Shown: positions 1 through 64,000 of the stretch, piece after piece
Layout: each line of letters opens with the position of its first letter
How positions within the stretch are numbered: the stretch's first letter is position 1
NCBI GenBank assembly: GCA_026874595.1
Contig: CM049306.1
Coordinates: 105,537,142-105,601,141, forward strand
Origin: Sipunculus nudus
Lineage: Eukaryota; Annelida; Sipuncula; Golfingiida; Sipunculidae
DNA: 64,000 nt
Direction of reading: 5' to 3'
Program-made: the position numbers and the translations under genes
Notes under the pieces: model-generated
Databases searched by the model: none
The model's input: the letters and a program-made list of their open reading frames with translations, nothing else
What the model was told of the DNA's origin: nothing

Positions 1-1573
1 AAAACGGTGACATCGACGGATGGTAAATTCACCAATCACCATGCTTAAAAATCCTCGACGATGGAAAGAGCCTGCCAAAAGAAAATAGAACTGTAACAGC
101 AGCGTGAGAACAATCGTGAGGAACACTAATCTGATGTTTTCCATAATGATAGTCATAGGTTTAGGAACAAGTTTGCATTATCAATAGCATCATCTTAAAA
201 TACAGGTAAATATTTCCAGATTCTTTTTACATTAAAATTCATCACCTTTTCTTCAACATGAATTCTGATAAGTTTGAACTAATGATTGTTTCTTAAGAAT
301 GGATTGTAACCGCTTCATAAAATGAGGTAAAAAAAATCTTCAGCGATGAAATTACCAAAAGAAAATACTAGTATATGTCGCCTTAAGATTAAAGACATCT
401 GAAGTGAGAGAAACTGGACTTGACCATGGATGTACCTGCATGATTGCCTCGTTTTCATTAAAAAAACTCGTGGCGTGTACATTGTCTGCATCCATTCAAA
501 ACCTGCATCTTTTAAAACTGTATCAAATTAGCCCTAATTACTTCAAAACCATACATTCACGAGTACGTGATTTCACTTGGTATCTTTAGCGAGTCAACGC
601 TGTAAATTAAACCATTAATACAAAGATTTCTCATTCTTCCCGGGCAGTCTCTCCCGTGGGAGGATTGATCAGAATTTTCATTTTTCGAGTGGGAGAGATT
701 GGAATTTTGGGATGAGAATACTCAGATATCCATTGAAGAAATGGAATTATTTCATGCCAACTCTTATTTTTGTCATTTAAAATAATTCCATGTTTATCTT
801 AATTCTTTCTTAATTTGTAACTTTATCTTTCTTATACATTAATTCTGATCTATTAATTTGTTTACAAAAAGTAAGCTGCCCCGTAAAAATATAATAATAG
901 AACAAGAAGCATACAACTACAGGTTGGGAAAACTATTGTATTATCATATTCCTTGTTTATATCTAATTGTTTGAAATATCATTTTGATATAGCAGGAACA
1001 GATTTAAGCTGACAGAATCCATTCAATTAAAAATCTCGGGAATAGTAACAGCTGATGCCACAGTGTTATCATCTGTTGTTCACGTGATTATTATTACTTT
1101 AACAATAGGATGTGTTGTTCATGAATTTATTAACATTGTACAGTCTGTAATAAGAACCTACCCTACCTATACAAGAATATCATTTAACTATTACGTTTGT
1201 TCTGGGGGAAAATGAGAATTCCTGTTGTTCCCGGAAAAAAATAGAATTCTCATTTTCCCGGGAGTAATGAAAATTAAGAGAAAAAGTTTGAAATGATTCC
1301 TGTTATTCCCACAAAGATTCCCAAATTCTCATTTTTCCAGGGACAATATTCTAGATCTTCCCAGAATGTCATCCCCCCCCCTTATATATGTTGACTATAG
1401 TCCTATTCATTTTTTTTCTTTTGCCTTCTTGATATTTCTTTTTCATAATGTATATTTTACGTGCATAATGTATACTTTTAATTGCTTTATTTTTTCTTAA
1501 CCCAACAAATTATAATTCTTGATACTTTAACAGTGATATATACCCATGTGAACACGTGCTAAGCGGAATAGGG
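1..1573. other. AT-rich non-coding stretch
   Basis: I see no gene here. The only sizeable ORF (404-589, 61 codons) has no recognisable motif, no splice context and unremarkable composition. Around 1205-1350 there are short inverted and direct copies of GAATTCTCATTTTCCCGGG-like sequence, which look like decayed repeat DNA, and there is a C run near 1373-1381. Confidence 0.5.
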
Positions 1574-2000
1574 TCAGACTAATCACCCAATCGGACCCCT
1601 TCGGACCTTGGAATATTGAAAAATACATTTTTTAGTCATCTTATATTGAGAATTAATTTATTTTATTTAGAAATTTGATTTAAAAACTTACATCCCCATC
1701 AGACCGAATGAGACCCAAATAAGACCTTTAAATATTGAGAAATATCTTTTAAAATCATCTGTTTAGACTAATTGACAAAATGGTTAATTTTCAGTATCTC
1801 ATCCTTTATTGTTCTTAAAACTAAGGAAAATGTCAAGTAAAAATTCATATCTGCCTATCTTATAATAAGAGACATTTTTTTTACTTAATTTATACATTTG
1901 CTTTATTAAATTTATGTCCCATCAGACCTTATCAGAACTCATCGGACCCATTTTAATCAACTTATCTGTTTTGAATTATGGACAAAAGGGTTTATTTTCA
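1574..2000. repeat. Left copy of an inverted repeat pair (partner about 7450-7683)
   Basis: The edge reads GGGTCAGACTAATCACCC, followed by several ATCGGACC/CATCAGACC-like motifs and AATATTGAGAAATA spacers. The same series occurs in reverse complement at about 7450-7683, ending GGGGTGATAAGTCTGACCC. The pair could be the arms of one ~6.1-kb element or two independent insertions. No target-site duplication is obvious. Confidence 0.5.
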
Positions 2001-3565
2001 GTATTTCACTTATCTTTTTAATATAAATGTTACCCCTAGATTTTGTTTATAAATCTGAATTTGAACCAGGAATATTAAACAAATCTCCATACACACATAC
2101 ACACCAATTAAGGAAATGAATTTCAGACAGAGCATGAAATAAATATTTATTTACAGACACTGACGCAAGTTCCCCCTTTCCCCACTATCACCACCAACAC
2201 AATAAAAAAATAATGATAAAAGATATATAATTTTTTTTGTAGATAACACAAATGTTTCATATAATTTAAAGTTGCCCAAGCCAACCAGGCTGCGTCGTAC
2301 ATCATTTTATGACGAAGCAACAACTTTCGTTGTTGGTTCGGTTTGAAGTTTTGTAGGTGCTTTGTATACCTGCCGTAGTCCACATGACAGTACACGTAGT
2401 AGTGTAGGGGCATATGTAGCAAATTCGTCCTGAGTAAATTTTGTTTGTAAAAATATGACACCCCATGCATTTTTGTTCTTCACCTTTCTATGAAGCCTTA
2501 AAAACATGGTGCCAATTTTTTTATTCAGTTTTGACATATCTTTCAGCTTGTATTAAAATAGTATTTAAAATGTTAAATTAATAAACTTTGACCGAAACAT
2601 AAACAAAGTAAGCTCGGACAAGAGGTTACGAAAGGTTCTATTGGAATGTATTTACATACTAAACACACAAACTTAGTTCTCTGACTAGTTTGGGATTGTC
2701 TAAAATTATTTTTTGGTTATATTAAATGTACCTATTCACATACCAAGTAAATTTGAGTAACCAAGTAAACACATATAGTGTTAAATGCTTAATACACATA
2801 GCTTGTTTTTTTTCTCCATAAAATATTATGGTATCTGCTAATATTTCATTGTAAACCATTTGAGTACTCCTGTACACAAGTGATGTTAGGTTTGCGAGAT
2901 CAGTGGTACAAATGTAAACATAGCGCGCATGCCACCTCGCGGCCAAACCGCGCTACTTTACAAATCAAGATTTTCTCAAGCATCCCAATAGTGTATCTTT
3001 TTTTTTATCTTCCATATCATTTCTCCTTGTTTGGGAGTTGTGCACGCGCAAGAACAGACGACCTCTAGTTATGGTCTTTTTATGGTACACAGACACATGT
3101 GGACTGTGTTTACTCACACACAGGACCATAACAATGAATGAAACAGGTGAATTGGAAATTGTAAGTCCGTGTACAGGGATGGTTTTGCCAAACTAATGAA
3201 CAAATAGCATGAGATAGTTCACATAATGTTGCAAATGTTTATGTACCTTGACAGTTTTCTTCATGGGATATGTGTTAATTTGTTTCTATAAGCAATGGTA
3301 ATCTCTAGTCATTTAAGCTATCCCATAAGGTAGCTCCCACACGTGTAGTTTCTTAGACACTTAATTTTCCTATACATTGAGGTAAAAATGAATGACAGAC
3401 ACACACACACGTATGAGTGTGTGTGTAGAGAGAGAAAGAGTGACGCCTTTTAGATAGTAAAATGTTTATTGATATTAGTCTATCTGAAAGGCATCACTCT
3501 TACTCCAAACCTACACTTCCACTACAGACTAACACGGCTATACCACTAATCATTATATTTAGTAA

Positions 3566-3567
<2 letters not shown>

Positions 3568-3619
<52 letters not shown>
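3568..3619. repeat. (TA)n microsatellite
   Basis: About 50 bp of uninterrupted alternating T and A follows AGTAAATACA. Confidence 0.95.
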
Positions 3620-3620
<1 letters not shown>

Positions 3621-3790
3621 TCTAATGGTTTACTGCAATTAGCAACTGCGAGAGTGCTCAATGGTATGACATCAGAGCTATATAATCAATCGGACAGTGA
3701 TGAGTGCAGCACGTTGCACGAAACAACGTAGTAGTAAAAATGTCTGACAAAATTTGATCCGTCTATTTGTATAATTACACACACAGGCAC

Positions 3791-3808
3791 ACATATATAT
3801 ATACATAC

Positions 3809-3893
<85 letters not shown>

Positions 3894-3923
3894 GAGAAGG
3901 AGAGAGACAGAAAGAGAGAGAGA
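3791..3923. repeat. Compound (AT)n-(AG)n microsatellite
   Basis: An AT-rich run with ATAC interruptions (3791-3850) changes directly into a pure AG run (3851-3890), then a degenerate AG-rich tail. The same AT-to-AG order recurs at 7139-7217. Confidence 0.95.
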
Positions 3924-5354
3924 TGTGATGCATTCATACACTATTGTATTTTCTTGCAAAATCATTTTAAATAAAATATTGTTTTACAAGACAGGTTTTA
4001 ATATTTAATTTTAACATTTGCCAAATGAACGTACAAATAATGATTAATTATTTCTACTTTTTAACAATTTATTATTTAGGTGAGATCATTCAGCAGTAAG
4101 TTGGACCAGCAGTAAGAAACACGAACTAAGCTCAGATTCTTTGAGACTTGGTTTCTTGAAATTACTTGAACATGTGCCGTTTCAGAAAAGTTCAATGTAC
4201 TTAAAAGGGAATTTGTATGTGCTGTTAAAACAACCTTAATGTTGACTTCCTCTATACCGGTCCCCATATTATAACCCAAAAAATTTTGTAATTGTTTTTA
4301 TGGCCTTTATTAAAATAACAATAACCAAAAAGAAATGCAAAAACCTTCAATTACATTCAAGACATTTGTGTATTGTATAAGGCACGTGTCATTTTGTTAT
4401 CTTGTTCAATAAATCAAAATCGTTCTTGGTTACGATTTAAGGGAAAACGAGCATTAGTTAAGCAGGTATAAAATGCTTAAGTTTTTGTCTGGAGTTATTT
4501 GGTATAAAATGATAAAAAAAACATGGGCTCCAATCAAAGATGTACATTCCGCTGTTGCATCCGACATACCCTGCATTTAATGACATAACTAGTCAGATTT
4601 TATGAAATATAAGAATAGACTTTTCTTTATTCTTTATTTCATAATTCGCATTATATATAGATAGTACAAGCTGGGTGCTACTCATTGTCTACAGATTACT
4701 ATTTTCATAAAAAAAATGAATGTACCAGTGATCTTGCTCCGACGGATGGAACAGCCTATGTAGCCACTGTGCCATCACAAGTCATTTAAGGATAATGAAA
4801 AAGCGACAAGAATTCAACAATAACCAGCATTTAACTTTACCATTGTTATATTTAAACTTTACCATTGGTTTTACCATAGTTTCTGTTAAGATTTGTCCGT
4901 TTTTGTTATTGTACTGGTATAACCTGAATGCCTCGGTTTCATATTCCCATAAATGTATTAAAGAAATTGACCCACCAAACAAATTAAAGAGGGGGCTAAA
5001 GATGGGATAGAAGAACAACTGTAAACACGTTCGATAACATTATGACTAATGATGACACTTTTTTTGTTATGATTTGACATTTACTTCAAGTTTGTTTCCT
5101 TCAACAGGACTTTTATAAAATTCTAAATTTTTAAGGTCCCTTTGTTTTGTTTTACAAAGCACTTTCCTTAATGAATTCTGCAGCAAAACATGCATTTAAT
5201 TCAAAGTTGATTATCTGTCCTTTACATGTCTCATTCTACTGTAAATGTCTGTAAATAAATGTCTGTAAATAACTGATGAAAATAGCTACTCCACAGAAGG
5301 TATAATTGCTCCCAAATGATATGCTATTGCCCGCACAGAGCTGAGGTTATATGA

Positions 5355-5356
<2 letters not shown>

Positions 5357-5387
<31 letters not shown>

Positions 5388-5388
5388 T
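5357..5388. repeat. (ATT)n microsatellite
   Basis: About ten perfect ATT trinucleotides. Confidence 0.9.
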
Positions 5389-6343
5389 TGCTTCTTAATA
5401 TGTACTCCATTTCACTGTGAATGGTGGACTAGGTAGAATTTCCTAAAACTTTGGGTTGGGTTAGTGAGAATCTGGCATTAAATCCAGACAAAGTTGTCCT
5501 TTTTCTGTTGTTTATTCTTCACAAAATATGTAAAAAGATTTAGTCATCCACCTTAAAACTTTACAAATTATTTTTTGGATTATGACCAAAACATAAAAAT
5601 ACTACCTAGAATTCCTTAGGAACCTTTAAATATACTTTGGATGAACTAACCGTAAGAGACGGGTTTTTATACCTTCACTATCAGCGAGCGGATAGTGATG
5701 TTGGTGATGTAATAATCGAACAATAGGATGACGCAATAACAAAATCATATCAAATGGAAGAATAACAGGGCCATTTTCATATTTTATGTATAAATGAAGC
5801 AAATATTTAGTCACTGGTTAAAACCAAGGAAAGTGGAGCCATACTGTATACGATACAGGTTGCCTGAAATCAGCAAGTGGTCCGCCATATGTACATTGCA
5901 CAAACTACCCAAGGATACCTTGTTGTCTCTATATGATTTTTTTTAATGAATTTATCAATGAAATTTTGTAGAACAATAAACTGGTGGACAAACAACAGCT
6001 GATTAATTTTCATGATTAGTCTGATGAATCTTGATGCGGATCCATGTGTTGGCGGAGGTTTGCGCTCTATAGGTGCTCTCTAATATTGTAATAAACGTCT
6101 TAACGCAGTATTTGAGTGTCTAGTCTAAGTTATTGTGATGTAATATATCTTACTAACCATTTTGAGGTGTTTAGTTGCTATACATCTCTCTGTATGAAAT
6201 ATTTATATATAATGGTCCTCAATTTTTGCTCTAAAATCAAATTTGACCTGAAAAAATAACAAAACCACTTTAGAAAAATCGGCACCATATTTTTTTGTAA
6301 AGTTTAAGGTCTAAGGATCACAAAAATGTAGGGTGTCCTCTTT

Positions 6344-6960
6344 TTACAGGGAAAAATTACTCGGTGACATATGCCCCCACACTATAGGCTCAAATCGAGA
6401 AGACACCTGTCGACCGATTATTCTACGCGAGTGCGCTGAGTTTCGAACAGCGTTTGGACCAGTGGATAGCATGTAGCTGATGATCGATAGGTTATTTGTG
6501 ACTGCGCTTGCCCCAAGAATGTGCATATTGTCCACATAATCAGCCAAGGTTACAACACTCTGCAGAAAATCCATGTACTCAGGGATGAACATGTGTTCCT
6601 CAAGAGCCTTCTCAGTAAAGTCAGGATTACGCCTATCTTAAAACTTCCTATTCTGGATGACCTCTGTGGCTGCCAACAAACGGAGGTGCTCATGGGCTTG
6701 CTCACTGCCATAAAAGGCAAGAGATGTTGCAGGATAAAAGCAGTTTCCATCGGCGCCAACACTTTGAGGTGAATATCTACTGAGAGTCAACTTGTTAAGA
6801 TGTCTGAGCAGAAATGTCGTCAAAACTGAATCTTCCTCACTAGGGATAACTGAACCTGGCTGCTGTAGCTGCTGTGGAAGGCACACCTGGTGGGCGTCCA
6901 ACAGCATATATACGCTCCTGTTTGGCAGTGGTTGTCACATCAGGCCCCTAAGCGGCTCCA
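6344..6960 (-). pseudogene. OTU-like cysteine protease pseudogene or transposon-borne fragment
   Basis: Reading leftward from about 6907, the frame gives a conserved-looking block SVGADGNCFYPATSLAFYG, then EHLRLLAATEVIQNRKF. It meets one in-frame TAA at 6638-6640 and continues in the same frame (NPDFTEKALEEHMFIPEYMD, then LQSVVTLADYVDNMHILGAS) to a stop at 6344. The D-G-N-C box is the OTU catalytic signature, in which the residue after C-F-Y is usually R; here it is P. One nonsense codon plus the lost residue suggest a pseudogene. A TTTCCTTCCAG acceptor-like site lies just upstream near 6970-6985, and a second frame near 6850-6960 is open, so a frameshift is also possible. OTU domains occur in host genes and in some transposons; the inverted repeats on either side favour a mobile origin (inference). 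Confidence 0.5.
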
Positions 6961-7137
6961 CCCGGCCTGGAAGGAAATAATTAAAATATGCATTTGAGTC
7001 TTAGGACATCCAGCTAAATTTACACAAAAATTGATCATATCCTGGCATCAGTATGCCTACAAAAAGGAGTTTTAAAGATTTTAAAAGGTCGATCCTAATT
7101 CTACAGACTTTTGTCAATATTTTGAATAAATCTGTCA

Positions 7138-7138
<1 letters not shown>

Positions 7139-7217
<79 letters not shown>
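7139..7217. repeat. Compound (AT)n-(AG)n microsatellite
   Basis: About 50 bp of AT followed by 28 bp of AG, in the same order as the locus near 3.8 kb. Confidence 0.95.
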
Positions 7218-7219
<2 letters not shown>

Positions 7220-7449
7220 CCTTTCTGAGAATTCCATATATAGACTTGATGCTGCTTGTGCGCCTACAATGATTTAACATGCAATAGAAGAGCATTTTTT
7301 TTGTCTCTATAGACAGAAAGGTGCACTTATTCCTATAAGCATTTAAAAGATCTAAAGTTGATCGCAACATCAGGACTGAAACCGGCATGAGAAGTTAGAT
7401 CATCATAGGCCTAAATAATACAGTTACCTAGGCAAAAAATACAAATTTT

Positions 7450-7683
7450 AAGTGCCTGTGAGTCCGATGGGGTCTGATAAGGTCTGATGGGGACATGAAT
7501 TTGATAAATCAAATTTATAAATAAAGAGCAATAAGAGCAATAAAAAGTGAGAAACTGGAAATTAACCCTTTTTTTCATTAACCTGAACATTAAAATTGAC
7601 TTAAAATGTATTTCTCAATATTCAAAGGTCCGATTAGGTCCGATGGGGTCCTATTGGGTCCGATGGGGTGATAAGTCTGACCC
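7450..7683. repeat. Right copy of the inverted repeat pair
   Basis: Contains GTCCGATGGGGTC-type motifs and ends GATAAGTCTGACCC. It is the reverse complement of the block starting at 1574. A run of C interrupted by TTGT (7697-7732) follows immediately. Confidence 0.5.
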
Positions 7684-10158
7684 GCGAAGTTGTCACCCCC
7701 CCCCCCCCCCCCCCTTGTCCCCCCCCCCCCCCGGTTTTGAAGGACTTGTTAGTATATTAATTATTTCCTTCGATGAAACTTACACCGATCGATATCGAAA
7801 CAAATTGGATTGACTAAAATATGATGTTTGGTATTTGGTTTTCTTTTTTGGCATTGTGGTAATTTGTGAGAATATTTATTATATTTAGAATTGTATACAC
7901 TTGCTGATCCCAAATAATATGGCTGCGCCCACAGAAGGGAACACGTTTGACAGAACTCACGCTGGGTTTGTATTATATTTCTTCTTTATCAGTATTATCT
8001 TCACCAAGAATAAGATGGTTTTGTTTTGTTTATGGCACTTATACTAGATACATAAAAAATTAAGTCTTAATGGGCAAGATTGAATGTAGTGACCGGGTGG
8101 GCGATATTACAAGGGTCAATGGGCTGGAATTAGTCTCGACCAAGACTGAAGTGCTAGGCCTCGGGAAGGCGCTGCTTTTTAGCCCAAGTGTGTTTATACC
8201 ATGAGCTAGTTGCTTGAAGTTGGCTTGCGATCTCGTTTGTTATGACAGCTGAATAAAAACAATATTTCAGGATTAAAATATGTTTATTGTACAAAATACA
8301 CATACACACAAACACTTCATATATACTCTTTTTGAGAATCTAATATCATGAATGATATTGTAAGAAGTAAACGAAACAACATTTCAAGATGAAAATATCT
8401 GTTTATTTTATACATACCCATATTGTATATGTTTTAGGAATCTGATATTGTATTTAATACAGTAAGAACTGAATAAAAACATTGAAATATCCTTTTATTT
8501 TATAGTATTTATACATTACACAATGTAATGTTTTATTAAATATTCCTTAAAATTTGCTGATATGCATGTCTTACACATGGTGTATCCCTGATGTATCCTC
8601 CATCACTACCTTTTACAGGTACCGGCCCATATCTTTTTTACCTACTGGATAGGTAATAGATTGTTCATTGTTATTTCTTTGGTTAACATTATCTCCTGTA
8701 CAAGTGTCATATTATTGATTTCTGTCAAGGAAATAATATGTGGATTTACAGAGTATCACACGGAATATACATTAGGATACATATATTACCTAATGAACTC
8801 TTTAATATCCGAAAAATGCAATGAAGACCAAAGGCTACCTCGGACCAGTGCAGTTTATTTTTTATTGTTGACAAATATAAGACAGTTCTTATAATAGGCA
8901 TAATGCAGTATTTTAATATTTTATTTACTGGAAACATAAAATGTATATGCTATTGTATGTCATATCAAATCTGTACCTTTAGACTTCGGACGCTACATGC
9001 TTTGATAAAGTATGTGAGATACAAATGAAGCTACAGTAATGTTGACATTGTTGACGGGGCCTCTTTATTTACAGAGGATTTATTTTGGCAATAATTGCCT
9101 CTGCCAGGAGGGTTTGTGTTAATCGCGATTCATGCGTGTGTTTTAGGGTCGGACGGTAACAGCAACCCCTGGCTTTAACCGCTGGCTAAAGCCGGCTTTA
9201 GCTGGCCTGGTCAATACTACAAAAGTAGCCAATACTGGCTATTACTGGCTAATAATCCTCAATCGAATAAAAAAAAATCCCCAAACCTAATAAACAACAA
9301 CAAATTATATTTAGAATGTTTTTTATTGTTATACAAGCTTGTTCATTGTACTTTGTGCCAGGAAATACTAAAGTAAATGATTTAAAATGACACAAGGTCA
9401 AGAATTATGACGTAATAAGACAAATATACCAATTAAGCAAAGCAGTAATGATACTGTAGGGGGAACCAAGGTTAACTTAGCGCAGTAATATGCATGCTTT
9501 CAACTGTTAAGATTTACAGTTAGAACAAACATTTGACTTGTCAAATGACAAAAGTTCAAGGAGAAATGTCACAAATAAGGTGCTTCACTGTGCCAGTCTC
9601 ACAAGAATCTCTCTGTGCCTGATAGCAGGCCACCAACTTGGCACTATCACTAAATGTCACAGTTCATGTCCCACACCAAGGCCCAATATCAAAGGTTTGT
9701 ACCAGAAAGTCTTTGATAATCAAAAGTTAGGTTCATACACACAGCAATAATAAGCTAGCATGGAGTTTAAATCAAGGTAAGACTGAAATTGACTCAAAAC
9801 TGACCCTGATTTTTCTCTCTTAATTAATCTCCATCCCCATAGCCTCTGGGTTAACAATTAAACATCCTTTAAGTTTAAAGATGCAAGTCAGTATTGTAAA
9901 AAACAAATAATGATTATCAGGGAGCCATACAATGGATCCAGTTTTATGCTCAAGATCATATGAAGACTAATTAAGTTTGGTCACATAACTGTCTCACTTC
10001 CCCCTGTCCATCTAATAACCACATGGTTCACTGCTCTAGTCCAGAGTAAGGCTTTGTGTCTGTTAACATATATTACAGCCATAAAGCCTCATATGGTACT
10101 TTTTTAAACTTTATTTATTTTACATGGATTGTACAACTAAATAAAATAACTAATACGA
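7684..10158. other. Non-coding stretch
   Basis: No gene recognised. Notable items are the poly-C tract at 7697-7732 and a short block near 9165-9265 built from CTGGCTAAAGCCGGCTTTAG and TACTGGCTA units, which looks like internal tandem sequence of a small repeat. ORFs are at most 77 codons and have no motif. Confidence 0.45.
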
Positions 10159-10236
10159 GGCACTCTCCATGGCGATCGAACCTGGGTCACCAGTGGAGAA
10201 AGCCCAGCATTTTACCACTCAGTTGTCCAGGCCCCT
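10159..10236 (-). repeat. tRNA-derived SINE fragment
   Basis: On the - strand a tRNA-like head is visible: an A-box-like ACAACTGAGTGGTAAAATG and, about 35 bp later, a B-box-like GGTTCGATCGCC. It does not fold as a complete tRNA (poor acceptor pairing), so it is called a SINE or tRNA-like relic rather than a functional tRNA gene. Confidence 0.55.
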
Positions 10237-10854
10237 TGGTACCATTAATAGTATAGAAAGTAACAATATATGTGTCAAATTAAACAAATTGGTAACATCT
10301 ATCACGGAAGATGTCATTTATTATTTAAGTTTGTACTTCTCTGTTTAAATATTGAATTTATTTATTTTTGTTAATATTAATAAACATATAGAATAATGTT
10401 ATGTATCCTTATCTAGTTAAATCTGTTCACTTTTCCCAGGATATTACCTGAAACACTCAAAAATGTGTCAATAAAAAAATTAAAAAAAATTTTTTATTCT
10501 CCCTACCTACCCTAATATTTTTGGCCATGTAATCTTAAACAAAGAACTTTTTTTTTTGTCTTATCTACAATTCAGCTTGGGTAAACTGGCAATTTCAAAA
10601 TATGAACTTCAGCACTTGGATTTCAATGTTAGCAGAGTGTTTTTGAAATGTGTGCTATCAGTTCTGAGGTGAGCGGCAGTCTACATCCCACAATAGGACC
10701 CCCCATCACATGATGGAGGATTGCATTTCATGGAATGCAGATTTCTAGTTTTCATATTGTAAATATCGCAGATTTGGAACAACCATCATGTGAGGTCAGA
10801 TAGTTCTCTCTGGAATTCAATAGCAGATATAAATACTCCCACCAGGCCACTCAT

Positions 10855-11649
10855 ACCTATTATCCTTTTCTTGTTTTTGTGCTGTTTAATACCCCCATCT
10901 TTGCCACCTGACAGTGCTGTAAGCATTTTAAGTAAAAAACTAATGGACAGATTTCCTTCATATTATGCATATACATCGATATGGGTTATGGGATGATGTA
11001 TGTTTAAACTGGATTCATGACCTTCCCTGTGAGAGTTGCCTTGACCTTGAATATTGCTAAATATGGTGAAAATCACACAAAAACATAAATATCTCAATAA
11101 GGAATGCATGGATTGGTCCAAAAATCAAATTATCTGATCTTGGATAGCCTTGTCTTCTGTGGAAGATTTTGCATGTACATACATCTTAGAGAGTTTTCTC
11201 ATAGACCAGACAGATGGTGCCACCTACCTTCCTGTTTTCTTAGAATAAATAGCCCTTTTCTCAGAAGTGATTTGCTGTATTGGTCTGAAATTGTGCATGT
11301 CCATAGATCTTGGATACCTCCATGTTGTAGTTAAGACTGGTGTCTCCATCTGCAGTTGTATTTCGGTGGCATTCATCCATCTTTGTGCTTTGGGTAAAAA
11401 TCGCTCGTATATCTGAGGAGTGGATGGATGTATCTGCCTGAAATTTTGGCAAGTTTATCCGTCTTGGATAACTTTTTGAGAGTGGCCTTGACCTTGAATA
11501 TTCCCATATTTGGTGAAAAATATTGTTTCTCTTGTTGATATATGGAGGAAACCATTGTTGCTTGCCAAGTGTCAGTATGTGCTGCTGAGGATGGGGGAGA
11601 TTAATTTTCTTGGGGATATTATGGCACCTGTGGTGCCAAGAAGTTCTAG
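10855..11649 (+). mobile_element. Helitron-like element, 3' part (5' end not found)
   Basis: The 3' end has the Helitron hallmark: a hairpin TGGCACCTGTGGTGCCA (7-bp stem), seven bases later CTAG (11646-11649), then T. The interior shares text with the complete copy at 26314-29494 (for example the segment around ACTAATGGACAGATTTC and CCTTGACCTTGAATATT). No 5' TC hairpin terminus was found upstream, so the copy appears 5'-truncated. It carries no protein gene. Confidence 0.65.
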
Positions 11650-11696
11650 TTTTCAACTCTTCTTTCATGTTACAGTACATTTCTTGTGATCAGAAG

Positions 11697-13233
11697 CAGG
11701 GTTGGGTTTTAGGCTGCCCAAAACCTGTTTTCGGCAGGGCAGAGCTTAAAACCTGCCTTTAACTGCCTAAAATAGGTTATAACCTGCCTAAAACTGCCTT
11801 TTACTGCCTAAAACCTTATTTACCCTTACCTATGACTTTTAGTTTAACTATGTTTTATTGTTAAACATCTAAATGCATTAAAGAAATATGCTCAACAAAT
11901 TAAAATTGAGGATCACTTTATTCAAACTAAACAAATTAAACTATGACACAAAAAAAAAGCAACAAATGAATTCAACACTACTTCATATTCAGGGATTTCC
12001 TTATGAACACAGTTCTCCGACTCTCCTACCTCCATTACTGCCAATTGATAAAAGAATGCTCTTACTTTAAGCTTATAACCAGATACTTTTATTGGCTTTT
12101 TGATCACAAGGGATTAAATTTTGTGATAAATGGAAAATAAATTTTCCTGGATTTTAAATGTTGTTCCATTTACACTGATGAATAGTTCTTTATACTGTAG
12201 TTTCACTAACATAACATGTATATTTTGTATGCCTGTAGCTTCAATGGCAAAAAGCATTGGATTGGTTTTATAAATTATTACATATCTTTTATGCTAGCCA
12301 TAAACTAAAAATATGATAATATCCTTTACATTATCTGATAATGAACATTAATTTCCACTATTTGTTTATTCCCTTAGCTAGGTCATCCCTTGTCAAATTT
12401 TAAGATTTTGTGCACATACTTATCTTCTATATAATGATGGATATACTCTGTTAATTGTATGATGAGATTGTGAAAATGGAACCCTCATTAAACACTATAA
12501 TTAGTATAAAACTGAAAATGTGAAAATATATTTCAATGAATATGTTGCAAACCACAGTATATTCATAATTACTTAGGGGCTGTGTTAAACCTGAAGGCCA
12601 GAGGGGCACTGACTGCATCACTCAGTAAAAGGTTTGCTCAAGAACAGTCTTCAGGGCAAGGGCTTTGATTGCATCCTCCTAGTCATGTATGAAAGTTGAC
12701 ATGAACATCTACTAGGACACAGCAGTAGGACTTATGACCATTGGGTCTTATGACCTCATCACCCTGATAAATTGTAATTAACTTGTCTAATCAAGCATGT
12801 CCTCCCCTCTGATAGTGATACCCTGTCTTACAAGGGCAAACTGGAGGCTGTATTACATCATTCCAGGTAGCTGGGCACTCATCAGGAAACCCAAAAGGTC
12901 CTGATAATGTCATTACCTTGGCCAATAAAACTATGTGCCACACAAACATGGTCTCATGCTCCAGACACCTATACCAGCTCTTTGAAGACTGCATGGTGCC
13001 AGCCAACAGGAAATCATGCATTACTAATACTTGATAGCTTCCAGAAGCCCAGCAAAGCCTTGTGACTGCATCACCCCAGCCAGTATGGTATTTTTACAGA
13101 TATTTAAGTAAAAAATGTAAACAAATATAGGTTTTGGGCACTTTTGGTGCCTAAAACCTGTTTTAGGCGGGGCAGTTTTAACCAGGTTATAACCTATGGT
13201 TAAAACCTTCATGCCTAAAACTTGCCAACCCTG
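11697..13233. mobile_element. Non-autonomous hAT-type DNA transposon (1537 bp)
   Basis: The element starts CAGGGTTGG and ends CCAACCCTG. It is bounded by perfect 8-bp direct repeats ATCAGAAG (11689-11696 and 13234-13241). CAGGG termini with an 8-bp target duplication are typical of the hAT superfamily. Subterminal regions on both sides are rich in GCCTAAAAC/AACCTGCC motifs in opposite orientation, plausible transposase-binding clusters. No transposase ORF remains; the longest ORFs are under 95 codons and lack hAT motifs, so it must depend on an enzyme from elsewhere. The intact duplication suggests a fairly recent insertion. Confidence 0.85.
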
Positions 13234-13241
13234 ATCAGAAG

Positions 13242-13612
13242 ATTGCTCAGTCAAGCGCTTCACAACTGCATGTGGTCTAATGTTTTGTGTGTTAATATGT
13301 GACATTTAATTAGAAATGCAGTAAAATTAAAATTGAATTCACTTAATTCATTTACATACAAGATTCCAAGTAACACATGTTATTTACAGTTTTTTTTCAA
13401 AGAATTAAATGTGAAGCACATGCAAGAACTACAAGGCTTCCATGAGGCATGATATTAATTATAAGTTTTGAGCACTGGTCTGTTACTAACATAAACATGT
13501 TTGTTCTTTCACAGGCTTTCTTGATCTTTCAGGCACAAAGACACACAATAAAGCACTTCCTGGTGTGTCATGAGTTGCAGATTGTAATACCCAAGATTGG
13601 CAGGACAGATTC
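13242..13612 (+). promoter_or_regulatory. Presumed PUS1 5' flank and 5' UTR
   Basis: This is the only space between the hAT element and the first PUS1 ATG. No clear TATA box or initiator can be assigned. Two acceptor-like sites (TTCTTTCACAG near 13514 and TTGATCTTTCAG near 13531) leave open an upstream non-coding exon. Confidence 0.3.
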
Positions 13613-13909
13613 ATGAACCTTGCAAGGAGTGCTCTTGTAGGTCTGTCCATTGGGAGGTGCCTTGTTAGGAGAATAAGAATAGTTTCACACACACCGACAC
13701 TGTGTTCACAGGGATTTCAGCGCAATCAGACCACGCCATTCTCATATTCATTTCCATACAGCCATAGAGCAAGCCCCAGAGATACTGTGATGGAGGAGGA
13801 GGATGTTACTAGTACTAAAAGTGAGAAGAGTGTTCAGAAACGCAGCACTGATGGTACAGACTGTGGACCAGAGGGAAAAAGGCTGAAGACAGATGAATCA
13901 ACAGACAAG
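13613..13909 (+). CDS. PUS1: PUS1 exon 1 (mitochondrial presequence, nuclear start, basic patch)
   Basis: 99 codons, ending phase 0 at AAG|GTTAAA. The first 40 residues ([20 protein letters not shown] onward) are Arg-rich and poor in acidic residues, like a mitochondrial targeting peptide. A second ATG at 13790 begins [10 protein letters not shown] and would give a shorter nuclear form that retains the basic patch GKRLK. Human PUS1 has an equivalent two-start arrangement. The first ATG is chosen because it opens the frame and gives the presequence. Confidence 0.85.
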
Positions 13910-16900
13910 GTTAAAAGTGTTTTATGGAAGAATGTAATAAAAATATTACCTCTGAATTGGACCGGTCAGCCATATTTTTGATTTGAAGAAAGAATGTCTT
14001 ATTTATTTTTAAGTGATAGGAAGCTCTTAAGCTTATTAAGGAACTAAATTGTGTATGATGGAGTTTTACCTGGAGTAAGTTTTGTTGCCATTAAGAGTGC
14101 TTTAACTGATTCTCATGTTTCACCTCATGAAGGCAGAAAGTTTATATTTATCATTAAAATCATTGTAAGATCATCTTCTGAGAACTGGTGCTGTATATTT
14201 ATAAAGTGAGCCTACTTACAGACCCATTATAAACAATGTGAGCTGAGCAACATAACCCATGGGTCACTTGTTCTAACAGGAAATAAAACCAGGAGGAGAT
14301 TCATCAGAATCCACCACAGAGAGAGTCAAGAGGAAGAAATCTGCCATGCTGCTGGTGTACTCAGGACTGGGATACTATGGCATGCAAAGGTGAGAGTGGT
14401 TCTCTTTGCTGTTAAACTTGTTGATTCTCCAGGGAAGGTCATGGTTATTGTCCAAGGCTCAGCTAAACCAATGTCATGTCTACATTTTCCATATTGGGAT
14501 TAAAAAAATGTTCTGGTATGTCCTGTTGCACCAAACAGGCAGAAAACAGTCCTAAATGTGGTGTGTACCTAGTGTTTGCTTACAGGGGAAAGGCACAAAT
14601 AGTAATATGTGAACAAGCAGACAGGCTTAGATGAGTAGTGAAGAGTATAAAGACTGCCCGTGGTGGTTGTTTCAATATTAAAGTATCATAAGCAGAAGGA
14701 GACATCGGGGGTTTACACCATTCATGTGCAAAGGATTAGATCAATAGGTATAGCAAATTAAAAAAGTACAATAAGCCATTGTTGACAAGTTTTATCTTTT
14801 GTATGAGTTTGATTCTCACATATAAGTGTATTGACCCCCTTTGATCTATCAGTTTATCATGCCTGCTCTACAGAAAAGCTTGTCTTATACATGCCTCGGA
14901 TTGTGTATAGTGGTATACAGATTTACTGTGTCTTCCAGAAATCCTGGTTTTCCAACCATTGAAGAGGATTTGTTGGGTGCTTTGTTGAAAATGAAAATGA
15001 TCACAGAGGATGCCTTCAAAAGCCCTGGTCAGGTGAGGAGATTTGAAGTGTAGCAAGAATAAAGAAAAAACAGTTATTTCCTAGTTCTAAATATTTCAGG
15101 CATCTGTGAAGTAGCAGCTGATCAGGTTATAGGTAATCAAGCTGCCAACCACATTTTAGAATACTGAAATAATTTTACATTCCGGATATACAAGTGCAGG
15201 TTCTGGTAATGCTGTAGACTCATTGTTCTTTCAGGGAGATTTATTTCTTCCCAATAATTATAGGAACTTAGTGGACCAGACAGAGGTAAGCATGCTGCTG
15301 TTTGTCATAGGAACTAAAAGAGATGATTTTATGGTGAATTTTTTTAAAATACTTAGATCCAGTTTCAACGAGCTGCAAGAACAGACAAGGGCGTGTCAGC
15401 TGCTGGACAGGTTGTGTCACTTCGGATAAGTATATGTTTTTATATATAAAATAAACAATTTTTAGGTCATGGACCTTTGTTTTTTTGTCAGATACAGTTG
15501 TATTTCATCATATAATATAGGTAAATGAAGAAATTGCATGACAGTGTATATTCTGTATTAATGAAGCAAATTTAATGATGGGAAAAACTCAAATTAATAT
15601 TCTATAAATTTAAGTGTGAGTTTTGTGTTTGATGTTACTTATGTTGACTTTAAATCACTGGCTGGTTGAGTTCTGACATGATCTGTGTGAAAATAAATTC
15701 TCAGCACTTTTCTGGCCCTTTACCTTTAAGTGTAATATAGGATTAAAGGTAACAGCTATTAAAAGTGCTTAATTTCATGAATTACACAATTAAATCTAGT
15801 ATGTCATATAGCAGCCAATACCTTTGTAAGGATGAAGTTAGGTTGTTGAGATGTGGGTGACCATCATGGAGATTATCTTCTGTCATGATAACCCAACATT
15901 CAGTGCTGTAAACACTATAAAATTGGTCATTCTTTACATATATAACATTGGAGCTCGTACACTGTGCTATATAGGACTGGTCATGTGCATTCAGTTGACT
16001 GTATATGAGACTAAATATGAGACAGAATGGTGATGAGTTGTACATGTTGATTTTGCTGGAACTGTTTGATATTCACTTACTGTTAATATTTAATGTTCTT
16101 CTGATTATTATACTTGCCAGTTGGTTCGGAGAAGTTATCAAAGGAAATAAATGAACATCTTCCAAAACAGATCAGGGTTTTAGGTGAGTTAAAAAAAAAA
16201 CATAAAGGTTGTGGGTAATACGTCATTTTATTGGCTCATTATAAATAAACTAAAGGTGACAAATTACATGTGTTCATGTTGCTGCTATATGAGCAAATAT
16301 ATTCTGTAAACAGATTATTTAACAGATATTTTAGTATATATTAAATCCCATTTTTACCATTCAATGCTTTAGTTTGGTATACCACAATTTGCAGCATGCT
16401 ATTAACTTTTCTATTTTTCCAAAGTTCTGATATGAAATGTTACAAATGACATTATTGAGGATCATGTTGGAATATTATGTTACATAATGAAAATATGTTA
16501 CCCAATATTATGTTTCATAATGAAATATGTTACCCTGGTTATGTGTAAGAGAGTTTGTCATGATGAGAAATACTAATATATTTAGAGATATTCTCAAAAG
16601 AATTTTTGTCACTCAAAAAACATCATATATTTCTACAGATATAAAGAGGACAACAAAAGCATTTAATAGCAAGAACAACTGTATGGCCAGGACGTATACC
16701 TACATGATGCCCACCTTTGCCTTCACTCCTGTGGATCAGGTATGGTTAGATCAGTGGTCAAATGAACGCTCAGGGAAACAATAAAAGAGAGAACTGAGAA
16801 TTTGAATGTTTGTTTGAAAATGGAATCAAATTATGAGCAGATTTATTATACCTAAAGACGAGTATTTCTATAGATCAGGGCTTCTGACAACTCCTATATT

Positions 16901-19900
16901 TCCTGTATACATATATTCCTATATATTCCCATAAAAAATAGTATCCTATACATTTTTAGCGAACCTGTGAGCTTATGCAATGGCGCAGCTTTGTCCGTCC
17001 ATCGTCCGCCGTCCGCCGTTCAGGGCTGGCTTTCCGCCGTCCATGGCTGTAAGTCAGAAACCGTCAGAGCTAGCAGCTCCAAAATACATGTAAGAATTAT
17101 TCACATGTGAAACTTGGTGCCCTGGAGCTTATTATTGGGTATCTGCATTAATTTAGATTTTATAGAGAAAAAGCTTAAAAACCTTTAAAAATCTTCTTCT
17201 CTGAAACTGTCCAGCCAAATTGTCCAATATTTCACAGAAATGATCTCTGGAACAATCTCTCTCAAGTTTGATCGAATGGTTCCAGTTCAGAGATTTTTGG
17301 CCGAGTTACAGGAGGTTGAACTTCGTCATCTGTCCAAAAAAGCTCACTAAAATTAAAATCTCAGAAACGGCTAGAGCTATAATCACCAAATTTATACCAA
17401 TGTTTGTCACATGTCATATCTGATTTTGAAGTATTGGTGGCGCCACCAACATTGATGTGTTTTTTACAAGTGAAAATGTTATTTTAAACTCTTCTAGCTT
17501 ATACACTGATTTATGATGAAACTGTTAAGCTGATTGGTTTAAACTTTACAAGAATTATTCTATGGTAGGGTTCTGCCAGTTTTATAAGAATAGATTGGGT
17601 AAATACAGTTTAAAAAAAACATTGTAGCCAATTGAAAAAGGCCTTCTGTATTTGAAAACAGATTTGACAATGGGCTGAGTTTCAGCAGCCAAGTCAAGAG
17701 GTCACTCAGAACAAACAGGTGGGGTCCAGACATCACCATAGCAACTGACCTGGCTCTGGGGGTGTCTAGACAATGTCTAGACATCTAGACCCAGCGTCTA
17801 GATGTCTAGACACAATGTTTAGATGCAGAATTCCCAGATTATTGGAACTATATCTTTCAACTGTTTGAAAAAACTTGGTTTGCATTTTAAACAAATTGGG
17901 TTTATCATCAGGTATCATGTGAACTGCTGCGCCCTCATTTTTGGTTGACCTCTGACCTTTCCTCACTGCCCAGCGTCCATTTGTGCGTCTTTTGCCACAC
18001 ATAAACCCACATATCTCGGGAACCGTTTGACCGATCAGGCTAAAAATTTTGCACAAATGTAGCCCTTTGATAGCTTAATAACATACACTAAAAATGGTGG
18101 CGCCACTTGCAACCATTTTTGCACAGCATCCATCTGTTCATCTGCCTTGGGATAATATAACTCATATCTTAGCAGTGGTTTGACTTATCCATCTGAAATA
18201 TGCAGGTTTATACATCCTGGAAAGCTTACTCAATTTATGAAGGTGGCGCCACCTACATTCACGTTTACTCTGCAGACATCCAAGCTCATATCTCAGGAAC
18301 CGTTTGACCGATTGGGCCAAAATTTTGCATGTGTATAGATCTCACAGAGCTCTTCATCATAGGCAAAACTGGTGGCACAGCCTGCAACCACTTAAGCACA
18401 GCGTCCATCTGTTCTTCTGCCTTGGGATAAAATCACTCATATCTCAGCAGTGGTTTGACTTATCCACCTGAAATTTTGCAGGTTTACACATCCTGGATAG
18501 CTTTCTTAATTTTTGGCAGGTGGCCTCACCTACATTCATGTTTACTCTGCAGACATCCAAGCTCATATCTCGGGAACTGTTTGACCAATTGGGCCAAAAT
18601 TTTGCATGTATATAGATATCACATAGCTCTTCATCATAGGCAAAACTGGTGGCACAACCTGCAACCACTAATGCACAGCACCCATCTGTTCATCTGCTTT
18701 TGGTAAAAATCACTCATATTTCAGCAGTGGTTTGACTTATCCACCTGAAATTTTGCAGGTTTATACATCCTGGACAGCTTTCTTAATTTATGGCAGGTGG
18801 CAGCACCTACATTCATGTGTACTCTGCAGACATCCTAGCTCATATCTCAGGAACCGTTTGACCGATTGGGCCAAAATTTTGCATGTGTATAGATCTCACA
18901 GAGCTCTTCATCATAGGCAAAACTGGTGGCACAGCCTGCAACCACTTAAGCACAGCGTCCATCTGTTCTTCTGCCTTGGGATAAAATCACTCATTTCTCA
19001 GCAGTGGGTTGACTTTTCCACCTGAAATTTTGCAGGTTTATACATCCTGGACAGCTTCCTCGATTTTATGACAGGTGGCGCCACCTACATTCACGTTTAC
19101 TTTGCAGACATCCAAGCTCATATCTCGGGAACCGTTTGACCGATTTGGCCAAAATTTTGCATGTGTATAGATCTCACATAGCTCTTCTTCATAAGCAAAA
19201 CTGTTGGCGCCACCTGCAACCACTTATGAACATCGTCTATTTGTTCATCTGCCTTGGGATAAAATCACTCATATCTCAGCAGTGGTTTGACTTATCCACC
19301 TGAAATTTTGCAGTTTTATACATCCTGGACAATTCTCTTGATTTTATGACAGGTGGCACCACCTACATTCACATTTACATCCATGCTAATATACAACACA
19401 CCTCCCTCTATTCCCCTCGCCACTTAATCCATGCCCAACTTCACCCGTCCCACTCTGATTTCTGCGGATACACAGTTGCTTGTCGACTACCCATATTCTA
19501 GTTTTAATATGTCATAGTCTGATACTTGCAGGTCCGAAATGTCCATTTTGCTGAAATCATAATGACTAAGGTAGATATGCTGGACTTTAAAGGATCAATA
19601 TTAAATTTTAAAAATAAAACCTCTATTCATACTCCAAAACTTTGTATAGGTTCGCATTAGGCCTGTAGGCCTTGTAAATATAATTCAACATTTATTTTTA
19701 GCTCAGCTGACTATAAGTCATCTGAGCTATAGTCATGGTCCATTGTCCGTCGACCGTCCGTCTGTCTGTCCGTCCGTCCGTCGGTCCGTCTGGATGTCCG
19801 TCCGTAAGACTGGCACGTTTCGACACCGTTGGTTCTACGAATCTGAATTTCGGCATACAGTTAGATGTCCCCATAATCTCCTACCATGCCAAAATTGGGT

Positions 19901-22900
19901 CAATAGGACTTCGTTCCCCTGAGATATTAAGGAAAAACCTCAATTTTTTATTAAAAATCTATTTTCACACTTCAGGACTGCCTAAAATCAAAACCACTCA
20001 TCTGGTTTTCTTCATATTTACCATAAATATTCCTCTATATAGTTCCTATGTACATGCCAGATATTAAGTCAGTATTATATAATTTAAAAAAGTTATGGGC
20101 CCAAACATAATGGACTTTGTAAAAAAATCAGGAAGATATTTGGTCACTTAAGACCAAAATTGTTAAAGGTAGGGACTTTTTTCCAGTAATACAACTTATA
20201 TTAATCAAAATTTAATTGTATACCAAAAATTAGATCAAAATTTGTTAAATTTTTTTAAATATTGGCAAAAATATAAAATTGGTACCTTAAATTTTGCCCA
20301 ACTTTGGCCATGGCACGTTTTTTTCCTGTAAGTACTGTGGATTTAATTTTCACACCATGTATACATAAGGATTTAATCTGTTAAAATCTGAAATTTAAAA
20401 ATAAAAGCTGCAAAATTAGGCTAGTTATTGAATTTTTTTGGAGGCTCTTGTTGAATTCCCTTACATTGTCAAGCAGTCCACTTTGATGACTGTAGGTCAT
20501 TCAGTGCACATCTCTATGCTCCCCAGGCTGTTGACATAATTTTAGATGTCCCCAAAATCTCCTACCATACCGAAAATTGGGTCATTAGGACTTTGTTCAG
20601 GACTTAGAGATATTAAGGGAAAAAAAACTCCGTTTTTCATAAAAAAAGCCATTGTTACACTTCAGGGCTGCCTAATATCAAAACCACTGATCTGTTTTTG
20701 ATCGTATTTAGGATTCACATTCTTTTATACATTTTCTATGAACATACCAAAAATTAGGTTAGTATTGGGTATTATTTCGAAGTTATGGGCCAAAACATAA
20801 TGCAATTTGTTAAAAAATCAGGAAATATATTTACTCACATGAGAATTGCTGAACCTAGAGACTTTTTTTCAGGAATATAACTTTATTTAATCAAGATTCA
20901 ATTGTTTTTCCCAAAATTAGATCTGAATTTTGCAAATTTTTCAAGTTATTAGCATAAATAAAATATCAATACCTTAAATTTTGTCCAACTTTGGCACTGT
21001 TGATTTTATTTTCACAGCATATATACATAAGGATTTAATCTTTTAAAATCTGAAATTTCAAAGAAATTGATTGGAAAGAATAGCTTTTATTCATGTTTTC
21101 ATACACCATGTCAAGTGTTGTTTACATCTAGCCCACCTAGTAGTACAGCCTTCACTTGCATTATGTAACCCACCCCAGGCAGCTTGCCTTGGGTCAGCTT
21201 GGCCACTACCAGCAGGCTTCCCCTCTGCTCTGCACTCCCCCCCCCCCCCCCAGATGGTGCATAAACTAGATGAATGTTATTATTTTCTGTATGTGATTCA
21301 TTCTTATTCTAGGCTATGCTACATTTTAGATTTTGTAATGTACCACCAGGGTTACAATGATTAAAGTGTACATTTAATTGTGTCCACAAAGTGGTGTATT
21401 GCTATGAAAGTGTGGATGTTCATGAGATAAGTAATTCCTTACTTCAGAGGAGTAAAAACTTCACCAGGTGTGAAATTGACTATTAATTTCAGTAATTAAT
21501 TAAAACTTGGATAGTAATTAGCACAATGATATTGTTTGTTTCTCATTCAACCAACAGTGTGTATACTTTATTTGAAAAGATGTTTTATTTTATCAAATTT
21601 ACTGAATCTTTTATTTTATTTTGGTGAATAAAATTAAGCAGGTACTGAAAACTCCAATGTGCAAAACTTTTTAATAGTGATTCAAGGAATATTCTTGTAG
21701 ATGCCATGTTGTGGCATTATTTTCTTTTAAATTCAGTTTAAACATTTATGATTTAAAAATAATTAAATATATGTGTATGCATAATATGACCCAATATGAG
21801 CTACACTCTATATATATAATGATTGCAACTTTTGCAACAATTCTAATATTTTAACTTATAGTTTCAGTTTTTTACTCTGTATATATAATGATTGCAACTT
21901 TTGCAACAATTCTAATATTTTAACTTATATTTTCAGGTTTTTTTCATTTAAAATTTATAAAACCTGTAAATAAAAAAAATGATTCAGATAAAAACTTCTT
22001 AATGGAAAAAGTGGATATGCTTAAAAAAAAATAGGCTTATATATAAACTTAAATGCATTATTCCCTTGAAAGTGAAATAAAGGTATTAGTCCATTCTGTC
22101 CACTTGCCTGTCCATCTGTAAATTTTCCATCTGTAAATTTTCATACATTACAGTATCTCAAAACTTTTACTGTTTTTCTTCATGACAGTCTTGTCAGAGT
22201 ATTAGTTTGCAATCATATATTTAGAACTTTACTATAACCAAGTAGGAGGGCCCCTTTCCTCTTAGCTTTTCATATTCTTATATAAATGAAAAACATTACA
22301 ATAGAATATTTCTACATCCACCTTCGTGCTGCCCTCACTTTTCCCTTCTCCGAACCCCATCCCAAAGTCAGCCTCAGTAAGCAAGAACAAGATGAATCAG
22401 ATATATTCATACTTTAATATTTTGTATAACTATTCGTCCATAGGTACCTATGTACATGCCAGAAATTATGTCAATATTGTGTAATATGTAGACATAGTGG
22501 GCATCACAATAATGTACCTTGTCAAGACTAAAGAGATATTGTGTCATACAGTCACAAATTCATAAATCACTTCATCAGCATAGTTAATCATAACATCATA
22601 TCTGTCAAATTGAAAGCTTGCAGACTACCATACACTTTAGATCCTTCAACAAATAGCCTTATCATCATTCTACTACTGCTTATTACTGCTGTCATTGCAT
22701 TCATATTTGCTCAAATATATCACAATTTTCTACACCTCTTTAATAAATAAAAAATAAACCACTATATATGACTCTATTAATCCATCAGTGAGGTTATTTC
22801 ATTTATCATTTACTCACATATTACATTACATTCCTTTATAATAGCCCAACATGTCCATGATATTCATAAGCTTTATCAACTCGATATAGTATCACAGTGG

Positions 22901-25900
22901 AGAAACATTTATGGTCCAATCACGATCAGCTGAGCGCCGTGACCCATGGGTCCTTTGTTTTTATTATTTATAAAACATTTTTGTTGTTTATATACGCTAG
23001 TGAAGAACAATTTTGTGTTCATCTTTCAAGTAGGCTTTATTCTATATCTTTTCATGATTGATGAATTAAAAAAATGCATTCTAACTCAGTACAGTTTGAG
23101 TTCAGGGGACATTGGACAATTTTGTGTGTATGTGCCCTTATTATACCCTTGTTTTCATGTGATGTATTGTGCACTTTTGCATGGTGTCAAAACAATATTA
23201 ATTACATAAATAGGCAATAGAGGGCAGCATAGACATTTAAGCCATTTTTAAAATGAATGTTTTTTTTTCACAGCTAATAAACTACATTTTGCACTTTTCA
23301 ATGGCTTTTGAGTTTTCTGGTTTATACGTACAAGTGAAAATAATATTTTCTTTTCAATGCATTATTTTCTATTTCAGAAAGTGCAGGAGGATTTCCGCAT
23401 GTCAGGTATTGTACATAAAATTTTTATAACATAAAAAATCATATTCATAATAATAATTATTTCAATTATTATGATTGTTCTAAATATGGAATGTTTATTG
23501 GTTAAGAAAATTTAAATTATTCAGTGTATAATATTTAAAAATGAAAGTTAAATTCCTTTGCAGATACTTAATTAAAATATGATACATTTCTTGAACTAAT
23601 TGAGCAAGGTATTCTGCCTGTATATTATAAATTCATCGAGATTAAGGTATCTTATAAAATGCTTATTTTGATTTTGAATGAACAGAGGAAATTCGTGCAG
23701 AGGTATCCAGGCTCTTGATGCTCTACAAGGGAACGCACAAATTCCATAATTTCACATCTCAAAAGTGAGCATACTAAAATTTCAATTATTTTAATTTACA
23801 GAAGTAAGATTTTGCAAAGTGTATTGTGGTAAACTTATTTGAAATTGAAAAAGGTTATATTATTTTGAGAATTGATTAACTTGTATAAATTTTTCCCTGA
23901 TAAAAAAAAATTGTCATCATTAAAAATAGGAAAACTTAATTAAACTGATGTTAGAATGGACTTAATTCAAGGACTGAAACTTACCTGAAAAACTTATGAA
24001 TTTGGCAGAAATATTGTAACAAAGAGTTTTCAGAAACAGCATGTGACAGGGATGACATTTTATTCTTTTAGTTTACTGGAATCAATGCTTCTTTTCAGAA
24101 AGCCCACTGATCCAAGTGCAGCCAGGTACATCATAAATATACAGGTATGATATATATTATATAGGTATTGTAGATATTTGTGGGGCTCAAAATAAAACTG
24201 TAGATAACTCAAATCAGACATTGACATACAATATTTTCTGTTTTGGCCCTGGTAGGTAAGAATTCTGTTTAACACAGTTCCTCTGTCTGTTTCCCAGTTG
24301 AATGAAGTTAATTTATTAGCTCAGCTGACTATAAGTCATCTGAGCTATAGTCGTGGTCCTTTGTCCGTTGGCTGTCCGTCCGTCCGTCTGTCCATCCGTC
24401 CGTTAAACTGGCACGTTTTGAAACCGTTAGACCTACGAATCTGAAATACAACATACAGTTAGATGTCCCCAAACATCTCCTACCATACCGAAAATTTGGT
24501 CATTAGGACTTCGTTTCTTCGAGATATTAAGAAAAAACTTCCATTTTCCATAAAAAAACCATTGTTACACTATAAGACTGCCTAATATCAAATCCACTGA
24601 TCTGATTTTGATCATAGTGAATATACATATTCTTCCATACAATTTCTATGTACATACCAAAAATTAGGTGAGCATTGCGTAATTTGTTGAAGTTATGGGC
24701 CGGAACATAATGCACCTCATAAAAAAATCAGGAAATATATTAACTCACTTAACATAAGAATGGCTGAAGCTAGAGACTTCTTTTCAGGGATATAACGCCA
24801 TTTAATCAAGATTCAATTGTATACCGAAAATTAGATCTGAATTTTTCAAATTTTATAAGTTATTCACATAAATATGAAACCAGTACCTAAAATTTTGCCC
24901 AAATTTGGGCATGGCACTTTTTTTTCCCTGTAAGTACTGTTGGTTTAATTTTCATATCATGCACATGTAAGGATTTCAGCTTCTAAATTCTGAAATTTGA
25001 AAGGAATTGACCAAAAACTAACTTTTATTACATTTTTTATGAGACCATGTCACACCTAGGCTGTACTGGAGCCCCTCTATATGTCCCCATATTGACCTTT
25101 CATGCTTGAAGTGAGGCATATACTGCAGCAAGCCAGCTCTTGGGTGGCCTCAGCTGGATATAGCTATTCAACCCCCCTCCTCTTGTAATTGTTTGGCCAA
25201 AAACATAACAATAAAAAATAATTTGAAAAAATTATTGGTTTACAATAACAACTTTAGGTAAAATAAATGGAAAAAGTATTTTATGGTTAATGAGTAACAG
25301 GTACCTTGCAATTACTGATGTTTTATGAATCTTTCATGGATTGCTGAAAATATATTTCAAATGACACCATGCAGTCACCATTGGGTATTTTTTTAATTTC
25401 AATCATAAAAATGAAAAATAAATAATTAAATAAAATTGTTGTTCACTTATAAGGGATTATGTGAAGCAAGTTAATGATAGACAAGGATGGATTTGATCAT
25501 ATTAAATATTCTAAATTTCCAGGTCTTTTCCAGGTGTTTAATTTGTTGGTTTTTTTTTATTACAACATTTAAAAAAAATGAAATATGTAAAAAATTAAAA
25601 AAAAATTAATCAGACAAGTGCTCATTAAAGATGTCAATATGTTTGAATAATAACATTCAGACTCATGGCTGTATCAGCTGTTACATGATACTGGGTAAAT
25701 AATAAAAATTTATATTTCTGATAACTTTATTTCAGTTGATAAAATTAAACTCCAGTTTGCTCCTTGTATAATATATTGGTTTGTTTTGATCCTTGGGTTA
25801 TTTTTAACACATGTATTAGATTCGAAGTAGAGATTATTTTCTATTTTTCTGATACAAATTAAAAAAAAAATAAAATTTTTAAAATTTGATAAAAAAAATC

Positions 25901-28900
25901 AGGTCTTAAAGACAAGTTCTCATCATAATGTGTATAATGTTAATAATTGTCATAAGTGTCTTGACAGTGATGTGAAAGTATTCAAAAGTGAATATAATAT
26001 TTTTTTTTTTAAATTAAAGCCATAAAAACAGGTAGTTACAATCATTATTTAAATTTGTGAAATTTGTATATTCTGGATTCTCAACAGTTTCGTTCGACTG
26101 AAACTGAATAAATATGAGACCTTGAGTGAATACTTATTATATATAATAATTGTATTCAAATATGATTAAAAAAAATTCAATAGTTCAATAATGTTAATTA
26201 ATACAAATACTAATACAGGTAAAAAGAAAGAATTTGAGTGCAAATACTTTCAAATGTTTTCATTAATGCATTCATGAATATATTTTATAATTTTATTTTA
26301 ATCATTTATTGTATCCCCAGACAAAGTCGGGGGATACTATGTTTTCATACCGGTCCCGCCGCCGCCTGCCGCCGCCGCCGCCGCCGCATATGAATCTTGT
26401 TGGCGCGATAACCCAAAAAATATTTCACGGAACTTTACCAAACTTGGTATATGTATAGATATGGGTAAGAGGACGACGCCTATTTAAAATGAGGTCATGA
26501 CCTTTACTAGGAGAGTGTCCTTGACCTTGAATAGGTCCAATTTTGGGGAAAATCACACAAATTCTTTAATATCTCAAGAAATCTTGCATGGATTTATCCC
26601 AAAATCAAGTTGATGGAAGATCATGGGTAGGGTTGTCATGTTCCAGAAACTGGTGGCGCCACCTATTATTCTTTACTTGTTTTCGTGCCGTTTAATACCC
26701 CCTAAATTGCATCCTTACAGCACTGTGAGCATTATAAGTCAAAAACTAATGGACAGATTTCTTTTATATTATGCATATACATAGGTATGGGTTATGGGAT
26801 GATGCTTATTTAAATTGGGGTCATGACCTTTCCTATGATAGTGGCCTTGACCTTGAATATTGCCATATATGGTGAAAATCACACACCTCTTATGATATCT
26901 CCAGTGTTGATAGCCATATGGATTTCAAACATGACTTATGTATGGCCCACCACTAAAGTAAGAACCCTATAGGTTCTAGGGTCATGAGGTCAAAGGTCAA
27001 GGTCACTGGACTGGCATTTTAAAAGATACTGTGGATGCATTTTAAGCCAAACTTTCATCCCAGGTCTTCCATCTTGAATATATAGCTCACTTGCCAATAA
27101 TGGATGATCCATATAAATTTTGGGGTCACAAGGTCAAAGGTCAAGGCCACAGGAGCTATCTGTCCAAAAATTAGTTTCTGGATGATAGTTCCTGCTTTTA
27201 TTGATGTAATGATTTCAAAATTGACTTATATATGTCCCATTGAAAAAGCAAGACCCAAATTGATTTTGGGTTCATGAGGTCAAAGGTCAAGGTCACAGGA
27301 AACCTCTTTAAAAAGATTGTGGATGCATTTTCAGCCAAACAATTCATCTCAGATCTTTCATCTTGCACATATAGTTCACCTGCCAAGAGTGGAAGACCCC
27401 TATCAATTTTGAGGTCACAAGGTCAAAGGTGAAGGTCACAGGAGCCATCTGTCCAAAAATTAGTTTCTGGATGATAATTCCTGCTTTTCTTGATGTATGG
27501 ATTTCAAACTTGACTTATATATGTCCCATTGGAAAAGCAAGACCCAAATTGATTTTGGGGTCATGAGGTCAAAGGTCAAGGTCACAGGACACATCTTTAA
27601 AAAGATGTGGATGCATTTTCAGCCAAACATTTCATCTCAGACCTTTCATCTTGCACATATAAGTCATCTGCCAATAGAGGAAGACCCCTATCAATTTTGA
27701 GGTCACAAGGTCAAAGGTGAAGGTCTCAGAAGCCATCTGTCCAAAAATTAGTTTCTGGATGATAATTCCTTCTTTTATTGATGTATGGATTTCAAACTAT
27801 ACATGTATTTGACCCATTGGAAATGCAAAACCGGAATTGAATTTCGGGTCATGAGGTCAAAGGTCAAGGTCACAGGACACATCTTTAAAAAGATGTAGAT
27901 GCATTTTCAGCCAAACATTTCATCTCAGATCTTTCATTTTGCACATATAGTTCACCTGCCAAGAGAGGAAGAACCCTATCAATTTTGAGGTCACAAGGTC
28001 AAAGGTGAAGGTCACAGGAGCCATCTGTCCAAAAATTAGTTTCTGGATGATAATTCCATCTTTTACTGATGTATGGATTTCAAACTTGGCTTTGTTATTG
28101 ACCCATTGGAAAAGCAAGACCCAAATTGATTTTGGGGTCATGAGGTCAAAGGTCAAGGTCACAGGAAACCTCTTTAAAAAGATTGTGGATGCATTTTCAG
28201 CCAAACAATTCATCTCAGATCTTTCATCTTGCACATATAGTTCACCTGCCAAGAGTGGAAGACCCCTATCAATTTTGAGGTCACAAGGTCAAAGGTGAAG
28301 GTCACAGGAGCCATCTGTCCAAAAATTAGTTTCTGGATGATAATTCCTGCTTTTATTGATGTATGGATTTCAAACTTGACTTATATATGTCCCATTGGAA
28401 AAGCAAGACCCAAATTGATTTTGGGGTCATGAGGTCAAAGGTCAAGGTCACATCTTTAAAAAGATGTGGATGCATTTTCAGCCAACATTTCATCTCAGGT
28501 CTTTCATCTTGCACATATAGTTCACCTGCCAAGAGAGGAAGAACCCTATCAGTTTTGAGGTCACAAGGTCAAAGGTGAAGGTCACAGGAGCCATCTGTCC
28601 AAAAATTAGTTTCTGGATGATAATTCCATCTTTTACTGATGTATGGATTTCAAACTTGGCTTTGTTATTGACCCATTAGAAAAGCAAGACCCAAATTGAT
28701 TTTGGGGTCATGAGGTCAAAGGTCACAGGAAACCTCTTTAAAAAGATTGTGGATGCATTTTCAGCCAAACAATTCATCTCAGATCTTTCCTCTTGCACAT
28801 ATAGTTCACCTGCCAAGAGTGGAAGACCCCTATCAATTTTGAGGTCACAAGGTCAAAGGTGAAGGTCACAGGAGCCATATGTCCAAAAATTAGTTTCTGG

Positions 28901-30070
28901 ATGATAATTCCTGCTTTTATTGATGTATGGATTTCAAACTTGACTTGTATATGTCCCATTGGAAAAGTAAGACCAAAATTGATTTTGGGGTCATGAGGTC
29001 AAAGGTCAAGGTCACAGGACACATCTTTAAAAAGATGTGGATGCATTTTCAGCCAAACATTTCATCTCATATCTTTCATCTTGCACATATAGTTCTCCTG
29101 CCAAGAGCGGAAGAACACTATCAATTTTGAGGTCACAAGGTCAAAGGTGAAGGTCACAGGAGCCATCTGTCCAAAAATAAGTTTCTGGATGATAATTCCT
29201 GCTTTATTGATGTATAGATTTCAAACTTGACTTGCATATGTCCCATTGGAAAAGCAAGACCTAAATTGATTTTGGGGTTATAAGATCAAAGGTCAAGGTC
29301 ACAGGACACATCTTTAAAAAGATCAAGGTCACAGGACCAACATCTTCAACAAGATTGTGGATCGTTAGATGGAATAAACAATAAATATGCCAAGTGTCAG
29401 TATATGCTGCTAAAAATGGGGGTCTGTTCTTGTAGGAGGGGGGCCTACTATGTCTGGGGATACTCTGGCACCTGCGGTGCCAAGAAATGTCTAGTTTCAA
29501 TTATATTAATCATGCATGATAATTAACATGACTTACAGTGGACATTTATTTCCTGTTACTAGTGTTAGTGCTGTGGATTTAATTTTCACAGCATGTACAC
29601 ATAAGCATTTCATCTGTTAAAATCTGAAATTTGAAACCAATTGATCAAAAACTGTAGATGTCATTCAAGTTTTTCAAGCACCATGCCTTGATTGTTTTCA
29701 TCTAGTCAGTGAAATGTGTGCTTGGGCAGTATTACATAACTGGTTCAACTTCTGACCTAGCCACTACCCCTGTGATTGTCTGGGTCAGGCTGGGTCAGGC
29801 AGTATTTAACAGAGAGCCTCTCTCTCTCTCTGGCAGTCTTATCTCTCTCTCTCTCTCTCATGCTCAATCTCTCTCTCTCCATGACAGTCTAGCTCACTCT
29901 CTCGCTCTCTTTCTTTCTCTCTCTCTTTCTCTCTCTCTCTTTCTCTCCCATTCTCTCTCACCCCTAAGCCTCCCATTCTCCCTGCACCCCATTCTGTTGA
30001 CAGGTACTATAAACCAGATTAATTAGCTATGAATTTTGAAGCAACTTAGAAATGTGAATCAACTGAAAAA

Positions 30071-30134
<64 letters not shown>

Positions 30135-33100
30135 ATACTGTAAATGTGTAGTTACATTTTTAAACCTGGAAAAAATGATGTATTGAAAAAAAGGAATAAA
30201 GGCAAATATTGTTAATTTTTCCTGGCTCAGTAGAATGGGAAAAAAATGATTTGCTTTGTTTCTCCACCTTTCTGCCTGCTTAAATATTTAATAATTATGA
30301 ATAAACATTTTTCTCAGTAAGCACTTGAATTCAATTTAATATCCTGTATGAATATGCAAGGGTGCTGTAACTCCCACCATCCCCTTCCCCCACCCCATAG
30401 AGTCCTTGCTCTTTGGCACTGTGAACAACAGTTCTATTGCTTTACCATAAAATTTAATAATTAAAGATAATTTATACAGAAAGACTGAGGCGTTTTAACT
30501 ATCATCATAACCCCCTCCCCCCCTCCTGTCAATCCTTCCACCTGTTAAGTGGGGACTTTATGGCTACTGTATACATATGATAAAAATAGAAAATAGGTTT
30601 ATTAAAATAATTGGATCTTATTAAACAAATCTGTAAACTGTTGAACTGTCAACAGCTTATCAAAAAGGTAACCAATGGAAACACATGGTCAGATCTCAGA
30701 ATATTATTTGCAACAATTTCTTCAATCATATCAACCAATCATGGCCAAGATTACCTTTTCCGATCAGACTTTATCTGCTTTTCATAATATTTTAGATTTT
30801 AACCTTCCAGGTGTTTAAGTACTGTTGAATGCTCCATCCCCTCTCTCTGTCTCTCTTTCTCTCTTTCTCTCTTTCTCTCTCTCTCCTTTTCTCTCTACAT
30901 CCACCTCATAGCTGCCCTCACTGTTCCCTTCTCTGGGCCCCATCCCAATGTCAGCCTCCGTAAACAAGAACAAGATGAATCAGATATATTCATACTTTAA
31001 TATTTTGTATAACTATTCGTCCATAGGTACCTATGTACATGCCAGAAATTATGTCAATATTGTGTAATATGTAGACATAGTTGGCATCAAAATAATGTAC
31101 ATTGTTAAGACTGAAGAGATATTGTGTCATACAGTAACAAATTCATAAATCCCCTCATCAGCATAGTAAATCATAACATCACATCTGTCAAATTGAAATC
31201 TTGCAGACTTCCATACACTATAGATCCTTCAACAAATAGTCTATTCTGTATTCATCATTCTACTACTGCTTATTACTGCTGTCATTGCATTCATATTTGC
31301 TCAGATATATCGCAATTTTCAACCCCTCCTAAATAAATAAAAAATAAACCGCTATATTTTACTCTATTAATCCATCAGTCAGGTTATTTCATTCATTATT
31401 TACTCACATATTACATTACATTCCTTTATAATAGTCCAACATGTCCATAATATTCATAAGCTTTATCAACTCGATATAGTATCACAGTGGAGAAACATTT
31501 ATGGTCCAATCACAATCAGCTGAGCGCCATGACCCATGGGTCCCTTGTTTATGTTTCTATATAGATAACTTTTTTTTCCTGGGCTGTTATTTCACTGTAG
31601 GTTAAGATGAATGATGTACACTTTTATTTTACCAGAATCTTTTTAACTGGGCTTTATCTGAAAGGAAATAGCTGAATTTTTATGCTCTTAAATATTTTGT
31701 GCAATGTGTCATTTAAACTGTGCTTCATTATTATATTCTGTTACAGTGTGGTGAGCCATTCATAGAAGATGGAATAGAGTTTTGTGCAATAAGTATCAAA
31801 GGCCAAAGTTTCATGATACACCAGATCAGGAAAATGATAGGTAAGTGAAAATAGCAGCAGTTCACCATACAAGTCCATATACATTAGCTGTAAGTCCATC
31901 CCTAATCTTTTTGCAGTTGTAGAGGTTCAGCTTCTAGGTCTTATACTGTTACTTCTCAGTTTCATATGGGAAATTTCATTGATATGTCAACATGTCAGTG
32001 ACATCTTTTGAGTGATTGAGTTGTTTTAAATTGCACTTTTGTTATTTACTGATTTTAAAGTCCCAAATACAGTCTTATTATTATTTTTTTAATGCCACCT
32101 ATTTGTGTATTGAAGCTTTTTTTGTCTCGCATGTTGGCCCTTGTGCTGGTTTATTGTATGCGCCAAAACAGAGTTTTGCGGATACTTTGTTTCATGATGG
32201 GTTCCCCCGCTGCCACCTCCGCCACTGTGTTTTTTTCCGGGATAACTCCTCTGGGACCCTTTGAGCAATCTTTCCGAAACCCAGCTAAATTATTTGCTCA
32301 CATATTAACTGGTGCGTAACAAAGACTGCAATCCTTTTTCATGCAGTTTGAATCTGGGTGTCTTAGTGATAAAAGCCCATATCTCAGGAGTGGTTCAATG
32401 TACTGGGCTGAAATTGTGCATGTCCGTAGATCTTGGATCTCTCCATCTTACACTTAAGACTGGTGGCGCCACCTACCATCATTTTTGTGTGGAGTCCATC
32501 TATGCATTAACCATCTGTTTGTCTTAGTGATCTGTTCAATGTATTGAGGTGAAATTGTGCATGTCCATAGAACTTGGATACCTCCAGCCCATACTCAAGA
32601 CTGGGGACACCATCTGCCATCGTTTTTGTGTGGTATCAATCCGTGCATTTGCTTTGGGTGAAAATTGCTTATATATCAAATTGGTTCAATGTATCGGTCT
32701 GAAATTTGGCATGTTTATCCATCTTGGAGAGTTTTTTCATAGACCAGACAGGTGGCACCACCTACCTTCCTGTTTTTGTAGAATACATTGATGCCCTTAA
32801 CCCTTTGAACCCACTAGACCGAAATATCGGGCTGACTCAAAGAATACAATGCCCCGTAATCCCGATATTTCGGGCTCTGAGCACATGGCTAATTGACATG
32901 CATCGCAACATGATTAGTAGCGAATCAGCGGGTACCTAACAGCAAACCTGTTAGCCAATGAGCGGTCGTCTATCAAACCACTTTGGCTACAGCCGATAAC
33001 ATCATGGCGGCGCCCAGTAAGCGCGTGAAAGCGTGGTAACTGTACCTGTGTTTACCTAGTAAACAATGAAGCGAGCGCGCAATGACACAGGGACAGGTAG

Positions 33101-36100
33101 AAAAACTGCTAAGCGGTTCACAGCAGAGCAGGTACTTGATTTTATTGATTCTGATGACGATGGAGGGGACGTTTATACCGGAGATTACCCCTCAGATGAA
33201 CTCACTACATCGGACGAGGAATCTGACAGAGATATTGACAGTGAACCTTCGGATTCGGATACTCAGGTGAGTGATTCTGGTCATGTGGGAGGGAATGCAC
33301 CTGTTTCACCTACAGGTCAGAGACCTAAACGCAACAGTAAGAATACGAACAAGGCATCGCCATTAGACACTGGGTGGTCAGAAAAGTTCATACCAGTTGA
33401 CACTACGTTTCGTGTTAGTGAGGTAGGCCCAAAACAAATGCCCAAGGACATATCTGATAAAAGTTCTGAATTGGATTTCCTGAATATCTATCTTGATGCA
33501 GACTTTTGGAATTTGTTGTGCACACAAACCAACCTGCGTGCTGAGCAGGCAAAGGTAGAAAACCCTGATGGATTTTACTGTAAAAAATTCACCCCTGTTG
33601 ATATTGCAGAAATGAAAGCATTTATTGGACTTCGCCTTCAAATGGAAAATGCAGTTGTAAAGCCAAGATATGAAAATTTCTGGCAAGGCAAAGGAAAGAA
33701 TTTTCTTGCGCACACACCAGGATTTCGTGAGGTCATGGAGCGTGACCGCTTCTTGGCATTATGGACATTCCTACATTTGGTAAATGAACAAGATGCTGAT
33801 GTAGATAAAACTGACAAGATCTACAAAATCCGTCCGATGCTAGACATTATTTTACCAAAGTTTCGTAAGTTCTACCAGCCACAACAGTATCTCAGCCTTG
33901 ATGAAGGAATGATACCCACGAAAAATCATTTGTCCATCAAGCAATATATCAAAGACAAGCCCATCAAATGGGGTATAAAATCTTTCTTGCTTTGTGAATC
34001 TGAAACCGGATATATTTTGCATGCTGAATTGTACACAGGCAGAAATGATGATGGGCACATCCCTGAACTTGGGGCTACTGGTAGTGTTGTTGTGCGACTC
34101 GTGACGGCAGGACAAGTTGTACACAAGAATCATATTCTTGTTATGGATAGATTCTATAACTCGGTGGCCCTCTTCCACTATTTACAACATACAAAGGGAA
34201 TATTTGCAGTGGGGACCGTGATGCCACACCGGAAGCATTATCCAAAAGCCCTGAAAAAGAAAAAGTTGCCTCACCGGGGGGACCACAAATATCAGAGCAG
34301 GGAGAACATTTCAGGTCTTGTGTGGATGGACAGAAAGGCAATCAATTTTCTGTCAAGCTTCCATGATCCCACTCTCACTGGTACTGTGAACAGGAGAAAT
34401 AAAGATGGGACTATAGTTGAAGTGAAAATTCCCAAACTTGTTCAAGACTACAACAAGTATATGGGCGGATGTGATAAGAATGACCAGATTGCCCATCTGA
34501 ACAAAACCAGACGTCACTACCGCTGGCCTCGTAGGCTCTTCATCAAATTTTTCATGTGGGCCTGCTATAATGCTTATGTATTGATGGGATACTACAGGCC
34601 ACATAATGAGCCAGGAAGGAGATTCAGGAGTTTCCAGGTCTTCGTTGATGAGTTGAGTCTCCAGCTAGTCTCCGACTTCCGGACCACAGTGAAACGACGC
34701 GAATCACGTGAATCACAATTTGAACAGAGGATGCAGAACGTGGGGCTTCACTACCCGGAGAGGTCGCCAGAGGCAACAGGCAACAATGTATGTTGTGTTT
34801 GCACCTACAAATATAACAAGTACAGACGTGATCATCCAGATGTTCCAGCCAAGGATTTACCTTTCAAAAAGGTAAAAACCACATTCTGGTGTGGTTATTG
34901 TCGACAATACCTGTGCATCAGAGATGGCTCCACCTGTTGGCGGGACTGGCATGAAAAAGTAGAATACTGGCGCTAATTCAGGCAAGTTGGGACTCTGATA
35001 CATAATTCATGTGACTAATGAATAAAAGTTGTGAAATAATCATGTTTGGAGTCATTTTTGCTATTATCCCTCGTTCATGTAATTTTCACCCAGGGCCCCG
35101 GGGTCGGGGGTACGGTCCAGTCAGGTCCTCGGGGTTCAAAGGGTTAACTCATGAGTGGTTTACAGTATTAGCCTGAAATTTTGCATGACCATATATCTTG
35201 GACACCTCCATCTCATACTCAAGACTGGGGATGCCATCTGCAGTTGTTTTCATGTGGCGTCCATTGGTCTGTTTGCTTTGGGTGAAAATCACTCATATCT
35301 CAGGAGTGGATGGATGTATCAGCCTGAAATTTTGCAGGTTTATCCGTTTTAGATAGCTTTATTATAGGTCAGACAGGTGGCACCACCTGCAATCATGTAT
35401 TAGAAGAATATGTTCATCCATTAATCTCAGGACTGGTTTTATGTTTTATTATGATGTCCCTTTCTTACCAGTCAGTGTCCAACAAGTTTGAGTCATGATT
35501 GATCTAGCTCCACAATATGCCACATATAATTCCTAAAGCTTTTTACATCAGCATGTTCAGTTACATCTGATTAAATGTTAGTTAATTGATAAGCAATATA
35601 TATGTAAATATATATGTGTGTATGTATACATATATATATTAGTCCAGAACTGAATGCTGACAAGCCTCACAACCCCTCATCCAGGCCCAGGCCCATCAGC
35701 ATCCAGCACAAAATGGACATAGTCCATTTGTCCAGCCATCAGATCAGGCCTGAAAGCTTGTCCTGGCTAAATGCTCAAACCTAAGCCTTTCACTGTGATG
35801 TATTGAACAATATTATATACGGTATATTATTAATTCTCCCCTGCATGGTAGAACTTTTTCCTTTTGATCAATTGAGCTGCCATATGTATAAACATTAATA
35901 TATATAACCTATTCATGTTAAGTCATGACCAACATTAGGGGTTTTGTCTTTGAGGCTTTAGTTATGGCCATCATGAGGGGTTTTGTCTTTGCAGGTTTAG
36001 GTATGGCCATCATGACAGGTTTTGTCTTTGTGGGTTTGGCGATGGCCATCATGAGGAGTTTTGTCTTTGTGGGTTAAGTTATGGCCATCATGAGGAGTTT

Positions 36101-39100
36101 TGTCTTAAGGGTTTAGTTATGGCCATCATAAAGGGTTTTGTCTTTGCAGGTTTGTTATGACCATCATGAGGGTTTTTGTCATTGTAAGTTTAGTTATGGC
36201 CATCATGAGGGGTTTTGTCTTTGTAGGTTTAGTTATGGCCATCACGAGGAGTTTTGTCTTTGCAAGTTAAGTTCTGACCATCATGAGGGGTTTTGTCTTT
36301 GCAGGTTTAGTCATGGCCATCATGAGGGGTTTTGTCTTTGTGGGTTTAGTTATGGCCATCATGAGGGGTTTTGTATTTGCAGGTTAAGATATGGCTATCA
36401 TAAAGGGTTTTGTCCTTGCAGGTTTTATCATGGCCATCATGAGGGGTTTTGTCTTTGTGGGTTTAGTTATGGCCATCATAAGGGGTTTTATCATTGCAGG
36501 TTTAATTATGGCCATCATGAGGGGTTTTGTATTTGCAGGTTTAGTCATGGCCAACATTAAGGGTTTTGTCTTTGCAGGTTTTGTTATGGCCATCATGAGG
36601 GGTTTTGTCTTTGTAGGTTTAGTTATGGCCATCATGAGGGGTTTTGTCTTTGTGGGTTTAGTTATGGCCATCATAAGGGGTTTTATCATTGCAGGTTTAG
36701 TTTTGGCCATCATGAGGGGTTTTGTCTTTGCAGGTTTAGTTATGGCCATCATGAGGGGTTTTGCCTTTGTGGGTTTAGTTATGGCCATCATGAGGGGTTT
36801 TGTATTTGCAGGTTAATTAATGGCTATCTTGAAGGGTTTTGTCCTTGCAGGTTTTATCATGGCCATCATGAGGGGTTTTGTCTTTGTTGGTTTAGTTATG
36901 GCCATCATGAGGGGTTTTGTCTTTGCAGGTTAAGTTATGGCCATCATGAGGGGTTTTGTCTTTGCAGATTTAGTTATGGCCAACATGAGGTCTTTTTTGT
37001 CTTTGCAGGTTAAGCATTAGCCATCATGATGGGCTTTGTGTTTGTTTGTTTACTTATGGCCATCTTTAGGTGTTTTGTCTCTGTGGGTTTAGTGTTGGCC
37101 ATCATGAGGGGTTTTGTCCTTTCAGGTTTAGTTATGGCAAACATGAGAGGTTTTGTCTTTGCAGGTTTAGTTATGGCCATCATGAGGGGTTCTGTCTTTG
37201 CCGGTTTAGTTATGGCCATCATAAGGGGTTTTATCTTTGCAGGTTTAGTTATGGCCATCATGAAGGATTTTGTATTTGTGGGTTTAGTTATGTCCATCAT
37301 TAAAGGTTTTATCTTTGCAGATTTAGTTATAGCCATCATGAGGGATTTTGTACTTGTGGGTTTAATTATGTCCATCATGAGGGGTTTTGTCTTTGCAGGT
37401 TTAGTTATGGCCATCATGAGGGGTTTTGCCACCACAAGTCACATGGATGTAGCCTGGGGCAACAAAAGGGTGGACATTCCTAAAGCTCCAGGACTTGGTC
37501 TGATGCTAGAAAGGGTAAGTAGCTATTAGAGCCATTATACCATTATATTTCATTAGATAACCTTATCATGACTAGTCAAATATCACTAAAATTTACTGCA
37601 TTCAAGATTCTTAAAAAAGTATTTTATTTTTCAGACCCAAATTATTTTCTGAACATACAGTATTTTCTGGGTTTATGTTTCAGTTACACTATGATGCCTA
37701 CAACAAAAAGTTTGGAAATGATGGCATGCATGAAAAACTAGAATGGTCAGATTATGAAGTAAGTGCATCACTTGTTTTTATTTGAATTAATATTTCAACA
37801 GCAATAAAACAGAATAGCAAAGTAACATAAAAAGTTTCATCATATTATGTTTATCTTAGCTGAGTGTGAGTTAAGGATAACTGTTTATCCACTGTCTGTC
37901 TGGCCAGACATCCATGAGAAGTAAACAGATCAGTGCTGTTATACCCACAGACCTGAAATGTTTTGTATTATTACTAGTAAATTGGGGCTAAATCTTAATC
38001 CTTAAAGTAGGTCACTGTTGTTTCTTCAAACAACTAAAGTTTGCTGCATATCAATATGTAATTTGTTTTCTCTTGATAAATACATCTTGATATTCAATTC
38101 TTTCTGTTTTAGGAGCAGATTCAGCAGTTTAAAAAAGAGTTCATCTACTCAACTATCATTCAGACAGAAAAGAAAGAAAAGTCATATCCTTTACTACTAC
38201 AAACATATTGAAATATGTTCAAAATGCAAAACTAGGCTGGTTGTGGCGCCACCAATGTTGACCCACTTTCTGTGACCTAAAAGGGTGCCATAAACATTTC
38301 AGCTCTTATATCATGTTTAAGTTTTTATTTTACTGAAAGGAATTAAATTAAGTTGATTTATTTTCAAAATGGAGTCTCTTTTTGTATGGATGGCACAAAC
38401 TGCATTTCTAGTGATGCCATTTCATCGACCATAAGCTATTTGTGTCTGCCGAAACAAAGTTTTGCAGATACTATGTTTTTGCCTGGGTTTGGCCGCTGCA
38501 GCCACGTTTGTTTTCCTTAATAAAACTCTGAGACCACTGGACAGATTTTTCTGAAACTTGACACCATTACTGGGTCACATGTGAACTGGTGCCAAAATAT
38601 TATGCGTTGACCTCTGACCTTTCCTCTCTGCAGTGCATCCATCTGTGTGTCTGTTTCGACACATTTACCCACATATCTTCGGGCTCGTTTGTCCCATTGG
38701 GCTTGAATGTAGCTCTTGGATAGCTTTATAACATACATAAAAAATGGTGGCACAACCTGCAACCATTTTTGCACAGCGTCCATCTGTTCATCTGCCCTGG
38801 GTTTAAATCTCTCATATCTCTTCAGTGGTTGGACTTATCCACCTGAAATTTTGCATGTGTATACATGCTGGATAGCTATCTTGATTTTATTACAGGTTGC
38901 ACCACCTGCATTCATTTCCAAGCTAATATCTCAAGACTGGTTTGATATATCCTCCTAAAATTTTGCAAGTGTATAGATCTCAAATTGCTCTTTATAATAA
39001 GCAAAACTGGTGGCGCAAACTTCAACAATTTTTGCACAGCGTCCATCTGTTTGTGTGCTGTGAGATGAAATCGCTCATTATTGGCAGTGGTTTGACATAT

Positions 39101-42008
39101 CTGCCTAAAATTGTGCATGTATATACATCTTGGATAGCTTTCTAGATTTTGTGGCAGGTGGCACCACTTTCATACACATTTCAGCTGCAGACATCCATGC
39201 TAATATATAAGGACTGGTTTGACGTATCACCCTGAAAGTTTGCATGAGTATACTTCTTACATAGTCATACAGCTTATACAACTTTGGTGGCCCAACTTAC
39301 ATCCTTCATCTGTTCATCTGACTAGGGTAAAAATCACTCATATCTCAGCAGTGGTTTGACTTATCCACTTGAAATTTTGCATATGTATACATCCTTACTA
39401 GCTTCCCTTTCAAATATCAGGTGGTGCCACCTACAATCATGTTTACATGGCAGACACCCATGCTAATATGCATCATATCTCACTCTTATTTCCCCTTGCC
39501 ATGCAATCCATGCCTAACTTCACCCGTCCCACTTTGATTTAGGCAGATACACATAGTCGCTTGTCTACTACCCATATTCTAGATATAATTATTCAATAAA
39601 AACCTTAATTTTCAGATTGAGCATCAAGTTTTTCAAATTGTAAATTTAAAATTATTGGACAAATCAAGAACAGATGTGAAGTAAGTTTGCCTAATTTAAA
39701 ATGATTGTGAAGTCTTTCAATGCTTGTGCCTAGATTATCCATAGAAAGGAAAACAGTGGACCTTAACTTCAAGAACAATGATGTCATGGCTGTCCACTCT
39801 ACATCTGCACAAATATGATACAGTTGAAGACTGGGATACTTCCCTTCCTCGGGCAGCCTCTCCGCTGGCTCAGGCACATCTCAACCTGCAGGCACACAGG
39901 GAAGCTAAGGTAAGAACAGCTCTGGCTGGCATGTGCTCACAGTCAGCCACACAGGGAAGCTAAGGTAAGGGCAGCTCTGACTGGCATGTGCTCACAGTCA
40001 GGCACACAGGGAAGCTAAGGTAAGGGCAGCTCTGACTGGCATGTGCTCACAGTCAGCCATACAGGGAAGCTAAGGTAAGGGCAGCTCTGACTGGCATGTG
40101 CTCACAGTCAGGCACACAGGGAAGCTAAGGTAAGGGCAGCTCTGACTGGCATGTCCTCACAGTCAGCCACACAGGGAAGCTAAGGTAAGGGCAGCTCTGA
40201 CTGGCATGTGCTCACAGTCAGCCACACAGGGAAGCTAAGGTAAGGGCAGCTCTGACTGGCATGCCCTCACAGTCAGCCACACAGGGAAGCTAAGGTAAGG
40301 GCAGCTCTGACTGGCATGTGCTCACAGTCAGCCACACAGGGCCGCTAGGGAAGCTAAGGTAAAAACAGCTCTGACTGGCATGTCCTCATGATCACAGTCA
40401 GGCACACAGGGAAGCTAAGGTAAGGACAGCTCTGACTGGCATGCCCTCACAGTCAGCCACACAGGGAAGCTAAGGTAAGGACAGCTCTGACTGGCATGCT
40501 CTCACAGTCAGCCACACAGGGCCCTAGGGAAGCTAAGGTAAAAACAGCTCTGACTGGCATGTCCTCATGATCACAGTCAGGCACACAGGGAAGCTAAGGT
40601 AAGGACAGCTCTGACTGGCATGTCCTCACAGTCAGCCACACAGGGAAGCTAAGGTAAGGGCAGCTCTGACTGGCATGTGCTCACAGTCAGCCACACAGGG
40701 AAGCTAAGGTAAGGACAGCTCTGACTGGCATGCCCTCACAGTCAGCCACACAGGGAAGCTAAGGTAAGGGCAGCTCTGACTGGCATGTGCTCACAGTCAG
40801 CCACACAGGGAAGCTAAGGTAAGGACAGCTCTGACTGGCATGTCCTCACAGTCAGCCACACAGGGAAGCTAAGGAAAGGGCAGCTCTGACTGGCATGTGC
40901 TCATGATCACAGTCAGGCACACAGGGAAGCTAAGGTAAGGGCAGCTCTGGCATGTGCTCACAGTCAGCCACACAGGGAAGCTAAGGTAAGGACAGCTCTG
41001 ACTGGCATATCCTCATAGTCAGCCACACAGGGAAGGGCAGCTCTGACTGGCATGTGCTTACAGTCAGCCACACAGGGAAGCTAAGGTAAGGGCAGCTCTG
41101 ACTGGCATGCCCTCACAGTCAGCCACACAGGGAAGCTAAGGTAAGGGCAGCTCTGACTGGCATGTGCTCACAGTCAGCCACACAGGGAAGCTAAGGTAAG
41201 GACAGCTCTGACTGGCATGCCCTCACAGTCAGCCACACAGGGAAGCTAAGGTAAGGGCAGCTCCGACTGGCATGTGCTCACAGTCAGCCACACAGGGAAG
41301 CTAAGGTAAGGACAGCTCTGACTGGCATGTCCTCACAGTCAGCCACACAGGGAAGCTAAGGTAAGGGCAGCTCTGACTGGCATGTGCTCACAGTCAGCCA
41401 CACAGGGAAGCTAAGGTAAGGGCAGCTCTGACTGGCATGCCCTCACAGCTGGTTGTGTAAGATGAGATTATAAATTTTCCCATATTATCTGTCTGAATAT
41501 TAATTTTGATTGTTTTCTACACTGCCCAAATTTGGTTTAGACCTACTAAAATAGAAAAAAAAATTCCATATAAAAAGTGCTATTTTGCAAGGAATACGAA
41601 TTAAAATTGCAAATGAAATACTGGATGTAACACTCTGACCTGGGGCAATGTAATAGGGCACTTGTGATGACAGTATGTTCTGTAAGCATGGTCAGTCTTC
41701 TCTAGGAGGGGCCAGTGGCAGGTCAGTGGTTAACACATGGGATTAGTGTTGTTATTAGCTCCATACAATAAGGAATCAACATAAAAGTCTCAATGAAATG
41801 GTCACAGTCAAATATGGTTAAACTGGAACAGCTATGGAGCACTGAATTTGTAAATAAAATCTTTTGATGTTTTTTGTTTTATTTCCTGCAGAAACTAGAA
41901 GAAAACTCCAAACCTGAAACAGCAGAATCATCAGACCAACAGGAGGAGATGCAACGTAGTGATAAACAGAACCACCAGGGGGACAAGTCAGTCAGCAGTA
42001 CCAGCTGA
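13613..42008 (+). CDS. PUS1: PUS1, tRNA pseudouridine synthase (16 exons, 515 aa)
   Basis: Spliced coding sequence: 13613-13909, 14280-14389, 14939-15032, 15235-15285, 15357-15429, 16121-16183, 16639-16739, 23378-23405, 23686-23764, 24099-24144, 31747-31840, 37399-37514, 37684-37758, 38113-38180, 39774-39909, 41892-42008. It totals 1548 nt, in frame throughout, with GT-AG introns. PUS1 (TruA family) isomerises uridine to pseudouridine in tRNAs and other RNAs, in nucleus and mitochondrion. Family landmarks in order: [14 protein letters not shown]; the catalytic motif [12 protein letters not shown] (Asp near residue 194); [63 protein letters not shown]; and the C-terminal [12 protein letters not shown]. 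No fold motif is missing, so the enzyme is probably functional. The N-terminus has an Arg-rich presequence (residues 1-40) and a second in-frame Met at 13790, as expected for dual mitochondrial and nuclear products. Confidence 0.95.
14280..14389 (+). CDS. PUS1: PUS1 exon 2 (first conserved strand)
   Basis: Acceptor TTCTAACAG, donor AAAG|GTGAGA, ends phase 2. It encodes the family's opening block [20 protein letters not shown] followed by MQR. Confidence 0.92.
14939..15032 (+). CDS. PUS1: PUS1 exon 3 ([16 protein letters not shown] helix)
   Basis: Acceptor TGTCTTCCAG, donor GTCAG|GTGAGG. It completes the split Arg codon and continues [17 protein letters not shown], the helix that precedes the catalytic region. 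Confidence 0.92.
15235..15285 (+). CDS. PUS1: PUS1 exon 4 (17-codon linker)
   Basis: Acceptor TTCTTTCAG, donor CAGAG|GTAAGC, phase 0 at both ends. [17 protein letters not shown] occupies the variable spacer before the catalytic motif. It could be skipped without changing frame. Confidence 0.8.
15357..15429 (+). CDS. PUS1: PUS1 exon 5 (catalytic aspartate)
   Basis: Acceptor ATACTTAG, donor GGATAA|GTATAT, ends phase 1. It encodes [20 protein letters not shown]; the Asp of RTD is the nucleophile conserved in all TruA-type pseudouridine synthases. Confidence 0.95.
16121..16183 (+). CDS. PUS1: PUS1 exon 6 ([14 protein letters not shown])
   Basis: Acceptor TACTTGCCAG, donor TTTTAG|GTGAGT, ends phase 1. 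It matches the family segment 'INSHLPSHIRILG'. Confidence 0.92.
16639..16739 (+). CDS. PUS1: PUS1 exon 7 ([21 protein letters not shown])
   Basis: Acceptor TATTTCTACAG, donor ATCAG|GTATGG, ends phase 0. It carries the conserved Arg-Thr-Tyr region that packs against the active site in TruA proteins. Confidence 0.94.
16960..19501 (+). mobile_element. Helitron-like non-autonomous element in PUS1 intron 7
   Basis: The 3' end has a weak hairpin (AGTTG CTTGT CGACT) nine bases before CTAG (19498-19501), followed by T. Upstream, a unit of about 280 bp recurs about five times: CAGCAGTGG appears near 18172, 18447, 18722, 19001 and 19270, in a frame of CACTCATATCTC and GAAATTTTGCAGG. GGTGGCGCCACC-like palindromes punctuate the units. 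The 5' boundary is uncertain; a GTCCGTCC-rich repeat near 17000 may be its start or a separate insertion. Open frames at 18455 and 18732 are translations of the tandem unit, not genes. Confidence 0.6.
19699..22957 (+). mobile_element. ~3.3-kb hairpin-ended element, copy 1 (PUS1 intron 7)
   Basis: The left end is a hairpin, TAGCTCAG ... CTGAGCTA, around ACTATAAGTCAT. The right end is the palindrome GACCCATGGGTC preceded by CAGCTGAGC. A GTCCGTCC-rich block follows the left hairpin, and a unit of about 680 bp is present twice (TAGATGTCCCCA at about 19862 and 20545). The copy at 42309-45568 is nearly identical over its full length, so both moved recently. No transposase is encoded. The small ORF 22541-22750 recurs at 45152 but is disrupted at 31124, so it is unlikely to be a gene. 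Superfamily unassigned; the hairpin ends are compatible with a Helentron-type element. Confidence 0.7.
23378..23405 (+). CDS. PUS1: PUS1 exon 8 (28-nt micro-exon)
   Basis: Acceptor TTTCTATTTCAG, donor GTCAG|GTATTG, ends phase 1. It encodes KVQEDFRMS, aligning with the family's 'DETYRLSAE' segment. Both neighbours need it to stay in frame. Confidence 0.88.
23686..23764 (+). CDS. PUS1: PUS1 exon 9 ([14 protein letters not shown])
   Basis: Acceptor GAATGAACAG, donor CAAAA|GTGAGC, ends phase 2. It encodes [20 protein letters not shown] and HNFTSQ, the conserved His/Asn-Phe RNA-contact segment. Confidence 0.94.
24099..24144 (+). CDS. PUS1: PUS1 exon 10 ([12 protein letters not shown])
   Basis: Acceptor CTTCTTTTCAG, donor ACAG|GTATGA, ends phase 0. 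It matches family 'QDPSACRYI'. Confidence 0.93.
26374..26388. repeat. (GCC)n tract
   Basis: A short CCG/GCC run near the Helitron 5' end, in otherwise AT-rich DNA. Confidence 0.8.
27000..29330 (+). repeat. ~288-bp tandem array with AGGTCA clusters
   Basis: GATTTCAAA landmarks fall at 27211, 27500, 27788, 28076, 28366, 28646, 28930 and 29217, spacings of 280-290 bp, so about eight units. Most units contain AGGTCAAAGGTCAAGGTCA and a second block AGGTCACAAGGTCAAAGG. The units are highly similar, indicating recent expansion inside the Helitron. Repeated ORFs such as those at 27497, 28363 and 28927 are translations of the unit, not proteins. Confidence 0.9.
29816..29950. repeat. CT-rich microsatellite
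   Basis: Interrupted CTCTCT runs over about 135 bp. The 105-codon ORF across it is a simple-repeat translation. Confidence 0.9.
30074..30131. repeat. (AT)n microsatellite
   Basis: About 58 bp of pure AT. Confidence 0.95.
30841..30897. repeat. CT-rich microsatellite
   Basis: CTCTCTGTCTCTCTTTCTCT-type run inside copy 2 of the hairpin-ended element. Confidence 0.9.
31747..31840 (+). CDS. PUS1: PUS1 exon 11 ([14 protein letters not shown])
   Basis: Acceptor TCTGTTACAG, donor GATAG|GTAAGT, ends phase 1 inside a Gly codon. It encodes [20 protein letters not shown] and [11 protein letters not shown], one of the most conserved PUS1 blocks. The next codons must come from exon 12, 5.5 kb away beyond a piggyBac element and array A. 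Confidence 0.95.
33066..34976 (+). CDS. piggyBac transposase (636 aa)
   Basis: Catalyses cut-and-paste transposition at TTAA sites in the nucleus. The order is: basic start (MKRARN, GRKTAKR); acidic Ser/Asp-rich region (residues 28-70); a transposase core (DDE_Tnp_1_7 type, about 130-510) with the three expected aspartates in [10 protein letters not shown] (D279), [10 protein letters not shown] (D361) and [10 protein letters not shown] (D470); and a Cys-rich C-terminal domain with CCVC (about 576-579), CGYC (609-612) and later Cys/His residues, as in the zinc-binding domain of the family. The length is in the usual range for the family. A single ATG-to-stop frame with no break lies inside matched terminal repeats. 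An alternative is a domesticated PGBD gene, but the intact ends and TTAA sites favour a mobile copy. Confidence 0.95.
   Translation: MKRARNDTGTGRKTAKRFTAEQVLDFIDSDDDGGDVYTGDYPSDELTTSDEESDRDIDSEPSDSDTQVSDSGHVGGNAPVSPTGQRPKRNSKNTNKASPLDTGWSEKFIPVDTTFRVSEVGPKQMPKDISDKSSELDFLNIYLDADFWNLLCTQTNLRAEQAKVENPDGFYCKKFTPVDIAEMKAFIGLRLQMENAVVKPRYENFWQGKGKNFLAHTPGFREVMERDRFLALWTFLHLVNEQDADVDKTDKIYKIRPMLDIILPKFRKFYQPQQYLSLDEGMIPTKNHLSIKQYIKDKPIKWGIKSFLLCESETGYILHAELYTGRNDDGHIPELGATGSVVVRLVTAGQVVHKNHILVMDRFYNSVALFHYLQHTKGIFAVGTVMPHRKHYPKALKKKKLPHRGDHKYQSRENISGLVWMDRKAINFLSSFHDPTLTGTVNRRNKDGTIVEVKIPKLVQDYNKYMGGCDKNDQIAHLNKTRRHYRWPRRLFIKFFMWACYNAYVLMGYYRPHNEPGRRFRSFQVFVDELSLQLVSDFRTTVKRRESRESQFEQRMQNVGLHYPERSPEATGNNVCCVCTYKYNKYRRDHPDVPAKDLPFKKVKTTFWCGYCRQYLCIRDGSTCWRDWHEKVEYWR
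35021..35026 (+). terminator. Polyadenylation signal of the piggyBac transposase
   Basis: AATAAA lies 45 bp after the stop codon and inside the element, followed by a T-rich stretch. It could also cause premature polyadenylation of PUS1 pre-mRNA, because both are transcribed in the same direction. Confidence 0.6.
35431..35930. other. Intron 11 spacer
   Basis: AT-rich spacer with a short interrupted TATA/TATG run near 35597-35640. No gene or clear repeat was seen. Confidence 0.4.
35932..37440 (+). repeat. Array A: 39-bp minisatellite derived from the exon 12 splice acceptor
   Basis: About 38 head-to-tail units of 39 bp. The consensus is GTTTAGTTATGGCCATCATG, then AGGGGTTTTGTCTTTGCAG, that is, the exon 12 start plus a pyrimidine-rich tract and AG. 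The last unit runs straight into PUS1 exon 12. A few units are 38 or 41 bp. A higher-order period of 11 units is visible: the rare ATGGCTATC variant followed by TTTTGTCCTTGCAGG occurs at 36391 and 36820, exactly 429 bp apart. Because 39 bp is 13 codons, long frames stay open on both strands (for example 36391-36816 and 37026-37529). They encode [13 protein letters not shown] repeats and are not separate genes. Confidence 0.95.
37399..37514 (+). CDS. PUS1: PUS1 exon 12 ([11 protein letters not shown]), start inside array A
   Basis: Acceptor TTTGTCTTTGCAG, donor AAAGG|GTAAGT, ends phase 0. It encodes [25 protein letters not shown] and [14 protein letters not shown], matching family 'GLVVAIVKGY ... 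[10 protein letters not shown]'. The first 25 or so bases are the terminal unit of array A. In-frame alternative acceptors exist at exon starts 37321, 37243, 37165 and 37126 (2, 4, 6 and 7 units upstream). These would add 26, 52, 78 or 91 residues without a stop. The downstream start is preferred because it gives the family's normal length. Confidence 0.93.
37684..37758 (+). CDS. PUS1: PUS1 exon 13 ([12 protein letters not shown])
   Basis: Acceptor TTATGTTTCAG, donor ATGAA|GTAAGT, phase 0 both ends, 25 codons. [20 protein letters not shown] matches family 'YNQRFGNDGLHEPLDW'. Confidence 0.95.
38113..38180 (+). CDS. PUS1: PUS1 exon 14 ([15 protein letters not shown])
   Basis: Acceptor TTTCTGTTTTAG, donor GAAAA|GTCATA (weak after position +2), ends phase 2. 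It matches family 'FKEEHIYPTIIGTERDE'. A read-through frame continues to 38275 if the weak donor is missed. Confidence 0.88.
38445..39582 (+). mobile_element. Helitron-like element in PUS1 intron 14 (~1.1 kb)
   Basis: The 5' end TCTGCCGAAACAAAGTTTTG, then CAGATACTATG, has the same architecture as the complete Helitron (TC start, short hairpin, GATACTATG). The 3' end has hairpin AGTCG CTTGT CTACT, then CTAG at 39579-39582. The flanking bases (G on the left, A on the right) deviate from the A/T rule, so the copy is old or the ends have drifted. It contains three to four of the ~280-bp units found at 18-19.4 kb. Confidence 0.6.
39774..39909 (+). CDS. PUS1: PUS1 exon 15 ([13 protein letters not shown]), end inside array B
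   Basis: Acceptor TTAACTTCAAG, donor CTAAG|GTAAGA, ends phase 0. It completes the split Lys codon, then [15 protein letters not shown], matching family 'SMAQWLSTLPIHNF'. The rest ([27 protein letters not shown]) is a variable tail. Its last 17 or so bases and donor are the first unit of array B. Confidence 0.85.
39893..41452 (+). repeat. Array B: 55-bp minisatellite derived from the exon 15 splice donor
   Basis: About 28 units. The consensus core is CACACAGGGAAGCTAAG|GTAAGG followed by CAGCTCTGACTGGCATG, then a variable TGCTC/CCCTC/TCCTC and ACAGTCAGC. The first unit is the exon 15/intron 15 boundary. The donor GGTAAG is intact in nearly all units; it is lost near 40874 (GGAAAG) and in the truncated unit near 41035. 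Two units carry an extra GCC(G)CTAGGG and several carry a CATGATCACAG insertion, giving a higher-order pattern (similar pairs near 40340-40420 and 40510-40590). Each unit contains CTCACAG upstream of the exon-like piece, so a 22-nt pseudo-exon is bounded by consensus-like sites. Confidence 0.95.
41453..41891. other. End of PUS1 intron 15
   Basis: Unique AT-rich sequence leading to a good polypyrimidine tract and acceptor (TTTTATTTCCTGCAG). No gene seen. Confidence 0.5.
41892..42008 (+). CDS. PUS1: PUS1 exon 16 (C-terminal tail and stop)
   Basis: Acceptor TTTCCTGCAG, phase 0, 38 codons and TGA. The tail [20 protein letters not shown] ... SVSSTS is acidic and polar with no conserved fold element, as in other PUS1 proteins, where this region varies. 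Losing it would probably not remove catalytic residues. Confidence 0.88.
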   Translation, partial: KLEENSKPETAESSDQQEEMQRSDKQNHQGDKSVSSTS

Positions 42009-42308
42009 CCTTTATTGTTGGATATTAAGGGTATCTAATTTTAGTTGGTATTTTATGGTAATATGACTGTGCCCAGCATCCCTATCAAAAGGTCAACCAG
42101 CCTTAGCCTTGACATGTGGTAACAAACCAAACATTGTGACTGGATATATGGGAAAAACACAATATATGATATCAAAAATTGAGTACTGGACTCAGTATTA
42201 GGTCCCAGATCTAATCCATATAGAATACAATGAAGAGGAAAATGAAGTATGTAGAAGAAATACCAATAGTGGCATTTCTGTGTAAAATAATTTCTTCAAA
42301 CAAGTTTT
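42009..42308 (+). other. PUS1 3' UTR and flank
   Basis: About 300 bp of AT-rich sequence between the PUS1 stop and the next mobile element. No perfect AATAAA was found, so the poly(A) site cannot be placed. Confidence 0.4.
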
Positions 42309-45300
42309 TAGCTCAGCTGACTATAAGTCATCTGAGCAATAGTCATGGTCCATTGTCCGTCGTCCGTCCGTCTGTCTGTCCGTCCATCCGTCTGGATGTC
42401 CGTCCATAAGACTGGCACATTTCGACACCATTGGACCTATGAATCTGAAATTCGGCATACAGTTAGATGTCCCCAAAATCTCCTACCATGCCGAAAATTT
42501 GGTCAATAGGACTTTGTTCCTTCGAGATATTAAGGAAAAACCTCAATTTTTTGTTAGAAATCTATTTTTACACTTCAGGACTGCCTAATATCAAAACCAC
42601 ACTACTGGTTTTCTTCATATTTACCATAAATATTCCTCTATATAGTTCCTATGTACATGCCAGAAATAAAGTCAGTATTATTTAATTTAAAAAAGTTATG
42701 GGCCCAAACATAATGGACTTTGTACAAAAAATCAGGAAAGATATTTGGTCACTTAAGACCAAAAGTGTTAAAGGTAGGGACTTTTTTTCAATAATACAAC
42801 TTTAATTAATCAAAATTTAATTGTATACCAAAAATTAGATCAAAATCTGTTAAATTTTTTTAAATATTGGCAAAAATATAAAATTGCTACCTTAAATTTT
42901 GCCCAACTTTGGCCATGGCACGTTTTTTTCCTGTAATTAATTTGGATTTAATTTTCACAGCATGTACACATAAGGATTTAATCTGTTAAAATCTGAAATT
43001 TGAAAATAAAAGCTGCAAAATTAGGATAGTTATTGAATTTTTTTGGAGGCTCTTGTTGTATTCCCTTACATTGTCAAGCAGTCCACTTTAATGACTGTAG
43101 GTCATTCAGTGCACATCTCTATGCTCCCCAGGCTGTTGGCATAATGTTAGATGTCCCCAAAATCTCCTACCATACTGAAAATTGGGTCATTAGGACTTTG
43201 TTCCTTCGAGATATTAAGGAAAAACCTCCGTTTTCCATAAAAAAAAGCCATTGTTACACTTCAAGGCTGCCTAATATCAAAACCACTGATCTGTTTTTGA
43301 TCATATTTAGTATTCACATTTTTTCATACATTTTCTATGAACTTAACAAAAATAAGTTCAGTATTTGGTATTATTTTGAAGTTATGGGCCAAAATATAAT
43401 GCAATTTTTAAAAAATCAGGAAATATATTTACTCACCTAACATGAGAATTGCTGAACCTAGAGACTTTTTTTCAGAAATATAACTTTATTTAATCAAGAT
43501 TCAATTGTTTACCCAAAGTTAGATCTAAATTTTGCAAATTTTTCAACTTATTAGCATAAATAAAAAATCAATAACTTAAATTTTGTCCAATTTTGGCAAT
43601 GGCACGTTTTTTCCCTGTAAGCACTGTTGATTTAATTTTCACAGCATATATTAATAAGGATTTAATCTTTAAAAATCTGAAATTTCAAAGAAATTGATTG
43701 GAAAGAATAGCTTTTATTCACGTTTTCACCCCACCATGTCCAGTGTTGTTTACATCTAGCCCACCTAGTAGTACAGCCTTCACTTGCATTATGTAACCCA
43801 TCCCAGGCAGCTTGCCTTGGCTCAGCTTGGCCACTACTAGCAGGCTTCCCCTCTGCCCTGCACCCCCCTCCCCCCCCCCCAGATGGTGCATTAACTAGAT
43901 GAATGTTATAACTTCTGTATTTTATTTTATTCTTGGCTATGCAGTGCTACATTTTAGATTTTGTATTGTACCACCAGGGTTACAATGATTAAAGTGTACA
44001 TTTAATTGTGTCCACAAAGTTGTGTATTGCTATGAAAGTGTGGATGTTAATCAGATAAGTAATTCCTTACTTCGGAAGAGTGAAAACTTCACCAGGTGTG
44101 AAATTGACTATTAATTCCAGTAATAAATTAAAACTGGGATAGTAATTAGCGCAATGATATTGTTTGTCCCTCATTCAACCAACAGTGTGTATACTTTATT
44201 TGAAAAGATGTTTTATTTTAACAAATTTACTGAATCTTTTATTTTATTTTGGTGAATAAAATTAAGCATGTACTGAAAACTCCAATGTGCAAAACTTTTT
44301 AATAGTGATTCAAGGAATATTCTTGTAGATTCCATGTTGTGGCATTATTTTCTTTTAAATTCAGTTTAAACATTTATGATTTAAAAATAATACAATATAT
44401 GTGTATGCATAATATGACCCAATATGAGCTACACTCTGGATATATAATGATTGCAACTTTTGCAACAATTCTAATATTTTAACTTATAGTTTCAGTTTTT
44501 TTACTCTGTATATATAATGATTGCAACTTTTGCAACAATTCTAATATTTTTACTTATATTTTCAGTTTTTTTTATTAAAAATCAATAAAATCTGTAAATA
44601 AAAAAATGATTCAGATAAAAACTTCTTAATGGAAAAAGTGGATATGCTAAAAAAATAGGCTTATATATAAACTTAAATGCATTATTCCCTTGAAAGTGAA
44701 ATAAAGGTATTAGTCCATTCTTTCCACTTGCCTGTCCATCTGTAAATTTTCATATGCATCACAGTATCTCAAAATTTTTACTGTTTTTCTTCATGACAGT
44801 CTTGTCAGAGTATTAGTTTGCAATCATATATTTAGAACTTTACTATAACCAAGCAGGAGGGCCCCTTTCCTATTAGCTTTTCATATTCTTATATAAATGA
44901 AAAACATTACAATAGAATATTTCTACATCCACCTTTGTGCTGCCCTCACTTTTCCCTTCTCTGAACCCCATCCCAAAGTCAGCCTCAGTAAGCAAGAACA
45001 AGATGAATCAGATATATTCATACTTTAATATTTTGCATAACTATTCGTCCATAGCTACCTATGTACATGCCAGAAATTATGTCAATATTGTGTAATATGT
45101 AGACATAATGGGCTTCACAATAATGTACCTTGTCAAGACTAAAGAGATATTGTGTCATACAGTCACAAATTCATAAATCACTTCATCAGCATAGTTAATC
45201 ATAACATCATATCTGTCAAATTGAAAGCTTGCAGACCACCATACACTTTAGATCCTTCAACAAATAGCCTTATCATCATTCTACTACTGCTTATTACTGC

Positions 45301-45568
45301 TGTCATTGCATTCATATTTGCTCAAATATATCACAATTTTCAACCCCTCCTAAATAAATAAAAAATAAACCACTATATTTTACTCTATTAATCCATCAGT
45401 CAGGTAATTTCATTTATCTTTTACTCACATATTACATTACATTCCTTTATAATAGCCAAACATATCCATGATATTCATAAGCTTTATCGACTCGATATAA
45501 TATCACAGTGGAGAAACATTTATAGTCCAATCAAAATCAGCTGAGCGCTGTGACCCATGGGTCCCTCG
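42309..45568 (+). mobile_element. ~3.3-kb hairpin-ended element, copy 3
   Basis: Same ends and order as copy 1 (19699-22957), almost base for base and with the same length to within a few bases. It starts TAGCTCAGCTGACTATAAG, has a duplicated ~680-bp unit, a poly-C tract near 43866, the repeated TATATAATGATTGCAACTTT segment near 44450 and 44510, and ends GACCCATGGGTCCC. It lies just 3' of PUS1. The 69-codon ORF at 45152-45361 has a close match in copy 1 and a broken one in copy 2. Confidence 0.75.
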
Positions 45569-47050
45569 TTTTTTACCAGAATTCAATATTGGAAACAAAC
45601 TTGTTTGAAGAAATTACAAAGTTCAAAAAGACTAATTTACTGTATCAGTTGCTAAAGAAATACTGAATGTAGAATATTTTCTAATAGATTTGTATCATAT
45701 ATAAAATAAAAGAGACAAAATGCAGATACAGTTTGATTCCTCTAGGTGAAAGGTGGCCCTGGTGCTATGTTTACGTAGTTACATTGCTTGTCTCAATGAG
45801 AGTCTGTATTATTTATTGACATTGACAAGAGCTGGCTCAGAGGTGTTGCACAGCCAACAATCTGTGTTGGATACTCATAATAAAGTGTCCAAAACAGTTT
45901 CAGTCACTGAGCACATTTACCCATATATTCCTGAAATCTCTGGAAATATAATTACAAAATAATCTGTAATTAAACTGCTGAGTTGCTATATGGTACTGGT
46001 TTGTTTTTCTTTAAATCAACAGTCTTGTAAAGTTTGTCAGGTTCATAAATGAATGGAAATAGTACCCACATAATACAAAAATTGAAAAAGTACACATTTG
46101 TGTATCAGCAGTAATTTTTTGTGTTAATTATTATGATGGGGAATACATGAGTGACACTAGCTGTCAACTGTTCCATTTATGCACACAGTATAAAGCTTGT
46201 GGTTACCAGGTACCTATCCTATTACCTATGGGTGAAAACAACTGGCTGCATCTTGAAATAACACTGAGAAAATACAATATCAGGAGAAAGTAGAGTCAAT
46301 TTATAATAATAACCCTATTTTGTTGAGTTGGTACAAGTTTCTTATAAATCTGCTTTACATCAAGCCTGCTTAGATTTGAAAGAACCCATTTTGTGAAACC
46401 ACTATGTTAATGTAAAATCCCTTGAATAAACTCTGAACATTGCCACTGAACTGATATTGTTATTTTCTGTGTGGATCATTGTGTGACTTCAGCTTTATTT
46501 CAGATCCTTCCAAGTATGACTCTGTTTCTTTTAAACTCAAAACAAATATTTTTTCCCTCATCTGTGAGCAACATCCATGGTGCTGTGTCCCTGGTCTGTG
46601 TTTACACCTTCTCTCAGTGATGGCTGGACATGCAGATACTCCCCATGACTGTGTATATTTATGTATAATTCGCCCAATGCGCCATGTGATAAAATTGTTA
46701 CCATTTTAATCATGACCTTCATCTTTGCTTTGAAGGTCAATTCACATTGAACATAGGCATCTTTCAGTACTAATAGCATCCAGAGTCGGTTTTCAAACCT
46801 CTTGGTTGATCATGACCAATATTGTCCCACTCTTCCATGGAACGCGGGACACTGATTTTGATTTGTCTGTCTGTCATGTCTGTCCGTCTGTCAGATTTTT
46901 ATTTCCTTGCAATAACTTTCCCTAAATATTATTCAATTTCATTTAAATTTGGTTCAGTGATTGCTCTCATGCATATCTTGGTTGGAATTGGTTTTGGAGT
47001 GTCAGAATTTTCTGAAAATTAATGATCAGCAGTTAAAAAACAAAACAAAC
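45569..47050. other. Intergenic stretch without a recognised gene
   Basis: The only ORFs are under 80 codons and have no family motif. A GTCTGTCTGTC-rich patch at about 46864-46900, followed by T-rich text, resembles the start of yet another decayed repeat of the GTCCGTC class. Confidence 0.4.
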
Positions 47051-47051
47051 T

Positions 47052-48995
47052 AGATGTTGTCGGACAATGGTCCTCAGAGGGCCCCGCATTTCTGGTAGTG
47101 CTGGACTAGTTTACATGTGGGTGAAAAATTAGGTTAAATTTGAAAAATATGACAAACAGAAACAGGTTTTTATGCTCCCGCCACAAAGTGGCCGGGGCAT
47201 ATAGTTTTACCCATGTCCGATATTCCGTCCTTCCGTCATTCCGAAATCAAACAGTTGTACGGACTTTATTTCGCAATTGCTGCAGATATTGGCCTGATTT
47301 TTGGTGTGTGGGCAGATAATGACCAGTTACAGATCGAGTTCGCGTTTCGTCCCAGTTGACCTACTTTTGACCGTTTAACGACTCCTAAACTTGGAAAATT
47401 TCATGAAAAATGGAAATTTTCATGACAAATACACATGTATGGACTTATTTTGGCAATGCCTGCAGATATTGGCCTAATGTTTGGTCTGTGGGTGCATAAT
47501 GACCACTTACAGATCGAGTTCGCGTTTCGTCTCAGTTAACCTTTTTTTGACCATATGACAGATCCTGAACATAGAAAATTTCATGAAAGACAGAAATTTT
47601 GATGAAAAATGCATATGTATGGACTTTTTTTCACAATGCCTGCAAATACTGGCCTGATTTTTGGTGTGTTGCTTGATAATGACCCATCTCAGATTGAGTT
47701 TGCATTTTGCCCTTTTGACTATACAACACCTCCTGAACTTAAAAAAATTTTACAAAATTTAACAAATGTTTCTAATTTGCCCCAGGCGGGGGCATTCGTG
47801 TCGTTCCGACACATCTAGTTATCCATATGCTTGAGGGAAAAGTCCCACTGGATCAAATGATATTAAAGAAGATATGTCTGAAATAATGTGTGCAATAGAA
47901 AATCACTGTTTGTAGTCTGTTGGCCATATTTGATTTTGAGCAAGTCTGTAAATTCAACAGGTCTGAAGCCCTCATAGTCATCAATGATCCCTGTGAAATT
48001 GGGAAAGCTGCAGTAGGTTGTTGATCAGCTATCGGGCTGTGGCGGCCATACTGGAACTCCTACAGGACTGTAATTCAAGAGGTCTGGAGCCAATCATCCC
48101 TTTGAATTTAGGAAAGCTGCATTAGGTTGTTGTTGAGTTATTGCTCGCAAAAGAAAATCAAGGATTTGTGTTGGCCATTTTGGAATTCCGAGAGGTCTGT
48201 AATCCACTGGGTCTGGAGCCCTCATAGGTACCAATCATCCCTGTGAATTTGGGAAAGCTGCAGTAGGTTGTTGTTGAGTTATCGTTCGCGAAAAGAATTC
48301 AGCGATCTGGCTGTGGCAGCCATATTGGAATTCCAACAAGTCTGTTATTCGATAGGTCTTGAGCCGTCATATGTCCAAATCATCCTTGTGAATTTGGGAA
48401 AGCTGCAGTATGTTGTTTGTAATTCAATAGGTCTAGAGCCCTCATAGGTACCAGTCATCCCTGTGAATTTAGGAAAGCTGCAGTATGTTGTTGAGTTATC
48501 GCACACGAAAAAAAATTAGTGGTTGGGCTGTGGTGGCCATATTGGAATTCCGACAGGTCTGCAATTCAAGAGGTCTGGAGCCCTCATAGGTACCAGTCAT
48601 CCCTGTGAATTTAGGAAAGCCGCAGTAGGTTGCTGTCGAGTTATTGCACACAAAAGAAAATCAGCGATCGGGCTTTGGCGGCCATAATTGGAATTCCAAC
48701 AGGTTTGTAATTCAATAGGTCTAGAGCCCTCATAGGTACCAGTCATCCCTGTGAATTTGGGAAAGCTGCAGTATGTTGTTGAGTTATCTCGCACGAAAGA
48801 AAATTAGTGGTTGGGATGTGGTGGCCATATTGGAATTTCAACAGGTCTGTAATTCAATAGGTCTGGAGCCCTGATAGGTACCAATCATCCCTGTGAATTT
48901 GGGAAAGCTGCATTGGGTTGTTGTTGAGTTATCGAACTCGAAAGAAAGTGTCACTGACGGAAGGACAGAGATGGCGATCACTATAGGGCACCACT
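47052..48995 (+). mobile_element. Repeat element with ~145-bp internal units, interrupted at 47174-47818
   Basis: It begins near AGATGTTGTCGGACAATGG and ends near CACCACTTGTCATGCAGGGC. Between these, about seven or eight imperfect units of roughly 140-150 bp carry GGAAAGCTGCAGTAGGTTGT and GGTCTGGAGCCCTCATAGGT. No protein gene was found. The outer boundaries are inferred from where the repeat text starts and stops. Confidence 0.5.
47174..47818 (+). mobile_element. Small Helitron-like element nested in the preceding repeat
   Basis: It starts ATGCTCCCGCCACAAAGTGG and ends with a 6-bp-stem hairpin GTGTCG TTC CGACAC, then AT, CTAG (47815-47818) and T. The interior has three imperfect units of about 180 bp (TGTA(T/C)GGACTT near 47257, 47438, 47617) with TTGGCCTGATTTTTGGTGTG. 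A 5' TC is not evident, so the class is tentative. Confidence 0.55.
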
Positions 48996-49189
48996 TGTCA
49001 TGCAGGGCCCTAAAAATTCAACTTTGGTTCCAAATTCACAACAAAAAATAATGAAATGTGGATTGGTGTCTCCACCTGTCGATCTATTTTTGGTAGAAAC
49101 TGCACGTATATGATGAGTTTAATTGGCAAAACTGGTGCCACAAATTTAGCCTTGTCATGTCAGGAACTTTCCATGCCTTATTTTACCCA

Positions 49190-49735
49190 TACAGACATCT
49201 CCCTCATCAACCACATGCAAAGACAACAACATAAGGCAACAACAGACCATTATCTCCCTCATCAACAACAAGCAAAGACAACAGACATTATCTCTATGAG
49301 ATGGACCAGCATGGCCATTCAACATCTTTCTATATAATATTTGATGCACATCATAAAAGGCCATCAGTTTATCACTGCTGCATGCAAAGTCGCCATGTCG
49401 ACACATGTAGTATGTATAATACCAGTCACAGTGGTGGTGTCATTTCGCTGGTTCCTATGAAAGTGTGCTGATACACAGAGGAAGTTGGGGATCCCTGTTA
49501 GCTCAGTGGTAGAGCAGACGACCGGCAATCGGAGGGTCATGGGTTCGATTCCCATAAGGGGTTAATCTGACTTTTTCTGTGTATTCTTGTTCTATATCAG
49601 ACATTATCTCCCTTTTCAACCACACACAAAGACAACAACACAAGGCAACAACAGACATTATCTCCCTCATCAACAACATGCAAAGACAACAACAGACATT
49701 ATATCCCTCTTCAACCACATATAAAGACAACAAGG
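49190..49735 (+). repeat. 54-bp minisatellite, left part
   Basis: Degenerate copies of ACAACAACACAAGGCAACAA then CAGACATTATCTCCCTCATC and AACCACATGCAAAG. The array is interrupted at about 49310-49592 by unrelated sequence containing a tRNA-like head, and is then cut at 49731 by a composite element. It resumes at 53686. ORFs on either strand (VVALCCCLCMWL-type) are translations of the repeat. Confidence 0.85.
49491..49563 (+). repeat. tRNA-like SINE head
   Basis: A box TAGCTCAGTGGT (49499-49510), B box GGTTCGATTCC (49542-49552) and an ATGGG/CCCAT T-stem are perfect. The acceptor stem is six of seven at best and the anticodon stem is poor, with the loop region CCGGCAATCGG. The arm order is right for a tRNA of Ala-GGC type, but mismatches and the position inside an insertion in a minisatellite favour a tRNA-derived SINE. 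Confidence 0.6.
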
Positions 49736-52700
49736 GACTCATGGGTCATGGCGCTCAGCTGTTATATATGATAAAAAAAATATGATTTTGAAACGAGGCA
49801 CATGCTGGTTTTGTGTGGTAATAAATATAAGCTGTATTATGAGTTGTTGGTGTTTAGCTTATGTATGATTTTGATGAGACAGGGAAGAGATTGATTTCAT
49901 TTATTTTATTAACAAATGGAGTGCTATTTGACTTGGCCATATAACTTATAAGCAGCACATATAAGATAAGAGTTTTAACTATTTATTAAAATTTAATAAC
50001 AAATATTGTGCTAAATATAATTTTTATTAAAAATAATAAGAGAATTGTATGATTTTTTTAAAATAAAATATAACTGAAATGATTATAAAATAATATTATA
50101 GAATAAATTCATAAATGCATTCATGAATACATTTTGAAAGTATTTGCACTGGTATTCAAATACTTTCATTTTACCTGAATTCCCATTCTTATGCAAGAAA
50201 TTTTATAATGGAGTACATATTTTATATTCGTATTCAAATACATATGCAAAGTATTTGCACCATGTCTGGTATTTATTCAGTTTTAGCCAAACAATGATGT
50301 TGAGAATCCAGAATATAAACAAAGGACCCATGGGTCACGGCACGGCGCCCAGCTTAGATTGAAATTTTTGAAAATGCAAAATATGAAAAATATTCTATTG
50401 TAATGTTTTTCATTTATATAAGCATATGAGAAGCTAAGAGGAAAGGGGCCCTCCTACTTGGTTATAGTAATGTTTTTTGTATATGATTACAAACTAATAC
50501 TCTGACAAGACTGTCACAAAGAAAAACAGTAAAAGTTTTGAGATACTGTGATGCAAATGAAAAATTTACAGATGGACAGGCAAGTGGACAGAATGGACTA
50601 ATACCTGTATTTCACTTTCAAGGGAATAGTGCATTTAAGTTTATATATAAGCCTATTTTGTCCAGCTTCGGCAATTCTCATGTTAAGTGAGCAAATATAT
50701 ATCCTGATTTAAAAACAAGGGACCTATGGGTCATGTCGCTCAGCTGAATTTTGGAAAATATTAGTAACTGCAAAATATTTTTGTTTCTTATGGTTTTCCA
50801 TGTATATTACCATTTGAAAAGCTAAGAGAAAATGGCCCAGCTTAAATGAAACTCTGTAAATTATAGAATAATGGACATGAGCTAAAGCAAAATGGACTGT
50901 GTAATAAATGAAACCTTTGGCCTGAAACCATTTAGTGATGCACCAAGGGAAACAAAGGAACCAATGGGTCACGGCGCTCAGCTGTTATATATGATAAAAA
51001 AATATGATTTAGAAATGAGGCACATGCTGGTTTTGTGTGGTAATAAGTATAAGCTGTATTATGAGTTGTTGTTGTTTAACTTATGTATGATTTTGATAGT
51101 ACCTTTGGAGACAGGGAAGAGGATTGATTTCATTTATTTTATTAACAAATGGAGTACTACTGTCACACAGATTTTGACTTGGCCATATAACTTATAAGCA
51201 GAACATATAATATAAGAGTTTAACTATTTATTAAAAAAAATTACAAATATTGTCCCAGATATAATTTTTATTAAAAATAATAAGAGAATCATATGATTTT
51301 TAAAATGAAATATAACTGAAATGATTATTAAAATAATATTAAAGAATATATTCATGAATGCATTCATGAATACATTTGGAAAGTATTTGCACTGGTATTC
51401 ATATACTTTCATTTTTACCTGAATTCCCATTCTATATGCAAGAAATTTTATATTGGAGTACATATTCATATTCGTATTTAAATACAATTGCAAAGTATTC
51501 CCACCATGTCTGGTATTTATTCAGTTTTCACCAAACAATGGTGTTGAGAATCCAGAATGTACAAAATTCACACATTTAAATAATGATCATAAGTACCTGG
51601 TTTTATGGCTTTTATTTATATTAAAAAAAATAAATGTAATATATTCATTTTGGACTAATTTCACATCAATGTACACACTAGACACAGTAGGAATCTAGAT
51701 TAATAATATCAACTACATCTTTGTCTATCATTAATTTCCTTCATATGATCCCAAATGATTAGTAATGAATAATATGATTTACTTTTTTATTATTAAAATT
51801 GAACTGAAAAATGCCATAGGTGACTGCATGGTGTTATTTGGAATACGTGACATTCTATCCATCGATACAAGATTCTTATATCATCAGTAACTGCAAGTTA
51901 ATTCCCTATCATTATAAACTAACAAATTCCTTTTCTATTTTTCTTTAATTTGTTATTAAAAACCAATAAAAATTGATGAATTTATTGTTATTGTTATGTT
52001 GTTGGTTAAAACTACTACCGGGTAGATGAGTTGGGTAGGACACCTGGATCAACTGTGACTGGCGATAAGCTGCCTGGCTGCCCCAGTATATGCCTCAAAT
52101 CAAGCGTGCATAATTTGCTGAAAGTTCAACAAGGTCAACATACAGGTGACTCAAGAGTGGCTGGAGAGAGCCAAGGTCTGATATGGTCTCATAAAAACAT
52201 TAATAAAAGCTACAATTTTTGGCCAATTTCTTTCAGCTTTCTAAACTAAAGAGCTGAAATCCTTATGTGTGCATGATATGAAAATTATATAAACAGAGCT
52301 CACAAGAAACAAACGTGAAATGGTCAAAGTTTGGCAAAATTTAAGGTACTAATTTTACATTTATACTAATAACTTATAAAATTTTAAAAAATTCAGAACT
52401 AATTTTGGGTATTCAATTGAATCTTGATTAAATAATGTTACAAAAAATCTCTAGCTTCAGCAAGCCCCTTGTTAAGGGAGTAAATATATTTCTTGTTTTT
52501 TTACAAAGTGCATTATGTTTGGGCCCATAACTTAAAACAATTACGCAATACTGACATCATTTCTGGCATGTGCACAGAGAATGTATAGAAAAATATGTAT
52601 ATTATATATGATTAAAGTCAGATCAGTGGTTTTGATATTAGGCAGTATTGAAGTGTTACAATGGGTTTTTATTTGAAGTTTTTCATTAATATCTCAAAGG

Positions 52701-53685
52701 TATTAAGTCCTAGTGACCAAATTCTTGGCATGGTAGGGGATTTTGGAGACATCTAATTGTATGCCAAATTTTAGGAACGAAAGCTGAAGCTGGGGAGCTG
52801 AGCTCTTGCAAACTGCATAACACTAGCCTGATGTAAACAATATGTGAGATGGTGCTTGAAAACTTGAATAAAATCTAGTTTTTGATCAACTGGTTTCAAA
52901 TTTTTGGTGTTAACAGACAAAATGCTAACAAAAACATGCGGAGAAAATTAAATCCACAGTACTTAGAGGAAAAAAACGTGCCATAGGAACTATATAGAGG
53001 AATATTTATGGTAAATATGAGGAAAAACAGATGAGTGGTTTTGATATTAGGCAGCCCTGAAGTGTGAAAATAGGTTTTTAATAAAAAATTGCGGTTTTTC
53101 CTTAATTTCTCAAAGGAACGAAGTCGCAAAGACCCAGTTTTCGGCTTGGTAGGAGATCTTGGGGACATCTAACATTATGCCGAATTTTGGATTCCTAGGT
53201 CTTATGGTTTCAAAACGTGCCACATGGACGGACAGACAGATGGACGAGGGACAATGGACCATGACTATAGCTAAGACGACTTATAGTCAGCTGAGCTAAA
53301 AAAATGCATTATGTTTGGGCCCATAACTTCAAAATAATACCCAATACTGACCTAATTTTTGGTATGTGCACAGAAAATGTATGGAAGAATACGAATACTA
53401 AATATGATCAAAAACAGATCAGTGGTTTTGATATTAGGCAGCCTTGAAGTGAAACAATGGCTTTTTCATGGAAAACGGAGGTTTTTCCTTAATATCTCCA
53501 AGGAACAAAGTCCTAATGACCCAATTTTCGGTATGGTAGGAGATTTTGGGGACATCTAATGGTATGCAGAATTTTGGATTTGTAGGTCCAACCGTTTTAA
53601 AACATGCCCTGTTTAATGGACGGCCGGCCGGACAGACGACGGACAAAGGACCACGACTATAGATGACTTATAGTCAGCTGAGCTA
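49731..53685 (-). mobile_element. Composite of reverse hairpin-ended elements inside the 54-bp array
   Basis: The left edge is the reversed 3' end (AAGGGACTCATGGGTCATGG); the right edge is the reversed 5' hairpin ending CAGCTGAGCTA at 53685. Internal copies of the 3' motif (near 50322, 50727 and 50958) and of the 5' hairpin (near 53299) show several truncated elements stacked in one orientation. The 50958-53300 section is closely similar to 60747-63380. Confidence 0.65.
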
Positions 53686-54070
53686 ACAACACAAGGCAAC
53701 AACAGACATTATCTTCCTCATCAACAACATGCAAAGACAGCAACAGACATTATCTCCCTCTTCAACCACATACAAAGACAACAACTCAAGGCAACAACAG
53801 ACATTATCTCCCCATTAACCACATGCAAAGACAACAACACAAGGCAACAACAGACATTTTCTCCCTCATCAAAAACACACAAAGACAACAACACAAGGCA
53901 ACAACAGACATTATCTCTCTCATCAACCACACGCAAAGATCACAACACAAGGCAACAACAGACATTATCTCACTCAACCACATGCAAAGACAACAACACA
54001 AGGCAACAACAGACATAATCTCCCTCAACAACATGCAAAGACAACAACACAAGGTAACTACACACAAAAA
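53686..54070 (+). repeat. 54-bp minisatellite, right part
   Basis: Seven or so further copies of the unit seen at 49190-49735, in the same orientation, starting directly at the edge of the composite insertion. The two parts were one array before the insertion. Confidence 0.85.
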
Positions 54071-55240
54071 CAGTCATTAATCCCTCATGCCCCGAGACTT
54101 AAAACACCACTTTTTAATTGCTCAAATTTGTTGAACCAAACATGTTCCAAATTGCAAGCATAATAAGACTTGAAACTGTAAAGTAACAACAGACAATACT
54201 CTCATATTCACATGATAAACCACTTTATTCAGTCATTAATGCTGAGTGATACAGATCTACACTGACACTGTGCATTAATTTTTCATGTTTGTCTTTAAAA
54301 GACCACTCTGGTCAAACTGTGGGCTTAAGTTTGGCCAAGATAGTTATCACTGATTTCAAAATGGACACTTTTGTCTAGGCCTACTCCACATCAATGAACC
54401 TAAAATAAAATAACTGAAAGAGATCCTCTTGTGAAGCTGCACCACATGATGACAGTGGTTTTGCAAAGTTTACAAGAGGAATCACAGTCGCCATCAGGCA
54501 TCCTCAAAACATCAGGGTCTCCAGTGAACGACAACCCAGGATCACACGACAAGTCATCCATGTTTATAGCCTCTATTACATATCACGAATGTTGTATGTG
54601 ACGAGAATGTTGTGCTAATACCGTTTCATGACTGATAAATGTCAGTCTACAGACAGCCATTAAATTTGGGTAATACAAGGTATTGCAGGTGGTGGAAATG
54701 AAATCATCAAAAAGTGATCCAAGATTTAAAGGCAAAGTAAATTAAAATCCATGAATTATTTAGCACGTATTGATGCTTTTGTACTGATTTTACAAGTGCT
54801 ACAGATTTAATTATAAAATTACTGTGCTAAAAGCGCTAAGAGATATGAATTCAAAGTGACCTAAATATTTGTATAACATGCTCTGTTTTTGCACTTATAT
54901 TTAGAATTAATGTGACAATATACCAATATTTCAGATCAACCCTACTGTTTTATCAGCCAGCTGATTATATGGTAATGACTTGTTTATTGCTAAAACATTG
55001 TTGTCTGATTTAATAATTGACTGTGGAGATTTGTACAACTGCAGGACATGATTCTGGTGTTTCAGTATCTCCACCATGCATGTGCAACAGAATGGGGTGG
55101 GGGGGGGGGGAGGGGGAGGTGAGAGAAAAAGGCTCCCTGTGGTATGGTATTAACTGCAGACAGCCTGATCAAGCTCACCTCAGTGGAGAGAGGGCTTGCC
55201 CTAGTGATGGGACTACATAAAATTATGCCAACAGCCTCGG
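54071..55240. other. Intergenic stretch without a recognised gene
   Basis: No convincing gene. A 53-codon frame on the - strand (54561 down to 54400, MDDLSCDPGLS..., containing CKLCK) has no matching family I know and no good splice sites. A G-run microsatellite-like tract is at 55095-55115. Confidence 0.4.
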
Positions 55241-55242
55241 GA

Positions 55243-56650
55243 GCATAGAGAGTTGCACTGAATGACCTACAGTGACCAAAGTGGACTGCTTGACAATGTA
55301 AGAGAATACAACAAGAGCCTCCAAAAAAAATTCAATAACTAGCCTAATTTTGCAGCTTTTATTATCAAATTTCAGATTTTAACAGATGAAATCCTTATGT
55401 GTACATGCTATGAAAATTGAATCCACAGTACTTACATGAAAAAAACGTGCCGTGGCCAAAGTTGGGCAAAATTTAAGGTACCAATTTTTTATTTTTGCTA
55501 ACAATTGAAAAAATTTAAAAGATTTTGATCTAATTTTGGGTATACAATTTAATTTTGATTAATTAAAGTTATATTACTGGAAAAAAAGTCCTTGGCTCTA
55601 ACATGTTTTGTGTTCAGCGATCAAATATCTTTCCTGATTTTTTACAAAATGCATTTTGTTTGAGCCCATAACTTTTTTAAATTACATAATACAGACCTTA
55701 TTTTTGGCATGTACATAGAAACTATATAGAGGAATATTTATGGTAATATGAGGGAAAACAGATGAGTGGTTTTGATATTAGGCAGTCCTGAAGTGTGAAA
55801 ATAGGTTTTTAATAAAAAATTAAGGTTTTTCCAAAAATTTCTCAAAGGAACAAAGTCGCAAAGACCTAGTTTTCAGCTTGGTAGGAGATTTTGGGGACAT
55901 CTAACATTATGCCAACAGTCTGGGGAGCATGGAGAGCTGCACTGAATGACCCACAGTGACCAAAGTGGACTGCTTGACAATGTAGGGGAATACAACAAGA
56001 GCCTCCAAACAAATTCAATAACTAGCCTAATTTTGCAGCTTTTATTTTCAAATTTCAAATTTTAACAGATTAAATCCTTATGTGTACATGCTGTGAAAAT
56101 TAAATCCACAGTACTTACAGGAAAAAAACGTGCCGTGGCCAAAGTTGGGCAAAATTTAAGGTACCAATTTTTTATTTTTGCTAATATTTTAAAAAATTTA
56201 AAAGATTTTGATCTAATTTTGGGTATACAATTTAATTTTGATTAATTAAAGTTATATTACTGGAAAAAAGTCCTTAGTTTTAACATGTTTTCTGTTTAGT
56301 GATCAAATATCTTCTCTGATTTTTTACAAAATGCATTATGTTTGAGCCAATAACTTTTTTAAATCACATAATACAGACCTAATTTCTGGCATGGTTATAG
56401 GAACTATATAGAGGAATATTTATGACAAATATGAGGAAAAACAGATGAGTGGTTTTGATATTAGGCAGTCCTGAAGTGTGAAAATAGGTTTTTAATAAAA
56501 AAATGAGGTTTTTCCTTAATTTCTCAAAGGAACAAAGTCGGAAAGACCCAGTTTTTGGCTTGGTAGAAGATCTTGGGGACATCTAACATTATGCCAGATT
56601 TTGGATTCCTAGGTCTTACGGTTTCAAAACGTGCCACATCTACGGAAGAA
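55243..56650 (-). repeat. Tandem ~675-bp 5' fragments of the hairpin-ended element
   Basis: The segment with GTGGACTGCTTGACAATGTA occurs twice (55278 and 55965) and each is followed by the same AACGTGCC(G/A)TGGCC and TTTTGATATTAGGCAGTCCT text. This is the ~680-bp internal duplication of the family, in reverse orientation, without the terminal hairpins. Confidence 0.65.
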
Positions 56651-56659
56651 CGACAGACA

Positions 56660-58175
56660 ATGGAGCTAAAAAGGGAAGGTAGGTGGTGCCACCTGTTTTA
56701 TGAGAAAACTTTCAAAGATGGATGGACATGCCAAATCTCAGACAAATACCTTGAACCACTCCAGAGACAAATTTCACCGAAAGCACATGTACAGATGGAC
56801 ACCACAGCAAAACGATTGCAGATGGCACCACGAGTCTTAAGTACAAGATGGAGGAGTCCAAGATCTATGGATATGCACAATTTCAGGCCAATAGGACAAA
56901 CAACTCCTCAGAAAAGGGCATTAATGTATTCTACAAAAACTGAAAGGTAGGTGGCACCACCTGTCTGATTTATGAGAAAACTTTCAAAGATGGATGGACA
57001 TGCCAAATTTCAGACAAATACCTTGAACCATTCCAGAGATCTGAGCAATTTTCACCAAAAGCACATGTACAGATGGACCCTACGGCAAAACGATTGCAGA
57101 TGGCGCTACCTGTCTTGAGTAAAAGATGGAGGATAGCAAGATCTTTGGATAGGCACAATTTCAGGCCAAAACTGCAAATCACTCTTTAGGAAAGGGCATT
57201 AATTTATTTGACGAAAATGGAAAGGTAGGTGGCACCACCTGTCTGGTTTACGAGAAAAAATTATGAGATGGATAGATATATCAAATTTCAGACCAAAACC
57301 TTGGAGCACTCGGAAGATATGAGCAATTTTCACCCAAAGCACATGTACAGATGGACGCCAAGGCAAATGATTGCAGATGGCACCACCAGTCTTATATACA
57401 AGATGGAGGTATCCAAGATTAATGTACATGCACAATTTGAGCCCATTCTGTCTATAAGTTTTAGACTTATAATGCTCACAGCACTGTCAAGTGGCAATGA
57501 TGGGGTATTAAAAGGCAAGAAAACAAGAGAAAGGCAGAAGGTGGCGCCACCTGTCTTCCGCAAAAGACAAAGCTATCCAAGATCTTTGGTCAAGTTGATT
57601 TTTGGACCAATGCATGCATCCCTTATTGAGATATTTATGATTTAGTGTGATTTTCACTATATATGGCAATATTAAAGGTCAAGGCCACTCTCATAGGAAA
57701 GGTCATGACCCAAATTAAATATACATCATCCCATAACCCATGTCTATGTATATGCATAATAAGAAAGAAATCTGTCCATGAGTTTTTGACTTATAATGCT
57801 CACAGCACTGTTAAGTAGCAGTGACAGGGGTATTAAATGGCACGAAAACAAGAAAAGGATAACAGGTGGCTCCGCCAGTTTCCGGTACATGACAACACTA
57901 TCCAAGATCTTTGGTCAAGTTGATTTTAGATATTTAAGATTTTGTGTGATTTTCCCCAAAAATGGACCTATTCAAGGTCAAGGTCACTCTCCTAGTAAAT
58001 GTCTGGACCCAATTTTAAATAGGCTTCGTCTTCTCATCCATATCTATGCACATGTCAAGTTTGGTAAAGATCCGTGAAGTATTTTTTGAGTTATTGCATA
58101 AAAACGAAATCTGTGCGGCGGCGTAGATGGCGCAACCGTGCCTGAACCATAATATCTCCAGACTTTTTCTGGCGA
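56660..58175 (-). mobile_element. Helitron-like element, reverse orientation, 3'-truncated
   Basis: Reading the - strand from 58175, the start after A is TCGCCAGAAAAAGTCTGGAG, then ATATTATG, closely matching the 5' end of the complete Helitron at 26314 and forming the same short hairpin. The interior shares the CCTTGACCTTGAATA motif and the segment around ACTTATAATGCTCACAGCAC, then ~220-280-bp units with GTGGCGCCACCT palindromes. No CTAG terminus was found at the left end. Confidence 0.6.
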
Positions 58176-58381
58176 TACAATAATAATCTTCTAACAGCAA
58201 CTACCATTTCTGTTAGAGTTGTGCATCAAATATCACAATATATCAATGGATTCAGGTGACAATTTATACACATCATGGCATATAAATATTGGCCCAAGAT
58301 ATGTTTAGATGATCCCTGTATACTGGTCTAGCATTGTATCAAAGTTCAACTGGCACAATCCTCTTAATTATATAAAATTAA

Positions 58382-58532
58382 TCACCTCATAATTTGAACC
58401 TCCACGAACCAGTTCCTTTGTACCTCAGTAAAGTAATCTGAGTGATATGGAGAGGGATTCTCTTTAGGTGTGTGCCTTCTAACACGGAATGGCAGATTAT
58501 TTTCAGGAGTCGCTGCACTTCTTTGGATGACA
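58382..58532 (-). CDS. Unidentified gene, putative last coding exon
   Basis: Acceptor TTTATTAACAG on the - strand. One base completes the codon left open by the exon at 59052-59149; then 49 codons (VIQRSAATPENNLPFRVRRH, TPKENPSPYHSDYFTEVQRN, ...) to TGA at 58382-58384. The polar, Pro- and Arg-rich composition looks coding, unlike the flanking AT-rich DNA, but I do not recognise the protein. Possible donors (GAG|GTACAA, GAG|GTTCAA) mean it might continue further left. Confidence 0.45.
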
Positions 58533-59051
58533 CTGTTAATAAATAACAGAAAAAAACTAAAACAAACCTTTTTGGGAAATAGTAGTAAATCCCCCTATTT
58601 AAATGATGTATAAAAAATGATGACAAATCCTGGACACTGTCTTCACTTGTGGAAGGCCCTTATGTTATGAGGATAGCAGATACAGGTAGGACATTAGTTT
58701 GTGCTCTTCTTGGCTCCATCTTACACACATCTCCATCACAAGGCCGCTGAAGATAAGTTGTGCACGGTGGCCCTGTGTGATCACTTTACTTACATATATA
58801 CATTTATACAATATAGTTACAATACAGCAGCTGGTCAATGAGTGTATTATTGCTATAAAACAACACTGTCCATTGAGCACAGAGCGTGTGGCATGTGGAG
58901 GGGAGCTTCTGGCATGCACACAGCATCTCCTCCAGAGAACTTATTGTAAGCCCACACTGACCGGACTTCACAAAACAATACTTTTAGGGGATGTCTGAAG
59001 CAGATTTGAACATCTTGGTGGCTGTAGAATGACTGGTTTTGTTCCTCTCAC

Positions 59052-59149
59052 ATCACAAACACCTTCTGAGCCTCCTCAAGGTCAAAGATTTCCTTGGTCC
59101 TTGGACAAACAACCTTGCCATTGTGTTCCGCAGCCATGGCAACAAGAAC
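59052..59149 (-). CDS. Unidentified gene, internal or penultimate exon
   Basis: Acceptor ATATTGCAG, 32 codons plus two bases, donor GTGAT|GTGAGA. It encodes VLVAMAAEHNGKVVCPRTKE, IFDLEEAQKVFV. The phase-2 end joins exactly with the one-base start of the exon at 58532. If the donor is not used, the frame ends VFVM and TGA at 59048-59050, so this could instead be the terminal exon. I do not recognise the family. The rest of the gene lies to the right, beyond the foldback element, outside the window. Confidence 0.5.
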
Positions 59150-59189
59150 CTGCAATATTTTAAAATTGTTGTGTATTTAATGTATATGT

Positions 59190-59670
59190 CAGAGACGAGA
59201 TTGAAATCCAGGCGGATTTTAAATTCGCCTAGACGAGATTGCGATTGTGATCTCGCCTAGGCGAGATTGCAATTGTAATCTCGGCTAGACGGATTTTAAA
59301 CTCGCCTAGACGAGATCACAAACGCAATCTCGCCTAGGCGAGATTAAAATCCATCATGGAGCAGGCCATGATTTTAATCTCGCCTAGACGAGTTTAAAAT
59401 CTGTTTGGTGTCATCCATGCGAGTTTTAAATCTGCCTGATATCACTTGGGCGAGTTTAAAATCTGCCTAGGCGAGATTAAAATAGTGATCTGATCTAATT
59501 TCCCAATAAATTATGCATTGTAATTGACATATGAAAGATGTTTTCAGTCAGATTTTCAATATTTTAACACTGAATGGTTACATATAGTTCACAAGTAATA
59601 TATTTATTAATATTTACAGAATATTATATTATTAATTAAATAATTAACATTAATTTTGGAAATGGAATAT
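59190..59670. repeat. Left arm of a foldback element
   Basis: Starts CAGAGACGAGATTGAAATCC. The arm is packed with CTCGCCTAGGCGAGATT palindromes and their derivatives, then AT-rich sequence up to about 59670. The whole arm is present in reverse complement at about 63480-64000. Confidence 0.85.
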
Positions 59671-60524
59671 TTTATATTATATATTTTTTATTAATATGCT
59701 TATGTATAGTTCACAAGTAATATATATTTAATATTATTTACAGAATATTATAATATTTATGTAATAATTAACATTAATTTTTTTATTTTATATTTTTATT
59801 TATAAACTATGTAATAAGAAACTTACATTGGTATTGTATATGGCATATTCAAATGATTTATGATGTGGGCTGCTGCTGATTATATACATAATAATTTTGT
59901 TGTCAAAATTAATTTGAAGGGAAACTGGTATTAGTAATATTAGTAATGTAGTATTTTAAAAGGACAAAAGGAACATAGCTCATTTATTTTTTTTTCAATA
60001 TAATTCAATGCATGTTCACATGCATAAATGATCTATTACTCTATGAATCTAGAAATCATATTTTTCTGATATGATATAATACTGTCCAAAAAATGGCAGT
60101 TATCTTGTAACACAATCTACATAAATATTGAAGCTTCACAAAATGCCTCACAAAACATTAAAAAAAAAGATCAGAAGAATATTATATACATTATAAGAAA
60201 AGACTAAATAAGACAAAGAAATATTCACTTTCATACATCTGTGTATCAACTTTTACCTGTTCTCATATGATGTTTAATTACCTAAAAAAAAGGATGGTGT
60301 ATCAAAGTCCATCATAAATACTGATACCCTGCATATTTTGTACCATAAGTGTACATGTTTTGACTGTTGAGTGTTGAATACCTGGGTGAAAAGAAACATT
60401 TGAACTAGATCAACCAACTAATTTGTTCTGTTTGTCATGTAAGAATTATCAAATAGGATGATTGTTAATGTTAATGTGTAATATACTCATTAAATAGTGA
60501 AGTAATAGCTATCTAAACTAATCT

Positions 60525-60552
60525 ATCTATCTGTCTATCTATCTATCTATGA
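60525..60552. repeat. (ATCT)n microsatellite
   Basis: Six or so tetranucleotides CTAT/ATCT with one GTCT variant. Confidence 0.85.
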
Positions 60553-60746
60553 TTGATTCAATATGCAAGTGGATGACTTTTTCCCCCCAGATTTGCTCTT
60601 CATAATATCTCATAAGTGTGCTTCAATATACCTCTTGTTACTCTCTAATTGCCATATATTTAAATACAATTACAAATTATTTTTTTTGTAAAAATTATTA
60701 GTGATATTTACAATCCCAAGGTTGTTAAGAAAACTGGAGAAAAAAA

Positions 60747-63380
60747 CAAGGGACCTATGGGTCACGACGCTCAGCTGTTATATATGATAAAAAATATTAT
60801 TTAGAAATGAGGCACATGCTGGTTTTGTGTGGTAATAAATATAAGCTGTATTATGAGTTGTTGTTGTTTAGCTTATGTATGATTTTGATAGTACCTTTGG
60901 AGACAGGGAAGAGGATTGATTTCATTTATTTTATTAACAATTGGAGTACTATTGTCACACAGATTTTGACTTGGCCATATAACTTATAAGCAGAACATAT
61001 AATATAAGAGTTTAACTATTTATTAAAAAAAAATACAAATATTGTCCCAAATATAATTTTTATTAAAAATAATAAGAGAATCATATGATTTTTTAAAATG
61101 AAATATAACTGATATGATTATTAAAATAATATTAAAGAATATATTCATGAATGCATTCATGAAAACATTTTGAAAGTATTTGCACGAGTATTCATATACT
61201 TTCATTTTTACCTGAATTCCCATTCTTTATGCAAGAAATTTTATAATGGAGTACATAATCATATTCTTATTTAAATACAATTACAAAGTATTCGCACCAT
61301 GTCTGGTATTCATTCAATTTTCACCAAACAATGATGTTGAGAATCCAGAATATACAAAATTCACACTTTTAAATAATGATCATAAGTACCTGGTTTTATG
61401 GCTTTTATTTATGTTAAAAATAACTGAAAAAAATTCATTTTGGACTAATTTCACATCAATGTACACACTAGACACAGTAGGAATCTAGATTAATATTATC
61501 AACTGCATCTTTGTCTATCATTAATTTCCTTCATATGATCCCTAATGATTAGTAATGAATAATATGATTTACTTCTTTATCATTAAAATTGAACTGAAAA
61601 ATGCCATAGGTGACTGCATGGTGTTATTTGGAATATGTGACATTCTACCCATCGATACAAGATTCTTATATCATCAGTAACTGCAAGTTAATTTCCTGTT
61701 ATTATAAACTAACAAATTCCTTTTCTATTTTTCTTTAATTTGTTATTAAAAACCAATAAAAATTTATTAATTTGTTGTTTATTGTTATGTTGTTGGTTAA
61801 AACTACTAGATGAGTTGGGTTGGACACCTGGATCAACTGTGGCTGGCCATAAGCTGCCTGGATTCCTGTATGCCTCGCCTCAAGCGTGCATAATTTGATG
61901 AAAGGTCAACAAGGTCAACATACAGGTGACTCAAGAGGGGCTGGAGAAAGCCAAAGTCTGACAGGGTCTCATAAAAAACATTAATAAAAGCTACAATTTT
62001 TGGCCAATTTCTGTCAGCTTTCTAAACTAAAAAGCTGAAATCCTTATGTGTGCATCATATGAAAATTATATCAACAGTGCTCACGGGAAACAAACGTGCC
62101 ATGGTCACAGTTGGGCAAAATTTAAGGTACTAATTTTATATTTATACCAATAACTTATAAAATTTGAAAAATTCAGAACTAATTTTGGGTATTCAACTGA
62201 ATCTTGATTAAATAATGTTACATCCCTGACAAAAAAATCTCTAGCAATGCCCTTGTTAAGGGAGTAAATATATTTCTTGATTTTTTACAAAGTGCATTAT
62301 GTTTGGGCCCATAACTTAAAACAATTACGCAATACTGACATCATTCTGGGATGTGCATTGAGAATGAAAAATATGTATATTGTTTATGATTAAAGTCAGA
62401 TCAGTGGTTTTGAAATTAGGCAGTCTTGAAGTGTAACAATGGGTTTTTAATGGAAAAATGAAGTTTTTCATTAATATCTCGAAGGTATTAAGTCCTAGTG
62501 ACCAAATTCTTGGCATGGTAGGGGATTTTGGAGACATCTAACTGTATGCCGAATTTAAGGAACTAAGAGCTGAAGCTGGGGAGCTGAGCTCTTGCAAACT
62601 GCATAACACTAGCTTGATGTAAACAATATGTTACATGGTGCTTGAAAACTTATTAAAATCTACAGTTTTTGATCAACTGGTTTCAAATTTTTGGTGTTAA
62701 CAGTTGAAATGCTAACAAAAACATGCTGTGAAAATTAAATCCACAGTACTTACAGGAAAAAAACGTGCCATGGTCAAAGTTGGGCTAAATTTAAGGTACC
62801 AATTTTTCATTTTTATTAATATTTTAGAAAATTTAAAAGATTTTCATCTAATTTTGGGTATACAATTTAATTTTGATTAATTAAAGTTATATTACTGGAA
62901 AAAAGGTCGATAGCTTTAACATTTTTTGTGTTAAGTGATCAAATATCTTTCCTGATTTTTTACAAAATGCATTATGTTTGGGCCAATAACTTTTTTAAAT
63001 TAAATAATACAGACATAATTTCTGGCATGTACATAGGAACTATATAGAGGAATATTTATGGTAAATATGAGGAAAAACAGATGAGTGGTTTTGATATTAG
63101 GCAGTCCTGAAGTGTGAAAATAGGTTTTTAATAAAACATTGAGGTTTTTCCTTAATTTCTCAGAGGAACGAAGTTGCAAAGACCCAGTTTTCGGCTTGGT
63201 AGGAGATCTTGGGGACATCTAACATTATGCCGAATTTTGGATTCCTAGGTCTTACGGTTTCAAAACGTGCCACATCTACGGACGGACGGACGGACGGACG
63301 GACGGACGGACGGACAGACGGACGGACGACGGACAATGGACCACGACTATAGCTCAGATGACTTATAGTCAGCTGAGCTA
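60747..63380 (-). mobile_element. Hairpin-ended element, reverse copy (~2.6 kb)
   Basis: Left edge CAAGGGACCTATGGGTCACG (reversed 3' end); right edge CAGCTGAGCTA at 63380 (reversed 5' hairpin), preceded by a GACG tetranucleotide run (63282-63325), the reverse of the GTCC block in the forward copies. It is nearly identical to the section 50958-53300. It lies within the foldback element, so it inserted later than that element or was carried by it. Confidence 0.7.
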
Positions 63381-63479
63381 AAAATTAATTAATGTTTAGC
63401 AAATAATTGGTATGATAAGGATGCTGTAGACCACATGAAACACATCAAAGGTTCAAATAATAATCAAATATCTATTTCA

Positions 63480-64000
63480 TAATTCTGTTTCCAAAATTAA
63501 TGTTAATTATCACATGAATAATTATTACATTACTGAAAAAAGTTAATTATTACATTAATACTACAATATTCTGTAAATATTAATAAATATATTACCTTTT
63601 AACTATATATAACCATTCAGTGTTAAAATATTGAAAATCCGACTGAAAACATCTTTCATATGTCAATTACAATGCTTAATATACTAGGAAATTAGATCAG
63701 ATCACTATTTTAATCTCGCCTAGGCAGATTTTAAACTCTCCTAAGTAATATCAGGCAGATTTTAAACTCGCCTGGATGACACCAGATGGATTTTAAACTC
63801 GCCTAGGTGAGATTAAAATCCTGGCCTGCTCCATGATGGATTTTAATCTCGCCTAGGTGAGATTGGGATTGTGATCTCGTCTAGGCGAGTTTAAAATCTG
63901 TCTAGCCAAGATCACAATTGCACTCTCACCTAGGCGAGATCACAATCGCAATCTCGTCTAGGCAAATTTAAAATCCGCCTGGATTTCAATCTCGTCTCTG
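63480..64000. repeat. Right arm of the foldback element
   Basis: Reverse complement of the left arm with point differences and small indels; it ends ATTTCAATCTCGTCTCTG at the window edge. Confidence 0.85.

Follow-up and report, generated by a model that had tools for sequence, protein, structure and literature searches.

Tandemly repeated intron-exon boundaries, termed mirages, are known from amphioxus genes, and the accessible portions of the two papers describing them (PMC3087553, PMC3902484) list Adh3, the globins BflGb6 and BflGb9, troponin C and splice-site repeats of PGBD5, with splicing reported to be normal. Two related cases come from the human CBS gene, as far as the accessible portion of PMC2630376 goes: a 31-bp VNTR, c.1444_1467+7(16_21), whose name implies a unit extending from the exon into the intron and whose copy number is polymorphic, and 844ins68, in which the intron 7/exon 8 junction is duplicated and one of the two sites is strongly favoured. 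Boundary tandem repeats in human segmental duplications carry splice signals and can shift exon limits (accessible portion of PMC2812944), and for the earthworm metallothionein the accessible portion of PMC12783039 reports intronic minisatellites and a duplicated exon and does not report a boundary array.

Here we analyzed a window of 64,000 nucleotides from Sipunculus nudus (the whole stretch of DNA under study, to which all positions refer), in which the gene PUS1 carries two such arrays, one spanning the acceptor of exon 11 and the other spanning the donor of exon 14. The kind of structure is already described, namely in the amphioxus mirages and the human CBS VNTR; the novelty seems to lie in the pairing of two arrays within one gene, in their high copy numbers and in the rate found in a survey of the host genome. 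The initial annotation of this DNA knew of no described case in a PUS1 gene, and among the matches listed in open PMC text we likewise found neither a PUS1 boundary array nor a genome-wide survey of mirages.

The PUS1 gene (tRNA pseudouridine synthase 1) lies on the forward strand, as do all features given below, and extends over 13613..42008 from start codon to stop codon, with 15 predicted coding exons for 498 aa. We set the exons manually, guided by the reading frames and by the dinucleotides at the junctions, and every junction in the longest ORF is GT-AG once the edges are slid by at most 3 bases; at exon 13 an alternative acceptor at 38116, 3 bases further on, also fits and then gives a shorter protein. 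In a comparison with the sequences of solved structures the predicted protein matched the PUS1 structures 9h51_c (E 2.4e-121, residues 88-430 matched) and 4iqm, both of which we take to be human, and it contains the PseudoU_synth_1 domain PF01416 (E 1.3e-13, 51.8 bits vs a cut-off of 23.3). Judged from the sequence, the gene is a complete PUS1. It also appears to be single copy, a reading which depends on comparing 362 aa of the protein with the host assembly and on the sensitivity of that search; this gave 11 matches, all at the PUS1 locus. The PUS1 locus is absent among the 23 PF01416 matches listed in the host genome (20 on small contigs and 3 on C15), so the family search is limited in sensitivity.

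The first array lies in the intron whose donor belongs to coding exon 10 (31747..31840), which ends in ...HQIRKMI-G. Coding exon 11 (37399..37514) has its acceptor AG at 37397-37398 and its donor GT at 37515, and its start at 37399 is the only edge compatible with both the ORF and the PUS1 alignment; the initial annotation had numbered it 12, and it is coding exon 11 of 15 in the present model. Array 1 (35917..37398) occupies the 3' end of intron 10 as a 39-bp minisatellite of 38 units, obtained by cutting backward from the exon start, and 33 of these are exactly 39 bp long. The first 30 nt of exon 11 still belong to the repeat, and TRF accordingly places its end at 37428 (35917-37428, period 39, 38.8 copies, 82% matches, score 2024). 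Both procedures thus agree with the copy number and period first noted for this place; the coordinates then given, 35932..37514, start 15 bp late and stop at the end of the exon. Each unit consists of GTTTAGTTATGGCCATCATGAGGGGTTTTG, the 30 nt common to the start of exon 11, and TCTTTGCAG, the intron end, so the composition was described rightly, with an exon part of 30 nt instead of about 25 nt. Aligned to the PUS1 structures, the start of exon 11 falls on GLVVAIVKGY. Since the exon peptide aligns in this way, the array derives from the exon and not the reverse, which upholds the earlier claim that the array was made from PUS1's own exon. AG is present at 23 of the 38 unit ends including the functional one, i.e., at 22 of 37 upstream ends; the 15 units whose lack of AG had partly been noticed before end in GG (10), AA (2), TG (1), TT (1) and CG (1).

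The second array is absent from the initial annotation. Coding exon 14 (39774..39909) has its first donor GT at 39910, and from its last 21 nt comes the exon portion of array 2 (39889..41448), a 55-bp minisatellite made of the exon 14 end and the intron 14 start. The exon-end motif GGAAGCTAAG occurs in 27 copies, a lower bound from a count that favours intact copies, and is followed by GTAA in 26 of the 27; near 41030 two motifs are separated by 100 bp, a gap that contains at least one unit without a donor. Array 2 is a mirror image of array 1, its functional copy being the first. When compared with the 1.43-Gb host assembly by a search tool that skips very common words, array 1 gave no match except itself, and array 2 also matched itself only; import of the arrays from elsewhere in the genome was rejected, as each matches only itself.

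The likeness to the amphioxus mirages is close, as these are also minisatellite-like duplications of 5' or 3' boundaries with AG or GT in many units and an intact gene (PMC3087553, PMC3902484, accessible portions). The differences are that another animal and another gene are concerned, that PUS1 has both kinds of boundary in one gene, and that its arrays hold 38 and at least 27 units, compared with 3 and 6 for the two haplotypes of BflGb6 described there. Normal splicing and length instability have been demonstrated for amphioxus mirages in that accessible text, whereas the PUS1 arrays are known from the sequence of one assembly. The CBS VNTR, as far as PMC2630376 is accessible, is a single array at a donor and hence the counterpart of array 2 and not of array 1, and 844ins68 is one 68-bp duplication and no array.

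Splice-site arrays were then surveyed in exons matched by the families PF00118, PF00063 and PF00225 (at least 63, 76 and 126 matches, bacterial contigs included). The sample comprised 22 exon-dense regions, which are not random picks, with 137,212 bp and 99 matched stretches (81 + 18), and arrays were detected by self-comparison and by eye. We added 17 CCT loci with 1.5-kb flanks, 7 already counted and 10 new, in which no repeats were found. The stretches are HMM matches and not annotated exons; some cross stop codons and a few are alternative muscle myosin exons. Acceptor arrays were found at 4 of the 109 matched stretches, and donor arrays at none of them. They belong to two kinesins, L065 (31 bp, 23 copies including the exon) and L054 (61 bp, at least 5 copies, the fetched region ending inside the array), one myosin, L050 (82 bp, 5.8 copies by TRF), and one CCT-eta, L045 (irregular 26-31 bp, 6 copies including the exon), these names being our own reading of Pfam matches and sequences. 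An array of 43 copies of 46 bp in L061 was rejected as a mirage, as it ends about 30 nt short of the kinesin exon on the donor side without the junction; the repeated exons in L048 were rejected because they look like alternative exons, and neither the one weak repeat of L063 nor the low-complexity matches of L061 were counted.

Together with the pair in PUS1 this makes six arrays in five genes. The number bears on whether the arrays could be assembly artefacts, which is suggested by the general tendency of tandem repeats to be mis-assembled and by an aberrantly assembled mirage reported for the amphioxus draft in the accessible portion of PMC3087553. Against this stand the recurrence across five genes, the length of the array-bearing contig (110.9 Mb) and the structure of array 1, whose units are not identical to one another (mean pair identity 0.84) and differ in their order along its length, and we regard an artefact as extremely unlikely. 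Homogenization inside the cluster with diverged edges is a further mark of mirages; in array 1, unit identity is slightly higher at lag 11 (0.878) than over all pairs (0.844).

It may be asked whether splice junctions are preferred birthplaces of minisatellites in this genome, with a few percent of exons bearing arrays, some of more than 20 intact copies, and thereby a large standing reservoir of cryptic acceptors and donors and of AG|GT pairs for exon extensions and new introns, PUS1 having both kinds of junction. We hold this as a doubtful though possible proposal. When the eight survey arrays with at least 4 copies and a period of 15-200 were placed at random, 3 had an end in an exon vs a mean of 2.35 (P 0.42), the observed count being 2 of 8 before the L054 exon edge was moved by hand to the acceptor read there. 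Under a stricter rule, which was set once the arrays were already known and demands an array end at most 45 nt from an exon edge with no whole exon swallowed, there were 3 vs 0.79 expected (P 0.035). For PUS1 alone, a gene picked for its array, 2 of 4 arrays lie at junctions (P 0.0066). Two arrays lay outside the cut and were left out of the survey models: that of CCT-eta, given by TRF as 60 bp x 2.8, and a 337-bp array of L049.

We consider it likely that the arrays are junction-spanning minisatellites of the mirage kind, which drift without coding constraint and are spliced out through the exon-proximal site; they are probably largely neutral, and the kind recurs in this genome. By sequence comparison the units carry PUS1's own conserved exon edge, and they probably originated in a tandem duplication of a short segment across the exon-intron junction which then would have grown into the intron by unequal exchange or slippage, leaving the intact exon at the edge of the array. 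The exon-proximal site, i.e., the last acceptor of array 1 and the first donor of array 2, would be the one chosen, through exon definition that would pair it with the opposite end of its exon; with that site taken, the other copies would be removed with the intron and would be free to drift in the absence of coding constraint. The 498-aa ORF is intact when exon-proximal sites are used, and authentic exon copies stand at the array edges. That these sites would be the ones used in PUS1 is inferred from the normal splicing reported for amphioxus mirages and from the strong preference for one of two sites in CBS 844ins68.

Drift of the copies in array 1 was examined in 33 units, and no coding constraint was found in codon-position bias or in-frame stops. 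Changes at the 30 exon-like positions of the unit fall on codon positions 1, 2 and 3 in the numbers 22, 24 and 29 (31, 39 and 47 for the whole unit). Of the 33 units, 5 contain in-frame stops, vs 1.05 expected when changes are shuffled to random positions, so stops are in excess and not depleted and the copies show no coding constraint. These figures weigh against the idea of an isoform device, in which a deliberate use of acceptors spaced by 13n codons inserts repeats and so tunes PUS1. That idea draws on four alternative exon starts within 37126..37359, each with an AG and reading in frame, with no stop, up to the end of the exon, whose use would add 26 (37321), 52 (37243), 78 (37165) and 91 (37126) residues, exactly as initially annotated. 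It draws also on the nine units closest to exon 11, all of which are open in frame. The unit directly 5' of the exon, however, has no AG, and the periods of the other five arrays (55, 82, 61, 31 and irregular 26-31 bp) are irregular or not multiples of three, so that a period of 13 codons is no rule; deliberate use of this kind is thus judged very improbable. The open frames of the nine exon-nearest units nevertheless count against the neutral view.

The initial annotation had left the loss of AG between drift and selection. The most changed positions of the 39 are 37 and 38, the C and A of CAG (13/33 and 12/33 units), against a mean of 2.5 changes per position, of 33, in the exon-like part. 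Such a concentration is what selection on competing acceptors would give and to that extent it counts against the neutral view; joined with the absence of AG from 15 of 37 upstream unit ends, it favours the reading that selection removed competing acceptors from array 1 and that the AG-less units are adaptive. Nine units, however, have one linked CA-to-TG variant in common, so the losses amount to few events, and five upstream joints retain exactly the 20-nt context of the functional acceptor (identical at 6 of 38 joints in all). In the other four acceptor arrays AG is kept in 36 of the 37 listed upstream copies (L065 22/22, L054 5/6, L050 4/4, L045 5/5), in a count that leaves out an empty row at the edge of L054 and, owing to the motif cut-off, further diverged copies of the myosin, and in array 2 GT is kept in 26 of 27 copies by a count of the exon-end motif in which intact copies are favoured. 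For the kinesin array L065, with its 23 copies, the conservation of AG is itself not significant, as 15 of its 31 positions are unchanged and both positions of AG would be among them by chance with probability 0.23. With a single variant making up most losses and the other acceptor arrays keeping AG, selection on AG in array 1 is not supported, and adaptive removal of acceptors is very unlikely.

The joints between units have also been seen as possible material for new introns, and the accessible portion of the amphioxus globin paper (PMC3087553) proposes intron gain from mirages. If AG|GT joints were paired acceptors and donors (recursive or proto-splice sites), the arrays could feed new introns or small exons, and some units of array 1 do read CAG|GTTAAG (36383, 36929, 37009) while exon 1 of PUS1 has the donor GTTAAA. 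The consensus GTTTAG, on the other hand, is a weak donor. A potato RdRp study reportedly deals with intron gain by tandem duplication, and novel introns were inferred there and in the human segmental duplications, so far as the accessible text goes, whereas no gained intron was seen in PUS1. A role of the joints as paired sites is therefore most improbable.

Many units of array 1 appear to resemble complete acceptors. A branch-point-like heptamer scoring at least 4.5 (our own scheme, a match to TACTAAC with T for C as half) lies 30-32 nt before the unit end in 24 of the 38 units, and the branch point was rejected as a discriminator of the functional acceptor, since the last unit is not distinctive. 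As the 20-nt context and the heptamer recur across units, local signals (branch point, pyrimidines and AG) do not mark out the last unit. Genes bearing 20 to 40 near-identical acceptors or donors offer a natural test of spliceosome site choice, in which local signals are equal and position and exon context differ. If the rate of 4 in 109, obtained in chosen exon-dense regions, holds genome-wide, this genome would be a good system for studying how minisatellites create splice sites and introns. The effect on PUS1 itself is probably small. Rare use of an upstream acceptor could insert hydrophobic 13-residue repeats before ATTSH. On the donor side the last coding exon (41892..42008) encodes 38 aa and then the stop, and if donors 2, 3 or 4 of array 2 were used, 17 residues and a stop would replace these last 38 residues.

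The PUS1 gene carries a second minisatellite at window 39889-41448, with a unit of 55 bp placed on the donor of exon 14 and 27 copies as counted by motif. Acceptor arrays of the same kind as PUS1 array 1, the minisatellite lying on the exon 11 acceptor, were also found in other genes of the host genome, namely in a myosin (region L050, 3488-3964), a CCT-eta-like gene (L045, 3348-3510) and two kinesin regions (L054, 2094-2401; L065, 2265-2973), the names being our reading of Pfam matches and sequences.

Other arrays lie clear of splice junctions. Two intronic arrays of PUS1 have no contact with an exon (window 18090-19378, 277 bp x 4.7; window 26917-29323, 288 bp x 8.4), and in host region L061 an array at 1156-3163, with a unit of 46 bp and about 43 copies, ends about 30 nt off the donor side of the matched kinesin exon, leaving the junction outside the array. 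In host region L048 (4830-7743) a single muscle-myosin exon is present in four similar consecutive copies, pairs of which are 72-81% identical, and these are probably mutually exclusive exons.

The PUS1 intron holding array 1 also contains, about 940 bp upstream of the array, an open frame of 637 aa (window 33063-34973) that matches the transposase domain DDE_Tnp_1_7 at E 6.3e-78, a domain which we take to be piggyBac-like. On our reading of the predicted protein, the N-terminus of PUS1 (window 13613-13792) resembles a mitochondrial presequence, and a second Met further along in the same frame (MEEEDV) would fit a protein sent to two locations.

Among the matches listed, bacterial TruA occurs on 10 small contigs of the host assembly (L002-L023, within C61 to C99) with two near-equal scores, and bacterial GroEL also occurs on small contigs of this set; the contigs bearing them are 0.1-3.3 Mb in size. 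The nearest named TruA segment among the best 80 of 115 relatives belongs to an Omnitrophota MAG and is 47% identical. Judged from these sequences, the source of the contigs is a divergent bacterium, symbiont or contaminant, in several assembled versions.
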